Positions 1 to 64,000 of a DNA stretch of 64,000 nucleotides are shown one piece after another (the stretch's first letter is position 1; every line of letters begins with the position of its first letter). The stretch lies in the NCBI RefSeq assembly GCF_014873145.1, contig NZ_JADBEK010000001.1:2976001-3040000 (forward strand). The letters run 5' to 3'. The position numbers were made by a program, and so were the translations under genes. The notes under the pieces were generated by a model, which made no database searches, had not been told where the DNA came from, and worked only from the letters and a program-made list of their open reading frames with translations. Source of the stretch: Nonomuraea angiospora. GTDB taxonomy: Bacteria; Actinomycetota; Actinomycetes; Streptosporangiales; Streptosporangiaceae.

Positions 1-111
1 ACGCACCCGCTCGTTGAACGACTCCAGTCGTGCGACGAGTCGCGGATCGTCGGCGACGAGGTGCTGCTCGATCTGGGCCAGCATCCGCTCCTCGTCCTGC
101 GACCAGGCCAT
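1..111 (-). CDS. DUF3040 domain protein, N-terminal part only
   Basis: The gene runs off the left edge, so only the first 37 residues are visible. They begin MAWSQDEERMLAQIEQHL and continue with a VADDPRLVARLE-like stretch. This is the typical opening of actinobacterial DUF3040 proteins, small inner-membrane proteins of unknown function that start with an amphipathic helix and then have one or two membrane segments, which lie outside the window. A GGGAGG ribosome binding site sits about 8 bases before the ATG. It is transcribed away from the radical SAM gene at 246. Confidence 0.75.
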   Translation of the reverse strand, partial: MAWSQDEERMLAQIEQHLVADDPRLVARLESFNERVR

Positions 112-245
112 AGACGCACCTCCCGAACGCAAGCTCTGCGACGTCTTTCTGCCCAACCCTGAAGATCATTAGCCCCCGCCTGACCAGGTAATTGCAACCT
201 CTTTTCAGTTTGCGATCATGCTCGAACTCCTGTTCTAATCATGGC

Positions 246-1283
246 ATGCGCTGGGACAACCTGCGCCTGGCCGGGCCCGGTCAGGACGATCCGGCCGTGC
301 CGCTGTTCGCTCGCGGCGCGGTCACCCGCACGTTCGACACGCCCGAATTCAGGGGGATGACCTTCTACGAGATCCGGGCCAGATCCATCATCAACCGGGT
401 TCCGGGGGCCAGCCGGGTCCCGTTCGAGTACACGATCAACCCCTATCGAGGGTGCACTCATCGCTGTATTTACTGTTTTGCCCGAAAAACGCATGAATAT
501 CTAGATTTTGATGCCGGGGCGGACTTCGACTCGAAGATCGTCGTCAAGGTCAACGCCGCCGAGCTGGCCCGCAAGGAGCTGGCCTCGCCGCGCTGGGGCG
601 GCCACCACGTGGCCATGGGCACCAACGTCGACTGCTACCAGCGCGCCGAGGGCCGCTACAAGCTGATGCGCGGCATCCTGGCCGCGTTGCGCGACGCGCG
701 CAACCCGTTCTCGATCCTCACCAAGGGCACGCTGATCCTGCGCGACCTCGACCTGCTCACGGAGGCGGCGGACGTCACGGACGTGAGCACCAGCGTGTCG
801 GTCGGCTTCGTCGACCCGCAGGCATGGCGCGCGGTGGAGCCGGGCACGCCCAACCCGCGCAGGCGCCTCGAGGTGTGCGCGACGCTCAACGACAACGGCA
901 TCGCGTGCGGTGTCCTGATGGCCCCGATCCTCCCGTTCCTCACCGACTCCCCCGACCAGCTGGAGACCACCGTCAAGGAGATCGCCGCCTCGGGCGCCAC
1001 CCACATCGCCCCCATCGTGCTCCATCTGCGTCCTGGGGCGCGCGAGTGGTGGCTGGGGTGGCTGTCGCGCGAGCATCCGCGCCTGGTGCCCCGCTATCTG
1101 GAGCTGTACGGGCGCGGCGCGTACGCGCCCAAGGCGTACCAGGAGCGGGTGACGGGCCTGGTCAAGGAGCTGGCCGAACGCCACGGCGTGGGCCGCGCCA
1201 CCCCGGCCATGGCCCGCCGCCTCCCGCCCCGGCCCGCGCCCGCGCTGATCACGGACGAGCCGGAGCAGCTACGCCTGCTCTGA
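246..1283 (+). CDS. Rv2578c-family radical SAM protein
   Basis: This 345-residue protein belongs to the actinobacterial radical SAM family typified by Mycobacterium Rv2578c. The cluster-binding motif CTHRCIYC (C70, C74, C77, a CX3CX2C pattern) follows the family signature EYTINPYRGC. The substrate is unknown; relatives are grouped with spore-photoproduct-lyase-like proteins. An in-frame TTG lies upstream at 192, but the ATG at 246 gives the conserved MRWDNLRL start and is preferred. Codons over about 465-515, covering the cysteine motif and the following KTHEYLDF stretch, are unusually AT-rich for this genome. The gene is not obviously in an operon. Confidence 0.85.
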   Translation: MRWDNLRLAGPGQDDPAVPLFARGAVTRTFDTPEFRGMTFYEIRARSIINRVPGASRVPFEYTINPYRGCTHRCIYCFARKTHEYLDFDAGADFDSKIVVKVNAAELARKELASPRWGGHHVAMGTNVDCYQRAEGRYKLMRGILAALRDARNPFSILTKGTLILRDLDLLTEAADVTDVSTSVSVGFVDPQAWRAVEPGTPNPRRRLEVCATLNDNGIACGVLMAPILPFLTDSPDQLETTVKEIAASGATHIAPIVLHLRPGAREWWLGWLSREHPRLVPRYLELYGRGAYAPKAYQERVTGLVKELAERHGVGRATPAMARRLPPRPAPALITDEPEQLRLL

Positions 1284-1428
1284 GCGACACCACCACCGCA
1301 CTCGCCCTGACCCGCGCAGTACGCCTGCTCCGAGCTCCGCACGACATCACCGCATCCGGCCAGGCCCCGCGCAGTACGCGTGCTCCGAGCTCCGCACGAC
1401 ACCACCGGGTCCGCCCTGGCCTCATGCG
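1270..1428. repeat. Three degenerate tandem copies of a ~55-bp unit
   Basis: Three imperfect direct copies begin at about 1270, 1320 and 1375. Each opens with TACGCCTGCTCYGAGC or TACGCGTGCTCCGAGC and continues with a CGACAYCACC element and a CCGCGCAG end. The first copy overlaps the last codons and stop of the radical SAM gene, so the array seems to have grown from its 3' end into the intergenic space. Confidence 0.7.
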
Positions 1429-1435
1429 GGCCGGT

Positions 1436-1921
1436 TCAGCTGTCGTCGCGTGCGGCTCCGGCCGGGCCGAACAGGTGGCCGAGCCGGTCCAGGAACTGCT
1501 CCCAGCCGGCCTTGGCGCCATCGGCGTGCGCCTGGTCGGTGTTGACGCCGGCCTGGTGAAACTCCAGCCGGGTCACCTCATCGACAGCGGTCAGGGTCAC
1601 CGTCACCACCGATGCCGGAAGGCCGTCGGTGTTGTTGGGGTCCCCCGTGGTAAGCACCAGGCGCGCGGGCCGGTCCACCTCCCAGTACGAGCCCGACAAC
1701 GGCGCCTCGTTCCCCTCCGGCGAGACCAGGAGCGCCGACCACTGCCCGCCCGGGCGCACGTCGAGCGACACGGTGGCCTCCGGCGTGGTGAAGCCGTGCG
1801 GCCCGAACCACCGCGACAAACGCGCCGGCTCCGTCCAGGCCGCGAACACCTCCTCCGGCGCCGCCGAGTACACCCGGCTCAGCGTGGTCTCCGCGGTGAT
1901 GGGGTTGGTCACGGCGTTCAT
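1436..1921 (-). CDS. SRPBCC / AHSA1 (activator of Hsp90 ATPase-like) domain protein
   Basis: The protein has 161 residues and a single START/AHSA1-type helix-grip fold. Characteristic pieces are the YSAAPEEVFAAWTEPARL opening, RWFGPHGF, and the basic/aromatic stretch leading to a GWEQFLDRLGHLF C-terminal helix. Such small cytoplasmic proteins bind hydrophobic ligands; a specific role cannot be read from the sequence. In actinobacteria they often pair with ArsR regulators, but no such regulator is adjacent here. An AAGGAG site precedes the ATG. The gene is co-directional with the membrane-protein and two-component genes to its right. Confidence 0.85.
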   Translation of the reverse strand: MNAVTNPITAETTLSRVYSAAPEEVFAAWTEPARLSRWFGPHGFTTPEATVSLDVRPGGQWSALLVSPEGNEAPLSGSYWEVDRPARLVLTTGDPNNTDGLPASVVTVTLTAVDEVTRLEFHQAGVNTDQAHADGAKAGWEQFLDRLGHLFGPAGAARDDS

Positions 1922-1961
1922 TCACTTCTCCTTCGAAGACGATGATCGGTAATCGCGCCGG

Positions 1962-2582
1962 TCAGGCGCGTGGTGTGACGACCGGGTGGTCCCGGTCGCC
2001 GCGTTTCGCCGTGCCGAGCGTCAGCCCGGCCAGGTGGATCGCGAGGTAGGCGACGGGCAGGAGCAGCAGCAGGTCCGCCAGATGGGCGACAGCCGGTTCG
2101 CGCGGGATGCGGCTGAGCGGGAAGGCCAGCGCCCCCGCGCACAGCAGCACGCCGACGGCGACCGGCACCACCCGGATCCGCGCCAGCACCGCGCCGAGGG
2201 CCAGCATGGACAGGGGGAACAGCAATCCGGCGATCCAGAACGCGAAATACGCCGCGAACGGGTGCTCGCCGAGCAGCCGCACCGCCTCGACGTGATCGGT
2301 GCGGAGGAGCTCCTCGTGCATGCCCTGCACACCGAAGGTGACCCCGCCGACGCAGCCGTACATGGCCGGCGGATAGGCGATGGCCGTGTACCGCGGCGCG
2401 TACGGCTCGATCGAGCGGAACACCGCCGTCAGGCCGACGATCCAGCACACCGTCGCCAGGACGATGAGCGTCCCGGTGTCGACTCCCTGGTAGCCGTCTC
2501 TCCAGAAGAACGTCGAAACGCCCTGGAACATGGGCGCGGCGACGAGACAACCGGCCGCGACGAGCCTGCGCGGGCGGTCCAT
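1962..2582 (-). CDS. Predicted multi-spanning membrane protein, unknown function
   Basis: The product is about 206 residues starting MDRPRRLVAAGCLV and has five to six hydrophobic segments (for example GTLIVLATVCWIVGLTAVF, ILLFPLSMLALGAVL-like and VAVGVLLCAGALAF). The architecture resembles DUF4386-like or small actinobacterial integral membrane proteins regulated by NarL-type systems, but I do not recognise a family with certainty. The start ATG shares one base with the stop of the upstream membrane gene (TGATG), so translation is coupled. The unit is probably one transcript with the gene at 2582-3070, next to the two-component system. Confidence 0.7.
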   Translation of the reverse strand: MDRPRRLVAAGCLVAAPMFQGVSTFFWRDGYQGVDTGTLIVLATVCWIVGLTAVFRSIEPYAPRYTAIAYPPAMYGCVGGVTFGVQGMHEELLRTDHVEAVRLLGEHPFAAYFAFWIAGLLFPLSMLALGAVLARIRVVPVAVGVLLCAGALAFPLSRIPREPAVAHLADLLLLLPVAYLAIHLAGLTLGTAKRGDRDHPVVTPRA

Positions 2583-3070
2583 CAGCCCTCCCTCGAGACG
2601 TTCAGGCGGTGCGCGACCCAGCGGATCGCGCCGGACGCGATTCCGGCGAGCACCGACGCCTGGTACACGACGACCGCTCGTCCCAAGCCGTCCTGGAACA
2701 CCGACTCGGACAGCGGCTCCCCGGTGAGGATGACGATCCGCAGCAGGACGATGACACACCAGCAGGCCACCGCCGGGATCGCCGCGACGGCGAACGGGCG
2801 GACCAGCAGCCGCCACGTCCATGCGCCGGCACCGGCGCCCGCTGCCAGCACCACCCCGCCGACCAGGAAGAACAGCACGGCCGCCATGTTGGTGGCGCTG
2901 GCCAGCGCGATGCCGCGGAGCGGCGTGCCCGCGTACAGCAGCAGCATCAGCGCCAGGCCGGCGCCGCCGGCGATCCCGGAAGAGCGCCAGGGCCAACGGC
3001 TCAGCAGCTGTGTCACCCCTGTGCCGGGCAGTTGTCGCGATCGTCTTGTGGTGGAATTCGTCCCCGTCAT
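2582..3070 (-). CDS. Small predicted membrane protein, unknown function
   Basis: The 162-residue protein starts MTGTNSTTRRSRQL, followed by four predicted membrane helices (around residues 30-50, 55-80, 85-110 and 125-150). The start was placed at 3070 rather than the far upstream in-frame ATG at 3106 because the latter only adds a non-conserved leader. Its stop overlaps the start of the next membrane protein, indicating a two-gene coupled unit. The function is unknown; the pair could be the output or sensory partner of the adjacent kinase/regulator. Confidence 0.65.
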   Translation of the reverse strand: MTGTNSTTRRSRQLPGTGVTQLLSRWPWRSSGIAGGAGLALMLLLYAGTPLRGIALASATNMAAVLFFLVGGVVLAAGAGAGAWTWRLLVRPFAVAAIPAVACWCVIVLLRIVILTGEPLSESVFQDGLGRAVVVYQASVLAGIASGAIRWVAHRLNVSREG

Positions 3071-3150
3071 GGTGTCAACGCTAGGGATCAACGGGTGCGG
3101 CGCCATCGGCTCAGCGCCGCGCCCGCCGTACCGCGTTCGCGGTGCCGCGA

Positions 3151-3822
3151 CTACCGCGACCGCGGTATGCCGGCCAGGCCCGACTGGTAGGCGATGACCA
3201 CCAGCTGCGCGCGGTCGCGTGCCTCCAGCTTCGCCATCGCCCGGTTGACGTGCGTCTTGGCGGTCGCGGGGCTCATGCCGAGCCGGTCGCCGATCTCCTG
3301 GTTGGACAGGCCGTCGGCGACCAGCGCGACGACCTCACGTTCGCGATCGGTCAGCGTGGCCAGACGCTCCAGCGGCACGCCGCGGCTTCCGGGCCGGCCG
3401 GCGAACGCGCTGATGAGCCGGCGGGTCACGCTCGGCGCGAGGAGGGCGTCGCCGCGGGCTATGAGACGTACGGCCCGGCGCAGCTCCTCAGGGGCGACGT
3501 CCTTGAGAAGGAAGCCGCTGGCTCCGGCCCGCAAGGCGGCGAAGACGTACTCATCGAGGTCGAACGTGGTGAGCATGAGCACCCTGACGCCGGGGAGCCG
3601 CGCGTCGCCGACGATGCGCGCGGTGGCGGCCACGCCGTCGGTGCCCGGCATGCGCACGTCCATCAGCACCACATCAGGCCGATGCGCCCGGGCCAGCGCG
3701 ATGGCCTCGTCGCCGTCGGCCGCGTCGCCCACGACCTCGATGTCGTCGGTCCGTTCCAGCAGCACCCGAAAGCCGGCGCGGACCAGCGTCTGGTCGTCGG
3801 CCAGCAGCACCCGAATCGTCAT
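3151..3822 (-). CDS. NarL/LuxR-family response regulator
   Basis: This cytoplasmic DNA-binding response regulator has 223 residues. The receiver domain (about 1-120) shows the acidic pair D9/D10, the phospho-acceptor D55 in VVLMDVRMPG, and a conserved lysine in FLLKDV. The C-terminal LuxR-type helix-turn-helix (about 148-208) contains LTDREREVVALVADGLSN and the recognition helix region ATAKTHVNRAMAKL. It overlaps its histidine kinase by 4 bases (ATGA), so the two are translationally coupled. Likely targets are the membrane-protein genes immediately downstream; that is inference. Confidence 0.95.
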   Translation of the reverse strand: MTIRVLLADDQTLVRAGFRVLLERTDDIEVVGDAADGDEAIALARAHRPDVVLMDVRMPGTDGVAATARIVGDARLPGVRVLMLTTFDLDEYVFAALRAGASGFLLKDVAPEELRRAVRLIARGDALLAPSVTRRLISAFAGRPGSRGVPLERLATLTDREREVVALVADGLSNQEIGDRLGMSPATAKTHVNRAMAKLEARDRAQLVVIAYQSGLAGIPRSR

Positions 3823-5096
3823 GTTCCGACCGCCACGGGGAGCCAGGCGCGTACCCGGAAGCCGGCGCCGCCCTCGACCGGCCCGGCGTCGAGCCGGCCA
3901 CCGACGCTCGCCGCCCGTTCGGCCATGCCGCGCAGCCCGTTGCCACCGGTACTGCCGCCGGCGTCACCACCGGAGACGCCGGAGAGTCCCACGACGCCGG
4001 AGACGCCGGACGGGACGTCGCCCGGCGGGCGCGCGACGCCGCGGCCGTCGTCGCGGATCTCCAGCGCCAGCCCCGCCGAGCGGAACTCGACCGTGATGTC
4101 GACCCGGGTCGCACGGGCATGGCGCAGCGCGTTCGTCATCGACTCCTGCACAATCCGATAGGCGGTGGTCTCCAGCAGCCGTGGCAGCGTGAGACGGTCG
4201 CCGACGTAGGTGATCTCGACTCGCGGCCCGGCCGCGCCATGCACGGCGGCGAGATGCTCCAGCCGTTCCAGCCCGTACGCCGGCTCCGGAACGTGCGGCG
4301 GCCCGTCCGCGGGAGTCCGCAGCAGGCCGACCGCCGCCCGTAGCTCTCCCATCGCCTCTCGGCACGCCGTACGCACCAGCTCCACCGCCTGACCCGCCCG
4401 CTCCGGCTCGTCGCCGATGAGCTCGGCGGCCACGTTGGCCTGCACGGCGACGACCGCCAGCGTGCTCGCCGACACGTCATGCAGCTCCCTGGCGATCCGC
4501 AGCCGCTCGTCGGCGAGGAGCTGCGCGGCGGCCCGCTCCTTCTCGGCGGCCAGGAGCGCCAGGCGCGCCTCGTGCTCCGCGCGCCACGCCCGGCGGCTGC
4601 GCACCGCGTCCCCGAGCAGCAGCGCGGCCAGAAACAGCACCGTCGAACCGTCCAGCACCGCGTCGAACAGCCAGGCGCCGGTGTCCGCGGTGCGGGCGAG
4701 CGCGTCGCACACCAGCAGCCCTCCGGCCACCGCCAGGCCGGCCCGCCGCCGGGCCGCCACCGCGACCGAGTACAGCGCGATCCACACGGGCACGGCGGGC
4801 TCCCCGCCGGGGTAGTCGAGGACGTGGTACGCCAGCCAGAGCAGCACGACACCGCTCAAGGTCATCGTGGGGCACCGCCGCCGGGCCAGTAACAGGATCG
4901 ACATCGCCACGCCGATCCCGTACGCGATCAGGTCCGGTGCCTGATCGCCCACCTCCCGCACGCCCCAGCCGATCCGGTAGACCGTCGCGACACCGGCGAA
5001 GGCGGACAGCAGGACGTCCATCGCCGCCGGTGGCAGATCGGCCGCCAGCCGGCGCAGCCTCCCCCATGGGATCCTCCGGTCGCCGCCTGCCCGCAC
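3819..5096 (-). CDS. NarL-type sensor histidine kinase (HisKA_3/HATPase_c)
   Basis: The 425-residue kinase carries an N-terminal membrane-spanning sensor block (about residues 20-170), a short coiled linker, the HisKA_3 dimerisation helix with phospho-accepting histidine in RIARELHDVSAS (about residue 205), and a HATPase_c domain with N box (QESMTNALRHA) and DDGRGV. Between the D and G boxes there is an unusual Gly/Ser/Val-rich low-complexity insert of about 25 residues (around 360-385). The motif after the histidine reads DVSAST instead of the more common DVVAHS. The GTG start at 5096 gives a compact leader. It phosphorylates the coupled regulator at 3151-3822. Confidence 0.92.
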   Translation of the reverse strand: MRAGGDRRIPWGRLRRLAADLPPAAMDVLLSAFAGVATVYRIGWGVREVGDQAPDLIAYGIGVAMSILLLARRRCPTMTLSGVVLLWLAYHVLDYPGGEPAVPVWIALYSVAVAARRRAGLAVAGGLLVCDALARTADTGAWLFDAVLDGSTVLFLAALLLGDAVRSRRAWRAEHEARLALLAAEKERAAAQLLADERLRIARELHDVSASTLAVVAVQANVAAELIGDEPERAGQAVELVRTACREAMGELRAAVGLLRTPADGPPHVPEPAYGLERLEHLAAVHGAAGPRVEITYVGDRLTLPRLLETTAYRIVQESMTNALRHARATRVDITVEFRSAGLALEIRDDGRGVARPPGDVPSGVSGVVGLSGVSGGDAGGSTGGNGLRGMAERAASVGGRLDAGPVEGGAGFRVRAWLPVAVGT

Positions 5097-5269
5097 GCCG
5101 ATCAGCGTACGTGATCAAGCAGACCGGGACCAGACGAGCGGGGTGTCCGCGGCGACCTCACGCGTCGGCACTCGGGGTTTCCTCCGGCCGCCGACGGTCT
5201 GCCACGGCTCGTTCACGCGATCGTCACCAGCTTGGCCAACGCTGCAGGAGGTCCATCAAGGAGGCGCGA

Positions 5270-6823
5270 ATGCGTTGGCTCAAGTCGCTCGTCGTGGCGA
5301 TGTTCGTCCTGTTCATTGGCGTGATCCCGGCGTCGGCGTCGCCGACCCCGGACGGGACGCTGACCCTCGCCGCGCCGACCGTGCGTCGTGGCGAGCCGAT
5401 CAAAGCGTCCTACACCACGCCCCGCCCAGCCCCGACCAACTGGCTCGGCCTCTACACCGACCCGGGCGACGGGCCGGTGGACGAGAAGTTCGTCGGTCCC
5501 TCGGTGCGCTGGACCTACATCGCCGGGGGAAGCGGTGAGGCCACGCTGCCGACCGACGGGCTGGAGCCGGGCAATTACCTCGTCTTCGCCCTGGCGCAGG
5601 ACGGCTACCGGTGGCTCGCCGCCCCGGTGAAGGTCCGGATCGTCAGCGACGCGCCGCTGCACTTCATCACCGACGCCTTCAAGCTGCGCAACGCCCGCGC
5701 GCTCGCCCCGTACCAGGCGAGGGTGGGCGGCCTCGTGCGCGGGGACACCGACGGGCTCACCTTCCGCAAGCTCAGCGGGCCGCGGTGGATCAGCGTGTCG
5801 GCCGACGGCGAGGTCACCGGGACGCCGCGCCCGCCCGACTCGCTGCGTTCGACGCCCCTGCGCGTCGAGGCGCGCAACGCGCGGGCCGAGACCAGCACGG
5901 CGACGGTCGCCATCGACGTCCGCCGGCCGGGCCAGGACCTGGTGCCCGAGCTCAAGGCGATGAGCTTCAACCTGTGGCACAGCGGCAGCCAGGTCGACGA
6001 CGGCCGGGAGAAGGAGCTGCGGTTCCTGCTCCGGTCCGATGTGGACGTCGTGGGCCTCCAGGAGACCTCGGCCGTCTCCACCCGGGAGCTGGCCGAAGCG
6101 CTGGGCTGGGACTATCACCAGTCGGGCACCGACATCGGCGTGATCAGCCGGTACCCGATCACCGAACGCAAGGAGCCGGTGGCCGGCGGCCCGCTGTCGG
6201 TGGCGACGAAGGTCCGGGTACGGATCGGTGAACGCCAGGACGTCGTGGTGTGGAACGTCCACCTCGGCTACAACCCGTACGGCCCGTACGACACGTGCTT
6301 CGGCAAGCTGACGCAGGAACAGCTGCTGGCCAACGAGGAGCGCTCCGGCCGCACGCCCCAGATCAAGGCCGTGTTGCGGGAGATGGAACCGGACCTGGCC
6401 GCGGCGCGGCGCACGCCGGTGCTGCTGACGGGCGACTTCAACGCCCCGTCCCACCTGGACTGGACCGAGGCCACGCGCCGGTGCGGTTACACCTCGGTCC
6501 CGTGGCCGACCTCGGTGCTGCCCACGCAGGCGGGGCTGCGGGACTCCTACCGGGTGGCCCACCCGAACCCGGTGACCGCGCCGGGCGTCACCTGGTCGCC
6601 GATCTATCCGGTGTTCACCGGCGGTTACGGGTACGACCCGCACAAGGGCGAGCCCGAGCCGCAGGACCGGATCGACTTCGTCTACTACGCGGGCCCGCTC
6701 CGCGTGACCGACTCCAGGGCCCTGGTCGAGGGCACGCCGACGGCCGTCCCCGACCACCGCGGCAACGCCTGGTCCTCGGACCACGCCGCCGTACTCACCA
6801 CGTTCCGCACGTCCCGGCTCTGA
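5270..6823 (+). CDS. Secreted endonuclease/exonuclease/phosphatase family protein
   Basis: This 517-residue exported protein has a signal peptide (MRWLKSLVVAMFVLFIGV, cleavage near ASASP). An N-terminal beta-rich region (about 25-130) and a putative Ig-like segment (about 135-215, LTFRKLSGPRWIS) precede a C-terminal EEP nuclease/phosphatase domain (about 225-517). EEP landmarks are KAMSFNLWHSG, DVVGLQET (catalytic Glu), TGDFNAPSHLDW (Asp/Asn), RIDFVYY and the terminal WSSDHAAV (catalytic His). Substrates of secreted relatives include DNA, phosphodiesters and sphingomyelin, so the substrate stays open. AAGGAGG at 5259-5265 decides the ATG at 5270. A strong hairpin follows. Confidence 0.9.
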   Translation: MRWLKSLVVAMFVLFIGVIPASASPTPDGTLTLAAPTVRRGEPIKASYTTPRPAPTNWLGLYTDPGDGPVDEKFVGPSVRWTYIAGGSGEATLPTDGLEPGNYLVFALAQDGYRWLAAPVKVRIVSDAPLHFITDAFKLRNARALAPYQARVGGLVRGDTDGLTFRKLSGPRWISVSADGEVTGTPRPPDSLRSTPLRVEARNARAETSTATVAIDVRRPGQDLVPELKAMSFNLWHSGSQVDDGREKELRFLLRSDVDVVGLQETSAVSTRELAEALGWDYHQSGTDIGVISRYPITERKEPVAGGPLSVATKVRVRIGERQDVVVWNVHLGYNPYGPYDTCFGKLTQEQLLANEERSGRTPQIKAVLREMEPDLAAARRTPVLLTGDFNAPSHLDWTEATRRCGYTSVPWPTSVLPTQAGLRDSYRVAHPNPVTAPGVTWSPIYPVFTGGYGYDPHKGEPEPQDRIDFVYYAGPLRVTDSRALVEGTPTAVPDHRGNAWSSDHAAVLTTFRTSRL

Positions 6824-6846
6824 CCGCCCGACGGGCGCAGGATCGA

Positions 6847-6872
6847 CCGCCGCACCCTGCGGGGTGCGGCGG
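6847..6872 (+). terminator. Perfect 11-bp hairpin after the EEP gene
   Basis: The arms CCGCCGCACCC and GGGTGCGGCGG (6847-6857 and 6862-6872) pair perfectly around a TGCG loop, 24 bases after the stop codon. There is no U-tract, as is usual for actinomycete terminators. Confidence 0.75.
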
Positions 6873-7144
6873 GACGTGGCCCGAGGGAACGCGGGGCGAA
6901 GCGGCGCGTAACCAGTGGCGTTGTAGCGCTCCACCACCGGCCCCGAGACCCCGGGCAGCCCGGGCGGCACGCAACCGGCTCAGGAGATCCACGCCGTCGG
7001 GCTGCGTCGACAACTCGGCGGGGCGCTTCGGCCGATGGATCGCCAAGCGCCAGGCTCGGCGTCCAGGCAGCTCATGGCACTCGGCTCCCCACCGCATGAG
7101 AATATCCTTTAAGCCGACATGCCGACCGGGGTAGATTCGGCAGT
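6873..7144. other. Intergenic region, no supported gene
   Basis: About 270 bases separate the hairpin from the methyltransferase start. Open frames on the minus strand exist but show no recognisable family and no ribosome binding site. A less GC-rich stretch (gaatatcctttaag) near 7099-7112 may be the promoter of the downstream gene. Confidence 0.4.
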
Positions 7145-7918
7145 GTGCTGAAGCGCATCAACTACGACGACCGACAGCACCTGGTGTACGCGCGCGGCCG
7201 AGCGCTGCCCCCCGACGTCGTCGCCGCCTGGATGGCGGAGTTCGCCCGGCACTCGCCGTCCCGGCGGCCGCTCACGGTCCTGGACCTGGGCAGCGGCACC
7301 GGCCGGTTCTCCCCGGCCCTGGCCGACGCCTTCGGCGGCCCGGTGTACGGCGTTGAGCCCTCCGCCCGGATGCGTCAGGTGGCCACGACCACCGCCGCTC
7401 ACCCGTCGGTCGGCTATCTTCAGGGCTCCGCCGAGAAGATCCCGCTGCCGGACGACCACTGCGACCTGGCCCTGCTCTACCTGGTGATCCACCACATCCA
7501 AGACCTGCCGGCGGCGGCCCCGGAGATCGCCCGCGTGCTGGCCCCGGGTGGTCGGCTGTTCATCCGCAACGCCTTCGCCGACCGGATGCAGGACCCGCTG
7601 TGGCACCGCTGGTTCCCCCGCGCCCGGATCATCGAGGAAGAGCTCTTCCCCACGGTCGCCGAAGTCGTGGACGCCTTCGCCACGGTCGGCTTGCGCCCTG
7701 TCTCCCTCACCTCGATTCGGCACCGGCTGGCAGCCAGTCGCACCGACTACGCAGCACGACTGCGGCTGCGCGCCAGCTCGGTCTTCGACCAGATGACCGA
7801 GCAGGAAATCGCCGAGGGATTCGCCGCCATGGACGCGGACCTCGACGCGCATCCCGGCACCGGCCCGGTCGAGGAAGACTGCGATCTGCTCACCCTGGCG
7901 GTCCCCCTGGAGGCGTGA
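7145..7918 (+). CDS. Class I SAM-dependent methyltransferase
   Basis: The 257-residue cytoplasmic enzyme has a Rossmann-fold methyltransferase domain. Motif I is LDLGSGTGRFSPAL (about residues 42-55), followed by the acidic GVEPS loop, LQGSAEKIPLPD (motif II region) and the LALLYLVIHHIQD stretch typical of Methyltransf_11/25 (UbiE-like) proteins. The substrate is not apparent. The GTG at 7145 is the only good start near the conserved MLKRINYDDRQH opening, which is common to actinobacterial homologues. The gene stands alone, with a decayed KAP NTPase just downstream. Confidence 0.88.
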   Translation: MLKRINYDDRQHLVYARGRALPPDVVAAWMAEFARHSPSRRPLTVLDLGSGTGRFSPALADAFGGPVYGVEPSARMRQVATTTAAHPSVGYLQGSAEKIPLPDDHCDLALLYLVIHHIQDLPAAAPEIARVLAPGGRLFIRNAFADRMQDPLWHRWFPRARIIEEELFPTVAEVVDAFATVGLRPVSLTSIRHRLAASRTDYAARLRLRASSVFDQMTEQEIAEGFAAMDADLDAHPGTGPVEEDCDLLTLAVPLEA

Positions 7919-7988
7919 GGCTCAGCGGTCCCGGGCCGATGAGGCCGGCTGGGCCGGTCGAGCGTGGCACCGTGCACCCATCGCGACA

Positions 7989-9234
7989 GTGATCGCGCTA
8001 CGGCTGGTGGAGACACACCTCACGCAAGCGGGAACGTCTTTCCTGCTGCATGTGGACGGTCCGTGGGGCAGCGGCAAGAGCAGCCTGCTGAACCTGGTGG
8101 AAGAGCGGGTCGCACCGTACTTCCAGGTGGTCAGGTTCGACGCGTGGCAGCAGTCCCGGCTGGCGCCCGCTTGGTGGTCGCTCTTGACGGCACTGCGCTC
8201 GGAGATAACGCGCAGCCGCCCGCAGTGGCGGCGGCCGTTCGTACGCATCAGGGAGTCGGCCACACGGATCCGGCGCACCGGTTCGCCCTATGCGTTGGCG
8301 TTCGTGCTCGTGGCCATCGTCGCCGTCCTGCTGGGTTACCTACTGTGGCCGCGGCAGCCCGCGCCGCTGGACTGGCAGCAGCTGGCCAAGACCGTCACGG
8401 CCCTGTTCGCCGCGCTCGGCACGCTGGGCGCCGGAGCCATCCTCGCGGCCCGGCTGTTCCTGTGGGACTCGGCACGCGGTGCCCGGCTCTTCGAGCAGAC
8501 CCAGGCCAACCCGATGGCCGATATCTCCGCCCGCTTCCGCTGGCTGCTCAACCGATCGGAGAAACCGGTCGCATTCTTCATCGACGATCTCGACCGGTGC
8601 GACCAGAAGTACGTGGTGGAGTTACTCGACACTATCCAGACGATGGTCCGCGACATGGGCGGCGCGCAGCAGCGTCCGCCTGCTGAGCGCGCCGCCTACT
8701 TCGTCGTCGCCGCCGACGGCCAGCGCGGATGAGGGGCCCCGCAGGCGCCGCAGGGTGCCGCAGACCGACGGAGGCCTACAAGAACGGCTGCGGCAGTTCG
8801 AGGAGGGACGTGCTCAATCAGCGGTCGCGGCCCTGTCGGTCGCCGCCGCGGAACGCCGCCGGACCGAGCACACTCTGCGGAAGTTCGCGCCCGTGCTGGG
8901 CGACAACCCGCGAGCGGTGAAGAAGTTCCTCAACACCCACAGCGTGCTGCGCTCCATTCGGTTTCTGGAGGATGTGCACGTGGATCCGGACGCCTTGGCC
9001 TTGTGGAGCCTGATAACGGTCCGCTGGCCGAACATCGCCCACCACCTGGCGGCATGCCCGGAGGCCGTGGCCGGAATCCGTGATCCCCTATGGTGTCCGG
9101 ACCACTTCCCTGAACCGCTCCGCTCGGCCGCGACCTCGGCCGACCTGCGCGCCGTGGTCACCTCTCCTGATGGGGGACCGCTGACACCTGACCTCATCCG
9201 CCAGTGCTGCGGTGCCTCCGCCGCGCCGTGCTAG
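7989..9234 (+). pseudogene. KAP-family P-loop NTPase, decayed (truncated and frameshifted)
   Basis: The first frame encodes a KAP NTPase core: Walker A VDGPWGSGKSS near residue 22, two membrane helices (about 98-118 and 135-155), and Walker B FFIDDLDRCDQKYVVELL. The reading frame ends at 8732 just after YFVVAADGQ. The conserved continuation (AVAALSVAAAERR, KFAPVLGDNPRAVKKFLN) is found in another frame from about 8790 to 9234. The middle of the family domain is missing as well as the usual N-terminal 20-40 residues. KAP proteins are membrane-linked STAND-like ATPases, some acting in defence. Here the gene looks dead. Confidence 0.8.
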
Positions 9235-9392
9235 CTCTTGAGAGGGCGTTACGCACGTTGATGCCCCTTCCGTCGCTGACGCTCGGGATGGCGTGCTGGT
9301 CAAGGGCCTTCGACCGTTCGAACGCCTCATCCACGACCTGCCACGATCGTGAAGATCACCAACAGCATCAGGGGAAGCGTCAGATGGCCCCA

Positions 9393-9923
9393 TCACGTGG
9401 CCGGGGGCCGCAGGCCGAGCCACTGCTCGGCGTCCCAGGCCTGGAACCGCTCGACCTCGGTGAACCCCAGCTTTGCCGCGAGGCGCATCGAGCCGACGTT
9501 GGCGCTCTGGGTGGTGAGCACCACCGGCTCGCCGGGAAGGACGCCGTCAAACCAGTCGAGTGCCGCCGCGCATGCCTCTGCGGCATACCCTTGCCCCCAG
9601 GCCTGCGGCAGGAACAGGTAACCGAGATCGGCCTTCCCCACAGCAGCCGGGCGACGGTGCCCAGCTGCTCTCCTGAGCAGGATCTGGCCGATCATCGCCC
9701 CGTCGAGCTCGACGACGAAGCTTCCGGGCCATCGCTCGGGCACCTCGGGCATCTCGCGCTCAAGCTCGTCACGCGGGCGGGGGCCGCCGAGGTAGGTGTG
9801 CACCTCTGGCGAGGCGAGCAGCTCGATGAACGTTGTACGGTCCCGCGCCTCGGGCTCACGGAGCACGAGCCGCTCGGTCCGGATCAGCTCAGGCGGCCAA
9901 GCCACATGTCCCAGATCTGACAT
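9393..9923 (-). CDS. GNAT family N-acetyltransferase (RimJ/RimL type)
   Basis: This 176-residue Acetyltransf_3-type protein opens with IRTERLVLREPEARD. The central strand GKADLGYLFLPQAWGQGYA holds the acetyl-CoA pyrophosphate-binding Q/R-x-x-G-x-G/A equivalent. It ends with NVGSMRLAAKLGFTEVERF, the usual C-terminal helix-strand of this subgroup. Family members acetylate protein N-termini, amino acids or antibiotics; the substrate is unknown. The gene stands alone between decayed stretches. Confidence 0.9.
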   Translation of the reverse strand: MSDLGHVAWPPELIRTERLVLREPEARDRTTFIELLASPEVHTYLGGPRPRDELEREMPEVPERWPGSFVVELDGAMIGQILLRRAAGHRRPAAVGKADLGYLFLPQAWGQGYAAEACAAALDWFDGVLPGEPVVLTTQSANVGSMRLAAKLGFTEVERFQAWDAEQWLGLRPPAT

Positions 9924-10309
9924 GCGCGCAGGCTAACGACCCTGCCGGACGACGTTCAACGTGGGCATGAACGCGGGGCTCACCGGCCGAGCCATGGGCG
10001 CGGCCGGGTGAACAATCCCGGCCCGGTCTCGACGAGGATGCCGCGGCCGGCCAGGCGTTCGAGTTTGGCCTCGTGCCCCACGCTTGAACTGGGCGAGCGA
10101 TTCGCCGGGCTGACCTTCGCCGCAGGGGGACCGTCCGAGGTGTGAGGCGCCCGGCCGGGATGCGGGAAAACGGGCACCCACCCTGGTTGAGAGGGCCCGC
10201 CGACGGCCTCCGAGCCGGGCTGATCGACGCCCTGACCCACCTGTGCGCGCAAACGTGGGGACCAGCGGTCGGGCCGCGGGTAGCTGCGGCTATCGGCTCG
10301 CCACGTCCT
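9924..10309. other. Degenerate region with no intact gene
   Basis: Only fragments are visible. On the minus strand one stretch reads KLERLAGRGILVETGPGLFT, which resembles the wing of a winged-helix or transposase-associated HTH, but it is not in a plausible complete gene. The likely lost C-terminal frame of the LysE-like gene lies next to it, around 10280-10310. Confidence 0.4.
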
Positions 10310-10813
10310 CTACCGCGAGCAGCCCGGCGAGCCCGAGGAAGCAGATGCCGCTGCCGAGATCGATCCTGCCGCGGGTCCCGGCTCGCCGGCGAACTGGGGC
10401 AGCAGCGCGGCGAACAGCAGCAGCGCCTTGGGGTTGCTGATCGCGACGACGAACTCGTTACCGACCAGCGGCCACACGCCCCCTCCACTCGGTGCGGGTG
10501 GTGCCTCCGCGCCCGACAGCGCCTGCCGCGCCTGCCGCGCCTGCCACAGGCTGGAGATCCCGAGCCAGGCGAGATAGCCGACCCCCACCCACTTGATCAC
10601 GGTGAGCGCTGTGGCCGAGGCAGCCAGCGTGGCGCCGAGCCCGGCCACGACCAGCCCGACGAGTACGACGAACGCGGCCAGACGCCCGCCGATGCCGGCG
10701 AGCGCGGCCATGGTGCCGTGCCGCACGGCGTTGCTCAAACCGAGGAGTTGGTTCGCCCCGGGGATGAGGGACACGAGCAGGGCTGCGGGTACGAAACCGA
10801 CCCAGTTGATCAC
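10310..10813 (-). CDS. LysE/RhtB-type exporter, probably 3'-truncated by a frameshift
   Basis: About 167 residues are encoded, against roughly 205 for the family. The N-terminal LysE hallmark LVSLIPGANQLLGLSNAVRHG is present, followed by the GxxxG-rich helices and VISNPKALLLFAALLPQF (usually PKALLFFLAFLPQF). After FAGEPGPAAG the frame runs into low-complexity ISAAASASSGS. The expected RIDLGSGICFLGLAGLLAV lies in a neighbouring frame, so the last two helices appear lost by a small indel. The GTG at 10813, with CAGGAGA upstream, is the likely start. LysE proteins export amino acids or other small metabolites across the membrane. Confidence 0.75.
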   Translation of the reverse strand: MINWVGFVPAALLVSLIPGANQLLGLSNAVRHGTMAALAGIGGRLAAFVVLVGLVVAGLGATLAASATALTVIKWVGVGYLAWLGISSLWQARQARQALSGAEAPPAPSGGGVWPLVGNEFVVAISNPKALLLFAALLPQFAGEPGPAAGSISAAASASSGSPGCSR

Positions 10814-10893
10814 GACTGTCTCCTGAGCTTGACCTTCGATCTCGGTCGGTGCGGTCCATGGCCGTGGTGGTGGCGGGGCCGCGTCTTCACGCG

Positions 10894-11829
10894 TCACGTC
10901 ATGGGGTTGCGTAGCCATTTGTTGCGTTCAGCGCAACGTCGGGCGGTGTCGACGACGCTCGCAATGGCCGGTGACGGATCGTTCGCGGGCCACAGCACGA
11001 AGAGTTCTGCCATGATCAGCGGATCGACGACGTCACGGACAACAATGCCGGGGCTGGTCTTCGCGGCGTGCTCAGCGAACGATGTCGGGGCCAAGCTGAC
11101 CTCGCGTCCGCTGGAGAGCCGGGCGAGCATGGCGTTCACCGGTGGTTCGTCGAACGCGCAGATATCGGGTGAGAAGCCCGCCTCGTGGCACGCGGCGACG
11201 ATGGCGTCGTAGTACGCCGGGGCGTGGTGGCGGGCGAACAGCAGCAGCGTCTCGTCGCGGAGGGCCGTCACCGGGATCCTCGGTGCGTCAGCGAGGCGGT
11301 GGCGAGCGCTGAGGACCGCGGAGACGGGCTCTTCGCGGAGGAGCTCGCCATCTACCCCGTCGAGGGGCTGCGGTGAGAGAGCGAGACCGGCGTCCAGGTC
11401 GCCGGCACGGAGACGTTCGGGAATCTCGGCGCTGAAGAACTCTCGAGCGTCGACCATGACGTCGGGATGGTCTTCCCGGAGAGTGTCCAGGAGCGCCGTG
11501 AGCGTGTCGAAGCTTGTCACCGGTGTGTAGCCCAGCCGAACCGTCGTCGCGATCCCTGCCCCGGCCAGCCGGGTGAGCTGCACGGCTTGCTCCAGCGCGG
11601 CCAGCGCTTTCGGCGCCTCGCGAGCCAGTGTCCGGCCCGCGGAGGTGAGCTGCACGCTACGGCTCGAACGCACGAACAGCGGGGTTCCGAGGGTCTCCTC
11701 GAGCTTGCGGATCTGATGACTCAGGGATGGCTGAGCGATGTAGAGACGCGTGGCCGCGCGACCGAAGTGGAGTTCCTCGGCTACGGCCATGAAGTAGCGG
11801 AGGACACGGGGGCTGACATCGATAGACAA
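10894..11829 (-). CDS. LysR-type transcriptional regulator
   Basis: The 311-residue protein has an N-terminal winged HTH (about 1-62, with VAEELHFGRAATRLYIAQPS and SHQIRKLEETLG) and a periplasmic-binding-like effector domain (about 90-300). The start codon is TTG at 11829. A divergent NADP-reductase-like gene starts at 12001, the normal arrangement for a LysR regulator and its target. An ATAG-N7-CTAT-like box overlaps the start codon, consistent with autoregulation. A decayed paralogue with the same promoter segment occurs at 21910-22241. Confidence 0.93.
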   Translation of the reverse strand: MSIDVSPRVLRYFMAVAEELHFGRAATRLYIAQPSLSHQIRKLEETLGTPLFVRSSRSVQLTSAGRTLAREAPKALAALEQAVQLTRLAGAGIATTVRLGYTPVTSFDTLTALLDTLREDHPDVMVDAREFFSAEIPERLRAGDLDAGLALSPQPLDGVDGELLREEPVSAVLSARHRLADAPRIPVTALRDETLLLFARHHAPAYYDAIVAACHEAGFSPDICAFDEPPVNAMLARLSSGREVSLAPTSFAEHAAKTSPGIVVRDVVDPLIMAELFVLWPANDPSPAIASVVDTARRCAERNKWLRNPMT

Positions 11830-11836
11830 ATCCTAC
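11821..11836. promoter_or_regulatory. Candidate LysR box (T-N11-A) at the regulator start
   Basis: GATAG and CTAC flank seven bases at the TTG start of the LysR gene. The paralogous copy at 21902-21918 is a perfect GATAG-N7-CTATC dyad, and the flanking 5' DNA (CAAGTCTTGGACGCCCGCC) is also conserved between the two, supporting a functional operator. Confidence 0.5.
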
Positions 11837-12000
11837 CGCTGGAGGTCCGGACAAGTCTTGGACGCCCGCCGGATGGCCGCCGTAGTGTCGTTCTCACGAC
11901 GCGGGAGACGGTCCAACGTGCCCCCGTCGAGCCTGGTCGGAGCCGGTTTCGGTTCGCGTGACCGGCCGACGAACCACCTCAGCCTCGCAAGGAATGAAGC

Positions 12001-12555
12001 ATGAACATCACCGTGATCGGACGAGGCAACGTCGGCGGCGGGCTGGCCGGCCTGTGGGAACGTGCCGGGCACCAGGTGACGCGGCTGGGGCGTGGAGGCG
12101 GCAATGTCGGCACCGCGGACGCGGTACTGCTCGCCGTCCCGGGAACCGCCGTGGAGGTGGCGCTGTCATCCGTCGTCGGGCTCGAGGGCAAGACAGTGCT
12201 CGACGCCACGAACCTCTACGGCGGCGCCCGGCCTCCGGCCGGGTTCTCCTCCAACGCCCAGTACGTCAAGTCGGTGACGGGCGGGCCGACGGCGAAGGCG
12301 TTCAGCACCAACTTCGCCTCTCTCCTCGGGCAGGTCGCCGATGCCCGTGTACGGCCGAGCAACCTGTGGTCCGGTGACGACGAAGTCCAGGGCGTTGTCA
12401 GGCAGCTCAGTCTCGACGCCGGATACGAGGCGGTCCGCCTTGGCGACCTGGGCATGGCCGCCACGCAGGAAGGCCTGGCCGACCCGATGTTCGCGATCGC
12501 GCAGTCCGGACTCGGCCAGTTCGTCTACCGGCTGGCATCACCCGAACAGCTCTGA
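12001..12555 (+). CDS. NADP(H)-binding reductase, F420-dependent NADP reductase-like
   Basis: This 184-residue single-domain Rossmann protein opens with MNITVIGRGNVGGGLAGLW, an N-terminal GxGxxG dinucleotide site. It then has DAVLLAVPGTAVEVAL and a VLDATNLYGGARPP loop, as in NADP oxidoreductase coenzyme F420-dependent (F420_oxidored) proteins. It probably catalyses or assists hydride transfer with NADP. It is the first gene divergent from the LysR regulator and is followed 43 bases later by an isochorismatase-like gene, so both probably belong to the LysR regulon. No partner dehydrogenase domain is present. Confidence 0.85.
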   Translation: MNITVIGRGNVGGGLAGLWERAGHQVTRLGRGGGNVGTADAVLLAVPGTAVEVALSSVVGLEGKTVLDATNLYGGARPPAGFSSNAQYVKSVTGGPTAKAFSTNFASLLGQVADARVRPSNLWSGDDEVQGVVRQLSLDAGYEAVRLGDLGMAATQEGLADPMFAIAQSGLGQFVYRLASPEQL

Positions 12556-12598
12556 CTCTGACCATCGAACGTTCAACCCATCGCGCAGAAGGAACACA

Positions 12599-13261
12599 GT
12601 GACGCGCACCGCAAAGACCGGACTCGAGGCACTGCTCACCCCCGAGGAGAGCGTCCTGGTGCTCATCGACCACCAGCCCTACCAGTTCACCAATCTCAAC
12701 AGCCATGAACCAACCATGATCGTCAACAACGTGGTCGGCCTCGCCAAGGTCGCCAAGGTGTTCGACGTCCCCACTGTGCTGACCACGGTGATCGAAGAAC
12801 GTGGCGGTTACCTCATCAAGGCTCTCCAGGACGTGTTCCCGGACCAGAAACCGATCAACCGCACGTACATCAACACCTGGGAAGACCGTCGTGTCGTCGA
12901 CGTCGTGGAGAAGACGGGGCGCAAGAAGCTGATCATCGCCGGGCTGTGGACGGAGATCTGCGTCGCCATGCCCGCCATCCAGGCGCTGGGTGAGGGCTAC
13001 GACGTCTTCGTCGTCACCGACGCCTGCGGCGGGGTCAGTGCCGAGGCGCACGACATGGCGGTGCGCCGCATGGAGCAGGCCGGCGTGGTGCCCATCACCT
13101 GGATGGCGGTGTCCGGCGAGTGGCAGCGCGACTGGGCCCGTGAGTCGACGGCCAACGCGCTCGGGCCGGTGCTCCAGGAGCACGGCGGCGCCAGCGGGAT
13201 CGCGTTCGCCTGGGAGCTGCAACTGCTGGCCACACCCACCACCGATGGAGCTGGTGTGTAG
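12599..13261 (+). CDS. Isochorismatase-family cysteine hydrolase (YcaC-like)
   Basis: The 220-residue cytoplasmic hydrolase has the isochorismatase fold. The catalytic triad elements are an Asp in VLIDHQPYQFTN, a Lys region around RKKLIIAGLWTEIC, and the nucleophilic Cys of WTEICVAMPAIQAL. The residues after VVTDACGGVS match YcaC-type hydrolases of unknown substrate rather than true isochorismatases. The start is GTG at 12599, after AGAAGGAA. A strong terminator hairpin follows the stop. The same gene exists as an internally deleted remnant at 21433-21761. Confidence 0.9.
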   Translation: MTRTAKTGLEALLTPEESVLVLIDHQPYQFTNLNSHEPTMIVNNVVGLAKVAKVFDVPTVLTTVIEERGGYLIKALQDVFPDQKPINRTYINTWEDRRVVDVVEKTGRKKLIIAGLWTEICVAMPAIQALGEGYDVFVVTDACGGVSAEAHDMAVRRMEQAGVVPITWMAVSGEWQRDWARESTANALGPVLQEHGGASGIAFAWELQLLATPTTDGAGV

Positions 13262-13288
13262 CGCCGACGGACGCTGAGCCGGAGGCGA

Positions 13289-13315
13289 GCCTGGGGCACG
13301 TGGCGTGCCCCAGGC
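13289..13315 (+). terminator. Perfect 12-bp hairpin terminator
   Basis: GCCTGGGGCACG (13289-13300) and CGTGCCCCAGGC (13304-13315) pair perfectly around a three-base loop, 28 bases downstream of the isochorismatase-like stop codon. It ends the LysR-controlled unit. Confidence 0.85.
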
Positions 13316-13545
13316 CGCCTCAGTGCGGTCACATTCGGAATCGGGGGCGAGTGGGAGCATCCCCGCGTCATCCAGGTGCGATTCCAGAGCGTCACCGACG
13401 CCGGTCCGGAGCAATTCGATCACTCGTACACGCAGGTCGTCGTCGCCCCGGCCGAAATACATTTCAGGCGATTTCCGCTACCCCTACCTCTCGTGAATCT
13501 CGCACCGTCGCGCACGGGCACAACGAAAGCTCTGAGGAAGTTGCC

Positions 13546-14616
13546 ATGATGGACGTTTCGAAGATCGAGTTCGGTATCGACAGCTTCGGGGACCGGCCCC
13601 GTGACAATCGGGGTGAGGTCGTCTCGCACGCGCAGGCGATCCGCGCCGCGGTGACCGAGGCCGTGCTGGCCGATCAGGTCGGCATCGACGTGGTCGCGTT
13701 GGGGGAGCACCACCGGCCGGAGTTCGCGATCTCCAGCCCGGAGACGGTGCTGGCCGGCATCGCGACCGCCACGAAGCGCATTCGGCTCGCCTCAGGTGTC
13801 ACGGTGCTGTCCTCGGACGACCCGGTGCGGGTCTTCCAACGGTTCGCGACCGTGGACGCGCTCTCCAGCGGCCGGGCGGAGGTGATCCTCGGACGTGGTT
13901 CGTTCACCGAGTCGTTCCCGCTGTTCGGGTATGACCTGAAGGACTACGAGGTGCTGTTCGAGGAGAAGATCGACCTGTTCCACCGGCTCCTGGACGAGAC
14001 ACCGGTCACCTGGGAGGGCACCACCCGGGCCGCCCTGAATGACGCGGACGTGTACCCGAAGACCGATTCGGGACGGCTCAGCACCTGGGTGGGAGTCGGT
14101 GGGTCACCGCAGTCCGTGCTCCGTACCGCCCACTACGGGTTCCGGCTCATGCTCGCCATCATCGGCGGCGCCCCCGCCCGGTTCGCTCCCTACGTGGATC
14201 TTTACCGGCGGGCGAACCAGGAGCTCGGCACCACCGCACAGCCGGTCGGGATGCACTCGCCCGGCTTCGTCGCCGCCACCGACGAAGAAGCCAAAGAGCT
14301 GTTCTACCCCGGGTACCGGGAGATCCGCGACCGGATCGGGGCGCTGCGCGGCTGGCCACCGCTTCGCCGGGAGGAGTTCGACGCCGAGGTGGGGCGCGGG
14401 TCGCTGTATGTCGGTTCGGTCGAGACGGTCGCGAACAAGATCGCCCACGCGATCCGGGTGCTGGATGCGGGCCGGTTCGACATGATCTACTCCGCCGCGG
14501 GCACCGTTTCAGCCACCGCCCGGCTACGTTCGGTCGAACTGTACGGCACCCAGGTCATCCCCCGGGTCCGCGAGCTGCTGGCCGAACAGCCCGCCGTCAC
14601 GGCGGCGACACGATGA
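13546..14616 (+). CDS. LLM-class flavin-dependent oxidoreductase
   Basis: This 356-residue TIM-barrel enzyme of the bacterial luciferase-like family uses FMN or F420. Family landmarks are [58 protein letters not shown] and the C-terminal [17 protein letters not shown]. These enzymes oxidise or reduce small organic molecules. The ATG at 13546 follows GAGGAAG. The stop overlaps the start of the next reductase by 4 bases (ATGA), so the two are co-translated. The adjacent reductase could supply reduced cofactor, which suggests a two-component monooxygenase or F420 system (inference). Confidence 0.92.
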
Positions 14617-15300
14617 CCACCCCCGTGGCCACCATCGGGATCCTGGGGGCCGGGAAGGTCGGCACCGTCCTGGCGCGCCTGGCGGTCGCCGCCGGCTACC
14701 GGGTTCTGATCTCCGGCTCCGGTGACCCCGCGAAGATCGCGCTGACCACCGAGGTGCTCACCCCTGGCGCGACCGCCGCGTGGCCGGCCGAGGCCGCGCA
14801 AGCCGCGGACGTGGTGATCCTCGCTCTCCCGCTCGGCAAACTCCGCAACCTCCCGGTCCCGGCGTTGCGGGGGAAGCTGGTCGTGGATGCGATGAACCAC
14901 TGGTGGGAAATCGATGGTCCCCGCGACACGATCGTCCCGCCGGGTACGTCCTCGAGCGAAGTCGTGCAGCAGTTCCTGACGGGCGCGCGAGTGGTGAAAG
15001 CCTTCAACCACATGGGCTATCACGACCTCGAAGACGGGGCTCGCCCATCCGGCCACCTCGGGCGCAAGGCGATCGCGATCGCCGGTGACTCACCCGAGGA
15101 TCTCACCGCCGTGTCAGAGTTGATCGACACACTTGGGTTCGACCCACTCGCCATCGGTGACCTCGCGGCGGGTGCCCGGCTCGAGCCCGGCACCCCTGCC
15201 TTCGGAGCCAACGTCGACGCCGAGCAGCTTCGCGCGCTCACCACTACCCCTGCTCCGGCCACTGAACCGTCTCTGGCCTATTCACAAAAAGGACAGCCAG

Positions 15301-15320
<20 letters not shown>
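14613..15320 (+). CDS. F420-dependent NADP reductase-like protein
   Basis: The 235-residue Rossmann protein has an N-terminal [20 protein letters not shown] dinucleotide motif. [30 protein letters not shown] and [16 protein letters not shown] follow, all typical of NADPH:F420 oxidoreductase-type proteins. It is coupled to the preceding flavin/F420 oxidoreductase (4-base overlap), so it probably regenerates or shares the reduced cofactor. It is paralogous in fold, but not close in sequence, to the shorter protein at 12001. Confidence 0.88.
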
Positions 15321-16723
<1,403 letters not shown>

Positions 16724-16740
<17 letters not shown>

Positions 16741-16826
16741 CGAGCACTCCTTCTGGACGATACGTAAGGAATTGCGGACTCCGCATCATTGATCGTACTC
16801 GGCTGCTCCCGCAGTATCGATGTCGC
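16724..16826. promoter_or_regulatory. Divergent promoter segment duplicated from the AraC/SDR locus
   Basis: The stretch GAGCACCGAGCACTCC, GGACGATACGTAA and the later CGCAGTATCGATG recurs with few changes at 24285-24405, where it separates an intact AraC regulator from an SDR gene. Here it lies upstream of the SnoaL-like gene, which may therefore be controlled by the distant AraC protein. Confidence 0.5.
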
Positions 16827-16880
16827 AGGTGAACCATGAGTACACGAGAACAGCCCGGACACCGGGCGAGAAAGGCAGTC

Positions 16881-17273
16881 ATGTCCGACTTCAACATGCG
16901 CGAGTTCTACGACCGCTACTGCGAGGCGCTCAACGCGCATGAGTTCGACCGCATGGACGAGTTCGTCAACGAGTCCATCCTCTCGCACGGCGAGCCGGCC
17001 ACTCGCGCGGACGTCGTCGCGGCGCTCAAGGGCATCACCGACGCAGTTCCCGACTTCCACTGGGAGATCAAGGAAGTGGCGATCAACGGTGAAACTCTGG
17101 CCTGCCACTCCGTCAACCACGGCACCCCCACCAAGGAATGGCTCGGGGTGGCTCCCACGGGCGCTCCGATCGAGATCGACGAGTTCGCCATCTACCGGAT
17201 CCGCGACGGGAAGTTCGTGCAGATGTCGGCCGTTCACGACGCTGAGGCCCTGAAGAAGCAGCTCGCGGGCTGA
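16881..17273 (+). CDS. SnoaL-like ester cyclase-family protein
   Basis: The 130-residue NTF2-like single-domain protein has FYDRYCEALNAHEFDRMDEFV, then the FHWEIKEVAINGETLACH strand pair, and a final IDEFAIYRIRDGKFVQMSAVHD sheet. These are typical of SnoaL/polyketide-cyclase-like proteins, most of which are small isomerases or ligand-binding proteins rather than real cyclases. The start at 16881 (after GAAAGG) is preferred over the longer ORF from 16836. It lies downstream of the duplicated AraC-type promoter. Confidence 0.88.
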   Translation: MSDFNMREFYDRYCEALNAHEFDRMDEFVNESILSHGEPATRADVVAALKGITDAVPDFHWEIKEVAINGETLACHSVNHGTPTKEWLGVAPTGAPIEIDEFAIYRIRDGKFVQMSAVHDAEALKKQLAG

Positions 17274-17496
17274 TCCAGTCGGGGCTCAGGCAGGCCACGC
17301 AGAGCCCGCCGCATGCTCAAGCTCGCCCAGCGTGCGCCCGGCCACGCCATCGCCGCGAACGGCCGGTATCGAAGGCTACGTCTCGATGGTCTTCGCCGCC
17401 GGCGCGACGGTCGTCTGCGAGGTGCCCGGTAGGCCGACGCCGACGTCGCGCTCGGGGGCGCCGATCAGGCCGATGGCTCCCGATCATGCGGTCAGG

Positions 17497-18681
17497 TCAA
17501 GAAGCCGGTCCACAACCGGTCTGCGCCGGTGGCTGCAGGACTAGGACAACGACGACGAGCACGAGGACCACGGCGGTCAGCGTGACGGGAACCGCGATGA
17601 GCGGGTCGCACAGGACCAGAACTGCGGCCAGCGGGACGGCTGTGTTGACGAGCCGGTCGGCGTGGTCTCGGATTGCGATCCACCAGGTGCCTGCCAGGAA
17701 GATCGCGACCGGGACGGTCACGGCGAAGGAGGCGGTCGGGTTGCTGAGCTCGCTGTGCCCGGTCAGGACGTCGATCTCGACCTCGATGCCCGCGGAGAAC
17801 GCACCGGCGGCGGCGAACACGAAGTAGTGGACGTAGCCGTAGCGCAGCGACCCGCCGAAGCTGGTGATGGACCGGTGGTGGGGCGGCCAGAAGTAGATCC
17901 ACCACAGGGCGGCGGTCGCGACGAAGGTGAGCGCGCCGATCGAGATCAGCCGTCCGAGGGCTTCGGCGTCGTGGACGGCCTCGATGATCGCGTTGGAGGA
18001 GGCGAGCAGGCTCTCGCCGAGCAGGATGAGCGTGAACAGGCCGTAGCGCTCGGTGATGTGGTGGGGGTGCCACGGGGTGGTGCCGCGCCTCTGGGCGATG
18101 ACCGGGATCGCGACTTCGACGCCGATGAGCAGGACCAGCGAGATCAGGCCTGGTACTTCGGGCAGTGTCAGCTGCAGGAGCCAGAGGACCTGGACCGCCG
18201 CGATTCCCCCGGCGTAGACCTGGGCGGTGCGGCGGATGGACGCGTCAGTGCGTGCAGCGCGCAGCCACTGGGCGACCATGGCCAGGCGCATGACCACAAA
18301 GCCGAGGATCGGCAGAGTGTAGTCCGCGTCGGTGAAGGCCGGCTCGATCCCGGTGGCCAGCACGAGCACGCCGGCCATCTGGACGATGGTCAGCGCGCGG
18401 TAGAGCCAGTCGTCGGTGTCGAAGGAGGTGGCGAACCAGGTGAAGTTCATCCAGGCCCACCAGATCCCGAAGAACACCAGACCGTAGGCGACCAGGCCAT
18501 CGAGGACGTGCCCCTGGGTCAGGGAGTGGTGAAGTTGGACGGAGGCGATGCTTACCGCGACGACGAAGACGAGGTCGAAGAACAGCTCGAGCATGCTGGC
18601 CGACCGGCCCTGCTCGTGCGGGTCGCGGGGTGCCATCGGGATGAGGCGGAACCTGCTCGCCGAGGACGGAGGCGTGGTCAT
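17497..18681 (-). CDS. Low temperature requirement protein A (LtrA)-family membrane protein
   Basis: This 394-residue polytopic membrane protein has about ten to twelve helices. Family hallmarks are SMLELFFDLVFVVAVSIASVQL near residue 30, IWWAWMNFTWFATSFDTDD, and HHITERYGLFTLILLGESLLA in the middle. The role of LtrA proteins is not firmly established. The ATG at 18681 is chosen because AAGGACAG precedes it and the family motif begins soon after. Residues 270-290 (ATAALWWIYFW) are also conserved in the family. The gene is preceded on the same strand by a small GNAT gene. Confidence 0.9.
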   Translation of the reverse strand: MTTPPSSASRFRLIPMAPRDPHEQGRSASMLELFFDLVFVVAVSIASVQLHHSLTQGHVLDGLVAYGLVFFGIWWAWMNFTWFATSFDTDDWLYRALTIVQMAGVLVLATGIEPAFTDADYTLPILGFVVMRLAMVAQWLRAARTDASIRRTAQVYAGGIAAVQVLWLLQLTLPEVPGLISLVLLIGVEVAIPVIAQRRGTTPWHPHHITERYGLFTLILLGESLLASSNAIIEAVHDAEALGRLISIGALTFVATAALWWIYFWPPHHRSITSFGGSLRYGYVHYFVFAAAGAFSAGIEVEIDVLTGHSELSNPTASFAVTVPVAIFLAGTWWIAIRDHADRLVNTAVPLAAVLVLCDPLIAVPVTLTAVVLVLVVVVLVLQPPAQTGCGPAS

Positions 18682-18755
18682 CGTCGTGCTGTCCTTCCTG
18701 CCGCAAGCGTGAGGGGCATCATGGCGGCTGGCTCTGATGTGCGCTTGTGCTCGGT

Positions 18756-19097
18756 TCAGCGCAGAGCGCGCAGGTGCTCGGGTCTCACGGGGTCGGTGGC
18801 GTCGTCGAAGTCGTGGTGTCTGGACAGCCACTTCTTTACGTAGGGGCAGACGGCCACGATGCGGTGCCCCGCCTGGACGCTGGTGCTCAGTGCGGTGCGA
18901 GTAAGAATGCCAGCGAGACCGCGGCCTTCGAATTCGTCGAAGACCACGGTGTGGTAGAAGATCCGCTGTGGTACCGGTGCCGCTCCGAGATCCTTGTACA
19001 TGGAGAACCCGGCATGGGCGCCCTCGACGAGGATGTCGAAGCGGCCCTTCTCGGGGTTGTCGCGAACGGTGACGCCCTGCTGGTTCTGATCATTCAT
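18756..19097 (-). CDS. Small GNAT acetyltransferase (YjdJ/COG2388-like)
   Basis: The 113-residue protein contains IFYHTVVFDEFEGRGLAGIL, the acetyl-CoA binding segment, and a C-terminal IVAVCPYVKKWLSRHHDF. This is the compact GCN5-related N-acetyltransferase type with a conserved Cys-Pro-(Tyr/Phe) near the end. The substrate is unknown. The start at 19097 sits after GAGAGGACA; a longer in-frame ORF to 19268 adds a non-conserved Arg-rich leader. Confidence 0.85.
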   Translation of the reverse strand: MNDQNQQGVTVRDNPEKGRFDILVEGAHAGFSMYKDLGAAPVPQRIFYHTVVFDEFEGRGLAGILTRTALSTSVQAGHRIVAVCPYVKKWLSRHHDFDDATDPVRPEHLRALR

Positions 19098-19385
19098 CGC
19101 TGTTGTCCTCTCGGTCGTTGGCGGGTTCTGATCTCGGCGCTGAAAGGCCCGGGTCAAGGAGGCGCGCGGTGGAATCGGCCGGAACGGACCGAGGTCTGGC
19201 CGGTGCGGATCAGATGCCACCCGTTCCAGGAGCCGCCCCCTGTCGCTGGTCGTCACGTGTCGGCGCATCGGGTTGACCGTCGTCGAGCGACGTGATGATG
19301 CGTGCGGGGGTGGCGCGGCGCACGCTCGGCCAGCTCGCTGACAGAGAGGACCTCGATGTCCGCGCCGGCGAGAGTCTGGCTCGTC

Positions 19386-19828
19386 TCAGCGGATGTTGCG
19401 TCGCACCGCCTCCGGAATCGGGGTGTCCCCGGTGTTGAGCTCGAGGATCTGGCGGCCGATCCGCGGCTCGTGTATCAGGGCGGCCAGGGTCTCGGCGACA
19501 TCCGCGCGGGGGATCTGGCCGTGGAGTTCCGCTGGACCGAGCGACACGACGCCGGTCCCGGGATCGTCGGTGAGCGGAGACGGGCGCAAGATCAGCCAGT
19601 CCAGGCCGCTGCGGGCCACGACGACCTCGGCGTCCGTCAGCGCGGACGCGAGATCCATCGAGCTCATGAGGGCGAGGTCACCGACGACCGCGTCGATCCC
19701 CTCAGCGGCGAGAACATCCTGCTGCTCCTCCCTGCGCACGAGTCCGCCCACCTCGTCACCGTGGGATCGAAGCGCCCTCGCGAGCAGCCCTCCAGTTTTC
19801 CCGCGATTCCGATGACGAACACGTTCAC
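19386..19828 (-). pseudogene. NmrA/SDR-type NAD(P)-binding protein, decayed
   Basis: The N-terminus MNVFVIGIAGK is in one frame, and the continuation TGGLLARALRSHGDEVGGLVR lies one frame over; a single lost A in the AAAA run near 19795 explains it. Downstream, ALTDAEVVV joins directly to ARSGLDWLILRPSPLTDDPG, whereas intact relatives have about 80 residues between these motifs. There is therefore also an internal deletion. The C-terminal half (GPAELHGQIPRADVAETLAALIHEP) is well conserved. The gene is not functional as read. Confidence 0.75.
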
Positions 19829-19845
19829 TGCGATCTCACTTTCCT

Positions 19846-20286
19846 TCACTCGACCGTGCCTGCGTCGTTGCGGACGCCGGTCACCGGTCCTTCCCGCGTC
19901 GCGACGAGTTCCGAGGGCCGCGGATCGTCCCCGCCGGCAACGCGTACCTGTGGCGCCGGATAGGCCAGCACCGCGGCGCCGCACACCACGACCGCCGCCA
20001 CCAGCCACGCACCCACCCGGAGGAGGACACCGCGTCTCGGCCACCACTTCGCGGTCACCACGAGCGCGGCGAACAGCAAGGCGACCAGGCTCCAGCCCCA
20101 CCACGGGCTACGGTTGAGCCACAGGAGGAGTGAGGCGAGGACCGCCAGGAGAGCCGGCGACACCCAGGACCATGCCGAAGGCCTCGGCGCGTTTCCGCGG
20201 GGCGCGACCTTTCGGGCCTCCCGTGCGGCGGTCGTGTCCGCGCCCTCCTCCCTGTCGGGTTGGCGACCGCTTTGGCGGGTGTTCAT
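19846..20286 (-). CDS. Predicted three-helix membrane protein, unknown function
   Basis: The 146-residue protein has a basic cytoplasmic N-terminus (about 1-35), then SWVSPALLAVLASLLLWL, GWSLVALLFAALVVTA and VGAWLVAAVVVCGAAVLAY as membrane segments, followed by an acidic outside tail. No family is recognised. The ATG overlaps the stop of the upstream 47-residue gene (ATGA), so the pair is translationally coupled and probably works together in the membrane. Confidence 0.6.
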   Translation of the reverse strand: MNTRQSGRQPDREEGADTTAAREARKVAPRGNAPRPSAWSWVSPALLAVLASLLLWLNRSPWWGWSLVALLFAALVVTAKWWPRRGVLLRVGAWLVAAVVVCGAAVLAYPAPQVRVAGGDDPRPSELVATREGPVTGVRNDAGTVE

Positions 20287-20426
20287 GCGACCTCGATCGC
20301 GGTGACGACGCCGGTCGCGGCCATGGTGAGCAGGGCTGCCCACAGCGCGACGATCAAGGGCTGAACGAACTCTGGCACCTGTGCGACGAGGTCCTGGAGC
20401 CACTCGTAGGGGTTGGAACCTGACAT
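20283..20426 (-). CDS. 47-residue single-pass membrane protein
   Basis: MSGSNPYEWLQDLVAQV is followed by one hydrophobic helix (PLIVALWAALLTMAATGVV). AAGAGACACCC precedes the ATG at 20426. It is coupled to the next membrane protein by a 4-base overlap. No known family; it resembles small accessory or holin-like membrane peptides only in size. Confidence 0.5.
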   Translation of the reverse strand: MSGSNPYEWLQDLVAQVPEFVQPLIVALWAALLTMAATGVVTAIEVA

Positions 20427-20503
20427 GGGTGTCTCTTTCGTTCGAGGGCGAGGTCGGCGCCCGGATGGTCGTGTCCGCTCGGTGCCGACCAAGCAGGTGC
20501 CGG

Positions 20504-21436
20504 CTACGTGGAGGGCCGGCTCTTCAGGGCGAGGCGGGAGGTTGCGCGGTCAGCGACGCGCCCTCGCAGAACCTCGAGCTTCTCCCCCAGGCTGCCGATC
20601 GCGAGCGAGAGGTGTCCCTGTCCTGGTTCAAGGTGTGGCACGGCCGTGGGCAGGTGCTCGGCCAGCCACTGGCCGTGCGCTACCGGGACCATCCGGTCCA
20701 CGGTGCCGTGCCACAGCTCGATCGGCGCGGTGACGGCGTCGAGGCCGAAACCCCACGGGCTGGTGAGCGCGGCCAGATCCGCGATCCAACCCTCGTCTCC
20801 TCGGGACAGGCCGTGGTCCATGTTGGCCGCGTTGTCCGCGCCGAACTCGGCGGTCAGTACATCCAGGTCCACCGGGGGCAGCAAGGAGGCCATCTCGGTC
20901 GCGACATCTGCCGACGCGTGGCCCCGAACCGCCGACGCCATCCGTCCCACGAGTTCGCGCATCGCCGGTTCGCCGTGTCCGGCCATCCCGAACTGTGCGA
21001 CGTTCTGTGCCCCCATGCCCTTGATGTAGTCGAGGCCCTCGGCGTCGAACGGCGCGAACGAGGCGATGAGCAGCACGCCCTCGACGCTCTCAGGGGCGAC
21101 CGCCGCGCTGGCCAGCGCATGCGGCCCGCCGGCGGACCACCCGGCAACGAGGTAGCGGGTGACGCCAAGGTGGGTGAGCAGGAAGGCGCAATCAGCGGCG
21201 GTGTCGGCGACAGTCCGGCCGGCGGCGGGGCTCGATGCGCCGTATCCCGCCCTCGAGTACGTGATGATCCGGAACCCGCGCTCTGTCATCGAACCCAGGA
21301 CCGCGTCCATCGGGACAGCCGAGCCCGGCATGCCGTGGTGGAACAGGACGACCGGGCCTGTGTTCGGTCCTGGCACTTCGTACTCGAGATCGCGCCCATC
21401 GGGCAGCCGCAAAAGTGGCACTGGAATCTCCGTCAC
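20504..21436 (-). CDS. Alpha/beta hydrolase
   Basis: The 310-residue hydrolase-fold enzyme carries the oxyanion element LFHHGMPGSAVPM, the YSRAGYGASSP strand-loop, the nucleophile elbow VAGWSAGGPHALA (Ser in GWSAGG), an acid in WHGTVDRMVPV and the catalytic His in PGQGHLSLA. These fit prolyl-aminopeptidase/epoxide-hydrolase-like esterases; the substrate is unknown. Its start overlaps the 3' end of the isochorismatase-like remnant. That remnant once preceded it, so the two may have formed an operon before decay. Confidence 0.9.
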   Translation of the reverse strand: MTEIPVPLLRLPDGRDLEYEVPGPNTGPVVLFHHGMPGSAVPMDAVLGSMTERGFRIITYSRAGYGASSPAAGRTVADTAADCAFLLTHLGVTRYLVAGWSAGGPHALASAAVAPESVEGVLLIASFAPFDAEGLDYIKGMGAQNVAQFGMAGHGEPAMRELVGRMASAVRGHASADVATEMASLLPPVDLDVLTAEFGADNAANMDHGLSRGDEGWIADLAALTSPWGFGLDAVTAPIELWHGTVDRMVPVAHGQWLAEHLPTAVPHLEPGQGHLSLAIGSLGEKLEVLRGRVADRATSRLALKSRPST

Positions 21437-21761
21437 CTTCTGGGATCGAACAGAACGTGGTCAAGGTCGCACCGCTCGGCGCACCACCAGGAGGCGGCCT
21501 GGAGCACCGGCCCGAGCGCGTTGGTCGTCGACTCACGGGCCCAGTCGCGCTGCCACTCGCCGGACACCGCCATCCAGGTGATGGGCACCACGCCGGCCTG
21601 CTCCATGCGGCGCACCGCCATGTCGTGCGCCTCGGCACTGACCCCGCCGCAGGCGTCGGTGACGACGAAGACGTCGTAACCCTCACCCAGCGCCTGGATG
21701 GCGGGCATGGCTCCTCAGGGGTGAGCAGTGCCTCGAGCCCGACCTTGGCGGTACGCGTCAC
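21433..21761 (-). pseudogene. Internally deleted copy of the YcaC-like isochorismatase gene
   Basis: The first 14 residues (MTRTAKVGLEALLTPEE) and the upstream DNA match the intact gene at 12599-13261. The sequence then jumps, out of frame, to the part starting at MPAIQALGEGYDVFVVTDA, losing about 107 codons including the catalytic Asp, Lys and Cys. The remaining 3' half is over 90 percent identical by eye up to GPVLQ, after which the two diverge. It cannot encode an active hydrolase. Confidence 0.85.
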
Positions 21762-21901
21762 GATGATCCTTCTGCGTGATGGGTTGAACGTTCGATGGTG
21801 AGGCTCAGAGCTCGACGGGCGGGCCGGAGCCTCTCCCGTGGCGTCACACGACGCTATGGCGGCCGCCCGGCGGGCGTCCAAGACTTGTCTCGAGGCCTGG
21901 C

Positions 21902-21918
21902 GATAGAATCTGTCTATC
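21902..21918. promoter_or_regulatory. Perfect LysR-type dyad GATAG-N7-CTATC
   Basis: This inverted repeat lies at the start of the decayed LysR copy and corresponds to the weaker box at 11821-11836. It could still bind the intact LysR protein made from 10894-11829. Confidence 0.45.
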
Positions 21919-22241
21919 GATATCAGCCCACGCATCCTGCGCTACTTCCTGGCCGTGGCCGAAGAGCTCCCTTCGGCCGTGCAGCCATGCGCCTCTACAT
22001 TTCCCAGCCGTCCCTGAGTCCTCAGATCCGCAAGCTCGAGGAGACCCTCGAAACCCCGCTCTTCGTGCGTTCGAGCCGCCGGGTGCAGCTCACCGCCGCA
22101 GGCCGGACGCTCCTTGAGGAGACGCCGAAAGCGCCGGCCGCGCTGGAGCAAGCCGTGCAGCTCAATAGGGTGGACGAGGCACGGGACACTAGCTGCTGCC
22201 GGCCGCATTCGCGGCGGTCGACGCGCTCAGGGCATTACTGA
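21910..22241 (+). pseudogene. Decayed 5' fragment of a LysR-type regulator
   Basis: The DNA reads SIDISPRILRYFLAVAEEL, then a small deletion shifts frame, and AAMRLYISQPSLSPQIRKLEETLETPLFVRSS follows. This is nearly identical to the HTH of the intact LysR protein at 10894-11829. The match ends around 22165 (ALEQAVQLNRV), and the effector-binding domain is absent. The equivalent of the TTG start is CTG. Orientation is opposite to the intact copy. Confidence 0.85.
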
Positions 22242-22329
22242 TGACGGTGATCTCGCCCTCGAGCGGCAGCAGCGCAGCCATCGCCTTGCGCAGCAGGGCT
22301 TCGTCGTCGGCGAGTACCACCGTGGTCAT
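22189..22329 (-). pseudogene. N-terminal stump of a response regulator (DesR/NarL-like)
   Basis: Only 46 codons remain. MTTVVLADDEALLRKAMAAL is a typical receiver-domain start with the acidic pair; LPLEGEITVISNALSAST follows, and then a stop before the phospho-acceptor aspartate. It overlaps the upstream kinase remnant by 4 bases (ATGA), preserving the original coupled layout. Confidence 0.75.
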
Positions 22330-22935
22330 CGGTTCTCCTGTGCTTCGGAACGTCGGTGCGGCAGGGTCGCGGCGGTCAGTAACCGTCCATCGTCCTGCTC
22401 GACCGTCAGTTCACCGCCATCGCCGGCGACGCGTTGCCGCAGGGCGGCCAGCCCCCCGGAGTTCGGGCAGTGGTGCGCGCTGGGCGCCGTCGTTGACGAT
22501 GGTGATGCTCCTCGCCGACAGGGTGATCCGCACGCGCGTCGCCTGGGCGTGGCGAAGGATGTTGGTGGTCGTCTCGCGGAGGACCTGGCCCAGCAGTTCG
22601 CTCGCGTCCTGGTCGACGTCGGCCTCGCGGTTGACACGCACCCTGATGCCGGCGGCCTCGAAGAGGTTCCGCGCGTTCTCCAACTCGGCGGACAGGTTGA
22701 GCCGTCGTTGTGCGTAGGTGACGGCCAGACAGGAGAGCGCGACGCGCAGCACCTCACCCGCCGCCCACCGCGTGAAGCAGACCATGGTCGCCACCACACC
22801 GGTGCCGAGGATGACGGCCTCCCACCAGGACCGGGCGTAGACCGCCACCGAGATCGCCCCGGCCACGGCGAGCAACGGCAGGAACATGGTGAGGTTGAGC
22901 TTGCGGAGCTGTCCCTGCGCAGGCTCGGTGTCCAT
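22326..22935 (-). pseudogene. DesK-like sensor kinase, decayed
   Basis: The N-terminus has two to three membrane helices (about residues 12-65). The frame then passes from AVTYAQRRLNLSAELEN directly to a HATPase region (LGQVLRETTTNILRHAQATRVRITL, VNDGAQ). The HisKA_3 helix with the phospho-accepting His is missing. A frameshift around 22460-22480 puts the end of the ATPase domain (NSGGLAALRQRVAGDGGEL) in another frame. Together with the regulator stump this is a dead two-component pair. Confidence 0.75.
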
Positions 22936-23360
22936 GGGTGGCTCCCCAGGATCGAACGGCAGGGGTCTGCTCCTCAGCATCGTTCAGCTCCGGCGGTGGG
23001 CACTAGTGACACCGCGTCGCGTCTTCCCCCCGAACAATGTCATGCGAACTGATGACGTGGGTCGCACTGGCGATCGTCCACTCAGGTCGCTGAGGTTGAG
23101 AGTATGACACCAGCAATCCGCGTTGACCGGAGGGACCTGGCTGTTCTCGTCGCCACCGTGATGGCGTTGACCCCGGCGACAGCGTCGGCGAAGACGCCGG
23201 GCCCGCCGAGGTGGGGTGCGTGCCCGGCGGACGTCGCCAAGCCCGGGGCTTGGAGCATTCGGTCATCGGACGTGGACTGGTCGGCGAGGTAGAGCCGTCT
23301 CGCTCGAAGCGCCAACTCTGCGCCAGCGTGAGCGGCGCAGCCGAGCACAGGATGCCTCCT
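22936..23360. other. Intergenic stretch without a supported gene
   Basis: About 425 bases lie between the dead kinase start and the AraC gene end. Short frames on both strands (for example GVFADAVAGVNAITVATRTA on minus) have no clear start, ribosome site or family, and may be gene debris. Confidence 0.4.
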
Positions 23361-24311
23361 TCAACTTCCGTTCGCGGCCGAGCGCGGTGACTGCCGTGCC
23401 TGGTTCCGGAACTGTGCGGGCGATGAGCCGACCACGCGGCGGAACGCGGTGCTGAACGCGCTCTCGGACCGGTAGCCCGTGGCCCGCGCGAGCTCGGAGA
23501 TCGACAAAGTGTCGCGGGTGAGGGCGTCGCGCGCGAGGCTCATGCGCCATTGGATCAGGTACTCCAACGGCGGGACCCCGACGTGGCTCTTGAAGGCCTG
23601 GGCGAACGCGGAACGCGACATGTGGCTGATCTCGGCGAGCTCCTTGAGGCTCCAGGAGTGGGCCACGTCCGCGTGCACGGCACGCAGGGCGGCACCGATG
23701 CCGTCCTCGTTCAGGGCGCCCAGCCAGCCGGTGGGCCGGTCTGTCTGGCCGGCGTGAGCACGCAGCATGTGCACGAGCAGGATCTGTGCGAGGTGGTTCT
23801 GCACCAGCGGGCCGCCGGCGGCGGCGACCCCGACCTCGGTGGCCAGGAGATCGATCAGCTGCGCGAGCCGCCTGCCATGAGGATCGGCCACGCGGACGAT
23901 CACGAGCGGCGGCAGAAGATCGGTCAGGAGGGCCGCGTTCCTGTCGTCGAACGCGATGTGCCCGACGCAGAGGTAGAGGTCCTCCTCGGACTCCGGGCCG
24001 ATCCGCACGAACCCGTCTTCGGCACCCGCCCACACCGGCGCCGCAGGGCGCGGGCTCGCGTCGAGCGTGCTGGCCAGGACGTAAGGCGGGGGGTTGCCCA
24101 GCATGAAGGTGTCACCCTCCTGCAGGAGCACCGGCTCGTGCCCTTCGAGGATCAACCAGCACGTGCCGCGCACGAGGCCGCCGATCCGCACGTGCAGGAA
24201 CGTGTCGAAGCGCAAAGCCCACTCTCCCGCGGCCCGGAGGCTGGGTCCGATCACCGTGCGGGGCCTGAGCAGGCCGATCGCGTCAGCCACTGGATCCCGA
24301 AATCCGAGCAC
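23361..24311 (-). CDS. AraC-family transcriptional regulator (cupin_6 N-terminal)
   Basis: The 316-residue protein has an N-terminal cupin-like ligand/oligomerisation domain (about 1-185; GGLVRGTCWLILEGHEPVLLQEGDTFML) and a C-terminal AraC DNA-binding domain with two HTH motifs (about 205-305). These include WSLKELAEISHMSRSAFAQAF and LSISELARATGYRSESAFS, then FRRVVGSSPAQFR. Such AraC proteins often repress or activate a divergently transcribed reductase gene; an SDR gene begins at 24434. The start MLGFRDPVADAIGLLRP is duplicated in truncated form at 16740. Confidence 0.93.
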   Translation of the reverse strand: MLGFRDPVADAIGLLRPRTVIGPSLRAAGEWALRFDTFLHVRIGGLVRGTCWLILEGHEPVLLQEGDTFMLGNPPPYVLASTLDASPRPAAPVWAGAEDGFVRIGPESEEDLYLCVGHIAFDDRNAALLTDLLPPLVIVRVADPHGRRLAQLIDLLATEVGVAAAGGPLVQNHLAQILLVHMLRAHAGQTDRPTGWLGALNEDGIGAALRAVHADVAHSWSLKELAEISHMSRSAFAQAFKSHVGVPPLEYLIQWRMSLARDALTRDTLSISELARATGYRSESAFSTAFRRVVGSSPAQFRNQARQSPRSAANGS

Positions 24312-24433
24312 CGAGCACTCCTCCTGGACGATACGTAAAGAACGCCGGACTCTGCATCATGGATAGTATCCGCGATCTGTCGCAGTATCGATGCCGAAGG
24401 GATCGGTATCGAGAGAGTGATGGAGACACCCAC
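24285..24433. promoter_or_regulatory. AraC-SDR divergent promoter region
   Basis: About 120 bases separate the AraC start from the SDR start. Repeated TATCGA/TCGATA half-sites (CAGTATCGATG, GGTATCGAG) are candidate AraC sites. Much of the segment is duplicated at 16724-16826. Confidence 0.45.
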
Positions 24434-25186
24434 ATGGGACAGCTGGAAGGCAAGACGTCGGTAGTCACCGGGGGCAGCACCGGTATCGGTCTGGCCACCG
24501 CCGTACGGCTGGCGGACGAGGGCGCGTACGTGTTCGTCACCGGCCGGCGCGAGGCCGAACTGGAGGCAGCCGTCAAGACCATCGGAGCAGACCGGGCCAC
24601 CGCGGTCGTCGGCGACATCTCGAAGCCGGAGGACCTGGACCGGCTCTATGAGGCGGTCCGGGCGCGAGGCAAGGGTTTGGACGTGCTCGTGGCGAACGCG
24701 GCGGTCGGTGCGTTCGTGACGCTGGAACAGACCACCGAGGAGCACTTCGACCAGACCTTCGCGGTCAACGTCCGAGGCACCCTGTTCACCGTGAAGAAGG
24801 CGTTGCCGCTGCTCAACGACGGAGCCTCGATCGTCCTGATCGGTTCGACGGCCGGCGACCGTGGAGTAGAGGCTTTCGGCGCGTACGCGGCGTCGAAGGC
24901 GGCCGTCCGGTCCTTCGCGCGGACGTGGTCCAACGAGCTCAAGGACCGCGGCATCCGGGTCAACGTGGTCTCGCCGGCATGGATCGAGACTCCCGGGGGC
25001 ACCGCCGCTTTCGGCGACGAGGAGACCGCCCGGGCCGTCAAGGAGAATGTCGCCGCGACCGTGGCCAAGGGCCGCATGGGTCAGCCTGAGGAGGCCGCCG
25101 CAGTCGTGGCCTTCCTGGCCTCGGAACAGAGCAGCTACGTCGTCGGCGCGAACATCTACGTTGACGGAGGCACGAACCAGATCTGA
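24434..25186 (+). CDS. Short-chain dehydrogenase/reductase (SDR)
   Basis: The 250-residue classical SDR has the cofactor motif VVTGGSTGIGLATAVRLA (TGxxxGIG), VLVANAAVG (NxAG-like), a Ser in IVLIGSTAG, catalytic Tyr-Lys in YAASKAAV, and a C-terminal YVVGANIYVDGGTNQI. The TGRREAEL residues after the second strand favour NADP(H). It probably reduces a small ketone or aldehyde. It is divergent from and probably regulated by the AraC gene. The ATG at 24434 fits the conserved N-terminus; GGAGA lies about 8 bases before it. Confidence 0.94.
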   Translation: MGQLEGKTSVVTGGSTGIGLATAVRLADEGAYVFVTGRREAELEAAVKTIGADRATAVVGDISKPEDLDRLYEAVRARGKGLDVLVANAAVGAFVTLEQTTEEHFDQTFAVNVRGTLFTVKKALPLLNDGASIVLIGSTAGDRGVEAFGAYAASKAAVRSFARTWSNELKDRGIRVNVVSPAWIETPGGTAAFGDEETARAVKENVAATVAKGRMGQPEEAAAVVAFLASEQSSYVVGANIYVDGGTNQI

Positions 25187-25560
25187 GCAGGCACCACACG
25201 ATGGATGGCATCTGAAGCGCCCCAGGTTCTATGCCGCTGCTATCCAGGCGGCGCAGCCACCAACGTCGACGCCGGCGCCGAGATCGACCAGCAGGTCCAC
25301 GGCCCGAGCGGGCTCCTCGGCGAGGAGTCGAGCCGATGCCGCCGAATGGGCTGCCGACCGCGCTGCGCGTTCCGGCCAACGAGGCTGACAACAACCCCGG
25401 TACCAACATCCACAGACCAGATGGCCGGGACAACGTCGGCGTGCCACGCCAACGCACAGCTGGGTATGAGGTGTACGGCATGGCATTGGATCTCCAGCAA
25501 GCGGACGTGCTCCACGACGGGCATGCGGGACGCCTCGTGCGCTGAATCCGGCGCACCGCC
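25187..25560 (-). other. Possible chromosomal gene debris at the left edge of the mobile element
   Basis: Two minus-strand frames look coding-like without forming a gene: PVVEHVRLLEIQCHAVHLIP (about 25545-25470) and LLAEEPARAVDLLVDLGAGVD (about 25330-25260). The second faintly resembles an ankyrin-like repeat end. They could be parts of one gene broken by a frameshift or by insertion of the element. No family is assigned. Confidence 0.3.
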
Positions 25561-27310
25561 CGAGTGTTCGATTCCACACCACCTCACCCCCTCCCGACCA
25601 GGGAGAACAAGGGTGGTGGATGCGGCGAAGGTCATGTACGTATCGAGTGTGTCCCCCCTCGGACACACTTTGGTACATGATCGCCCAAGCTCAGCTTGGG
25701 CGATCACTGCGTTTCGGGCCGGTTCATAGATCAGGCGCAGGCCGAGCTCGCCATAGACCTCGGCCTTGTCCTGCGGGTCCGCAGTGCGAAGTGCCCTGCG
25801 TATGTCTCCGATCGTGGCCACCATCTCGGCTATCTCCTCTTCGGTGAGTCGTTTCGGGATCTTGCTCATCACCTTGTCCAGGCGCATCTGCTCGACCTTC
25901 CGCTTCGCCTCCGTCTCGGCGATCCAGCCGACGACCACAGCCGGATCGCTCCCCGCATCGACGAGGGCGCGGTAAGAGGTCAGCTTTCGCTCACACTCGG
26001 CCACGGCCTGTCGGACGGTTTCAAGTTCTGCCAGGCGGTGGTCGTCGGCGAGCTGAGCACCGGACATCGCGCGGATCGTGCCCGGGCAGGTGTGCGGGAT
26101 CGAAGATCGTGGCCAACCACTCATCCAGTGGCTGGACTATCAGCTCCTCTCTCACATAGACGGAGCGCGGGTGGTCTATCTGGTTGGTCTGCGCGTACTC
26201 GCGTGGGAAGACGCAGCGGTAGTGCGGCTTGCAGTTGTTCCAGCTGCCCTGCATACGCCGCTCACAGATACCGCAGAACAGCAGCCCCCGGAAGACGTAC
26301 GGGCGGGAAGTCCGGCGAGGCTTACGCCCCTCCTGGGCGCGTCCAGGAACCGCCAGCAGCGCCTGAACCTGAGCGAAGGTCTCGTCCTCCACCAGCGCCT
26401 CATGAGCCGCCTGCTGGGACCAGATCCAGTTGTCAGAGTCGTTCCAGCGAAGCTTGGTCATGTGGCCGAGGGCGACGTCGTTGACGTCGATGAGCACCTC
26501 ATCCTTGCGCTGCCGGTTCCAGACCTGCCGACCGGTGTAGCGAGGATTGAGCAGGATCGCCCGGACCGCCGCTTTCGACCAGGCGATCCCGCTGCGATGG
26601 CGGTTTCTGGCCCGGTCGTAGGCCGAGGGGCACAGGATGCCGTCGCGGGTGAGCCCTTCTGCGATGGCGAGTAGTCCCCTGCCCCCAAGAAACTCGGCGA
26701 AGATGCGCTGAACCACAGGGCCGGTGAGCGGATCCGGTTCAAGGCGACGCAGGCGCTTGCCGTCGGCGGCCTTGGCCGGGTTGGGGTGTGGACCGGCATC
26801 GACCAGGCGATAGCCGTACGGTGGACGCCCTCCGAGATAGCGGCCCTCTACCTGGGCGAGCGCGGCCATAGAGGTGCGAACCCGCAGCTTGATGCGATTC
26901 CGCTCCCCCTTACTGATCCCGCCGAACATCGACATGATCAGCTCGTGGGCCTCGTTGACAGGATCGACAGGTCCCCCGACCTCGGGTACCCAGAGCGGGA
27001 CGTCGAAGTGCTCGAACAGCGGGAAGGTCAGTCCGAACTGGTTGCCGTAGAAGGCCCGCTGCGGTTCACCGACCACGACGGCGTCGAACCCTCTTGCGGG
27101 GTTGCTCAGCTCGTCCAGCAGGACCCCGGCCCGTGGCCTGCGTTGCGGCGGGATCGATCGTGACTTGTCGATGTCGAAGAACTCCGCGACGATCACACCG
27201 CCATGGGGCTCGATCAACGCTCGTGACCTGGATAGTTGCCAGTTCCTCGATGAGGTGGGGTCCTGGTTGTCCTCTGTGGACACCCGTCCCCAGAAGGCGA
27301 ACGGGATCAT
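25240..27310 (-). pseudogene. Large serine recombinase/integrase with a +1 frameshift
   Basis: The N-terminal resolvase domain has the catalytic serine in FAFWGRVSTED (S11). The recombinase domain follows (GGRPPYGYRLVDAG, NPRYTGRQVWNRQ), then the zinc-ribbon domain (FCGICERRMQGSW, HYRCVFPREYA). The first frame ends at 26021. The coiled-coil and C-terminal part (LAELETVRQAVAECERKLTS, DKAEVYGELGLRLIYEP) continues in another frame from about 26085. One extra base in the CCCGGG at 26081-26086 explains this. The tail VCPRGDT, frequent at integrase 3' ends, is at about 25655. The downstream part of the frame to 25240 may be read-through into chromosomal DNA. It likely integrated the 25-52 kb element. 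Confidence 0.85.
25679..25705. repeat. Perfect inverted repeat inside the recombinase 3' region
   Basis: GATCGCCCAAGC and GCTTGGGCGATC (25679-25690, 25694-25705) pair perfectly around a three-base loop. A second dyad, GTGTGTCC/GGACACAC, lies nearby at 25648-25667. Their position at the integrase 3' end suggests an attachment-site-proximal element or terminator. Confidence 0.6.
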
Positions 27311-27540
27311 TCAGTGTTCCTCGCTTCCTGCTGGCGTTCTGTCAGCGCGCAGTTGCATTTCAGGAGAATCCGCAGGAGGGCACGAGCCGCTCCGGCGGTC
27401 AGACACGGGCCCTTCTCAGGCACCTCCACTCGCAGTTCGCATCGCTGCCCGCCGATCCCGGACCGCGCGGGCCCTGCAGAGTACGCCTCTGAGCCCGTTT
27501 CCGGAGGCCCTGAGCAGGCCCTTTGTAGCTGGTCAGACAC
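27307..27540 (-). CDS. Small coupled ORF upstream of the recombinase
   Basis: The 77-residue product contains CELRVEVPEKGPCLTAGAAR and ALLRILLKCNCALTERQ. Its GTG start lies inside the last codons of the methyltransferase gene, and its stop overlaps the recombinase start by 4 bases (ATGA). This overlap at both ends is strong evidence that it is a real gene of the operon. It has no domain I recognise; small proteins in this position often precede actinobacterial integrases. Two cysteines (CNC) could bind metal, but that is speculative. Confidence 0.6.
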   Translation of the reverse strand: MSDQLQRACSGPPETGSEAYSAGPARSGIGGQRCELRVEVPEKGPCLTAGAARALLRILLKCNCALTERQQEARNTE

Positions 27541-28544
27541 CCTGGCCCCCTGAGTCGGTGAGGCGGGTGCGCGCCAGGTCGCAGTAGGCGGCGTTGAGTT
27601 CGATGCCGGCGAAGGTGCGGCCGAGTTGCCGGGCGGCAAGGCCGGTCGTGCCGCTCTCCATGAACGGGTCCAGGACCTTGCCGCCCAAGCGGCAGCCGGC
27701 GGCAATTGCCCTGAGCGGGATGTCAATCGGGAACGCCGCGAAGTGGGCCGCCCGTAGCGGGCGAGTGGGGATCGACCAGACGTCTCCGGGGTTCTTGCCG
27801 TCCGGATGGGCGGCGGCATGCCGCCTGCCCGTGGGGCACATTGCCGCGCCGTGTCGGGGACCTGCCGCGTCCTGGCCGGTCATGCCATACTTGCCGGTCG
27901 GCGGCCAGGCAGTGGTGATGCTGTTCGGCTTGTTGCCGCCTGAGCGTGCCCTCCTGGTGAGCGGGCGGTCTCCCGTGTACGGCTCGCGGATGGGACCCAG
28001 GTCGAATCCATAGTGCCTGCTGTTTGACCAATAGGAAGATCAGCTCGTACCGGTTGGTGAGGCGGTCTCGGATGGACTGCGGCATCGCGTTGGGTTTGTG
28101 CCAGACGATGGCGTTGCGCAGGATCCAGCCGTCCTCCTGGAGGGCGAAAGCGACCCGCCAAGGCATGCCGAGCAGGTTCTTCGGAGGAACCGACTGGCGG
28201 GCTCTGGGCCGCACGAGGGGCTGGCGCCGGTTGAAGGCCGCCCCGCGGGCACAGCCGTCGGAGTTGGCGGCGTAGACGTCGCCGAGGTTGAGCCAGCAGG
28301 TGCCGTCGTCCGTCAGGACCCTGCGAGCCTCGGCGAAGGTGGAGCGCAGGGTCTCCACGTACGCCTGGATCGTGGGCTCCTGACCGTACTGGCCGTCGCA
28401 GTAGTGCCGCAGCCCCCAGTACGGCGGGCTGGTGACGATGCAGTCCACCGAACCTGCGGGCATCTCGGCCAGCACCTGGCGGGCGTCACCGTGGTAGATG
28501 GTCGCCTGCCCGTCGCTCCAGTACGGGTCGCGCAGGGCGGTCAT
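27533..28544 (-). pseudogene. DNA methyltransferase (beta class, m4C/m6A type) with one frameshift
   Basis: The catalytic motif IV CIVTSPPYWGLRHY is near the N-terminus and the SAM motif I VLDPFMESGTTGLAARQLG is near the C-terminus. This circular order and the SPPY motif fit beta-class methyltransferases, probably making N4-methylcytosine. The frame breaks after FLLVKQQ. Removing one G at 28016-28017 restores HYGFDLGPIREPYTGD and joins both halves into about 336 residues. In motif I the usual Gly of DPFxGSGTT is Glu. No restriction endonuclease is adjacent, so it is probably an orphan methylase of the element. The ATG at 28544 overlaps the GNAT stop. Confidence 0.85.
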
Positions 28545-28999
28545 CGGCCGCCTCCCGCCGTGCTGGCCTCCCACACGATGCAGGAGTCACCGGCCGGCCG
28601 GAAGCCGGCGGCGCGCAGGCTGGTGCTCCGCTCGTCGGGGCGGATGCAGGCGATCAGCCGCCGATAGCCCGCCGCCCTCGCTGCCCGCCGGGCAGCGCCC
28701 AGCAGGGCCGAGCAGGCGTTGGGCGTGCCGTCGGTGGACAAGCAGACGATCTCGGCCGTGACCTCGTCGTCGGAGCTCCAGCCGTCGACGAACACGACGC
28801 CCACCAGGGTTCCGTCATCGGTCTGGACGCCGAGGACGATCTCAGCCTGTGGGGCGAGGTGGCGGTCTGTCCAGGCGGTGAATGCCCGCGCGGTCTGAAT
28901 TGCGACCGGAGTAACCGTCAGACGCTGATTAGGCTGCCTGAGCAGAATGGCCGGTCCGCCGTCGTGCGCGTTCGCGCGAATCTCATTGTGGTTCTCCAT
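28541..28999 (-). CDS. XF1762-like GNAT acetyltransferase
   Basis: The 152-residue protein has VGVQTDDGTLVGVVFVDGW-like strands, AEIVCLSTDGTPNACSALL and AARAAGYRRLIACI, ending in TSLRAAGFRPAGDS. This matches the phage/plasmid-associated XF1762 group of GNAT proteins. Their substrates are unknown; some phage versions act in DNA hypermodification or host protein acetylation. The start at 28999 follows a weak site. The stop overlaps the methyltransferase start by 4 bases, making it the first gene of the minus-strand GNAT-methylase-small ORF-recombinase operon. Confidence 0.82.
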   Translation of the reverse strand: MENHNEIRANAHDGGPAILLRQPNQRLTVTPVAIQTARAFTAWTDRHLAPQAEIVLGVQTDDGTLVGVVFVDGWSSDDEVTAEIVCLSTDGTPNACSALLGAARRAARAAGYRRLIACIRPDERSTSLRAAGFRPAGDSCIVWEASTAGGGR

Positions 29000-29086
29000 T
29001 GTCGTTGTCGGGACACGTTTTCCGGATGTGTGCCGCCCGGGGCCCGAAGCGTGGGCCTGGGTAGCTGGTGACCAGGCAAGCAGCAG

Positions 29087-29199
29087 GCTCAGAGTCTGCT
29101 CAGAAGCCAAGCAAGAGGGGCTCAGAAGTCACCCGGACGTATGAGGTTCTGGCGAATTTCTGAGCGGACTCCCAGCGTTCTTCTCAGCCATTTCTGAAC
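29087..29199. promoter_or_regulatory. Cluster of GCTCAGAAG / TTCTGAGC repeats between divergent operons
   Basis: Direct copies start at 29087 (GCTCAGAG), 29098 and 29120 (both GCTCAGAAG), spaced 11 and 22 bases apart, that is in helical phase. Inverted or variant copies occur at 29158 (TTCTGAGC), 29181 (TTCTCAGC) and 29192 (TTCTGAAC). The cluster sits between the recombinase operon and the type IV secretion operon, so it is a candidate operator array or part of an oriT. Confidence 0.6.
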
Positions 29200-29255
29200 A
29201 GGTGCGTACACCGGATTCGAGACCACAGAGATTCTTGCTCGACCGGGAGTACGAC

Positions 29256-30413
29256 ATGAGCGCTCATCGCCTTGATGAATCGCCTTTGGACACCGCGGAG
29301 ACCTCGTTCCGGTTGCTGACCACCGGCCCAGGGAGCCTGTCCTTGGACTGCCCCGCGCCTGGCCTGCCTCGAGGGCCGATCGTGCTGCTGAAGCTGCGCG
29401 AGCTGCTCACCAGCAATGAGGTCACCGATGACACACGCGATGCTGTCTGGCGGGAGCTGGTCCTGCGGGCTCGCCGATCCGGACCGTCCTGGACGGTAGC
29501 GGCCGTCGGGATGGCGATGCCCGCGCTGCGCCGGATCGCGCTCTCGCTGACCCGCGACCTGCCCTGCGGGGACCCCGTGGATGTCGACATCGCGATCCTG
29601 GCGGGCTTCCTGCGGGGAATGCACCGTGTGGACCTGCAGCTGGCAGATATCCGCCCCCGCCTGTGCGAAGCAGCCCACTGGTCAGGTGAGAGCACCCGTC
29701 GCTACATCGTCGGCATGGCGCCGGCGAGTGAGCCGCCGCTCGCGCCGCGCCCCTGGTATCACCCCGAGATGACGCTGATCGACGCGATCGCCGACGGCGT
29801 GCTCACCGAACACGAGGCCGAGCTGATCAGCCTGACCCGGCTGGAGCACACACCCCTGCGCCCTCATCCCCTGACCGCTTCCCCGCCTGTAGGGGAAGCG
29901 CCCACGAATTCCGCACGAAGCCAGGCAAATCCGGATGCAGACCAGGCAACCGACAGCAGAGGAGGCGGGGACACTACCCCTGGCTCCGTGCGGATCTCCC
30001 CGAACCACCCGTCCGTAGCCGGGCGGGCCAAGCGGCGGCGCACATCGCGGCCGCTCCGGCGCAGGAAGCGCCACCTGTGTGGCCTCGCGGCGCCGCTGAT
30101 TGCCGCGGCGGCAATCGCGGTCCTGCTGATTGCCGTGGCGGCAACCAAGGCGCTTGCCGCGTACCCAGCGGCTGCCGCTCCCGCGGATCTGAACACGGTG
30201 TTCACCAACCTGCGGAACTGGCTGATCGGGCTGTTGGCCACTCTGGCAACGCTCATGCTGACCATCGGCGGGCTCCGCTACCTGATCGCGGGCGGCGACC
30301 CAGGAGAGATCCAGAAGGCCAAAGCAGCGCTGAAGGCAGCGGCCTTCGGCTACGCCCTGGCAGTGCTGGCGCCGCTGTTCATGAGCGTGCTCAGGCGAAT
30401 CGTAGGCGGCTGA
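29256..30413 (+). CDS. VirB2/TrbC-like pilin fused to a cytoplasmic helical domain
   Basis: The 385-residue protein has two parts. Residues 1 to about 200 resemble a sigma-factor-like or conserved actinobacterial ICE protein (RDAVWRELVLRARRSG, WTVAAVGMAMPALRRIA, PEMTLIDAIADGVLTEHEAELI). A low-complexity linker (about 200-285) ends in a basic run. A hydrophobic leader-like helix (LCGLAAPLIAAAAIAVLLIA) leads to AYPAAAAPADLN. The last 75 residues form a two-helix TrbC/VirB2 pilin (WLIGLLATLATLMLTIGGLR, YLIAGGDPGEIQKAKAAL). GGGAG precedes the ATG at 29256. It is the first gene of the conjugation operon. Elsewhere the two parts are usually separate genes. Confidence 0.75.
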   Translation: MSAHRLDESPLDTAETSFRLLTTGPGSLSLDCPAPGLPRGPIVLLKLRELLTSNEVTDDTRDAVWRELVLRARRSGPSWTVAAVGMAMPALRRIALSLTRDLPCGDPVDVDIAILAGFLRGMHRVDLQLADIRPRLCEAAHWSGESTRRYIVGMAPASEPPLAPRPWYHPEMTLIDAIADGVLTEHEAELISLTRLEHTPLRPHPLTASPPVGEAPTNSARSQANPDADQATDSRGGGDTTPGSVRISPNHPSVAGRAKRRRTSRPLRRRKRHLCGLAAPLIAAAAIAVLLIAVAATKALAAYPAAAAPADLNTVFTNLRNWLIGLLATLATLMLTIGGLRYLIAGGDPGEIQKAKAALKAAAFGYALAVLAPLFMSVLRRIVGG

Positions 30414-30418
30414 TCCCG

Positions 30419-32011
30419 ATGCCGCACAGCGACCTCGCTTCTTCCGCCACCACCGTTTCTGGTCCGTTCTGCTTGCCGCGTCCACTCATCGGTATTTCCG
30501 CCGGTCGGACAGCGACGCGGCTGGCTCTGGCCACTGCCGTCGTTGCCGGTTCCGTTGCCGCGATGACGGCTGCCGCCGCTGCCGCCACGCCATCGCCTTC
30601 TCCTGTTCCTGTGCCGTCCCCTTCGCCGGGGGATGTCTCGATCGAGAATCCCGGAGGCGGGTTCGGCATCAGCGACTGGATCGCGGGCTGGGTCAACTCG
30701 TGGTTCTCCAACTTGGTGGCGCTGGCGATCGAACCCATGCTCAAGGTCCTCGCAGTGACACTGCTCGCCACCCCGGACGTCACTGGCAATGCCAGGGTGT
30801 TCGACCTGTGGAAGGCGAGCGCTGTGATCGCCAACAGCGGGTTCGTTCTGCTGGCCACCATCGGTGCGATCGCGGCGATGGGGCATGAGACGGTTCAGAC
30901 CCGGTACGCGGTCAAGGAAGTGTTGCCCCGTCTGTTCGTCGCTGTCCTGGCCACCAATTCGAGCTTCACGCTCTGCGGCAAGATCATCGAAGTCGCCAAT
31001 GCGCTGTCGCAGGCCCTGCTCGGGCAGAACTTCGACGGCCGGCGTGCGTTGACGACCCTGCGATCCATGATCTTGCCACCAGCGCAGGACGAGAGCTTCT
31101 ACATCCTGCTCGCACTGGTCGCCGTCATCCTCATGGCCCTGCTGCTGATCGCCTTCGTGATGCGGGCCGCGCTGGTGCTGCTGCTGGTCGTGGCCGCGCC
31201 GCTGGCGCTGGCCTGCCTGGCGCTTCCCTACACCGATGGGCTGGCCCGGTTCTGGTGGCGGGCCTTCACCGGCCTGTTGACCGCTCAGATCGCCCAGTCC
31301 CTGACGCTGGTGATGGCCGTACGGATCTTCTTCAACCAGGACGGGCGCCTGCTGCTCGGGCTCGTACCGTCCGGCCAGCTCATCAACCTGATCCTCGCCA
31401 TATGCCTGTTGGTCGTTCTGGTGCGCATTCCGCGCTGGATGTCGCGTCGGATCTTCGCTCAAACGGCAGGCCGTGGCTCATCGGTCATGAAGATCATCAA
31501 GTACGCCGTGGCGTACAAGTTCGCCTCACCTGTGCTGAGCGCGCTACACCTGACCCGGGGTGCTCGCGGCCGAGCTGCTACCGGTGCCCGAGCAGGACAG
31601 GGCATTCAGGGCAGAGTGCTGCCCCCACGCCGTCCGCCCGGCTCCTCCGGCCCAGGAGGCCCTGCCGGTTCGGGCGGCCCTCGTCCGCCCGCCGGGCCGA
31701 CTCCCCGCAGCGGTCCGAGCCAGGGTCAGCGTAGGCATCACCCCGGCCACCAACGGCGCTCGACATTGATCACACAGTCATCGCCCACTCCGCCGACCCA
31801 CGGCACGAACATGAGCAGCCCGCCCCAACCGTGGTGGCAGCCACCTCGCCCCCTCAGCACCGGACCAGGCCACGCACCACGCGGCCACCACCCTTCCCAG
31901 CCTGGCCGCCGTCCAGTTCCGCCAGCCGTGTTCCTGCCGCCGGTCTATCCCGGCAACACCACGAGCGCTGGGCGGCGTACTCCGCCTGGTACAGGAGGTG
32001 AACGCAGGTGA
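30419..32011 (+). CDS. VirB6/TrbL-like type IV secretion membrane protein
   Basis: The 530-residue protein has a signal-like N-terminus (ALATAVVAGSVAAMTAAAAA), a Pro/Ser linker and about six to seven membrane helices between residues 90 and 360. Central segments include YILLALVAVILMALLLIAF and FWWRAFTGLLTAQIAQSLTL, with conserved RIPRWMSRRIFAQT after the last helix. A Pro/Gly/Arg-rich cytoplasmic tail of about 150 residues follows. The topology matches VirB6/TrbL channel subunits of Gram-positive conjugation systems. It starts five bases after the pilin stop and overlaps the PrgI gene. Confidence 0.78.
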   Translation: MPHSDLASSATTVSGPFCLPRPLIGISAGRTATRLALATAVVAGSVAAMTAAAAAATPSPSPVPVPSPSPGDVSIENPGGGFGISDWIAGWVNSWFSNLVALAIEPMLKVLAVTLLATPDVTGNARVFDLWKASAVIANSGFVLLATIGAIAAMGHETVQTRYAVKEVLPRLFVAVLATNSSFTLCGKIIEVANALSQALLGQNFDGRRALTTLRSMILPPAQDESFYILLALVAVILMALLLIAFVMRAALVLLLVVAAPLALACLALPYTDGLARFWWRAFTGLLTAQIAQSLTLVMAVRIFFNQDGRLLLGLVPSGQLINLILAICLLVVLVRIPRWMSRRIFAQTAGRGSSVMKIIKYAVAYKFASPVLSALHLTRGARGRAATGARAGQGIQGRVLPPRRPPGSSGPGGPAGSGGPRPPAGPTPRSGPSQGQRRHHPGHQRRSTLITQSSPTPPTHGTNMSSPPQPWWQPPRPLSTGPGHAPRGHHPSQPGRRPVPPAVFLPPVYPGNTTSAGRRTPPGTGGERR

Positions 32012-32934
32012 GCTGGTCGGTACGGATCCCCGCTGACATAGAGCAGGACGACCGGATCGTCGGAGGGTTCACCGCGCGTCAGCTGGCCATTCTCGGCGGC
32101 ACCGGGGCATTGCTGTACGTCGCATACCTGATCGCCGGTGAGCGCATCGACCTGCTGGTGTTCGCTGCCGGAGCTTTGCCCATTGCGGCGGCAGGACTGC
32201 TGTTGGCGATCGGGCGGCGCGACGGTGTCGCGCTGGACCGGTACCTGCTGGCCGCGTTGCGCCACCTGGTCTCGCCCAAGGCCCTGACCTCCATGCCCGA
32301 GCAGCCAACGGCGGCTCCCGTGTGGGCGGCTGCTCACTCTGGCCCCAGGTCTGCGCCACTGCGGCTGCCCGCTCACGGGGTGGTCGGTGACGGGTTGATC
32401 GATCTCGGGCCGGACGGCGTCGCCGCAGTGGCGGAGGTGTCCACCGTCAGCTTCGCCCTGCGCACACCTGAGGAGCAGGACGCGCTCGTGGCGACCTTCG
32501 GACGCTGGCTCAACTCGCTCTCCGGCCCGGCACAGATCCTGCTGCGCGCCCAACGAGTGGACCTCGCTCCGACGATCAACCAGTTGGTGGAGGGCGCCGG
32601 TGCTCTTGCTCACCCAGCGCTGACGACCGCCGCGCACGAGCACGCCTCGTTCCTGGCTGATCTGTCCGCCCGGCATGACCTGCTGCGTCGCCAGGTCCTA
32701 CTGATCATCCGCGAGCCCGCCGACGGCGGACAGGACGCGGCGGCGGCTCGGGCGCTGCGGCGGGTGGAGGAAGCCGCGCGGCTGCTCCCGACGTGCGGCG
32801 TCACTGTGCAACTTCTGAGCGCCGAGGCCACCGGCGCCGTGCTGGCGTCGTGCTTCGACCCAGCCGCACCGCCCCTGCGCGCCGATCAACTCGCCGAGGC
32901 CGGCGAGGTCATCACGAGGGGAGAACACCAGTGA
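32008..32934 (+). CDS. PrgI/VirB3-like type IV secretion protein
   Basis: The 308-residue protein starts VSWSVRIPADIEQDDRIVGGFTARQLAIL, the signature of PrgI-family proteins, followed by two membrane helices (about 28-46 and 50-66). The soluble part (about 110-300; VSTVSFALRTPEEQDALVATF) resembles the SCO6880-type domain that often precedes or fuses to VirB4 ATPases. AGGAGG at 31993-31998 decides the GTG start, which overlaps the VirB6-like stop. It likely anchors VirB4 at the membrane. Confidence 0.85.
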   Translation: MSWSVRIPADIEQDDRIVGGFTARQLAILGGTGALLYVAYLIAGERIDLLVFAAGALPIAAAGLLLAIGRRDGVALDRYLLAALRHLVSPKALTSMPEQPTAAPVWAAAHSGPRSAPLRLPAHGVVGDGLIDLGPDGVAAVAEVSTVSFALRTPEEQDALVATFGRWLNSLSGPAQILLRAQRVDLAPTINQLVEGAGALAHPALTTAAHEHASFLADLSARHDLLRRQVLLIIREPADGGQDAAAARALRRVEEAARLLPTCGVTVQLLSAEATGAVLASCFDPAAPPLRADQLAEAGEVITRGEHQ

Positions 32935-34655
32935 AACTCCGACGTACGAAGTCGCCTCGTAGCCGGCTTGGTCCGGAGGCAATCCTGGTCAGGCCATCCC
33001 ATCTACGGGTTGGCGGTGGGCTGTGCGCGACGCTCGCCGTCAACGGGTATCCGCGAGAGGTCGCCTCCGGGTGGCTGGAGCCTTTGCTTACCTATCCCGG
33101 CCGTCTGGACGTGTCGCTCCATGTGGATCCGGTGCCGTCCCTGGTGGCCGCCGATCGGCTGCGCAGACAGCTGGCCCGGTTGGAGTCCGGGCTGCGCAGC
33201 GACCAGCAGCACGGGCGTCTCCTCGACCCGAGCGCCGAGGTGGCCGCGGAGGACGCTCAGGAGCTCGCCTCCCGGATCGCACGCGGGCAGGCCCGCCTGT
33301 TCCGCGTCTCGATCTATTTGACCGTTCACGCGGCCACTCAGAACGAGCTGGACGAGGCGTGTGCCCAGGTACGCGCGCTGGCCGCGTCCCTGCTTCTGGA
33401 CGCCCGCCCGGTCGCATTCCGCCAGCTGCAGGGCTGGGTGTCCTCACTGCCGGTGGCCTTCGACAACCTCAACACCACTCGCACGTTCGACACTCCGGCC
33501 TTGGCCGCCGCGTTCCCCTTCACCAGCCCGGACCTGACCGCCGCGACGGGGCCAACAGCCGTCCTGTACGGGGCGAACGCGGCCAGTGCCTCCCTGGTGA
33601 CCTGGGACCGGTTCGCCCAGCCCAACCACAACTCGGCGATCATCGCCAGCAGTGGAGCCGGCAAGTCCTACCTGGCCAAGCTGGAGGCATTGCGCTCGCT
33701 GTACACCGGGGTCGAGGTCGCGGTCATCGACCCCGAAGACGAGTACGCCCGGCTGTGCGAAGCCGTGGGTGGCGCCTACCTTCACCTGGGCGCGCCCGAC
33801 GTCCGGCTCAATCCCTTCGACCTACCCGCCGACGGACGAGACGCGCTCACCCGCAGGGTGCTGTTCCTGCACACGCTGGTCGCGATCATGCTCGGCGAAC
33901 CGCTGGATAAGACGGGCAAGGCCGCACTGGATCGGGCCATCCTCGCCGCGTTCAAGCAGGCCGGAATCACCTTCGACCCGGCCACCTGGGACCGGCCGCC
34001 GCCGTTGATGCGAGATCTGGTAACCGCGCTTACCGAAGATGCCGCCGAGCTGGCCGCCGGACTCGCACCGTACGTGACGGGCAGCCACCGCCGGCTCTTC
34101 GACGGACCCACCACCACCCGGCCCGACTCCCACCTGATCGTGTTCTCTCTTCGGGACCTGCCAGAAGAGCTGAAGGCCGTCGGCACGCTGCTCACCCTGG
34201 ACGCCGTCTGGCGGCGCGTGTCCAACCCCGACCTACGGCGTCCGCGACTGGTCGTGGTCGATGAGGCGTGGCTGCTCATGAAGGATCCCGAAGGGGCGAA
34301 GTTCCTGCTCCGGATGGCGAAGGCGGCCCGCAAACACTGGGCCGGGCTGTCGGTGGTCACCCAGGACGCCGCCGACCTGCTCGGCTCCCCCGCCGGGCAG
34401 GCCATCATCGCCAACTCAGCCACGCAGATCCTGCTGCGACAGGCACCCCAGTCCATCGACGCGATCACTGACGCCTTCAACCTGTCAGAAGGCGAACGAC
34501 AGCTCCTTCTGTCCGCCGACCGTGGCACCGGCCTGCTCGCCGCGGACTCCGGCTCCTCCCGGGTCGCATTCCACGTCCTGGCGAGCCCCACCGAACACCG
34601 CCTCGTCACCTCCTCCCCTCAAGAACTCGCCCAGTACGAAGAGGAAGATCTGTGA
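32931..34655 (+). CDS. VirB4/TraC-like conjugation ATPase
   Basis: The 574-residue protein has an N-terminal VirB4 domain (about 1-215) and a C-terminal RecA-like ATPase. Walker A is IIASSGAGKSYLAKL (about residue 240). AVIDPEDEYARLCEAVGG follows, and Walker B is RLVVVDEAWLLM (about 440), then WAGLSVVTQDAADLL and LRQAPQSIDAI. This powers pilus assembly or DNA transfer at the inner membrane. The GTG at 32931 overlaps the PrgI stop, and the stop overlaps the coupling protein start, so translation is coupled through the operon. Confidence 0.92.
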   Translation: MKLRRTKSPRSRLGPEAILVRPSHLRVGGGLCATLAVNGYPREVASGWLEPLLTYPGRLDVSLHVDPVPSLVAADRLRRQLARLESGLRSDQQHGRLLDPSAEVAAEDAQELASRIARGQARLFRVSIYLTVHAATQNELDEACAQVRALAASLLLDARPVAFRQLQGWVSSLPVAFDNLNTTRTFDTPALAAAFPFTSPDLTAATGPTAVLYGANAASASLVTWDRFAQPNHNSAIIASSGAGKSYLAKLEALRSLYTGVEVAVIDPEDEYARLCEAVGGAYLHLGAPDVRLNPFDLPADGRDALTRRVLFLHTLVAIMLGEPLDKTGKAALDRAILAAFKQAGITFDPATWDRPPPLMRDLVTALTEDAAELAAGLAPYVTGSHRRLFDGPTTTRPDSHLIVFSLRDLPEELKAVGTLLTLDAVWRRVSNPDLRRPRLVVVDEAWLLMKDPEGAKFLLRMAKAARKHWAGLSVVTQDAADLLGSPAGQAIIANSATQILLRQAPQSIDAITDAFNLSEGERQLLLSADRGTGLLAADSGSSRVAFHVLASPTEHRLVTSSPQELAQYEEEDL

Positions 34656-36997
34656 CGCTCTACGACCCGGACGCCCTACTGAACCTCGGCCTGGAGTGGC
34701 TCCGCACGCACGGCCAGCAGATAGCGATCTTGCTTCTGGTCAGCGTGCTCGTAGCGAGTCCGAGCCGGTTCCTGCTCGTACGGCTGCGCCACCACGCCGC
34801 CGCCCGAGGAGCACGCTGCCTGGAGATCTTGGCTCCGCCGGTCGCGGACCTGCACGGCGCCGAGGCGCTGTGGGGCAACCTGCTCGGGCTGCTGCGCCCG
34901 GCGTGGAAGCGAGTCCTCTTCGGCCAACCACACCTGACCTTCGAGTACGTCTTCGGTGCTGGTGGGGTGCGGATCCTCATGTGGGTTCCCGGCACCGTCC
35001 CCCAGCACCTGGTGGATCACGCGATCGAGGCCGCCTGGCCCTCCGCGCGTACGACTGTCGTGGAGGCGACCACGCCGGTGCCGCTGAGGGGGCGTGCCAC
35101 CGGCGGGTGGCTCATGATCGCCCGAGAGGAGCGGTTGCCGATCCGGCACGACCACGACCAGGACCCCCTCCGTGCCTTGCTCGGCGCGGGGGTGGGCATG
35201 CCAGTCTGGCAGCACGCCACAGTGCAGATCCTGGCCCGTCCGGCCACCGGCCGCCGCCTCTCCCGCCCAGGACTCCCTGCAGCGCTGCTGCGCGCCGCCC
35301 TCGATCTCGCCATCCCGGGGCATGCTCGCCAGCACCGGGAGCTGGATCATGCCCTACGGCTGGAGCACTACGCCGAGGCCCGCGCCGTCCGAGACAAAGC
35401 CCTCCGCCCCCGCTATGAAGTGGCCATCCGCTACGCCGTCCAAGCGGACGATGACAACGCGGCCAAGCTGCGCCGCCAGGCCATCCGCGGGCGGGCACAC
35501 GCGATCGCCGCCGCCTTCGCCCTCTACTCCGGACACAACCGCCTGGAACGGCGCCGACTGCTCCGACCTGCGCAGGTGCTGGCGTCCCGCCGTCTCGGAC
35601 GCGGGTTCCTGCTGTCGATCCCTGAACTCGCCGCGCTCGCTCACCTCCCGACCGATCCCGCCGTCCCAGGCCTACAACGAGCCGGGGCGAACACGGTCGC
35701 TCCCACGCCACGAGTCGCCCAGCACGGCAAGGTGCTCGGAACCGCAGACGCAGGCCACCAGCGACCCATCGCGCTCCGCGTACCCGACTCCTGCCATCAC
35801 GTGCACATCCTCGGCCCGAACGGCACCGGCAAGAGCACCCTGCTCGCCCAGATGATCCTGTCCGACATCCAGGCCGGACGCGGCGTCGCCGTCATCGACG
35901 CCAAGGGCGACCTGGTCGCCGACCTCCTCGGCCTCATCCCCGAAACCGCCGGACAGCGCATCGCGCTCATCGACCCCGACGACCCCCATTCCCGGCCCGC
36001 GCTCAATGTTCTGAGCGGCCCGAACCAGGACACCCTCGTGGACAACCTGGTCGGCATCTTCCACAAGATCTACGCCGACTCGTGGGGACCACGCAGCGAC
36101 GACATCCTGCGCGGCTGCGCTCTCACCCTGTCCCGCAGCGGCGGAACCCTCGCCGACATCCCCTCCCTGCTCACCGACCCCCACTACCGCCACCAGCTCA
36201 CCGAACGCCTGAACGACCCGTTCCTGGCAGGGTTCTGGACCTGGTACGAACGCCTGTCGGAGCAGGCCCAATCCCACGTCACCGCGCCGATCATGAACAA
36301 ACTCCGCGCGTTCCTGCTCCGCCCCTTCGTCCGCGACATCCTCGGCTCTGCCCAATCCACCTTCGACATCGGCGACGTCCTGAACGGCAAGATCCTGCTC
36401 GCCCGCCTGCCCAAAGGCGTCCTCGGCGACGACACCGTCCGCCTGCTCGGCTCACTCCTGCTCGCCCAGGTCTGGCAGGCCGCCTCCCACCGCGCCCGCC
36501 TCGGCCACAGCCGCGCCCCCTCCGCCCTGTACGTCGACGAAACCCAGAACTTCCTGAATCTCCCTCGCGCGCTGTCAGAGATGCTCGCCGAAGCCCGCGC
36601 CTACGGCCTCTCGATCGTCCTGGCCCACCAGCACCTGGCCCAGCTCCCCCACGACCTCCATCAAGCCATCAGCTCGGACGCCCGCAACAAGGTCTACTTC
36701 TCGCTCTCTCCCGAAGACGCCCGGGAGACTGAACACCACTTCAGCCCGTACCTCACCCGCCACGACCTGGCCAATCTCGGCGCCTACCAAGCCGCCGCCC
36801 GCCTCATCGTCCGTTCCGGTGAGACCCCGCCCTTCACCCTGCGCACCCGCCCCCTCCCCACCCCGGATTCCGAGGTCGCGCAACGCGTCCGGGTCGCCGC
36901 CGCCCAAGCCCACGGCCGTACCCCGGTCCGTCCCAAAGCCCTGCCGCACGACGACCCGCGGCAGCAGCCCAACACCGAAGGAGACGCTCACCCATGA
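34652..36997 (+). CDS. VirD4/TraG-like type IV coupling ATPase
   Basis: The 781-residue membrane-associated ATPase has an N-terminal helix (QQIAILLLVSVLVASPSRF) and a long cytoplasmic region (about 50-370). The P-loop domain has HILGPNGTGKSTLLAQMIL near residue 390, GVAVIDAKGDLVADLLGLIP, and Walker B SALYVDETQNFL near 625. GLSIVLAHQHLAQLP and a C-terminal VIRSGETPPF-like end follow. It resembles TraG/TraM-TcpA-like couplers that bring the relaxosome to the channel, and it is not the FtsK-like TraB of classic Streptomyces plasmids. It has a GTG start with 4-base overlap upstream and ATGA overlap downstream. Confidence 0.9.
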   Translation: MTLYDPDALLNLGLEWLRTHGQQIAILLLVSVLVASPSRFLLVRLRHHAAARGARCLEILAPPVADLHGAEALWGNLLGLLRPAWKRVLFGQPHLTFEYVFGAGGVRILMWVPGTVPQHLVDHAIEAAWPSARTTVVEATTPVPLRGRATGGWLMIAREERLPIRHDHDQDPLRALLGAGVGMPVWQHATVQILARPATGRRLSRPGLPAALLRAALDLAIPGHARQHRELDHALRLEHYAEARAVRDKALRPRYEVAIRYAVQADDDNAAKLRRQAIRGRAHAIAAAFALYSGHNRLERRRLLRPAQVLASRRLGRGFLLSIPELAALAHLPTDPAVPGLQRAGANTVAPTPRVAQHGKVLGTADAGHQRPIALRVPDSCHHVHILGPNGTGKSTLLAQMILSDIQAGRGVAVIDAKGDLVADLLGLIPETAGQRIALIDPDDPHSRPALNVLSGPNQDTLVDNLVGIFHKIYADSWGPRSDDILRGCALTLSRSGGTLADIPSLLTDPHYRHQLTERLNDPFLAGFWTWYERLSEQAQSHVTAPIMNKLRAFLLRPFVRDILGSAQSTFDIGDVLNGKILLARLPKGVLGDDTVRLLGSLLLAQVWQAASHRARLGHSRAPSALYVDETQNFLNLPRALSEMLAEARAYGLSIVLAHQHLAQLPHDLHQAISSDARNKVYFSLSPEDARETEHHFSPYLTRHDLANLGAYQAAARLIVRSGETPPFTLRTRPLPTPDSEVAQRVRVAAAQAHGRTPVRPKALPHDDPRQQPNTEGDAHP

Positions 36998-37827
36998 ACG
37001 AGCACTACACGCCAGCCGTCATGGCCTCACTCGCCACCCAGCTCACCAGCCGCGACCGGCACCTGCTCCGCCTCGTCTGGACCCACAAGGTGCTGACCAG
37101 CCACCAAATCACTCGCATCGCCTTCAACGACCCGACCACGGCGCGCCACCGTCTGGTCAAGCTGCATCACATCGGCGTCCTGAACCGCTTCCGTCCCAAA
37201 CCGCCGACCGGTTCCGCCCCCTGGCACTACGTGCTCGGCGAACCCGGCGCCGTCGTGCTAGCCACCGAAGACGGCATCGAGTTGGCCGAATTCGGCTACC
37301 GCCGCGACCGCGTCCTGTCCATCGCCTACAGCCAGCGTCTGGCCCACACCGTCGGCACCAACGACGTCTTCGCCCACCTGTCCGGCACCGCCCGCCAGAC
37401 CACCGGATGCCACCTGCATACCTGGTGGCCAGAAGGACTCTGCGCCACCCAATGGGGCACCCACGTCCGCCCCGACGCCTACGGCCGATGGACCGAGAAC
37501 GGCCAGACGGTGGACTTCTTCCTCGAATACGACACCGGCACCGAAACCATCGGCCGAGTCGTGGCCAAACTGGACGGCTACGCCGCCCTCACCGCGGCCA
37601 CCGGCATCACCACACCCGTTCTGTTCCTGACCAGTTCCGCACGCAGAGAGAGCACCGTGCAGGACCGCCTCCGACTACGCGCCATCCAGACTTCGGTGCC
37701 CTGCGCCACCGCCGTCACCGGCTCCAGCCCGCATGGTCCCGTCTGGCTCCCCCATAACCGCCGAAACCAGCGGCTGCGGCTGGCCGAACTCGCCAACCAC
37801 TGGCCCCAACCGGGGGCTCCCTGTTGA
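36994..37827 (+). CDS. Replication-relaxation family protein
   Basis: The 277-residue protein has an N-terminal winged-helix (LTSRDRHLLRLVWTHKVLTS, QITRIAFNDPTTARHRL) followed by a nuclease-like alpha/beta core (HTWWPEGLCATQWG, DFFLEYDTGTETIGRVVAKLDGY). This is the replication-relaxation (Rep_relax) family of mobile elements, thought to act at oriT or origin as an accessory or relaxase-like protein. It is the only candidate DNA-processing protein in the operon; no classical MobA/TraI relaxase is seen. It overlaps both neighbours by 4 bases. Confidence 0.88.
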   Translation: MNEHYTPAVMASLATQLTSRDRHLLRLVWTHKVLTSHQITRIAFNDPTTARHRLVKLHHIGVLNRFRPKPPTGSAPWHYVLGEPGAVVLATEDGIELAEFGYRRDRVLSIAYSQRLAHTVGTNDVFAHLSGTARQTTGCHLHTWWPEGLCATQWGTHVRPDAYGRWTENGQTVDFFLEYDTGTETIGRVVAKLDGYAALTAATGITTPVLFLTSSARRESTVQDRLRLRAIQTSVPCATAVTGSSPHGPVWLPHNRRNQRLRLAELANHWPQPGAPC

Positions 37828-38456
37828 TCGCAGAAACCGGGCTGTCATCGATCTTCGCTGCAGCCGCCAGCCTAATGGGTGCCATCGTCCTCCTCGCCGC
37901 AGTCGCCGGAGGTGCTTACGTCACAACCACGACGACCACCGCAACGTGCGACGGCACCAGCCCCGAACCACTCTCGGTGGAACCGTGTGGGCAGTTCCCC
38001 AAGGTGATACCTGCTGAAGGGCTCGCAGGACCTGAGCTCGGACTGATCGCCGTGCAAACCGCGCTGCACATGCGCGGCGTCCCGTACTCCTGGGGCGGCG
38101 GCAACGCCAACGGGCCCAGCTTCGGCATCGATCAGGGTGCCCACATTCGCGGGTTCGACTGCTCCGGCCTGGCCGAATACGCCTGGGCCAAGGCGGGAGC
38201 CCGAATCGGCGGACACACCTCCGCTCAATGGAACGCAGGCGTCCGCGTCCCCAGAAGCCAGATCCGCCCAGGAGATCTGATTTTCTTCGCCACCAACCCC
38301 GCCCGTCCTTCAACGATTCACCACGTCGGCATCGCCGTCGACGCCACCCGCATGGTGCACGCACCCTCCACCGGCAGCACCGTACGCATCGACACCTGGG
38401 CAGGCGTCCCCTACCGCGAACAAGAATTCATCGGCGCCATCCGACCTGCGTCATAA
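37824..38456 (+). CDS. NlpC/P60 peptidoglycan hydrolase of the conjugation system
   Basis: The 210-residue exported protein has one N-terminal membrane anchor (FAAAASLMGAIVLLAAVAGG). Its NlpC/P60 domain has the catalytic Cys in RGFDCSGLAEYAWAKAG (about residue 113), the His in IHHVGIAVD (about 166) and a third polar residue in MVHAPS. It cuts peptide stems so the secretion channel can cross the cell wall, as VirB1-like proteins do. The TTG start overlaps the previous stop by 4 bases. It is the last gene of the operon. Confidence 0.9.
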   Translation: MIAETGLSSIFAAAASLMGAIVLLAAVAGGAYVTTTTTTATCDGTSPEPLSVEPCGQFPKVIPAEGLAGPELGLIAVQTALHMRGVPYSWGGGNANGPSFGIDQGAHIRGFDCSGLAEYAWAKAGARIGGHTSAQWNAGVRVPRSQIRPGDLIFFATNPARPSTIHHVGIAVDATRMVHAPSTGSTVRIDTWAGVPYREQEFIGAIRPAS

Positions 38457-38743
38457 AATGATCGTTATGCCCACGGCCCATCCCACGCAACTTCGTGAAT
38501 TGGCATTGGGGAGCGTGGCGCGGACTGGACACATGTCCTACTGATCGCAGACGTCCAGGTCCTATGCGAGCGCTGCCCGCGTAATGACCGGGGCAGCTGC
38601 TCGCACCGACACTGTGAGCCGGCCAGGGAATGCGTGCCAAGCTGACGTGGCGCACTGCAATCACTGTCAGCAGGGCGATCAGGAACGGAATGACTAAGTG
38701 TCACGATGGGGCTGGTTGGGTGATCAGACCGGTGCGAGACCTT
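38457..38743. other. Convergent intergenic region
   Basis: This separates the end of the conjugation operon from the end of the candidate immunity gene on the other strand. I see no gene or strong hairpin; the base composition is less GC-rich than in the operon. Confidence 0.4.
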
Positions 38744-39010
38744 TCAGCCTCTGTACAGCCAGGGAGCGAGCAGCCCCTCAAGTTCGCTATCTGTCATGTT
38801 GCCCCCTTGTCCAAATCCGTGCCACCCCAAGGCCCGCTGCATGACGTAGACCGGAATCCCAAACGCTTCGTTGAGAACCGCTGTGGCCGCAACCGGCCCG
38901 AACCTTTCGCCAAGGAGTTCTTGAACATATTGCATGAGTCCGGTGGCGCTCACGCCGTTCGCCCTGGCATTGACAACTGACACGACCGCATCGTTGCGCC
39001 AGTCCGACAT
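38744..39010 (-). CDS. Candidate immunity protein of the RHS toxin
   Basis: The 88-residue acidic, soluble protein (MSDWRNDAVVSVVNARANGV, YVQELLGERFGPVAATAVLN, GGNMTDSELEGLLAPWLY) lies 111 bases downstream of the RHS gene, on the same strand. That is the standard place for the cognate immunity gene of a polymorphic toxin. Its base composition is lower in GC than flanking genes, like the RHS tip. I do not recognise the family; the immunity role is inferred from position. The start at 39010 is preferred over 39055. Confidence 0.55.
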   Translation of the reverse strand: MSDWRNDAVVSVVNARANGVSATGLMQYVQELLGERFGPVAATAVLNEAFGIPVYVMQRALGWHGFGQGGNMTDSELEGLLAPWLYRG

Positions 39011-39121
39011 ACTATGACCATCTTTCTCGAAGTCCTGCGGATGGACAGCGGGCAACTCGAGAGCGCGGTCTTCGAGTCGCCCGCTGGTTAGACGTGAGCT
39101 ATTATCTCACACAACCCAGAC

Positions 39122-42100
39122 CTACCGGAAAATCACGCCCACGTTCGTGTATTCTCCGTGATTTCCGCGCAGCTCTACGAATTCGACGCTGCGTGTAAAT
39201 CCATGGCGTCCCGCCATCTTGCCGGTGAATGTCGCACGTGCGGCGTCATCAAGAGACATACCCGACCGGATCGCCGCGTTGAACGAGTCCAGATTATCCC
39301 TGAGTTTGTCCCCGTTCTGCCAATAGGCCTTGACTCCCTTCACATCACCTCCGAAATACTTCATGGCGTTTCCGAACATCTCACTGCCGCGAGGGGTGTC
39401 ATCGGCCTTTTCTACAGCCATCGTCACGATGCCGTTCTCGTCCAGATCGGCAATGATGCCCCGCCCGCTCGGATAGATCTCGTTATATGTCTTGATCGGA
39501 AAGGGGAAGTCTCCAGGCCCCTTGATGCGCGCACCGTGCGGGCCCGGAAAGAAGAGAGATGGGTCGTTGCCGCTCCGGAATCCTCTCCAGTAACTGTCGG
39601 GATCCAGATCGCAGCCGCACTCCATTCCGTGGTTCTTTTTTCTATTGATGTACTCCTCAGGAGTGTCTCCCGTAAGGGGCTGGGTGAGCATGTACCAGAG
39701 GCCGTCAAGGGCGCCACTAAGGTTAGCAATTGCACTATCGACCCCCGTTGGGGCCTTCTTTGAGTAGCTACACCCTCTTCTGCATGGATTGCCTGCCGGT
39801 AGATTGACGTTGTTGCTCTTATTTCGGTAGTGCTTTAGGTCTCTCTGCCATCCGTCATAACCGCCGTTCTTTCCATTGGCGTAATCGTCGGGAATGTGGC
39901 CATCGAGTTCCACAATGTTGATGGGGTTGCCGCCAGTGAAGGCGTAGCGGTTGCTAGTCCAGGGATCGAGGCCAAGGCTCAGGTCATCGAGGGCGCCGTT
40001 GTAGGTATCGAGGTTGAGGAAGCGATTAAGGCCAGGGTTGTAGTCGCGGAACCCCATGTCGTACATGCCAGTGGAGTTGTCCCAGCGCTTGGCGTTGAAG
40101 CGATAGGGGTTGTACTCCTCCTTGGCGGTGGGGTCGACGGGGTCTGGTTTGTCGACGCCGGTGAAGAGCTTGTCGTCGTTCTTGCCGTAGGCGGTGTAGC
40201 CGTAGGTGGCCCGGGTGTCGCCCGACTCCGAGGTGATCTGCTCGACGTCGGTGTGCGGGTTGTAACCGTAGTAGGACGACTCCTCCGACCCGTCGGTCTT
40301 CGCCTTGACCTGGGACAGGCGCTCGCCCCACGGCGAGTACTGGAAGGACTTGACCAGTTTGCCGGCCACCTCTTCGTCCAAGACCTCGCCGGAGAGGCCG
40401 AGGTAGGAGTAGGTGGTGGTTTTGGCTGAGGCGGTGCCTTCCTTTTCGGTCTTGGTGGTGGTGCGGTCGAGTGGGTCGTAGGTGTAGGAGGTGACGGTGT
40501 TGGTGGTGCCGTCGGTGCCGAGTTTTTCGTGTTTGGTGACGTGGTCGAAGCCGTCGTAGGTGTACTTCTCCCAGGTCTTGCCGCCGCCCTGGACGGTGCG
40601 CAGCCGCCCGTACGGGTCGTAGGTGTACGTGCTGGTCTGCCCGCCACTGGCTGAGGTCATCAGGCGGTTGCGGTCGTAGGTGAAGGTGGTCTTCTTGCCG
40701 AGGACCTCTTCTTCCCACACGTTGCTGTTGGCGTCGTGGGAGTAGGTCTCGGTCTCCGCCGTCCCGCCGCCGACCGGGGTCTTCACCGTCTTGGTGATGC
40801 GGTCGCGGGGGTCGTAAGTGTAGGCGTAGTCGTGTTCCAGGTAGGCGCCGGGGTTGTCGGCGTTCTGGATCTTGGCGTGGTCGCTGGCGCGCTGCAGATT
40901 GCCTTGGTAACCAATCGTGTGCTCGGCTACCACCGTCGCGTTGGGCTTCTTCTCCAGGCTGTGGCGCAGGACGCCGGACAGGAAGTAGTCGTAGGTGACG
41001 GCGTTGCCGTTGGCCTTGGTCTCGGTCTCGCGTTCGGCGCGGGACGTGAAGGTGTAGCGGGTGGTCTTCGGCGCGAGGTCGGTGGCCGACTTCTTGTTGA
41101 CCACCTGCTCGACCAGGTCACGGACGTCGTAGCCGTAGGTGGCGACCGTCTTATCGTGGGTGCGCTCAATGACTGCGCTGTTCTCGTTGTAGCGGTAGCC
41201 GGTGGTGTTCTTCAGCGTGCCGTTGAGCGACTCCTTGACGGTGTCGATCTGGTTGAGGTTGGTGTAGGAGATGTCCCACAGGTCGATCTTGGCGGTCGGG
41301 GACTTGTCCCGGATGGCGGTGAGGTTGGCGTTGGGGTCGTAGGTGTAGGTGAAGTCCTTCTTCTCACCGTCAGTGTCGCCGCTGTTGTCGCGCACCAGCT
41401 TGACCGCATCGGCCGCCACGGTGCCGTTGGCGTCGTCGGTGAGGATGACGCTGTGGGCGGTGCCGGCGGTGAAGGTGTAGGAGCCGAGTTCGACCCAGGT
41501 GCCGGGGTTCTTGGTCTGGTCGAGGGTGACGCTGGCCTCGCCGTTCTGGTGCTTGATCTTGTATTTGGCGTTGGTGGCCGTGGCGCCGGACGGGTACCGG
41601 ACCTGGACCTTGTAGGTGCCATCCGACGGGGTGGTCAGGTTCCAGGCGAACGACGATTGGCCGGTGCCCGCGGACGCGGTGGCGTAGTCGTAGCCAACGA
41701 ACCCGGTGGCCGGCTCGGCCTGGGGGCCGACGATGTTGGATGCCGAGCCGCTGCCGGCGAGGGTCCAGGTGCCGGTGGTGGTGGTCTGGTCGGTGTCGGA
41801 GTTGTCGGACAGGACGACGTCGAGGCCGAGGGGGACTCCGTCGTCGGAGTGGGTCTTGAGTTTGCCGTCGGGGTAGTACGACCAGTCCAAAGCCCGCTGG
41901 CTGGAGCCGCCCGCGCTGGTGACGGTGCGGTTGGTCTGCAGGCCGATCTCGTTGTAGTCGTAGGTGGTCTTGATGTCCCACGGGTCGGTGGTGGTCTTGG
42001 ACCAGCCGTTGTCCCAGTAGGTCATCGTGGAGACGTTGCGGATGCTCTGCCCGTGCGAGGGCGGGTGCGAGATCTCCTTCAGCCGGGAGACCGCGTCGTA

Positions 42101-45100
42101 GGCGTACAGGACGCTGTCGGGCTTGTTGTAGACCGGGTCGGACCGGTCGTAGGGGTAGATCTCCTCGATCGGCCGGTTGAGCTTGTCGTACTTGGTTTCG
42201 GCGACGAAGTCGACCAGGTCGCCGCCGCGTTCTACCCCGCGCGGGGTTATGGTCTTGGTCTTGTTGCCGACCTGGTCGTAGGCGAACTGGGTGGTGACGT
42301 ACTTGATGACGCCGTCGGTCTCGGAATGCGGGACCTTGGTTTCGACCACGTCGCCGCGCTCGTTGTAGGCGGTGATCGCCTTGTTGTCGTCCTGGTCGGT
42401 CTGGCCCACAACCCGGCCGTCCAGGTCGTACTCAGTGGATGTCTCGTATCCGGCGGCGTCCTTGACGGTGGTGACGCGGTGGTTGCGGTCGTAGGTGTAG
42501 AACGCCGTGTAGTCGCCGGTGTCGGCGGTGGCGTTCTTGCGTGGGTCGATGACCTTGGTGACGTTGCCGACGTCGTTGTACTCGTAGGTGATCTTGTTCT
42601 GTCGAGCGTTGGCGACGTCGGTGGCAGTGACGCCGATTAGCTGGTAGATGTCGTCGTACGTGTACGTGGTGGTGAACTGGGCCGGGTCCGCGCCGGGCAG
42701 GTTGCCCTTGGGTTCGGTCTGGTTCTTCAGATTGCCGGCCAGGTCCCACGTGAAGGTGGCCTTGCGTTCCGGTCCGTTGTCGCTGTCCTTGGGCAGGAAC
42801 GACTCTGTCAGCTGGTCGGCCTTGTCGTAGACGGCGGTGGACACGGCGCCGTTGGGAGCTATCGCCTTGGTGATGTTGTCGTTGGCGTCGTATTCCGGGG
42901 CCGGGGTGACGATGAACACCGGCGGGGAGGCGTCCTGGTCCTTGGGGACCTTGGACTCGAGCGGGCGTTTGAAGATGTCGTAGGTCTGGCTGGTGGTCTT
43001 GCCGAGTGCATCGGTGACCGACCGCACGTTGCCGCGCACGTCGTATTCGGTGACGGTGCTGTGCTCGTACGCGTCGGTGATCTTCTGGGGGTAGCCGGTC
43101 GGGTGGTAGTCGGTGAAGGTGGTGGTGTTGCCGTTGGCGTCGACTGACGTGGCCAGTTGGCCGACAGGGTCGTAGGTGTAGGTGGTGGTGTAATCGTCAG
43201 GATCGGCCGTTAAGACGCCGAGCGGATCGGTAACCGTCTTCAGGTTGCCGTTGCCGTAGTAGCCGAACTCCCACGTGTAGTGCTTCGCGCCGTCGCCAGC
43301 CCCCAGGGTGTTGCCGTTCGGGCTCGTCTTGAAGCGCAGGTCGGCGACGAAACCGTTGAAGTTGGCCGGACCCTCGTAGATCAGGATGGTGGAGGCGGTG
43401 CGGTTCTCGTTGGCCTCCGCGTCGGTGATCTTCAGCGGGTAGCCGGTCTTCGGGTCGTACTCCCACGTCGTAACGGCATATTCCGTCTTGCCGTCGTCCT
43501 TGCCCTTCTCGATCAGCGTGGTGACGTTGTGGTCGTCGTCCCACTCCAGATCAGTGATCTCGTTGTTGGCGTTGGTGATCAGATCCGGGCGGCCGTACTT
43601 GTCCAGCACGTACCTGGTGGCCTTGTTCGTGCCTTGCTGGAGCGGGTCGGTAACGGTGGCGTTGATGACTGCGCCCTGCGGGCCGTCTGGGTCGACGTAG
43701 TCGAACTTGGTGACTCCGTCGAGCCGGTCGGTGAGGGTTTCGACCTTCCACTTGTCCTCGGGGTCGACCTGCGGCTCGTAGTACTTCAGCTTCGTGTCGT
43801 GCCCGCGCGGGTCCTTGACGGCCACGAGCTTGACGTTCTTGTTGCCCTGGGTGGCGTCGTAGGTGAAGGCGAACGTCTTCGCTTGCTCGTCGCCGGCGCC
43901 GTCGACCATCTTGGCCATCAGGCCCTTGTCGGTGTAGGCGAAGGTCACCTTCCGGCCGGCGATGTCGGTGATCGACTCGACGTTGTCGATGATGTGCGGG
44001 TTGGTCAGCTTGGTGTCGTTGACAGGCTGGCCGGCGTCGTTGATGTAGGTGTAGTCCTGGCCCTTGGCGTAGTAGTCGAAGGTCAGGGTGCGACGCCCGG
44101 CCGCGTCGGTGATGTACTGCAGGAACTTGGTCGGCTTGTTGTTGGAGCGGCGACGTTCGTAGGTGAACGACATGGTGTTGCCGTTCTTGTCGACGATCGC
44201 CGACTGGAAGCCCTCGTCGTCGAAGAAGAACTGGGTGCGGTCCGGCTTGGTGAACACCCACTGCCGCAGCGGGTCGGCCGAGCCGGTCTTCTGCAGGTAC
44301 AGATGCACGCCGCGCGGGTGCTTGTACTCGCAGTTGGAGGTGCAGGTGGGCGGGTCGCGCAGCCACACGTGGGTGGTGCCGTCCCCGTCGGTCAGCCGCA
44401 CCTGCTCGGGCCAGACCTGACCGGGAGGGTGAAGGTGCAACTGTGAGCCGAGGCGCTGCAGCGTGGAGGTCTGCAGCGACCAGCCGTAGCCCATCGACGA
44501 TGCGCTGGTGTCCAGGCTGTTGTAGGTCATCCGGACGAACGTCTGCGCGCCGCGGGAGGGGTTGGTGAAGGCGTTGTAGTTCCACACCACGTTGCCCGCG
44601 TACGGGTTGACCAGGGCGGTCGCTCCGGCGCCGGTGTTCTTGCCGGTGTAGGCGTAGAACTTCTCCAGCCCCAGCAGGTCGCTGGTCGGGGACTCCAGGC
44701 GGATCTGCTGCGGCAGTTGCGGCAGCTGGTGGCTGGCGGACTTCCAGCTGTTGGTAGTGGTGTCGTGCACGTCCCACACCAGCGAGGCGGCGTCCGCCAG
44801 GTTGCCCGAGGCCAGCGTGGGGGCCTTGACCTGGGCCTGAACGGTGACCGTGTCACGTGGCTCCAGCGCTGCTTCCAGCGGGGTGAACAGCTGGGTGTCG
44901 CCGGTCACGTCCGTGCCGTCCGGCAGTTTCCAGAAGTAGCCCAGCCGGGTGGTGCCGGCCGGCCAGGTCTCGCTGGTGGTGTTGGTGATCGTGACGTCGA
45001 CCGTCCGCTGCTCGCCGCCGGCCATCCGGGACGGGGTGCTGGGGGCGCTGTAGGTCTGCGTCGGGTCGTAGTAGAGGACGTGCAGCCACGGCCGCACTTC

Positions 45101-47557
45101 CGGCTCGGCCGCCTCGGAGGAGGTGAAGGAGTCGCCGTCGCCGCTGGTCGGGCAGGCCTTGGACGACTCGCTGTCGGCGCGCAGCAGCAGGCCGTGGTTG
45201 GTGGACGGGTCGCTGATCCAGCGCTGCACCAGCGCGTCGAACCCGCGTGGCGCCCACCAGTGTGAGAAGTCGGGGTCGGTGGGGGAGGTGAAGAAGCCCT
45301 GCCCCACCGAGGTGGTCTCGTGGTCGCCGCCCGCCTTCGTCCAGGGCACGCCGGGTGCGGCCTGCTGCCAGGAGGCGGTGGCCTCGTCGAAGGAGCGGGT
45401 CAGCGGGTAGAAGTGGTAGCTCGGCTCGAGGCCGCGGTGGGCGACCTGGAAGATCCGCAGGTTCGCCATGACCTCCTTGATGCCTGCCGGGATGATGGAG
45501 GTGTCGAACTTCAGCAGCGCCCTGGTGGTGCCGAAGGCGGTGCCGCCGAATCCGGCCGACAGGTTCGCGCGCTCGCCCAGCTTGTCGTGCCCGACGCTGG
45601 GCTGGCAGCTGGTCAGCGTGGTGTCGGCGCTGGGCGGGATGGTGGCCGCGGTGATGCCCGCGTTGGGCAGCTCCACGATCAGCGGCCCCGATGTCGAGGC
45701 CTGCCCGGCCGAACGCACGGCGACCACCTGGTAGGCCACCTTCGTGTTCGGCGTGGCCGAGGTGTCCACGTACGTGGTCGCCTTGCTGTCCAGCGGCGCC
45801 ACCAGGGTGGCCGGGGACGGGGTGAAGGAGAGGTCCCGGCTGCGGTGTATTTGGTACTCGGTGACCTCGCCAGGCCCGTCGTAGGGCTTCCAGGCCAGCT
45901 CCGCGCCGGTGGCGTGTACCACCAGCGGCCGTCCGAGCTGCACCGACGGGGTCCCGTAGGTCAGGGTCAGCTTGGGCATCGGGTTCTCCGGGAAGCCCTT
46001 GCCCCATTCGCCCTCCGCGTACTGCGGACCGCCCGCCGCCACCGTCTCGTTGACCGCCTTGACCATCACGCCGTGGTTCGGCGTCGTCCCGGCCAGCCAG
46101 GCGCGGGCCAGGTCGGTGACCGTGTAGGTGTGCCAGAGGTTGGCCTGGGCGGCCTGGAAGGTCGCGGTGGCGGCGACCTCGCCCATCGCGGTGTTGATCG
46201 AGTTCCAGGTCACCGTGCTGGGGTCCCACGGCTGGGTCACCCGCCGAGCCTCCAGCGCCACCGATCCTGTCGAGCCGGCCAGCGTCTGGTCGTAGTACAG
46301 CCCCATCTCGGCCTTGTCGATCGTCGTCCCCTCGGGGACCAGCCCCGTCAGGTCGAACCGCACCAGGCCGCGGTACACGCTCGTCCCCGATCGGCCCACG
46401 CTCAGCCGCAGGTCGACGTCGTAGTTCGTGGTCGGCGAGGTGGAGACGATCATCGCGTCGCTGGAGGTTGACCAGTCCGGTGCGATCACGACGGTCGGGT
46501 CGATGGTCACCGGCCAGGAGCGCTCGGGAGCGGCCAGCCAGCCCGCGTCGGGGGTGACCGTCAAGGTCGACTGCTCGCCCAGCGTCTGGGTGACGGCGGC
46601 AGAGAAGCGCTTGCCGTACGGCGAGGCCGCGTCGTCGGCCGTATCGATCATGTACGGCTTCGGGATCGTGAACACCGCTGCCTTGCCGGACGGCGGCACG
46701 AAACCGATCGACCCGTCCGGATTCGCCTTGGCCTGCAGGCCACCGGACATGCTGACGGTGAACTGGTACGACGGGCTGCCCTGCGGGGCGCGGGCGAGCA
46801 CGATGCCCTCCTTCACCCCGGACGCGGTCACCTCGTACACCAGGTCGGCGCCCTCACCGAACGCGCCCCGGTAGGTGACCTTCGCTCCGTCCACCTCCGG
46901 CTTGATCGTCCGCGGCTCGCCCGGCAGACCGAAGGTCACCTGCGCCTCGCCGAGCCCGACCCGCACCAGCCGGTCACTGCGCTCGCCGAACCGGGCGACG
47001 TACCCGGTCCGCTCGGCCGCCAGCGTGAACCCGTCCTCGGCCTGCTCCCGCACCCGGGTGTCCACCGGCCGCCACGTGCCGGACTCGTCCCGCACGTGCT
47101 GGCGCACCGCCGAGATCTCCACCTGGCGGCGGCCATCCTCCAGCTCGAAGGTCTTACTCACCGCGGTGCGCTGCCCGGTCAGTTCCTTGACCCGCTTGCC
47201 CGGCTCCTTGACCGGATCCAGCTTCAGCTGCGCCGGCGTGCCATCTCGCCCCGGCAACGTGATCGGCGCCTGAGCCGGGCGTATCTCGCCCTTCGGCTCC
47301 TCGGCGAACCAGCCGGCCACCTGCCCGGCCAGCCAGCTCGACTGCGCGGTCAGCCAACTCGACGCGCGTGCCAGCAGCCCAGGCTCAGCCGGTCCGCTCT
47401 GCGCCGCGGCGGGCGGTGCCGAAGCGAGCGAGACCACCAGCGCGAGGGCGGTGATGAGGACGACATGCCGACGTAACCGTGCGTGACGTCTAGGTCGGCG
47501 CCGTGGGGCCGATGGCGGTTCTGGGATGGGTAATTGCGACACGGACACACTCCACAC
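39122..47557 (-). CDS. Giant secreted RHS/YD-repeat polymorphic toxin
   Basis: The product has 2,811 residues. Order: signal peptide (about 20-53, VVLITALALVVSLASAPPAAA); N-terminal region; DNRLRE-type beta domain (about 360-531); FN3-like domain (about 536-629); second DNRLRE domain (about 642-832); beta-sandwich (about 839-949); long YD-repeat shell (about 1000-2540) interrupted by a golvesin-like carbohydrate-binding domain (about 1911-2054). The RHS core ends with GFRDYNPGLNRFLNLDTYNG and NRYAFTGGNPINIVELDGH at residue 2554. The last 257 residues are a toxin-like module with no family I know. The GTG at 47557 opens the frame; the GTG at 47542, with GGAG before it, may be the real start. 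Confidence 0.92.
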   Translation of the reverse strand: MWSVSVSQLPIPEPPSAPRRRPRRHARLRRHVVLITALALVVSLASAPPAAAQSGPAEPGLLARASSWLTAQSSWLAGQVAGWFAEEPKGEIRPAQAPITLPGRDGTPAQLKLDPVKEPGKRVKELTGQRTAVSKTFELEDGRRQVEISAVRQHVRDESGTWRPVDTRVREQAEDGFTLAAERTGYVARFGERSDRLVRVGLGEAQVTFGLPGEPRTIKPEVDGAKVTYRGAFGEGADLVYEVTASGVKEGIVLARAPQGSPSYQFTVSMSGGLQAKANPDGSIGFVPPSGKAAVFTIPKPYMIDTADDAASPYGKRFSAAVTQTLGEQSTLTVTPDAGWLAAPERSWPVTIDPTVVIAPDWSTSSDAMIVSTSPTTNYDVDLRLSVGRSGTSVYRGLVRFDLTGLVPEGTTIDKAEMGLYYDQTLAGSTGSVALEARRVTQPWDPSTVTWNSINTAMGEVAATATFQAAQANLWHTYTVTDLARAWLAGTTPNHGVMVKAVNETVAAGGPQYAEGEWGKGFPENPMPKLTLTYGTPSVQLGRPLVVHATGAELAWKPYDGPGEVTEYQIHRSRDLSFTPSPATLVAPLDSKATTYVDTSATPNTKVAYQVVAVRSAGQASTSGPLIVELPNAGITAATIPPSADTTLTSCQPSVGHDKLGERANLSAGFGGTAFGTTRALLKFDTSIIPAGIKEVMANLRIFQVAHRGLEPSYHFYPLTRSFDEATASWQQAAPGVPWTKAGGDHETTSVGQGFFTSPTDPDFSHWWAPRGFDALVQRWISDPSTNHGLLLRADSESSKACPTSGDGDSFTSSEAAEPEVRPWLHVLYYDPTQTYSAPSTPSRMAGGEQRTVDVTITNTTSETWPAGTTRLGYFWKLPDGTDVTGDTQLFTPLEAALEPRDTVTVQAQVKAPTLASGNLADAASLVWDVHDTTTNSWKSASHQLPQLPQQIRLESPTSDLLGLEKFYAYTGKNTGAGATALVNPYAGNVVWNYNAFTNPSRGAQTFVRMTYNSLDTSASSMGYGWSLQTSTLQRLGSQLHLHPPGQVWPEQVRLTDGDGTTHVWLRDPPTCTSNCEYKHPRGVHLYLQKTGSADPLRQWVFTKPDRTQFFFDDEGFQSAIVDKNGNTMSFTYERRRSNNKPTKFLQYITDAAGRRTLTFDYYAKGQDYTYINDAGQPVNDTKLTNPHIIDNVESITDIAGRKVTFAYTDKGLMAKMVDGAGDEQAKTFAFTYDATQGNKNVKLVAVKDPRGHDTKLKYYEPQVDPEDKWKVETLTDRLDGVTKFDYVDPDGPQGAVINATVTDPLQQGTNKATRYVLDKYGRPDLITNANNEITDLEWDDDHNVTTLIEKGKDDGKTEYAVTTWEYDPKTGYPLKITDAEANENRTASTILIYEGPANFNGFVADLRFKTSPNGNTLGAGDGAKHYTWEFGYYGNGNLKTVTDPLGVLTADPDDYTTTYTYDPVGQLATSVDANGNTTTFTDYHPTGYPQKITDAYEHSTVTEYDVRGNVRSVTDALGKTTSQTYDIFKRPLESKVPKDQDASPPVFIVTPAPEYDANDNITKAIAPNGAVSTAVYDKADQLTESFLPKDSDNGPERKATFTWDLAGNLKNQTEPKGNLPGADPAQFTTTYTYDDIYQLIGVTATDVANARQNKITYEYNDVGNVTKVIDPRKNATADTGDYTAFYTYDRNHRVTTVKDAAGYETSTEYDLDGRVVGQTDQDDNKAITAYNERGDVVETKVPHSETDGVIKYVTTQFAYDQVGNKTKTITPRGVERGGDLVDFVAETKYDKLNRPIEEIYPYDRSDPVYNKPDSVLYAYDAVSRLKEISHPPSHGQSIRNVSTMTYWDNGWSKTTTDPWDIKTTYDYNEIGLQTNRTVTSAGGSSQRALDWSYYPDGKLKTHSDDGVPLGLDVVLSDNSDTDQTTTTGTWTLAGSGSASNIVGPQAEPATGFVGYDYATASAGTGQSSFAWNLTTPSDGTYKVQVRYPSGATATNAKYKIKHQNGEASVTLDQTKNPGTWVELGSYTFTAGTAHSVILTDDANGTVAADAVKLVRDNSGDTDGEKKDFTYTYDPNANLTAIRDKSPTAKIDLWDISYTNLNQIDTVKESLNGTLKNTTGYRYNENSAVIERTHDKTVATYGYDVRDLVEQVVNKKSATDLAPKTTRYTFTSRAERETETKANGNAVTYDYFLSGVLRHSLEKKPNATVVAEHTIGYQGNLQRASDHAKIQNADNPGAYLEHDYAYTYDPRDRITKTVKTPVGGGTAETETYSHDANSNVWEEEVLGKKTTFTYDRNRLMTSASGGQTSTYTYDPYGRLRTVQGGGKTWEKYTYDGFDHVTKHEKLGTDGTTNTVTSYTYDPLDRTTTKTEKEGTASAKTTTYSYLGLSGEVLDEEVAGKLVKSFQYSPWGERLSQVKAKTDGSEESSYYGYNPHTDVEQITSESGDTRATYGYTAYGKNDDKLFTGVDKPDPVDPTAKEEYNPYRFNAKRWDNSTGMYDMGFRDYNPGLNRFLNLDTYNGALDDLSLGLDPWTSNRYAFTGGNPINIVELDGHIPDDYANGKNGGYDGWQRDLKHYRNKSNNVNLPAGNPCRRGCSYSKKAPTGVDSAIANLSGALDGLWYMLTQPLTGDTPEEYINRKKNHGMECGCDLDPDSYWRGFRSGNDPSLFFPGPHGARIKGPGDFPFPIKTYNEIYPSGRGIIADLDENGIVTMAVEKADDTPRGSEMFGNAMKYFGGDVKGVKAYWQNGDKLRDNLDSFNAAIRSGMSLDDAARATFTGKMAGRHGFTRSVEFVELRGNHGEYTNVGVIFR

Positions 47558-47561
47558 TCAC

Positions 47562-47603
47562 GCGACCCGCCAGGGGTCGCAGATAAGGAGGATCTAAAGA
47601 TCC
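47562..47603. promoter_or_regulatory. Two short dyads just upstream of the RHS gene
   Basis: GCGACCC/GGGTCGC (47562-47568, 47574-47580) and GGATCT-AA-AGATCC (47590-47603) are perfect inverted repeats in the 5' leader of the RHS gene. They could control its translation or bind a regulator. Confidence 0.45.
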
Positions 47604-47963
47604 CTTGAAGCAAAACATCCGCATCACGCCACAAATCGGCACATTCGGTCAAGAACCACGGAAGGTGACTTACCCGAAGTGTCGAACACACTGTTGAATG
47701 GGATGTGGCAAGCCTGTCGGACTGCGAAGATCCACCCAAAGATGGGGTTCCAGTCAACCTTCGGGAAATGTTACGGAGAGTGAAAGATCCAGGTCACTGA
47801 AACCGCTCCGCGAAGTACCTGGGAGTCAACTCCCAGCGAACTCACAGCAACTGACTCAGTCCGTAAACCTTCCTCGCAGGCGCCTTCGACGTGCAGAAAC
47901 GCACGTCAGGCAGGCATACGGCGACGAATCTTTGCCCGACGCCCTTGACCGCCGTCACCATCC
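47604..47963. other. RHS promoter-side intergenic region
   Basis: About 360 bases between the divergent RHS gene and the plus-strand membrane protein. The region is relatively AT-rich for this genome, contains direct repeats of ACTCAC/CAACTC type near 47825-47860 and holds no supported gene. The RHS and downstream promoters should be here. Confidence 0.4.
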
Positions 47964-48656
47964 ATGTCTAGATCGATAAGGTTTGCCGTTGCCCGCCCTC
48001 GCCTCCGAGAGGACATCCATGTCATCGACCAGAACGCGTCCACGGTGACGACCCGGCCCCACCAAGCCATCACCGAACGGCGTCGCACCCGCGGGCAGGC
48101 GATCAGGACCGCCACCGTCCTGGCAGGTCTCCTCCACCTCGTCGCGGCCGCTCTCCTGATCGGCATTCCCGCCAGCTCCCCCACCTTCGACGAAGTGCCG
48201 ACTCCGGAGAGCAACACCACCAGCCAGCCCCCAGCCGCCCTATCCGCCCGCCCCAACGCCACACCGACAAGAGCCACCTCGGCGCCACGCCGGATCATCG
48301 CCTCCGCCATTGCTCCGACCAGCCGCCCGCGCCCGACCCCCACTTCACGCCGAAAGCGCACCACTCCACCCGCTGCCGGCGCCCAGGCAACGCCTCCACG
48401 ACACCACCCCCATACTCCAGCCGCGCTGCCGGACGTCCCCAAGCCGTCGAAACCCGACAGCCGACCCACCGCGACCGGCACGCAGCAGGCGTCGCTGAGC
48501 GCACCTCCCGAGACCAGCCCTTCGCACACCCCACCCGGCCAAGGCGGACAACCACCGGGCCAAGAGAAGAAATCAGCACAACTACCTGTGGATGGCCAGC
48601 CCTCCAAGGACCTGCACACTCCACCCGGCCAGGAGCGGAAAGTGACATCGCCGTAG
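47964..48656 (+). CDS. Membrane-anchored Pro/Thr-rich protein
   Basis: The 230-residue protein has a basic N-terminus (about 1-48), one membrane helix (VLAGLLHLVAAALLIGIPAS, about 52-71) and a long disordered Pro/Ser/Thr/Arg-rich outside region. Near the end the motif T-P-P-G-Q recurs three times (HTPPGQGG, QPPGQEKK, HTPPGQER). No family is recognised. It could be a surface or wall-spanning accessory protein of the element; that is a guess from layout. The ATG at 47964 has no strong ribosome site. Confidence 0.5.
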   Translation: MSRSIRFAVARPRLREDIHVIDQNASTVTTRPHQAITERRRTRGQAIRTATVLAGLLHLVAAALLIGIPASSPTFDEVPTPESNTTSQPPAALSARPNATPTRATSAPRRIIASAIAPTSRPRPTPTSRRKRTTPPAAGAQATPPRHHPHTPAALPDVPKPSKPDSRPTATGTQQASLSAPPETSPSHTPPGQGGQPPGQEKKSAQLPVDGQPSKDLHTPPGQERKVTSP

Positions 48657-48969
48657 TGCGGCTACAGCAACCCTGGGCGAGCATCCGTGACGAGGTGTCG
48701 CAGCCGTTGCCCCCTGATCGCCTCCACACGGCTTCCGACCGAGCACTGGGCACGCGCCCACGACCAACTCATCAAGTTGACCTTCACCACCGACCGGTAC
48801 CGGCCCAGGTGACTGAAGGGGCAGGCTCACGCACTGCCAGGCTTCAAGCTGACCACGTCCGTTCAGGCCCGCTGGCGATCGGAGAATGCGCCCCAGATTG
48901 TCGCCCTGGTCCCTGCCGGAGCCGCTTTGAGAAGGGATGCTTGGTCGAACGTGAGGAACGAGCAGCCAG
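48657..48969. other. Intergenic stretch with a coding-like fragment
   Basis: One plus-strand frame reads RLPTEHWARAHDQLIKLTFT and then meets a stop, so a gene remnant is possible. No complete gene is visible. The ribosome site GTGAGGAAC for the next gene is at about 48950. Confidence 0.35.
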
Positions 48970-49332
48970 ATGACGACACACGAGCCACTGACCGATGAGG
49001 AACTGGCCGCGATCGAAGATCTCGCCGAGGCGGCAACTCCAGGCCCGTGGTTCGTCCGGCACCTCGACGACGAGGCGGCCATGAACCTCGTGGCCATCAG
49101 CACCGTTCCTGACACCGGCCGCGGCGAACGGTGGCCGAACTTCGATCATCACGAGATCGTGGCCGCCACTCTCATCCAGCGCCCTCGTTATGTCGACGTC
49201 GCCGATGAACTCTGGGATGAGAACGCCCAGTTCGTCGCGAACGCCCGCCAAGATGTCCCTCGGCTGATCGCCGAGATCAAACGACTCCGTCAGCTACTCG
49301 CCCAACAGGGACAGCAAGACTTCGAGGCGTAA
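48970..49332 (+). CDS. Phage/ICE-type hypothetical protein (ATPGPW family)
   Basis: The 120-residue acidic protein reads MTTHEPLTDEELAAIEDLAE, EAATPGPWFVRHLDDEAA, then ENAQFVANARQDVPRLIAEI and an RLRQLL coiled C-terminus. Proteins with ATPGPW and an N-A-x-F-I/V-A-x-A-R motif are common in actinophages and integrative elements; their function is unknown. A GAGGAACG site precedes the ATG. A strong bidirectional hairpin lies after the gene. Confidence 0.75.
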   Translation: MTTHEPLTDEELAAIEDLAEAATPGPWFVRHLDDEAAMNLVAISTVPDTGRGERWPNFDHHEIVAATLIQRPRYVDVADELWDENAQFVANARQDVPRLIAEIKRLRQLLAQQGQQDFEA

Positions 49333-49474
49333 TAACGCTCACCACCGTTCCACAGGTATTGGCAGTTGCTCCGCGGCACCCCTCCGGGCCACATCCTGGC
49401 AGTGCCCAGCACCAGGCAGTAGGCTCGCGACGACTGACCTCGATCTGCCTTTGTTCACAGATTTGAAGTTGGTC

Positions 49475-49502
49475 GAGGGCCGGTTCCTCAGAACCGGCCC
49501 TC
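49475..49502. terminator. Perfect 12-bp bidirectional terminator
   Basis: GAGGGCCGGTTC (49475-49486) and GAACCGGCCCTC (49491-49502) pair around CTCA. The hairpin lies between the convergent genes at 48970-49332 and 49501-49986 and touches the stop codon of the second. Confidence 0.85.
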
Positions 49503-49986
49503 ACTCTCCGGCAAGGCACCGCTGCAGCAGAACGAAACCAGGCATGGTCTCCGCCGGCTGGACGCCGACGTCGAAGATCTCCGGGTCTTCGAACACGGGC
49601 TCTCCGTTCGGGCGGCGGACGTACGCCACCCGTCCGTAATCGACACCATCTTCACGGTCGAAGCTCATCCAGGTGATGGCCTCCTGTTCCCCCTCCCGGA
49701 GCGGGTGGTTGGAGACAGCCCGGACGGCGACCGTGCTCGGCGGCTTGAACAACCACACTTGCGGAACGGCCAGCACCCACCGAACGGCGTCGATCTCCAG
49801 AGCCTTCCCCGCCGCCCTGTTCTCGATCGCCTCCGCCGATTCGGCGTCGCGCAGGTAGTCGTAGTAGCTCAGGGCAAGCTTGTCCCTGCCCTCCATGGCG
49901 ACGATGGCCGGACACTCCTGGGCCATGATGTTCTTCTCCATGCGCTCCACCGCGTCGAACAGCAGATGCGCCGTCGCCTCGTTCAT
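49501..49986 (-). CDS. Hypothetical protein with a nearby paralogous remnant
   Basis: The 161-residue soluble protein opens MNEATAHLLFDAVERMEKN and ends GEPVFEDPEIFDVGVQPAET then MPGFVLLQRCLAGE. No family is recognised. GGAG stands seven bases before the ATG at 49986. The last 40 residues are clearly related to the fragment encoded at 50216-50422, suggesting a local duplication. It lies in the accessory part of the mobile region. Confidence 0.6.
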   Translation of the reverse strand: MNEATAHLLFDAVERMEKNIMAQECPAIVAMEGRDKLALSYYDYLRDAESAEAIENRAAGKALEIDAVRWVLAVPQVWLFKPPSTVAVRAVSNHPLREGEQEAITWMSFDREDGVDYGRVAYVRRPNGEPVFEDPEIFDVGVQPAETMPGFVLLQRCLAGE

Positions 49987-50215
49987 GTCGTCTCCGCCCT
50001 GCCTCTTCCGCAGCGTGCTCCGCAGCATCAGTCAGGGTTTCAGAAACGGCCAGATGCGGGATCAGAACTCGCGAAGCTTTCCGCAGTATGACGTCAGAAC
50101 TCTGGTGTTCTGTCAGGACCCAGCCGGGGTGCTGACAGGCATGGACGCGCTGTGGCCGGATCGTCGCCAACGCGCCAGGAGGCGCGAAGCGCGCAGCCCA
50201 GTGCTCGTCCGTTTC

Positions 50216-50422
50216 TCAACCGGCACTGGCTGTTTGGCGGCATCGTCGCGGCAGAGCGAAGTCCGGCGTGATCCATTCGAGCCGGCCCGCCGGGCTGAAG
50301 GTCTCTGAGTCTTCGAAGACGATCTCCCCGCTTGGGAGGAGCCTCCCGGCATTACGCCTCTCAGAACCCGCCAAAACCGTTGACGCGCTGGGCAAGGCCG
50401 CCGGGAACGTCGTCAGCCCCAA
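50216..50422 (-). pseudogene. C-terminal remnant paralogous to the 49501-49986 protein
   Basis: The frame reads GRLLPSGEIVFEDSETFSPA, GRLEWITPDFALPRRCRQT, matching in order the RRPNGEPVFEDPEIFDV and ETMPGFVLLQRC pieces of the intact neighbour. The upstream part of the gene is not recoverable, so this is a fragment. Confidence 0.5.
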
Positions 50423-50574
50423 GCCGAAGGACTCGCTCGCCTATGTTGGCGGGCGGAACTACACCAAGGCGATCTCCTTCCGCTGTTTCGGAGAGACATC
50501 GGGACGGTCGGCCTTGGTGTACCCAGCAGGGACCTGGCCCGTTTCCGATTCACACAATGGTCAGAACAAGCTCG

Positions 50575-50931
50575 TCACCGCTCCAGGTCATGGAGCCGGA
50601 TGGTGGTACTGGTGGCGTGCAGCACCACATCGCGGACGCGGAGAAGATCCACATAGCAACGGACACATCGGATCAGCCGCATCCGATAACCGGACCAGCG
50701 GTTGATGTGAGTGGCGTCCGTCCACAGGTGGGTGTCCCACAGACATGCCATGCACTTGACGACGTCGGCACCGGTCGGCATCGGAGCCAGCCAGCACGCA
50801 ACCACATACTCGCGTTCTGCGTCCGGATCGGCCGCTGAAACCAGCGTCGCCGTGTCGTTCCCAACTTCTCCGATCGCCACGATCCGCATTACGCGTCCAC
50901 CACCGGCAACGGTCAGGTCTCTGACCGTCAT
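50575..50931 (-). CDS. Hypothetical protein
   Basis: The 118-residue protein reads MTVRDLTVAGGGRVMRIVAI, VACWLAPMPTGADVVKCMAC and ends TSTTIRLHDLER. A very good AAGGAGG site is nine bases before the ATG at 50931, which supports a real gene despite no recognised family. Five cysteines are present (VACWL, KCMACLW, RCVRCYV), and the two CxxC pairs suggest metal binding. Confidence 0.6.
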   Translation of the reverse strand: MTVRDLTVAGGGRVMRIVAIGEVGNDTATLVSAADPDAEREYVVACWLAPMPTGADVVKCMACLWDTHLWTDATHINRWSGYRMRLIRCVRCYVDLLRVRDVVLHATSTTIRLHDLER

Positions 50932-51046
50932 GCTCGTCTTCCTCCTTGATCTGGGTTGGGGCGTAGGTGCCAGGAGACGCGCGGCATCTCCGGACAAGCT
51001 GCGGAATTGCTGCGGGACGACTTGCACCGAGGCCTGATAGGGCTGG

Positions 51047-51211
51047 TCAGCAACTTGAACCTTGCCGTCGGCCGGAAACCCGGTCCGCCAGTCGCGAAGC
51101 GCGCCGTTCTGTACTTCTGAGTCGTTTCTCACGGGGGCGCGGCCGACGCCGCCAGGCATACCAGGCAGCAGGTGCGCGAAGCTGCCTTGCGAGGGAGTAC
51201 GTCCACATCAT
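51047..51211 (-). CDS. Small Arg-rich ORF, doubtful
   Basis: The 54-residue product is MMWTYSLARQLRAPAAWYAW followed by a strongly Arg-rich half. GGGAGAG precedes the paired ATGs and the gene is co-directional with its neighbours, but composition is compatible with chance in GC-rich DNA. Confidence 0.3.
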   Translation of the reverse strand: MMWTYSLARQLRAPAAWYAWRRRPRPREKRLRSTERRASRLADRVSGRRQGSSC

Positions 51212-51274
51212 GGTCTCTCCCTTCGGTCGGCTCCCGGCACAGGCCAGGAGCCGCACCACATCGTCAGCGGGCTT

Positions 51275-51825
51275 TCAGACAGAGACGGCGAGTGAGCGGT
51301 CCAACACCTTGGAGAGGGTGCTCAGGGTGTCGCGGTCGAGTTCGTCGACGCCGCCGGTGGCCGCACGCAACATGTTGCGCTCGGCCCGATCGGCTCCCCG
51401 TACATGCTGTTCGTGGTGGGCGAAGGTGTTGACCGCCTGCACCACACCCCAGGCCGTCCCCTGCCAGGGCGACACCCGCAGGTCGTGGTTCCAGAGTCTG
51501 GTCAGTGTGTCGCGCTTGCTCTCGGCCATGGTCCGGCTGCGGCCCGGATGGTTGGGCATCGAGACGTGGGCGTCCAGGAAGGCGTTCCACTGCCATCGGC
51601 TGACCGAGATCCGGCACAGGTCTCCGACAGCTCGCGAGAACTCGTCGGCCAGGGTGTAGACGATGTTCAGCGCCTCGCGCGCCTCAGTGATCCGGAACTT
51701 CGAGTGCCGCGAGTGCTTGATCTTGACCTGCTGTCCGCGTTCGGCGAGCCCGGCAGCCATCGTGTTGTCGCACACGATGTTGGTCACCGCTCGCTTGAAG
51801 GTGGTGGCCAGGGACCCGTCGAGCG
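51275..51825 (-). pseudogene. DUF932 protein, C-terminal half, cut by an IS3 remnant
   Basis: The frame reads LDGSLATTFKRAVTNIVCDN, TMAAGLAERGQQVKIKHSRH, AREALNIVYTLADEFSRAVG and PWQGTAWGVVQAVNTFAHHE. This is the C-terminal half of DUF932 (phage/plasmid-related TIGR03299-like) proteins, normally 300 residues or more. The N-terminal half is missing; the reading frame meets IS3 sequence at about 51823. Restart at the internal ATG (51787) is possible but would lack the conserved core. Confidence 0.8.
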
Positions 51826-51993
51826 TGCACCTCGGCGATGCGCTCGGCCAGCTCCCCGTCGCGCATCGCGGAGCCCGGGCACGCCACTGCGGCGGGCGTA
51901 GAAGGCGGCACGGGAGACTCCCAGCAGCTCACACGCCCGTTTGACGCTGTGGCCGCCCTGCTTTTCCGCCTCGATGAACGGGTGCACGCTCAC
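51826..51993 (-). pseudogene. IS3-family OrfB, N-terminal stump
   Basis: MSVHPFIEAEKQGGHSVKRA and CELLGVSRAAFYARRSG form the HTH_21 start of IS3 OrfB. A frameshift follows (SAMRDGELAERIAEVHAR lies in another frame), and then the IS stops. The integrase core with its DDE residues is absent. Confidence 0.8.
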
Positions 51994-52298
51994 CGGGTCT
52001 CCTTGGCGAAGAAAGCTGTCGCTCGCTTGAGGACGTCGACGTCCTCGCGCAGCCGCCGATTCTCCCGCCGCAACGCCTCCAGTTCCTGGCGTTCGCTGCT
52101 GGTCAGCCCGTCCCGCTGCCCGGCGTCGACCTCGGCCTGGCGGATCCACTGGCGCACCGCGGTCTCGGTCAGATCGAAGTCCTTGGCCACCTGACCGACC
52201 GAGCGGTCACCGCGCCGGCACAGCTCGACGATCTCGGCTTTGAACTCCGGCGTGAACGAGCGGCGAGGACGCGGCTTCTTCTTCCCCATGCTCTCCAT
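51990..52298 (-). CDS. IS3-family transposase OrfA
   Basis: The HTH_Tnp_1 protein of about 102 residues reads RRSFTPEFKAEIVELCRRGD, SVGQVAKDFDLTETAVRQWI, and then a leucine-zipper stretch with RREN and LREDVDVLKRATAFFAKET. OrfA binds the IS ends. Its stop overlaps the OrfB start (GTGA), the usual setting for a -1 programmed frameshift. Confidence 0.9.
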   Translation of the reverse strand: MESMGKKKPRPRRSFTPEFKAEIVELCRRGDRSVGQVAKDFDLTETAVRQWIRQAEVDAGQRDGLTSSERQELEALRRENRRLREDVDVLKRATAFFAKETR

Positions 52299-52342
52299 CA
52301 TGGACATCCTTCCGGGGACAAGCCACTGATCTCGGATGTCCG

Positions 52343-53593
52343 TCAAACCGGATCAAGCCCACTCCAGTCCACCACCAGTTGAGTGTGGCGCTTGAGAAAA
52401 ATTCGGCCTATGACGGGAGCTGACACCACCACGTCCGCCGGGTGGAGGGTGAACTGCGGGCCTGGGTGTTGCCGCCACTCGCGGTCCCATGTCGCCAGGT
52501 GAGCGGCAAGTCGCTCGGCGAGCTCGACGCCGTGGCGGCCATGGCTGTGGATACCGAACTCGAGGTGGCGCCCTTCGGTCTCATGGTCCCGGTGTGCCTC
52601 TCGATAAGTGAGGTAGGCGAAGCTGTCGGAAGTCACGAGGGCGGGGCAGAACCAACGCAGAACAGGTTTGATGAGGTCGCCTTCGCCGTCGTGGTCGGGG
52701 TTCGGCCAGATCACGCCGAAGGTGTCGTCGTGAGCCGCGAGCCACAGGTGCAACGTGTCGAAGGGGTCGTTGGAACGGACGACAATGCCGGTCCACAGTT
52801 CGCACGCGTCGCCGGTCAGCGCTTGGTCGAGTGCGTCTGTGTCCAGGGCCGGCCCGCCATCGAGCGTCAGCGTGACCGCTCCGCCGGCCAGAGCGGCGAC
52901 CTGCTCGTGGTGCGCTCCGGCGCCCTGCATCGGCACGAACCCGCACACCGTCGGATCCAGCCCGACGAGCCGGTCACCGTCCCGGACAAAGGTGATCGAC
53001 CGAGTGATCCCGCAGAACCGCAAGGGGACGATCATCCGGCCGCCTGGGGCGAGCAGGTGCCCCCACGGACAGTCCCAGGCACCGACCGTGACGAGGATGG
53101 CGTCATAGGGGCCGTCCTTATCGCCGATGTGCTCGGCATCTCCGAGGACGACCTTCACCTGTGGGTAGCCGGTTTCGGTGAGGAAGCGAGTCGCTCGCTC
53201 GGTGACGAACGGATCGATGTCCATGGTGACCACCAGCCCCTCCGGGCCGACGATCTCGGCGATGAGTGCCGCGTTGTAGCCGCCGCTGCCGATCTCCAGC
53301 ACTCGCGCCCCACGCGTGAGCTGGGCGGCTTCGAGCATCTCGGCTTGCAGCCAGGGAGCGCTGACGGAACTCGTTGCCTTGCCGCTGGCATCACGCTTGG
53401 TGACAACGGTGTCCATGGCGGAGTAAGCGGCGGCGATTGACGGCGCTTCGGGGGCGAACTTCTCGCGTGGGACCTTCGCGAACGCTGCCGCGACCTCAGG
53501 AGAGCGGATCGATCCCCGTTCCTTCAGCTGGGCAACCATGTCGGCTCGCGCAAGATCCGGAGACTCAGATGATGACAGAGTGTCGATGGTCAC
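52343..53593 (-). CDS. FxLD-system protein carboxyl methyltransferase (PCMT-like)
   Basis: The 416-residue protein has an N-terminal PCMT domain (about 15-215): FAKVPREKFAPEAPSIAAAYSA-type start, MLEAAQLTRGARVLEIGSGG motif I, VVTMDIDPF and YDAILVTVGAWDCPWGHLLA. A C-terminal half (about 220-416; DPFDTLHLWLAAHD, VTSDSFAYLTYREA) is typical of the methyltransferases of FxLD lanthipeptide clusters. There they are thought to methylate the modified precursor at Asp to give an aspartimide or isoaspartyl linkage. No FxLD precursor, split LanB or LanC gene is in this window, so it is an orphan here. The start is GTG at 53593. Confidence 0.85.
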   Translation of the reverse strand: MTIDTLSSSESPDLARADMVAQLKERGSIRSPEVAAAFAKVPREKFAPEAPSIAAAYSAMDTVVTKRDASGKATSSVSAPWLQAEMLEAAQLTRGARVLEIGSGGYNAALIAEIVGPEGLVVTMDIDPFVTERATRFLTETGYPQVKVVLGDAEHIGDKDGPYDAILVTVGAWDCPWGHLLAPGGRMIVPLRFCGITRSITFVRDGDRLVGLDPTVCGFVPMQGAGAHHEQVAALAGGAVTLTLDGGPALDTDALDQALTGDACELWTGIVVRSNDPFDTLHLWLAAHDDTFGVIWPNPDHDGEGDLIKPVLRWFCPALVTSDSFAYLTYREAHRDHETEGRHLEFGIHSHGRHGVELAERLAAHLATWDREWRQHPGPQFTLHPADVVVSAPVIGRIFLKRHTQLVVDWSGLDPV

Positions 53594-53692
53594 TCGCTCA
53601 ATGTTAGCCCCGGGCCCGGCGTGTGACCTCGGCTCGCCAGATGCTTCCCACTCAACGGATACATCTCACGGCAGTCGCGTACGTTGCTTGAC

Positions 53693-54742
53693 GTGACCGA
53701 CGACACCCAGAGGATCTACCCTGACATCACCGATGACCTTGCTGTCATTCAGGAGGCGTTCGGTCTGGGCATCCTCAACGCCGAGGATCTGACGTATCTC
53801 CCCGCCGGGATGATGAACCGCAACTGGCGTGTCCGCACCGGCCGCGGAACGTACGCGTTGAAGCAGATCCTGGACGTGCCGCTGGACATGGCACGACGCA
53901 ACCTGCGCGTTCAGGCCATGCTCGCCGTGGACGGAGTTCCCGCTTGCGTACCCGAGATGAGCATTGGCGGTGACATCGTCGTGGAAGCAGCCGGCCGCGG
54001 CTACTGTCTCCTCCCTTGGGCTAAAGGCTCCCACCTGCCGGGCCCGGAGCTGTCGCTGGAGCAGGCCGGCCGATTGGGCAAGCTGGCCGGGCACATCCAC
54101 CACCGGCTGAACAGCCTCCCGCCAGGATCTGGCCTGGCCCGGGTGACCGCCGCTCCGCGTTCCAAGGTCACCGGCCAGAGTGCCGCCATCGCCGAAGCGG
54201 ACCGCTACCTGCGGCTGATCTCCTCCCTTGAGGTACGGCTGCCGTTCGACGTGACCGTGGCCGAGCTGCTGGAGCAGCGGAAGATCCTGCTCCAGGAGTA
54301 CGGAGAGCGACGGCCCGCCAGTGACTCCCCTGCCGGGCCAGCCGGGTGGACCCACGGCGATCTGCAGTACCGCAACCTTCTGTGGCACGACGGGGAGATC
54401 GCAGCGGTGCTGGACTGGGACCGCATCCAGGTCCGGACGTTCGCTGAAGAAGTCACCCGTACGGCGATGGTCCAGTTCATGTCCGAGGAAGGCCTCTTGG
54501 ATCTGGAACGCGTCAGCGCGTTCGTCGCCGGCTACCGCCACCTGATACCGCTGCGCTCAGAGGAAGTGGCGGACGGTCTCGACCGGTTGTGGTGGAGACG
54601 TATGACGAGCTTCTGGCAGTTGGACTTCCACTACAACCGGGGCAACCGCGGCGCTGCCGAGCTGGTCGTCCCGACGGAGCGGTTGCTGGCGTGGTGTGCC
54701 GAGCACCGGGAAGAAGTGGCAGCCGCCTTCACGGCGATCTGA
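53693..54742 (+). CDS. Aminoglycoside phosphotransferase-family kinase
   Basis: The product is about 349 residues with an APH/choline-kinase fold. It has an N-lobe with GMMNRNWRVRTGRGTYALKQI (Lys for ATP), the catalytic loop WTHGDLQYRNLLWHDG (HGDxxxxN) and the metal-binding IAAVLDWDRIQ (Asp). It phosphorylates a small hydroxylated substrate; homoserine-kinase-like and antibiotic kinases share the fold. The start is uncertain: TTG at 53684 or GTG at 53693, with no ribosome site, so the mRNA may be leaderless. It is divergent from the FxLD-type methyltransferase. Confidence 0.85.
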   Translation: MTDDTQRIYPDITDDLAVIQEAFGLGILNAEDLTYLPAGMMNRNWRVRTGRGTYALKQILDVPLDMARRNLRVQAMLAVDGVPACVPEMSIGGDIVVEAAGRGYCLLPWAKGSHLPGPELSLEQAGRLGKLAGHIHHRLNSLPPGSGLARVTAAPRSKVTGQSAAIAEADRYLRLISSLEVRLPFDVTVAELLEQRKILLQEYGERRPASDSPAGPAGWTHGDLQYRNLLWHDGEIAAVLDWDRIQVRTFAEEVTRTAMVQFMSEEGLLDLERVSAFVAGYRHLIPLRSEEVADGLDRLWWRRMTSFWQLDFHYNRGNRGAAELVVPTERLLAWCAEHREEVAAAFTAI

Positions 54743-55054
54743 AGACGGGTTGCACAGGCGGCGCCTTGCCAGCCAGAACGTGTCGGTCCGCCCATCTGAA
54801 TCCCAGAGGCTCATCACGAATGAATGTCCTCGACGTTGCGCAGTTGGCGCACGCGATTGCCCTCGCTCATGGTCGGTAAGGTCAGGGTTCTCAGCAGCGG
54901 AAATTTGCCGGATCTCCTGCGGCCTATCGACACTGACAAATAACCCATCACACACTGTGACCACTAGAAGGGCATCAGTGAACGCAGCCGCTTCGCTCGT
55001 CCGAGGTGTGGAACGAGCCCGCTACACAGCTGCTGGCGTTCGACGTTTCGGCTC
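54743..55054. other. Intergenic region
   Basis: A 19-codon ORF (MNVLDVAQLAHAIALAHGR) starts at 54820 but has no good ribosome site. Nothing else is recognisable. It separates the convergent APH-like kinase and MazG-like genes. Confidence 0.4.
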
Positions 55055-55372
55055 TCAACCCTGCTGGGTTTCTTCGCCAACCTTGATCAAGGTTCCATTG
55101 GCACCGCGCTCATATCGGCGGGCCTCGTTCTTCGCCATCTTGGCCTCAACAGCCGAATCGAGGTCGACGCCGGACATCTCCGCGATGCTGGTCAGGAAGA
55201 TCAGGACATCGGCGAGTTCCTCGCCAAGGGTCTCGGGGTGCTTGCGGGCCGCTTCGAAGGCTTCGGACAGTTCGCCGTGGGCAAGGGCGAACTCCAAGGG
55301 TATGTCGGAGGTGTTGAACCCCTTGGCCAGCTTGTTCTCCCAGGCCCTCTTCTGGACGTCTCGGAGGTGCAC
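55055..55372 (-). CDS. MazG-like nucleotide pyrophosphohydrolase
   Basis: The 105-residue all-alpha NTP-PPase reads VQKRAWENKLAKGFNTSDIP, LAHGELSEAFEAAR, then LGEELADVLIFLTSIAEMSG and EAKMAKNEARRYERGA. The E-x-x-E...E-x-x-D metal-binding pattern (ELSEAFEA / EELADVLIF) is intact. It should hydrolyse a (d)NTP to (d)NMP and pyrophosphate. The GTG at 55372 follows CAGGAGA. It lies 115 bases downstream of the kinase of the nucleotide-type operon and on the same strand, so it is a possible last member. Confidence 0.88.
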   Translation of the reverse strand: MHLRDVQKRAWENKLAKGFNTSDIPLEFALAHGELSEAFEAARKHPETLGEELADVLIFLTSIAEMSGVDLDSAVEAKMAKNEARRYERGANGTLIKVGEETQQG

Positions 55373-55486
55373 CCGATTCTCCTGTGGCCGTGGAGCCTCA
55401 TGGGCTCTGTGAGGATGACGGACAGGCTGTGAGCCTAGCGGCCATCGTTCCGTCGGTCAGGCGAACGGCTTCTCTCGTACGTCGCG

Positions 55487-55978
55487 TCAGGCGGCTTGTT
55501 CGTTGTCCACGATGAGGACTTCCGTATACCTCGCCAGGTCCGCAAAGACCGTGAAATATCGGGCCGTGAGCAGCCGCAGTTCGTCGAGGGTGGGTGCCGT
55601 CCCGTCGCGGGCGAGAAGACGGGCATGGATGTGTTCCGGCCTGGCGGTGAGATGGACGAGGACACCTCGGCGGACGGCCACCATGCCGAGTAACGCGGCG
55701 GTCTGCGACGAGGTGAGGCGGCAGCGGCCGTGCAGTAGCGGGCCGTAGACCAGTTCGCTGATGAAACTGCGATCCAGGACCAACCGGCCGGCCAGGGCCA
55801 AGATGGCCTGGTGGCGCTGGAAGAGATCCGCTCCCTCGGGGGTGCGATCGGCATGCACCCGCCGGTAGCCGTATGTGGTGGCGAGCGCCGTGGCGTAGGT
55901 CGTTTTGCCCACCCCGTCGCAGCCCTCCAAGATGATCACCTCGTAGCGGTCGGCCCACATTGCGAGATTGGCTGCCAT
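55487..55978 (-). CDS. Thymidylate/deoxynucleoside-kinase-like P-loop protein
   Basis: The 163-residue protein has the P-loop IILEGCDGVGKTTYATALAT (about residues 15-34), then LAGRLVLDRSFISELVYGPL (DRS motif with LID-like surroundings), and a terminal VLIVDNEQAA. The EGxDGxGKTT loop is the hallmark of dTMP kinases. The protein is shorter than true Tmk (about 210 residues) and lacks a clear lid, so the substrate may be a nucleoside or an unusual monophosphate. The start shares one base with the stop of the upstream gene (TGATG). Confidence 0.8.
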   Translation of the reverse strand: MAANLAMWADRYEVIILEGCDGVGKTTYATALATTYGYRRVHADRTPEGADLFQRHQAILALAGRLVLDRSFISELVYGPLLHGRCRLTSSQTAALLGMVAVRRGVLVHLTARPEHIHARLLARDGTAPTLDELRLLTARYFTVFADLARYTEVLIVDNEQAA

Positions 55979-56934
55979 CAGGTCTCCAGGCGTTTCGCGA
56001 GTTCGTCGAGATCGCTGAAGGTGCCGGTCAGGCCGTACTGGATCATGAGGTTGCGGTAGTTGGGCTCACGGCCGTGGGCGAAGGTCCACCAGCAATCGGG
56101 CTCAGGGGCGAAGACGGGACGGCCGGTGGCCGCGCAGGCGCCGATGACCAACGCCGCGCCGGGAGGTGTCTCGGGTCCGCGAACGTCCACCACGGCGAGG
56201 CTTGCCTGTGCCAGGGCGGTCCAATCGTCTGCGGCCGTCAGGGCCGGATCCGCCGCGGCGTTGGTGAACCTCCCAGCGTGGTAGGTGGCGAACCCATGGG
56301 CACGTAGAGCATCGGAAACCCGAGCCGTCCAGCCCCCATCTCCGTACAGAGGAGGCTCCAGATAGGCCAGCCGCCGGTCGTTGACGGTGGCAGGCGGCAG
56401 GGCGGGGCGTGCTGTTAGCTCGCTCGTCAGAGCGTGAACTGCCTCGATGGCTGCGCAGGTGACGGTGTGAAGGTTCTGGGTGAGGAAACGCTCGAACCGA
56501 GCATCCTCACCGCCCGGGGGACCGAGTTGGGGCACGGAGATGACTCGGCTCACCACGTGCTGGAAGAGCGGGTCAGGGAACGGTAAGCGTAGCGCGGTGT
56601 CCGCAGTGGGGCCGTATGACTGGAAATCGGTGGTGACCGCGAGGATGGGAACGCCCCGACCGGCGGCGTAGCCAATTTCCATGCAAACGCCGTCGTCGAG
56701 GCTCGGGCCGTGCAGGATAGCGACCATGGCGTTGATCCGGGCCAGGCGTTCGCTGTCCAGTTCGAACAGGCGCCGACCCTTGCAGGGGTGGTTGAGGTTT
56801 TCCTCGTCGGTGTCGCAGAAGGGAAGGAACACGGCGTCCGGCCCGAAGCGGCGGGCGAGGTGGTGGGCGATGTAGGCGCCCAAGGCGCGGTCATGGGCGG
56901 CGAACAGACGGTGGGCCACGTAGTAGAGCGCCAC
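55978..56934 (-). CDS. Tandem nucleoside 2-deoxyribosyltransferase-like protein
   Basis: The 318-residue protein has two related halves. The first (about 1-150) reads MALYYVAHRLFAAHDRALGA, NAMVAILHGPSLDDGVCMEI, GYAAGRGVPILAVTTDFQSY. The acidic catalytic site (Asp in LDDG, Glu in EIGYA) is present. The second (about 185-318; RRLAYLEPPLYGDG, LAVVDVRGPETPPGAALVIG) keeps the fold but has P-G-A in place of the catalytic acid. So the second half looks like a structural or inactive partner. Family enzymes swap or hydrolyse nucleobases on deoxyribose. The GTG start follows GGGAGG. Confidence 0.8.
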   Translation of the reverse strand: MALYYVAHRLFAAHDRALGAYIAHHLARRFGPDAVFLPFCDTDEENLNHPCKGRRLFELDSERLARINAMVAILHGPSLDDGVCMEIGYAAGRGVPILAVTTDFQSYGPTADTALRLPFPDPLFQHVVSRVISVPQLGPPGGEDARFERFLTQNLHTVTCAAIEAVHALTSELTARPALPPATVNDRRLAYLEPPLYGDGGWTARVSDALRAHGFATYHAGRFTNAAADPALTAADDWTALAQASLAVVDVRGPETPPGAALVIGACAATGRPVFAPEPDCWWTFAHGREPNYRNLMIQYGLTGTFSDLDELAKRLET

Positions 56935-56952
56935 GGTAGAGCCTCCCTGTGA

Positions 56953-57762
56953 TCATGGGGATTCGTATGGCAGGCCTGGGTCACGAGCTTGGTGGGTGGC
57001 AGCGGTCACGGCCGACGCGAGCGCTTCCTGTTCCGTCGAGCCTTGGAGGATGTCGGCCAGGTAGGCGCCGGCGAGGGTGTCCCCGGCGCCGGTCACCTCC
57101 GTCACTGGGCCGCCTTGCGGTAATTCGGTGTCGATCGCGCGACCGTGGCGCAGCAGTACGACTGCGCCCGACCCATCGGAGACGACTACGGTGGCCAGCT
57201 CGTTCACGGCGACCAGATCGTCCAGGATCCGGTACTCGGCGGCGTTGACGAACACCGCCACAGCGTGCGGCAAGGCGTTTGTGGCCGCATGGATCTGCTC
57301 TGCTGCGGAGGCAAGGTGGAAGTCCAGGCTGAACGGATGCCCCGCCATCACGAGCTGCTCCAGGACCGGTCTGACGTCCAAGGGGCGGCGGCAGCATATG
57401 TGCCAGTGATCGCAGGCTGATCCGTCCAGCACGTCCAGTACGTGAGCGGTGAGAGCTGTGGCGCAGCCGTATGCGGCGGTCAGTCCGACGACCTGGCCAT
57501 CCGTGCTGTAGGTGATGTCGAACCGGCAAGATGCGCCAGCCGCGGTGGTCACATGGGAGAGATCGAGCTTCTTGGGCCAGGGGCGAGCGTGCAGGCGGGT
57601 GAGATCTGCGCCGATGACCGCGACGGGGCGAGCGGGCGTTCCGGCTCGGGCGGCGGCAAGGGCGACGTGTAATGCGGCGCCGCCGATCAGGGCGTAGGTG
57701 CGGCCGTCGGGGTAGCGGGTGGTGTCGATCGAGATGTTGCCGATCACGCCGAGACAGGGCAC
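56953..57762 (-). CDS. PfkB-family (ribokinase-like) sugar/nucleoside kinase
   Basis: The 269-residue protein has the N-terminal GVIGNISIDTTRYPDGRTYA, LIGGAALHVALAAARAG substrate motif and the C-terminal VTEVTGAGDTLAGAYLADIL, the DTxxGAGD-type anion hole with catalytic Asp. It phosphorylates a sugar or nucleoside hydroxyl with ATP. Given the neighbours, a nucleoside or ribose derivative is most likely (inference). The start is GTG at 57762; the upstream gene ends only 4 bases earlier. Confidence 0.9.
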   Translation of the reverse strand: MPCLGVIGNISIDTTRYPDGRTYALIGGAALHVALAAARAGTPARPVAVIGADLTRLHARPWPKKLDLSHVTTAAGASCRFDITYSTDGQVVGLTAAYGCATALTAHVLDVLDGSACDHWHICCRRPLDVRPVLEQLVMAGHPFSLDFHLASAAEQIHAATNALPHAVAVFVNAAEYRILDDLVAVNELATVVVSDGSGAVVLLRHGRAIDTELPQGGPVTEVTGAGDTLAGAYLADILQGSTEQEALASAVTAATHQARDPGLPYESP

Positions 57763-57766
57763 CTGG

Positions 57767-58585
57767 CTACCTCCGCCGTCGGGGCGGATGGTCGCAGTCG
57801 AGGACGGTGGAGCAGGCGGGCCGGTTGGCGCACACTCTCGGGCTGGTCGGAGGGTTGAGGAACAGGCGTTTGAAGTAGATCAGGACCAGGTGCAGCCACC
57901 ACGTGGGCGTTGACTGGTCGGGAATGGTGACCCGGTACCCGCGGGTGGTGATGAGGTCCCGGTAGCGGGAGGCGTCGGCGGCGGCGCAAGCCTCCAGCAG
58001 GAGCCGCATCCGCTCGTGGGCGAACGTCCCACTGCCCACCTCTATCCCGAGGAGCGGAGCGAGCTTGCCGACCATGCCGGAGTCGACGGGGATGATGCCG
58101 CAGTGGTAGCCGCGGGCGTAGAGGGCGGCGCACTGGGCGACCTTGTAGGAGGCGCCGTTCACCTCGGCGGCGAATGCCTCGATGAACGCGTCGGCCGGCA
58201 TGGTGACCGGGCGCCGGCCGCAGGCCTCCGACATGGCGACGAAGGTCTCCAGAGAGCGGAGGTAGCGGACGCGGGCGTCTGCCAGGCCGATTGGGCGGAT
58301 GAGTTCGACGACCTCGGAGTCCTGGAAGTTGATGAGTTCGTCCCAGCCATAGGCGTCGGCCTTCTTCACCACCTCGGCGTAGACGTCGACCATGGCGTAG
58401 GAAACACGAGTGCTCCATCCGGCCACGAGCATCCGTATCCGCCAGTCGTCCACGTGCAGGGGCCACCACTGGTTGTTGTCGTGGTTGGCCTCGACCGCCG
58501 CCTTCACCTCCTCCTGCGCGCTGACGACCGTGACCAGGTCGTACAGGCGGGGGGCGAGTTCGGAGGTCTCATCGGTGGTGTTCAC
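57767..58585 (-). CDS. HhH-GPD (endonuclease III-like) glycosylase-family variant
   Basis: The 272-residue protein has an all-helical core. RMLVAGWSTRVSYAMVDVYA matches the first helices of the HhH-GPD fold and LIRPIGLADARVRYLRSLET a helix-hairpin. GASYKVAQCAALYARGYHCG (Lys at the catalytic position) with IIPVDSGMVGKLAPLLG (catalytic Asp in PVD) matches the glycosylase core. The C-terminus CANRPACSTVLDC looks like an incomplete iron-sulfur motif. It may recognise a modified base in DNA or act on a free nucleoside. The assignment is by pattern only. The GTG start overlaps the upstream racemase gene by 17 bases. Confidence 0.65.
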   Translation of the reverse strand: MNTTDETSELAPRLYDLVTVVSAQEEVKAAVEANHDNNQWWPLHVDDWRIRMLVAGWSTRVSYAMVDVYAEVVKKADAYGWDELINFQDSEVVELIRPIGLADARVRYLRSLETFVAMSEACGRRPVTMPADAFIEAFAAEVNGASYKVAQCAALYARGYHCGIIPVDSGMVGKLAPLLGIEVGSGTFAHERMRLLLEACAAADASRYRDLITTRGYRVTIPDQSTPTWWLHLVLIYFKRLFLNPPTSPRVCANRPACSTVLDCDHPPRRRR

Positions 58586-59288
58586 GGGTACTCCCGAGGG
58601 CGTGCTGGGCTATGGCGGCGTTCGAGGAGGTTACGAGCCGTCCCAGCCGGCGCCGCAGCATCCTGATCGCGGCCTGGGTGGGCCAGCCTGTACAGGACAG
58701 TACGATCGCGTCCGCTTGTCGTAGTGCCTCCTTTCCCAACTGATCCACGAGCGCAGCCTGTTGGTTGAGGGTGACCTCGGCGTATCCATCGGCCAGGCCG
58801 AGGCTCGCCGAGCCCGTGACAAGGACGCCCCGCTCGGCGAATTGGGTGACCTCGACCTCCGTGATCTCGCGTGGATAGGGCGTGATTAGCGCGATCTTCC
58901 GCGCCCCGTGCTTCTGGAGCTGGGCCAGAATCGCCTCGAACGCGCTGACCACACGCACCTGAGAACCAGCCGTGACGTCGGCGAGGCGGCCGAGCTGGGT
59001 GAAGGCCGCCGACGTGCACGCCAGGTAGGAAAGCTCGAGCGATAGCCGGGACAGCTGGTGGAGCGCCCCGGGGACGGCTTCGATCAGGCCGGACAGGAAA
59101 TCCTCATCCAGCGCCGTGCCACCGTGGGCGGGCACCAGACGGGCGTAGTGCCACACGGTCCGTCCGCGTCCCCACTGCGGCAGTTCTGCCTCTACGACCG
59201 TGTTGGCCCAGGGCACCAGCACTCCAACGTGCGGCACAGAGGGATGCAAGGACGCGCGGCGGCGGTCAGACGCTTGTTGGAGCGCCAT
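58569..59288 (-). CDS. Asp/Glu racemase / maleate isomerase-like protein
   Basis: The 239-residue protein belongs to the Asp/Glu/hydantoin racemase superfamily. It starts VPHVGVLVPWANTVVEAELP, has the first catalytic Cys in LSYLACTSAAFTQLG and the second in AIVLSCTGWPTQAAIR, with KIALITPYPREITEVEVTQF between. Layout and length best fit maleate cis-trans isomerases and arylmalonate-decarboxylase-like enzymes, so an isomerase acting on a dicarboxylate or ring-opened pyrimidine is possible. The start overlaps the radical SAM gene by 23 bases. Confidence 0.85.
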   Translation of the reverse strand: MALQQASDRRRASLHPSVPHVGVLVPWANTVVEAELPQWGRGRTVWHYARLVPAHGGTALDEDFLSGLIEAVPGALHQLSRLSLELSYLACTSAAFTQLGRLADVTAGSQVRVVSAFEAILAQLQKHGARKIALITPYPREITEVEVTQFAERGVLVTGSASLGLADGYAEVTLNQQAALVDQLGKEALRQADAIVLSCTGWPTQAAIRMLRRRLGRLVTSSNAAIAQHALGSTREHHR

Positions 59289-60810
59289 CGCGTTCTCCGT
59301 AGATGTAGCGGGGCGCGTGGGAGGTGACGGTCATGTCGGCGACCTCGTACAGCGGGCGGACGGCGTCACGTTCCACGACCTGGATGGGGTAGGAGCCGAG
59401 GCGCCGATGCCAGGTGCCCCGGGTGGTGACGAAGAAGGAGTGCAGGTCGGTGATTGTGCGGCCCTGGGGGTAGACGCGCTGCTTCATCGGCTGGTCGAAG
59501 ACGTGGTCGATATCGGCCTTCCAGCTCGTGAAGTGCTCGGCCGAAGGCGGCGGCTCCTGCTCCTGGATCTTGGCCAGTGGCGTGCTGGGGTAGGCACGGG
59601 CTTGCCGGACATTGATGCGGTGGCACAGCAGCCCGGCGTCCAGGATGCGCACCAGCCCAGTGAGGTTCTCGTAGTGGGTCCGGTGCGTCTCACCTGGCAG
59701 GCCGTAGATCAGATTGAGGCCAGGCAGCAGGATGCTCAGCCCGCCGGGGCCTACTTGGGCGCCCGCCTGGTTCACATGCTCGACGGCCCGCAGAAGGATG
59801 TCGGGCGTGCAGGTGAGGGTGTTGCGCTTGATGACCTCCAGGTCGAAGGACTCGATGCCCATCGGCGCGCAGTTGCCTTCGGTGCAGTATGCGGCGACCA
59901 GGCGGGCGATCTTCGCCCCTGCCGGAGCGGCGACGGCGAGCGGGTCGGCGTTGTCGATGTGCAGGGTCACCAGGTCAGGGGCGGCGGACTCCCGGATGCC
60001 GGCCAGCAGCTTCTCGATGGCTGCGGCGTCGCGGTTCATGTAGGAGAAGAAGCAGGTCTGTTGGCCGAGCCTGAAGTGTCGTATGCCGGCGGCGTGCAGG
60101 ATGGCCACCTCGGCCAGGACGTCCTCGACCGGCCGGAAGTCCACCACCGGGGCTTTGACCGGCTCGTTGCAGAAATCGCAGAAGCGGCGCCGGGTACAAC
60201 CCCGGTAGAGCTCGATCTCGGCGACCGGCGTCCAGCGCAACTGGTCGATCAGGCCGCGGTAGTCGACGCGGTCGACGGCGAGTCGCTCGTACGGTGCTGC
60301 CTGCCGGGTCCCGGAGGTGATGTCGGCCGAGGTGATCGTGTGCGTGTGAACGGCGTCGAACAATCCGCCGTAGGCGGCCGGGTCGGCCAGCGCGTAGGCG
60401 GCCAGCGGGCCGAGCAGTACGCGGCGGCCGCGCGTGCAGGCCAGGGCCCGCGCGATCTCCTCGACCGAACCGTTCTGCGCCTGCAGATGCACCGAAGGCA
60501 CGGCATCCCCGGCGATCACCACGGTGAGAGCAGCGTCGCCGAGCAGGCGCAGCGCATCCTCGCGATTGACCGTGGCCGAGTAGGTGAGCCGATCCGACAG
60601 CGGAGGCCGCTCATGCGGCTGGCCGCCGTTCAGGCACCAGCGGACGTCGTCGATCGTGAGGTAGGCGACCCGGGCTCGCGGTTGCGCCGTGCGCAGCGCG
60701 CCGTAGGCGGCTCGGGCGTAGGTGGACAGGTACGGCGGAACCCCCAGGCCGGAGGGCTCGACGGTGTAGCAGTCCAAGATCAGCAGGGTGGTACGCGATG
60801 TCGTGCTCAT
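59266..60810 (-). CDS. B12-type radical SAM enzyme
   Basis: The 514-residue protein has an N-terminal Rossmann-like region resembling a cobalamin-binding domain (about 1-190; LLILDCYTVEPSGLGVPPYL). The radical SAM barrel has the cluster motif ELYRGCTRRRFCDFCNEP (about residue 205, spacing CX5CX2C), LGQQTCFFSYMN, LHIDNADPLAV and IYGLPGETHRTHYENL. The relaxed spacing is typical of the archaeal/bacterial B12-binding radical SAM group. Substrate unknown. ATG at 60810 is the first gene of a six- to seven-gene minus-strand operon. A possible role is carbon insertion or rearrangement on a nucleobase (inference). Confidence 0.85.
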   Translation of the reverse strand: MSTTSRTTLLILDCYTVEPSGLGVPPYLSTYARAAYGALRTAQPRARVAYLTIDDVRWCLNGGQPHERPPLSDRLTYSATVNREDALRLLGDAALTVVIAGDAVPSVHLQAQNGSVEEIARALACTRGRRVLLGPLAAYALADPAAYGGLFDAVHTHTITSADITSGTRQAAPYERLAVDRVDYRGLIDQLRWTPVAEIELYRGCTRRRFCDFCNEPVKAPVVDFRPVEDVLAEVAILHAAGIRHFRLGQQTCFFSYMNRDAAAIEKLLAGIRESAAPDLVTLHIDNADPLAVAAPAGAKIARLVAAYCTEGNCAPMGIESFDLEVIKRNTLTCTPDILLRAVEHVNQAGAQVGPGGLSILLPGLNLIYGLPGETHRTHYENLTGLVRILDAGLLCHRINVRQARAYPSTPLAKIQEQEPPPSAEHFTSWKADIDHVFDQPMKQRVYPQGRTITDLHSFFVTTRGTWHRRLGSYPIQVVERDAVRPLYEVADMTVTSHAPRYIYGERDGAPTSV

Positions 60811-61662
60811 GTGCACTCCAATCGTCAGCGTGCCCGTGTGGGGGTGGGGCTCGACTGCTCTTGGTCCTCGCTCATTGGTAGGTCTTCCCGCTCTGGCGCG
60901 GTCGGCTCGCCGAAGTGCGGGGTGGATGAGAAGAATGGCCGGGTCATGGCGGCCAGAACGATGCTGTTCATCGGAGGACTTTCGACGACGCGCGACGGGT
61001 AAATCGCAGCGAGGGTGAAGAAGGCGGAGCAACGTCTGGTGACCGGCGTCCCTCCGCCTCCTCCAAGACCGGCCGCAGTACCGCGACGGGGTTCGTGGAG
61101 GACGCGGCCGGATGACCGGGGGGAAGGCGTTGTCTGCCCGATCGTGGGACTCGTGGCCTTGGGAGAGGGACGTGGTCTCGTCCCAAGGCCACGAGGTCAT
61201 CGCAGGACATGGCCCAGCTTGGCCGTGTCCTGGGCACTCGGTTCATCACCGTGCCGTTCCTAGGGCAGTGGCTGAACGGGGCAGGGCTAACTGGGCCGGC
61301 GTCGGCTGAAGGTCGGCTACGGCACCGAGGAAACGCGCCTCCTAGACGCCGCCCGCGACCGCGTGCGGAGGACGCCAGGTCGAGATCTCGACCAAGTCGA
61401 GGTTGCGGAAGCCCAGGAATTGCCGGTTCTCTCGGGCGGCGTGCTCGACACCCGATGCGACCTTTCTCGTTCGGTACGCCCGGATTGATCTCCGGGATGC
61501 AGAAAGAGAAGATCACGGGATACTCCAGACCACGGGAAAGTGACGTCGGACAGGCACATATCCATCACAGCCTGGTAAGGCCTCATGGCGGGAGGGGAGA
61601 CTGGAGGAAGCGTGAGGAAGCGTTTCCGCCCCCTACTTCCTCCCCGGCGGCGAGGTGCACGG
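60811..61662. other. Long divergent control region
   Basis: About 850 bases lie between the radical SAM operon and the XRE regulator. No gene is supported. It contains the 15-bp inverted repeat at 61150-61195 and, close to the XRE start, a direct repeat GGAAGCGT-GA-GGAAGCGT near 61603-61622. Both operons probably start here. Confidence 0.5.
61150..61195. promoter_or_regulatory. Perfect 15-bp inverted repeat with 16-base spacer
   Basis: CTCGTGGCCTTGGGA (61150-61164) and TCCCAAGGCCACGAG (61181-61195) are exact complements. It lies mid-way in the divergent control region and has no U-tract. It may be an operator for the XRE regulator, the stem of a regulatory RNA, or a terminator. Confidence 0.65.
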
Positions 61663-62850
61663 ATGGATGACCAGGCGATACCCGAATGGGCGATACGGCT
61701 TCGCCAGGCCCGGCTCGACCGGCTGCTCAGTCAGAAGGCCCTGGCCCGGCTGATGCGGGAGGCGGCTGGCGAGGACATGCCGCTGGCCAAGACCGCAAGC
61801 TTGTGCCGAAACATCCGCTACTGGGAGGCCGGCACCTACAAACCCAACGCCCTCGACCGCATGCTGCTCTGCAAGGCCCTCGGCACGAGCGAGGCGGAGC
61901 TGTTCTGCGGCCAGTCCCCGGAGACCGCGATGCCGCTCCCGGTGAGAGGCTCGGTGGCCAGGCCTGCCGGGGAGCAGTACAGCGACGTTCTGGACCATCT
62001 ACGGGAGCGTGACAACCTCCTCGGTCCCCGCCATACCATTCCTGCAGTTTGCGAGCAGATCGCCATCCTTGAGCAACTGCTCGTCCCCGCCCGCAGGGCC
62101 GATCGAGTCGAAGTGCTCCGCCTTGCGGCTCGCTATGCCGAGTCGGCCGCGTGGCTGTACGAGGACGCCGGCGAGGTGGAGCTGGGCGGGCGCTGGGCTG
62201 ATCGAGCGGCCACTTGGGCGTACGAGGTCGGCGACGACCACATGATCGCGTGGACCATGTTCCGGCGCAGCCAGCAGGCCATGAGCGGACGGCGGGCCGG
62301 TGACGTACTCGGCCTGGCCGCCTCCGCACTCCGACAGGCCGACCGCCTGCCCACGCCGATGCGCACGGCGATCGTCCAGCAGCAGGCACAAGGGCATGCC
62401 CTCGACGGGGAAGAGCGGATCTGCCAGCGGCTCCTGGATGAAGCCCACGCGCTGGCATCTGCCGTGAACGACGATGGCGACGCCCGAGGCGGCCACGGGT
62501 CGTTCTGCACCCCGGCCTATGTTGAGATGCAGCGCGCCCGCTGCTGGCTGGAGCTGAAGCAGCCCCAGCGTGCTGCCACCATGGACGAGAAGGCCATTCC
62601 TGGGCTGCCACCTGTGTACCGCAGGGATCGGGGTATGGCTCTGGCAGGGTTGGCCGCCGCCTACACCGGACTGGGGAACCCTGAGCAAGCCGCAGTCCAG
62701 GCCGTCGAAGCGCTGGACATCGCTCGCGCCGCAGGTTCCGTAAGGATCATCAACATGTTGACCTCTGTTGAGCAGACTTTGAGCATCCATCGTCGGCTCC
62801 CGTCCGTGGCCGCGTTCCGGCTCGCCCTCACAAACGCCAGGACCAACTGA
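61663..62850 (+). CDS. XRE-family regulator with TPR-like C-terminus
   Basis: The 395-residue protein has an N-terminal HTH (about 8-72; AIRLRQARLDRLLSQKALAR, IRYWEAGTYKPNALDRMLLC) and a long all-helical region with TPR-like repeats (about 140-390; AARYAESAAWLYEDAGEVEL, ALAGLAAAYTGLGNPEQAAV). This is a common actinobacterial regulator layout. It is coupled by TGATG to the RibD-like gene. It likely controls that gene and the divergent radical SAM operon through the shared region. Confidence 0.9.
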   Translation: MDDQAIPEWAIRLRQARLDRLLSQKALARLMREAAGEDMPLAKTASLCRNIRYWEAGTYKPNALDRMLLCKALGTSEAELFCGQSPETAMPLPVRGSVARPAGEQYSDVLDHLRERDNLLGPRHTIPAVCEQIAILEQLLVPARRADRVEVLRLAARYAESAAWLYEDAGEVELGGRWADRAATWAYEVGDDHMIAWTMFRRSQQAMSGRRAGDVLGLAASALRQADRLPTPMRTAIVQQQAQGHALDGEERICQRLLDEAHALASAVNDDGDARGGHGSFCTPAYVEMQRARCWLELKQPQRAATMDEKAIPGLPPVYRRDRGMALAGLAAAYTGLGNPEQAAVQAVEALDIARAAGSVRIINMLTSVEQTLSIHRRLPSVAAFRLALTNARTN

Positions 62851-63785
62851 TGGCCTCCAGCCTCGAACTACAGGCCATGCGGTGGGCCATCGCCCTGTCC
62901 GCTCACGGACTCGGGTCCACCAGCCCAAACCCGCCCGTCGGCTGCGTGATCCTCGACGCAGAGAGCCGTCCGATCGGCGAGGGTTACCACGCGCGAAAGG
63001 GCGAAGCGCACGCCGAGGGAAACGCCTTGCTGGCCGCCGGCCCCGCAGCGCAGGGCGGGACGGCTGTGGTGACCCTGGAGCCGTGCAACCACGTCGGCCG
63101 CGCGCCCGCTTGCCGCCAGCTCCTGGTCGACGCAGGGATCGCGCGTGTGGTCATCGCTCTGCTCGACCCCACTTCCCGAGGCGAAGGAGGCGTGAACGAA
63201 CTGCGGAAGGCGGGCGTGAGCGTGGAGACCGACGTGCTCGCCGAGGAGGCGATGCTCGTGCTTGGCCAGTGGCGAACCGCGCTCGCCCTGAGCCGTCCCG
63301 TCCTCACCTGGGTCTACACCGAGCTCTCCGAAGGACGGACCGGCGCCATCAAACGCGTCCCGTCGGCTCGTGAACTGCTCCTGACCGCTGATGCTGTCCT
63401 GGACGCCGATGGCAACTTGGGCGAGGCTACGCCGCACAGCCATGGAACAGGCACGATCCTTCTTCCGCCTGACCCATTTCAGCTTGAACGCCACGAGCTG
63501 CTGAAGGCGCTCCACATGGGTGGAGTCCGGCACCTCCTGCTCGACGGCGGCCTGGACCTGGCCGCGCCTTTCCTGGCGGACGGCCTTGTGGACCACGTCG
63601 TCGCCTACATCCCCGATCGAGGCCCATCTTCGCCTCCGGCTTCTCCCGGTGGGGAGCTGATGCTGCCGGAGGGTTTCCACCTCACGGGAGTGAACCGCAT
63701 CCCGCGCTATGTAAGGGTCAGCGCAACCAGTAGGGACGAAACGCGACCTCGCACGACAGGGAGCCGCACGAGGCGCCACGCCTGA
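62850..63785 (+). CDS. RibD-like fused deaminase/reductase
   Basis: The 311-residue protein has an N-terminal cytidine-deaminase-like domain (about 1-145): zinc ligands in KGEAHAEGNALL (HAE) and TLEPCNHVGRAPAC (PCxxxxxxxxC), plus the SPNPPVGCVI signature of RibD deaminases. The C-terminal part (about 150-290; VLTWVYTELSEGRTGAIKRV, VRHLLLDGGLDLAAPFLADG) is a shortened and diverged reductase domain lacking the usual MSLDGR and GTVLADDP motifs. So it is probably not the housekeeping riboflavin enzyme but a pyrimidine/aminopyrimidine deaminase recruited to this locus. ATG overlaps the XRE stop. Confidence 0.85.
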   Translation: MASSLELQAMRWAIALSAHGLGSTSPNPPVGCVILDAESRPIGEGYHARKGEAHAEGNALLAAGPAAQGGTAVVTLEPCNHVGRAPACRQLLVDAGIARVVIALLDPTSRGEGGVNELRKAGVSVETDVLAEEAMLVLGQWRTALALSRPVLTWVYTELSEGRTGAIKRVPSARELLLTADAVLDADGNLGEATPHSHGTGTILLPPDPFQLERHELLKALHMGGVRHLLLDGGLDLAAPFLADGLVDHVVAYIPDRGPSSPPASPGGELMLPEGFHLTGVNRIPRYVRVSATSRDETRPRTTGSRTRRHA

Positions 63786-63873
63786 AATTGAGGCGGTCAG
63801 CGCTGCCTCTCTTCAGGGCATTCATCTCACGCTGCCGCTCGCATTGCGGTCCGGGGCAGACAACGTCGAGGTC

Positions 63874-64000
63874 TTACGAGGGCAGGTCGAACTCTCGCTT
63901 GCTCACGCCATCAAGAAACGCGTCCCACTCCTCGTGGCTGAAGACCAGGACAGGACCATCAGGGTCCTTGCTGTGGCGCACAGCAATAATGCCAGGCAAG
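63874..64000 (-). CDS. DUF397 protein, C-terminal part
   Basis: The gene enters from beyond the right edge. The visible end reads GIIAVRHSKDPDGPVLVFSH, EEWDAFLDGVSKREFDLPS, the classic DUF397 ending. DUF397 proteins are small partners of XRE-type regulators in actinomycetes. Confidence 0.85.
   Translation of the reverse strand, partial: LPGIIAVRHSKDPDGPVLVFSHEEWDAFLDGVSKREFDLPS

Follow-up and report, generated by a model that had tools for sequence, protein, structure and literature searches.

Which single task, if any, unites the seven genes that lie almost end to end on the minus strand of a locus in the soil bacterium Nonomuraea angiospora? The window analysed here, a stretch of 64,000 nucleotides, contains all the open reading frames of the chain described in the initial annotation, and the short gaps and overlaps between them were confirmed. 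In the order radical SAM enzyme, racemase-like protein, HhH protein, PfkB protein, NDT-like protein, kinase and MazG, the spacings are -23, -17, +4, +18, -1 and +114 bases. The cassette and the two plus-strand genes that face away from it are as follows.

59266-60810, minus strand: radical SAM enzyme (rSAM), core (Pfam Radical_SAM, 1.7e-9).
58569-59288, minus strand: member of the Asp/Glu racemase superfamily (Amdase/EutA type) that has both Cys motifs, core (Pfam/NCBIfam).
57767-58585, minus strand: protein with an HhH-GPD (endonuclease III-like) glycosylase fold, core and signature gene.
56953-57762, minus strand: PfkB/ribokinase-family sugar or nucleoside kinase, core (Pfam PF00294, 1.2e-7).
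55978-56934, minus strand: NDT-family protein, in Actinomycetota-type loci only (Pfam PF05014, Nuc_deoxyrib_tr, 1e-16).
55487-55978, minus strand: small P-loop (d)NMP/nucleoside kinase-like protein, core (weak Pfam matches).
55055-55372, minus strand: MazG-like NTP pyrophosphohydrolase, near-core (Pfam PF03819/PF12643, MazG 2e-6).
61585-62850, plus strand: XRE/TPR regulator of the NsdA family, oriented divergently to the cassette, a recurring kind of neighbour and not core (NF053720, 1.8e-51).
62850-63785, plus strand: RibD-like deaminase/reductase that shares one base with the regulator gene and is judged to lie outside the cassette.

The open frame of the rSAM reaches 61200, and the ATG at 60810 agrees with the start of most relatives. 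A scan of positions 60700-61700 returned no promoter and one weak terminator-like site, while Rfam gave no match anywhere in the window.

The minus-strand genes had been regarded as one conserved unit, a view upheld by a count of co-occurrence and gene order. Fifty-nine genome loci were collected through the HhH gene, which is therefore present in each by search design. Genes for the rSAM, the racemase-like protein, the PfkB protein and the small kinase all accompany it in 48 loci, mostly in two gene orders, and form with it a five-gene core; the remaining loci are cut by contig ends (six) or are orphans or remnants (five). The carriers belong to Actinomycetota, Bacilli metagenome-assembled genomes (MAGs), Dojkabacteria, Bacteroidetes and Alphaproteobacteria. 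MazG is encoded in 46/59 loci (45 of the 48 with five genes), lies on the opposite strand in six, and is replaced once by Ham1, in an alphaproteobacterial locus, L072, where the rSAM consists of a short C-terminal segment in fusion with PfkB. NDT, initially counted as part of the system, proved not to be core, as it occurs in 33/59 loci, every one with an Actinomycetota title. Outside Actinomycetota, where NDT is absent, most loci carry a 5'-deoxynucleotidase-like (NT5C-like) gene and a second kinase. The substitutes and fusions seen were NT5C-like proteins, a second P-loop kinase, Ham1, HAD (in a kinase-HAD fusion) and an HhH-kinase fusion. The variable parts that could be named are nucleotide enzymes, which fits unusual (deoxy)nucleotide chemistry, the theme proposed from the start.

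The divergent pair stands apart from this unit. BLASTP detected neither RibD nor the window's XRE protein in any of the 59 loci, and relatives can have the XRE-RibD pair but no cassette: of six further congeneric genomes with the pair, five have no strong rSAM match. RibD was therefore ruled out as a cassette member, and the idea that it provides a deaminase for the base falls with it. The regulator claim can be refined: seven of nine regulator-like neighbours picked for scanning belong to the NsdA family, a kind of regulator that recurs beside the cassette.

The cassette genes diverge together. Mirror-tree comparison of 43 of the 45 six-gene loci, excluding L046 (fused) and L078 (broken rSAM), gave pairwise correlations between the distance matrices of the six genes of r 0.72-0.97, values reached by none of 500 shuffles, a procedure that ignores shared ancestry. 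Between Actinomycetota and Bacilli-type MAGs the median identity is 20-36% for five of the six genes compared. Because the core stays linked despite this divergence, it is likely that the five genes kept together from Actinomycetota to Bacilli-type MAGs do one joint job. Occurrence is sporadic, the cassette being confined to its own genome among 394 drawn from the class, to the starting genome among 43 of its order, and again to the starting genome among 198 of a second order, apart from 11 weak matches. No system in PADLOC-DB 2.0.0 matched the nine proteins (seven from the cassette, XRE and RibD), the kinase giving short, weak P-loop matches, and literature searches for the gene set returned no paper describing it. 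The view that no described system has this set thus holds for the PADLOC models and the papers reached by these searches.

The rSAM was first described as B12-type. Fold matches support the N-terminal Rossmann-like domain implied by that label and give no direct sign of B12 use. The protein combines this domain with a radical SAM barrel and a C-terminal TRAM-like β domain, the architecture of the MiaB/RimO methylthiotransferases, and VIA matches to RimO and MiaB extend as far as model residues 510-511, with the TRAM-like end covered. Methylthiotransferases of this type are marked by three N-terminal Cys and CX3CX2C. The cassette enzyme lacks this hallmark, having one near-invariant N-terminal Cys and a CX5CX2C cluster motif (in 50 of 53 rSAM sequences from cassette loci). 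Its fold matches include methylthiotransferases, MgmA, AprD4 and OxsB; OxsB was rejected as the nearest relative, being a fold match no closer than the methylthiotransferases. Structures of Mmp10 (7qb*) come only further down among the matches, and the cobalamin domain of Mmp10 is C-terminal according to the accessible part of PMC13331322, so Mmp10 lends no support to B12 binding by the N-terminal domain.

The HhH-GPD-like assignment is supported by fold comparison, which matches the protein to endonuclease III (EndoIII), and not by Pfam, where the sequence falls below cutoff (0.0016). Asp168 is kept in 28 of 28 aligned sequences and Lys148 in 27; we take these to be equivalent to the catalytic residues of EndoIII. 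Across the loci, Asn replaces the catalytic Lys in 3/58. The DNA-binding hairpin of EndoIII-type HhH-GPD glycosylases carries a G-x-G motif, and the EndoIII type has a four-Cys [4Fe-4S] tail, which some members lack. G-x-G is found in only seven of 58 loci and missing in 51, with G-A-S in 42, and the tail has two invariant Cys (252 and 264) and a third in 17/28 sequences rather than the four-Cys pattern. Absence of the hairpin motif with retention of the Asp and mostly the Lys fits an enzyme acting on a small substrate. The human queuine salvage enzyme DUF2419 (7ugk) ranks 20 among the fold matches and was rejected as the nearest relative, since it is a fold match no closer than EndoIII.

Catalytic motifs are also well kept in the other proteins. 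The racemase-like protein matches Amdase (4e-11) and Asp_Glu_race (1e-7) in Pfam, and its first and second Cys motifs occur in 52/54 and 53/54 sequences, respectively. The [TS][GV]AGD motif of the PfkB protein is present in 51/53, and the catalytic-Glu motif of the NDT-like protein in 32/34. This last protein had been called a tandem NDT; residues 5-111 do match the family, while the rest is unmatched and 'tandem' is deduced from length. The dTMP-kinase-like call agrees in type (P-loop, dNK/TMPK-like) with Pfam matches that lie below cutoff. DRxFxSExVYGP is conserved in 47/52 small kinases, the P-loop pattern in 36/52 and the MazG motif in 29/47 sequences; some of the misses, such as those for the kinase P-loop and MazG, are due to the choice of open reading frame or to strict patterns. 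The small kinase also matches phrog_761 'thymidylate kinase' (8.7e-15), a relationship discarded as a clue to the cassette: in one phage context the gene adjoins a dUTPase and no cassette is present.

We tentatively favour the reading that the enzymes of this mobile cassette work inside the cell to produce one unusual (deoxy)nucleotide, modified by the radical SAM enzyme, and to keep it in check, possibly for antiviral use and with self-protection. MazG (or Ham1) would convert NTP to the NMP substrate, remove the product triphosphate, or both; the rSAM and the two-cysteine racemase-like enzyme would modify the nucleotide, whose phosphorylation state would be set by two kinases, the small P-loop protein and PfkB; and NDT in Actinomycetota, or the 5'-deoxynucleotidase-like protein with the second kinase in most other loci, would act with the HhH protein in base cleavage or exchange and in the removal of unwanted product. 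The likeliest purpose would be an antiviral nucleotide analogue with protection built in, following the logic of viperin (ddhCTP) or oxetanocin, because the cassette is mobile-DNA cargo and can adjoin Wadjet or DISARM genes. The analysis shows the linkage, co-divergence, folds, conserved catalytic motifs, sporadic occurrence with integrases at some flanks, and defence neighbours in one family, while the substrates, the order of steps, the product and the antiviral role are inferred. Counting against a small-molecule substrate, the TRAM-like domain of the rSAM and the EndoIII fold point to polymers. A bolder version, somewhat unlikely in our estimation, is a new class of immunity common to Streptomyces, uncultured Bacilli and Dojkabacteria, in which a toxic or chain-blocking nucleotide built by the rSAM would be activated by the cassette kinases and kept from the host by the cassette pyrophosphatase, nucleotidase and glycosylase.

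The neighbourhood of the cassette bears on this antiviral purpose. In Actinomycetota-type loci 173 flank genes were listed from 33 of 35 loci (none for L034 and L040). Setting aside 45 as repeats (L041-L044, L048-L051 and L078), seven large genes and one small gene, 120 were scanned together with JetA of L045, giving 121; three of the large genes (one each from L036, L052 and L053) were scanned separately. Integrases, lying beside several loci, account for 5/121 flank genes. Strong defence neighbours were traced to six of the 33 loci with flanks, five of these in one family. Strong Wadjet or DISARM matches flank at least five of six loci in Micromonosporaceae, a family chosen after the matches had been seen. 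Among 19 regions drawn at random from these genomes, none had a PADLOC match beyond 5.3e-62 (Fisher 1.1e-4 against the Micromonosporaceae loci, with the family post hoc); the control regions did have weaker matches, the best at 5.3e-62, to transporter and helicase-type models. Beside the cassette of the window PADLOC, run on the flanking XRE and RibD, detected no defence gene. Elsewhere in the flank set, PADLOC matched LmuC and a type IIG enzyme, recorded for the set as a whole and not by locus, and two genes matched pVip at 2.3e-10 and were taken as generic radical SAM proteins. A phage origin was rejected, as the HhH gene was not found in 50,697 phage records and the 22 pattern matches obtained in viral_contigs contain no relative; it lies on four of 72,556 plasmids, all four from Streptomyces. 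Taken together, neighbours and mobility make an anti-phage role plausible.

The polymer-like features raise an alternative, which we consider unlikely, in which the rSAM would work on DNA or RNA bound by its TRAM-like domain, the HhH protein would cut out or swap a base within that polymer, and the unusual nucleotide would be provided or removed by the remaining enzymes. It draws on the RimO/MiaB matches that include the TRAM-like end, on the EndoIII-like fold with its catalytic Asp and Lys, and on the title 'with C-terminal helix-hairpin-helix motif' given to the rSAM in some sources. Against it are the scarcity of the G-x-G hairpin, the lack of a four-Cys FeS tail, the missing restriction nuclease among the core genes, the mostly monomer-acting core families, and the absence of the HhH gene from the viral contigs and phage records searched.

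Transport bears on two further accounts. No transporter occurs among the best 25 of 105 Pfam families for the 121 flank genes, and a crude hydropathy check of 48 complete loci revealed only three that have, no more than 5 kb away, a protein with at least six hydrophobic segments. Salvage or detoxification, in which MazG/Ham1, nucleotidase, glycosylase, rSAM and racemase would break down a modified nucleotide that had been scavenged or damaged and its parts would be recovered, would suit the pool-cleaning character of Ham1/MazG, NT5C-like and NDT proteins and the DUF2419 fold match. The failure of these checks to reveal a conserved transporter, the two or three kinase domains in each cassette, and the mobile, sporadic and partly defence-adjacent pattern make it quite unlikely. 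Biosynthesis of a secreted nucleoside antibiotic is less probable still: many carriers are actinobacterial, OxsB/AlsB offer a precedent in the accessible descriptions, one plasmid (L086) has two annotated MFS transporter genes upstream of the cassette, and L046 has an MFS-like frame, judged by eye, just upstream, but no conserved exporter was seen and the carriers include Dojkabacteria and Bacilli MAGs of 0.7 to 1.3 Mb (L064, L058 and L066). Least probable of all is base-excision restriction, with the HhH protein acting against hypermodified phage DNA like Brig1, an anti-phage glycosylase of defence islands (accessible part of PMC11078745), and the other genes in support; the HhH gene marks every locus, though by search design, but Brig1 is uracil-DNA-glycosylase-like and acts through one gene, and the co-inheritance of rSAM, racemase, PfkB and kinase would be left unexplained.

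If the cassette does make an antiviral nucleotide, it would add to the viperins a further radical-SAM route to such compounds and could supply new nucleoside chemistry; if its target is nucleic acid, the modification would be a new one.

Among known systems, phage thymine hypermodification employs a 5-hmdU kinase and an HhH-related aGPT-Pplase, families (HMUDK and aGPT-Pplase) reportedly associated with a study by Iyer in 2013. The cassette is similar in pairing a P-loop kinase with an HhH-related protein, and differs in that its core adds the rSAM, racemase and PfkB and its HhH gene occurs in 0/50,697 phage records. Membership of these families was rejected: the HMUDK/aGPT-Pplase Pfam models matched neither three HhH proteins (E up to 5) nor the kinase (up to 0.01), leaving two weak BFVD fold matches (E 1.4 and 2.6), both to helical domains of 5-hmdU kinases. 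Systems of the S-2L 2-aminoadenine type have a MazG-like partner. In S-2L the dNTP-pool hydrolase DatZ steers an unusual nucleotide (PMC8065100); the replacement genes (PurZ, DatZ) are phage genes, and the accessible part of that source describes no radical SAM enzyme or glycosylase. The anti-T4 activity of Brig1 was traced to just one of the three genes in its operon according to the accessible part of PMC11078745, a single glycosylase gene in defence islands as opposed to the HhH-fold multi-gene set of the cassette. OxsB, as far as the accessible text of PMC13331322 reports, acts jointly with an HD phosphohydrolase on 2'-dAMP/dADP/dATP. Oxetanocin (OxsA/OxsB) and albucidin (AlsA/AlsB) each have two essential genes in the accessible accounts, which give OxsB further domains and, in contrast to the cassette, mention neither an HhH protein nor a racemase, PfkB, NDT or MazG; the cassette rSAM resembles OxsB in fold. 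Prokaryotic viperins (SAND) are radical SAM enzymes that make nucleotide analogues with an anti-phage effect, as stated in the accessible part of PMC9642334. The PADLOC pVip models did not match the cassette rSAM, nor did any PADLOC family at E<=0.01. Both are radical SAM enzymes, and the cassette protein carries extra N- and C-terminal domains relative to viperin, whose chains in the PDB are about 260-290 residues long.

The cassette, in a host genome assembled as a single contig of 13.1 Mb, runs on the minus strand from 60810 to 55055 and comprises seven genes with intergenic gaps of -23, -17, 4, 18, -1 and 114 bases. The tight chain described in the initial annotation is therefore present, with the HhH-GPD assignment below threshold. 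The closest relatives of the HhH protein are Nonomuraea proteins. Family scans identified the following features.

Cassette (60810 to 55055), gene 1, minus: radical SAM enzyme (rSAM)
Gene 2, minus: Asp/Glu racemase superfamily, Amdase/EutA-type
Gene 3, minus: HhH-GPD match, sub-threshold
Gene 4, minus: PfkB kinase
Gene 5, minus: NDT-family protein
Gene 6, minus: small P-loop kinase
Gene 7, minus: MazG-like protein
61585-62850, plus: NsdA-family XRE/TPR regulator, divergent from the cassette
62850-63785, plus: RibD-like protein, divergent from the cassette

Scanning genome contigs with an HhH alignment yielded 59 loci; as the HhH gene was the sole bait, cassettes lacking it would escape detection. 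Profile searches of the locus ORFs found rSAM in 52, the racemase in 53, PfkB in 52, the kinase in 51, MazG in 46, NDT in 33 and an NT5C-like protein in 16. The co-occurrence count proposed in the initial annotation supports its grouping of the minus-strand genes: rSAM, racemase, HhH, PfkB and kinase are all present in 48 of the 59 loci, 45 of which also carry MazG, and two orders dominate. These are rSAM-racemase-HhH-PfkB-NDT-kinase-MazG (25 loci, and six more with MazG on the opposite strand) and NT5C-rSAM-racemase-HhH-kinase-PfkB/kinase2-MazG (14 loci). The 11 incomplete loci comprise six that reach a contig end (L034, L040, L057, L066, L068, L084) and five orphans or remnants (L059, L061, L065, L079, L085). 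Upstream of the orphan HhH gene in L061 (3623-7279), NUDIX-like, double kinase-like, glycosyltransferase-like and nucleotidyltransferase-like frames lie side by side (by eye), possibly another nucleotide-sugar cluster. Pairwise distances correlate at 0.72-0.97 between six cassette genes (43 loci; shuffles ignore shared ancestry), which fits the expectation for a jointly inherited gene set.

By record title, carriers include Streptomyces, Actinoplanes, Actinomadura, Nonomuraea and relatives, together with uncultured Bacilli and Clostridia, Dojkabacteria, one Bacteroidetes and one alphaproteobacterial MAG (MAG labels may err). The variation among these cassettes points to nucleotides. NDT was not found outside Actinomycetota in profile searches of the 59 loci. 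Bacilli-type loci carry the NT5C-like protein (5'(3')-deoxyribonucleotidase family; below the Pfam cutoff, at 8e-4, in the one scanned, L058). In these loci PfkB is followed by a further P-loop domain, recognized by similarity to a separate kinase-like gene of the Bacteroidetes locus L060. In L060 itself HhH is fused to the kinase and no MazG was seen. In L072, the alphaproteobacterial locus, Ham1 (8e-23) and a kinase-HAD fusion are present and MazG is absent; Ham1 also adjoins HhH in a decayed Rickettsiales locus (L079). Phage relatives of the cassette kinase include one gene adjoining a dUTPase.

Occurrence is sporadic. An rSAM match at E<=0.001 was obtained in 25 of 98 relatives, full-length in only four, own genome included; 20 others score <=30 bits, and in G015 (contig C26, ~717630-718006; L005, L026) the relative is broken, with 75% identity over ~104 residues, perhaps a cassette decaying within the genus. 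The HhH gene was confined to the own genome in a class draw (394 genomes), to the starting genome in one other order (43), and likewise to the starting genome in another order (198) besides 11 matches of ~24 bits or less; four of 72,556 plasmids carry it. The 121 scanned flank genes of Actinomycetota-type loci include five phage integrases, three DDE transposases and four PCMT matches. In the window, a PCMT-type methyltransferase gene (52343-53593; judged by eye and by its resemblance to flank genes) adjoins the start of an IS3-like transposase frame (52180-52290, minus, by eye), and ~62 bases (52300-52361) recur at many sites of related genomes at roughly 86-98% identity. The stretch 54007-54764, overlapping the 3' end of an APH-family gene (53684-54742), has a second copy in the same genome (C1:12523460-12524217, 94% identity). 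A 2811-aa open frame (39122-47557, minus) with many YD-type repeats appears RHS-like by eye.

The RibD-like protein, initially proposed as a partner of the cassette, does not belong to it: none of the 59 loci has a match. Five genomes without a strong rSAM match (G026, G047, G016, G032 and G007) carry the XRE-RibD pair; in G017 the pair and an rSAM match share a contig, ~16 kb apart. Among nine hand-picked regulator-like neighbours, seven, the window's included, are of the NsdA family (L031 barely over the cutoff) and two are Sco1979-like. An SDR oxidoreductase gene common to 12 loci (L037, L039, L041-L044, L046, L048-L051, L078; 11 titled Streptomyces) may be an accessory part of the cassette. 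It is found near an NsdA-type regulator (a family assignment scanned for L037 and L046 alone) and lies upstream of the cassette in 11 loci and downstream in L046.

PADLOC (2023 database; heuristic flank gene calls) placed Wadjet genes beside L045, L052, L055 and L056, DISARM DrmD beside L053 and Septu PtuA ~4 kb from L037. The control comprised 19 arbitrary regions (110 genes) from the same six Micromonosporaceae genomes, the family being checked for two. There, 59 PADLOC families match at 1e-8 (strongest 5.3e-62), with no Wadjet, DISARM or Septu among the best 25; the remainder, from the sort order, are no stronger than about 2e-17. Strong matches to known defence genes accompany at least 5 of 6 Micromonosporaceae loci versus 0 of 19 control regions (Fisher 1.1e-4, for a family picked after the matches were seen and covering Micromonosporaceae loci only, L054 not being judgeable gene by gene).

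Across phyla, the five-gene core and a near-constant pyrophosphatase are retained, and the changes that could be named all concern nucleotide enzymes, a pattern suggesting that the cassette acts on a single unusual nucleotide. That the cassette modifies a polymer is unlikely, and that it serves salvage is less likely still. The lack of a conserved transporter (a protein with >=6 hydrophobic segments within 5 kb in just 3 of 48 loci, a crude check) and the small MAGs (0.7-1.3 Mb) among the carriers favour a product that stays inside the cell. The MFS genes close to the cassettes of plasmid L086 and, by eye, L046 point the other way. A secreted antibiotic is improbable. Restriction of the Brig1 type is very improbable. 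We tentatively prefer a modified (deoxy)nucleotide that remains in the cell and is accompanied by self-protection, with a probable antiviral role, because of the conserved nucleotide-enzyme core, the intracellular hints and three precedents. OxsB is a radical SAM enzyme acting on 2'-dAMP, dADP and dATP together with the HD phosphohydrolase OxsA (PMC13331322), SAND/viperin is a radical SAM enzyme producing ddh nucleotides (PMC9642334), and in S-2L a pool hydrolase steers base replacement (PMC8065100).
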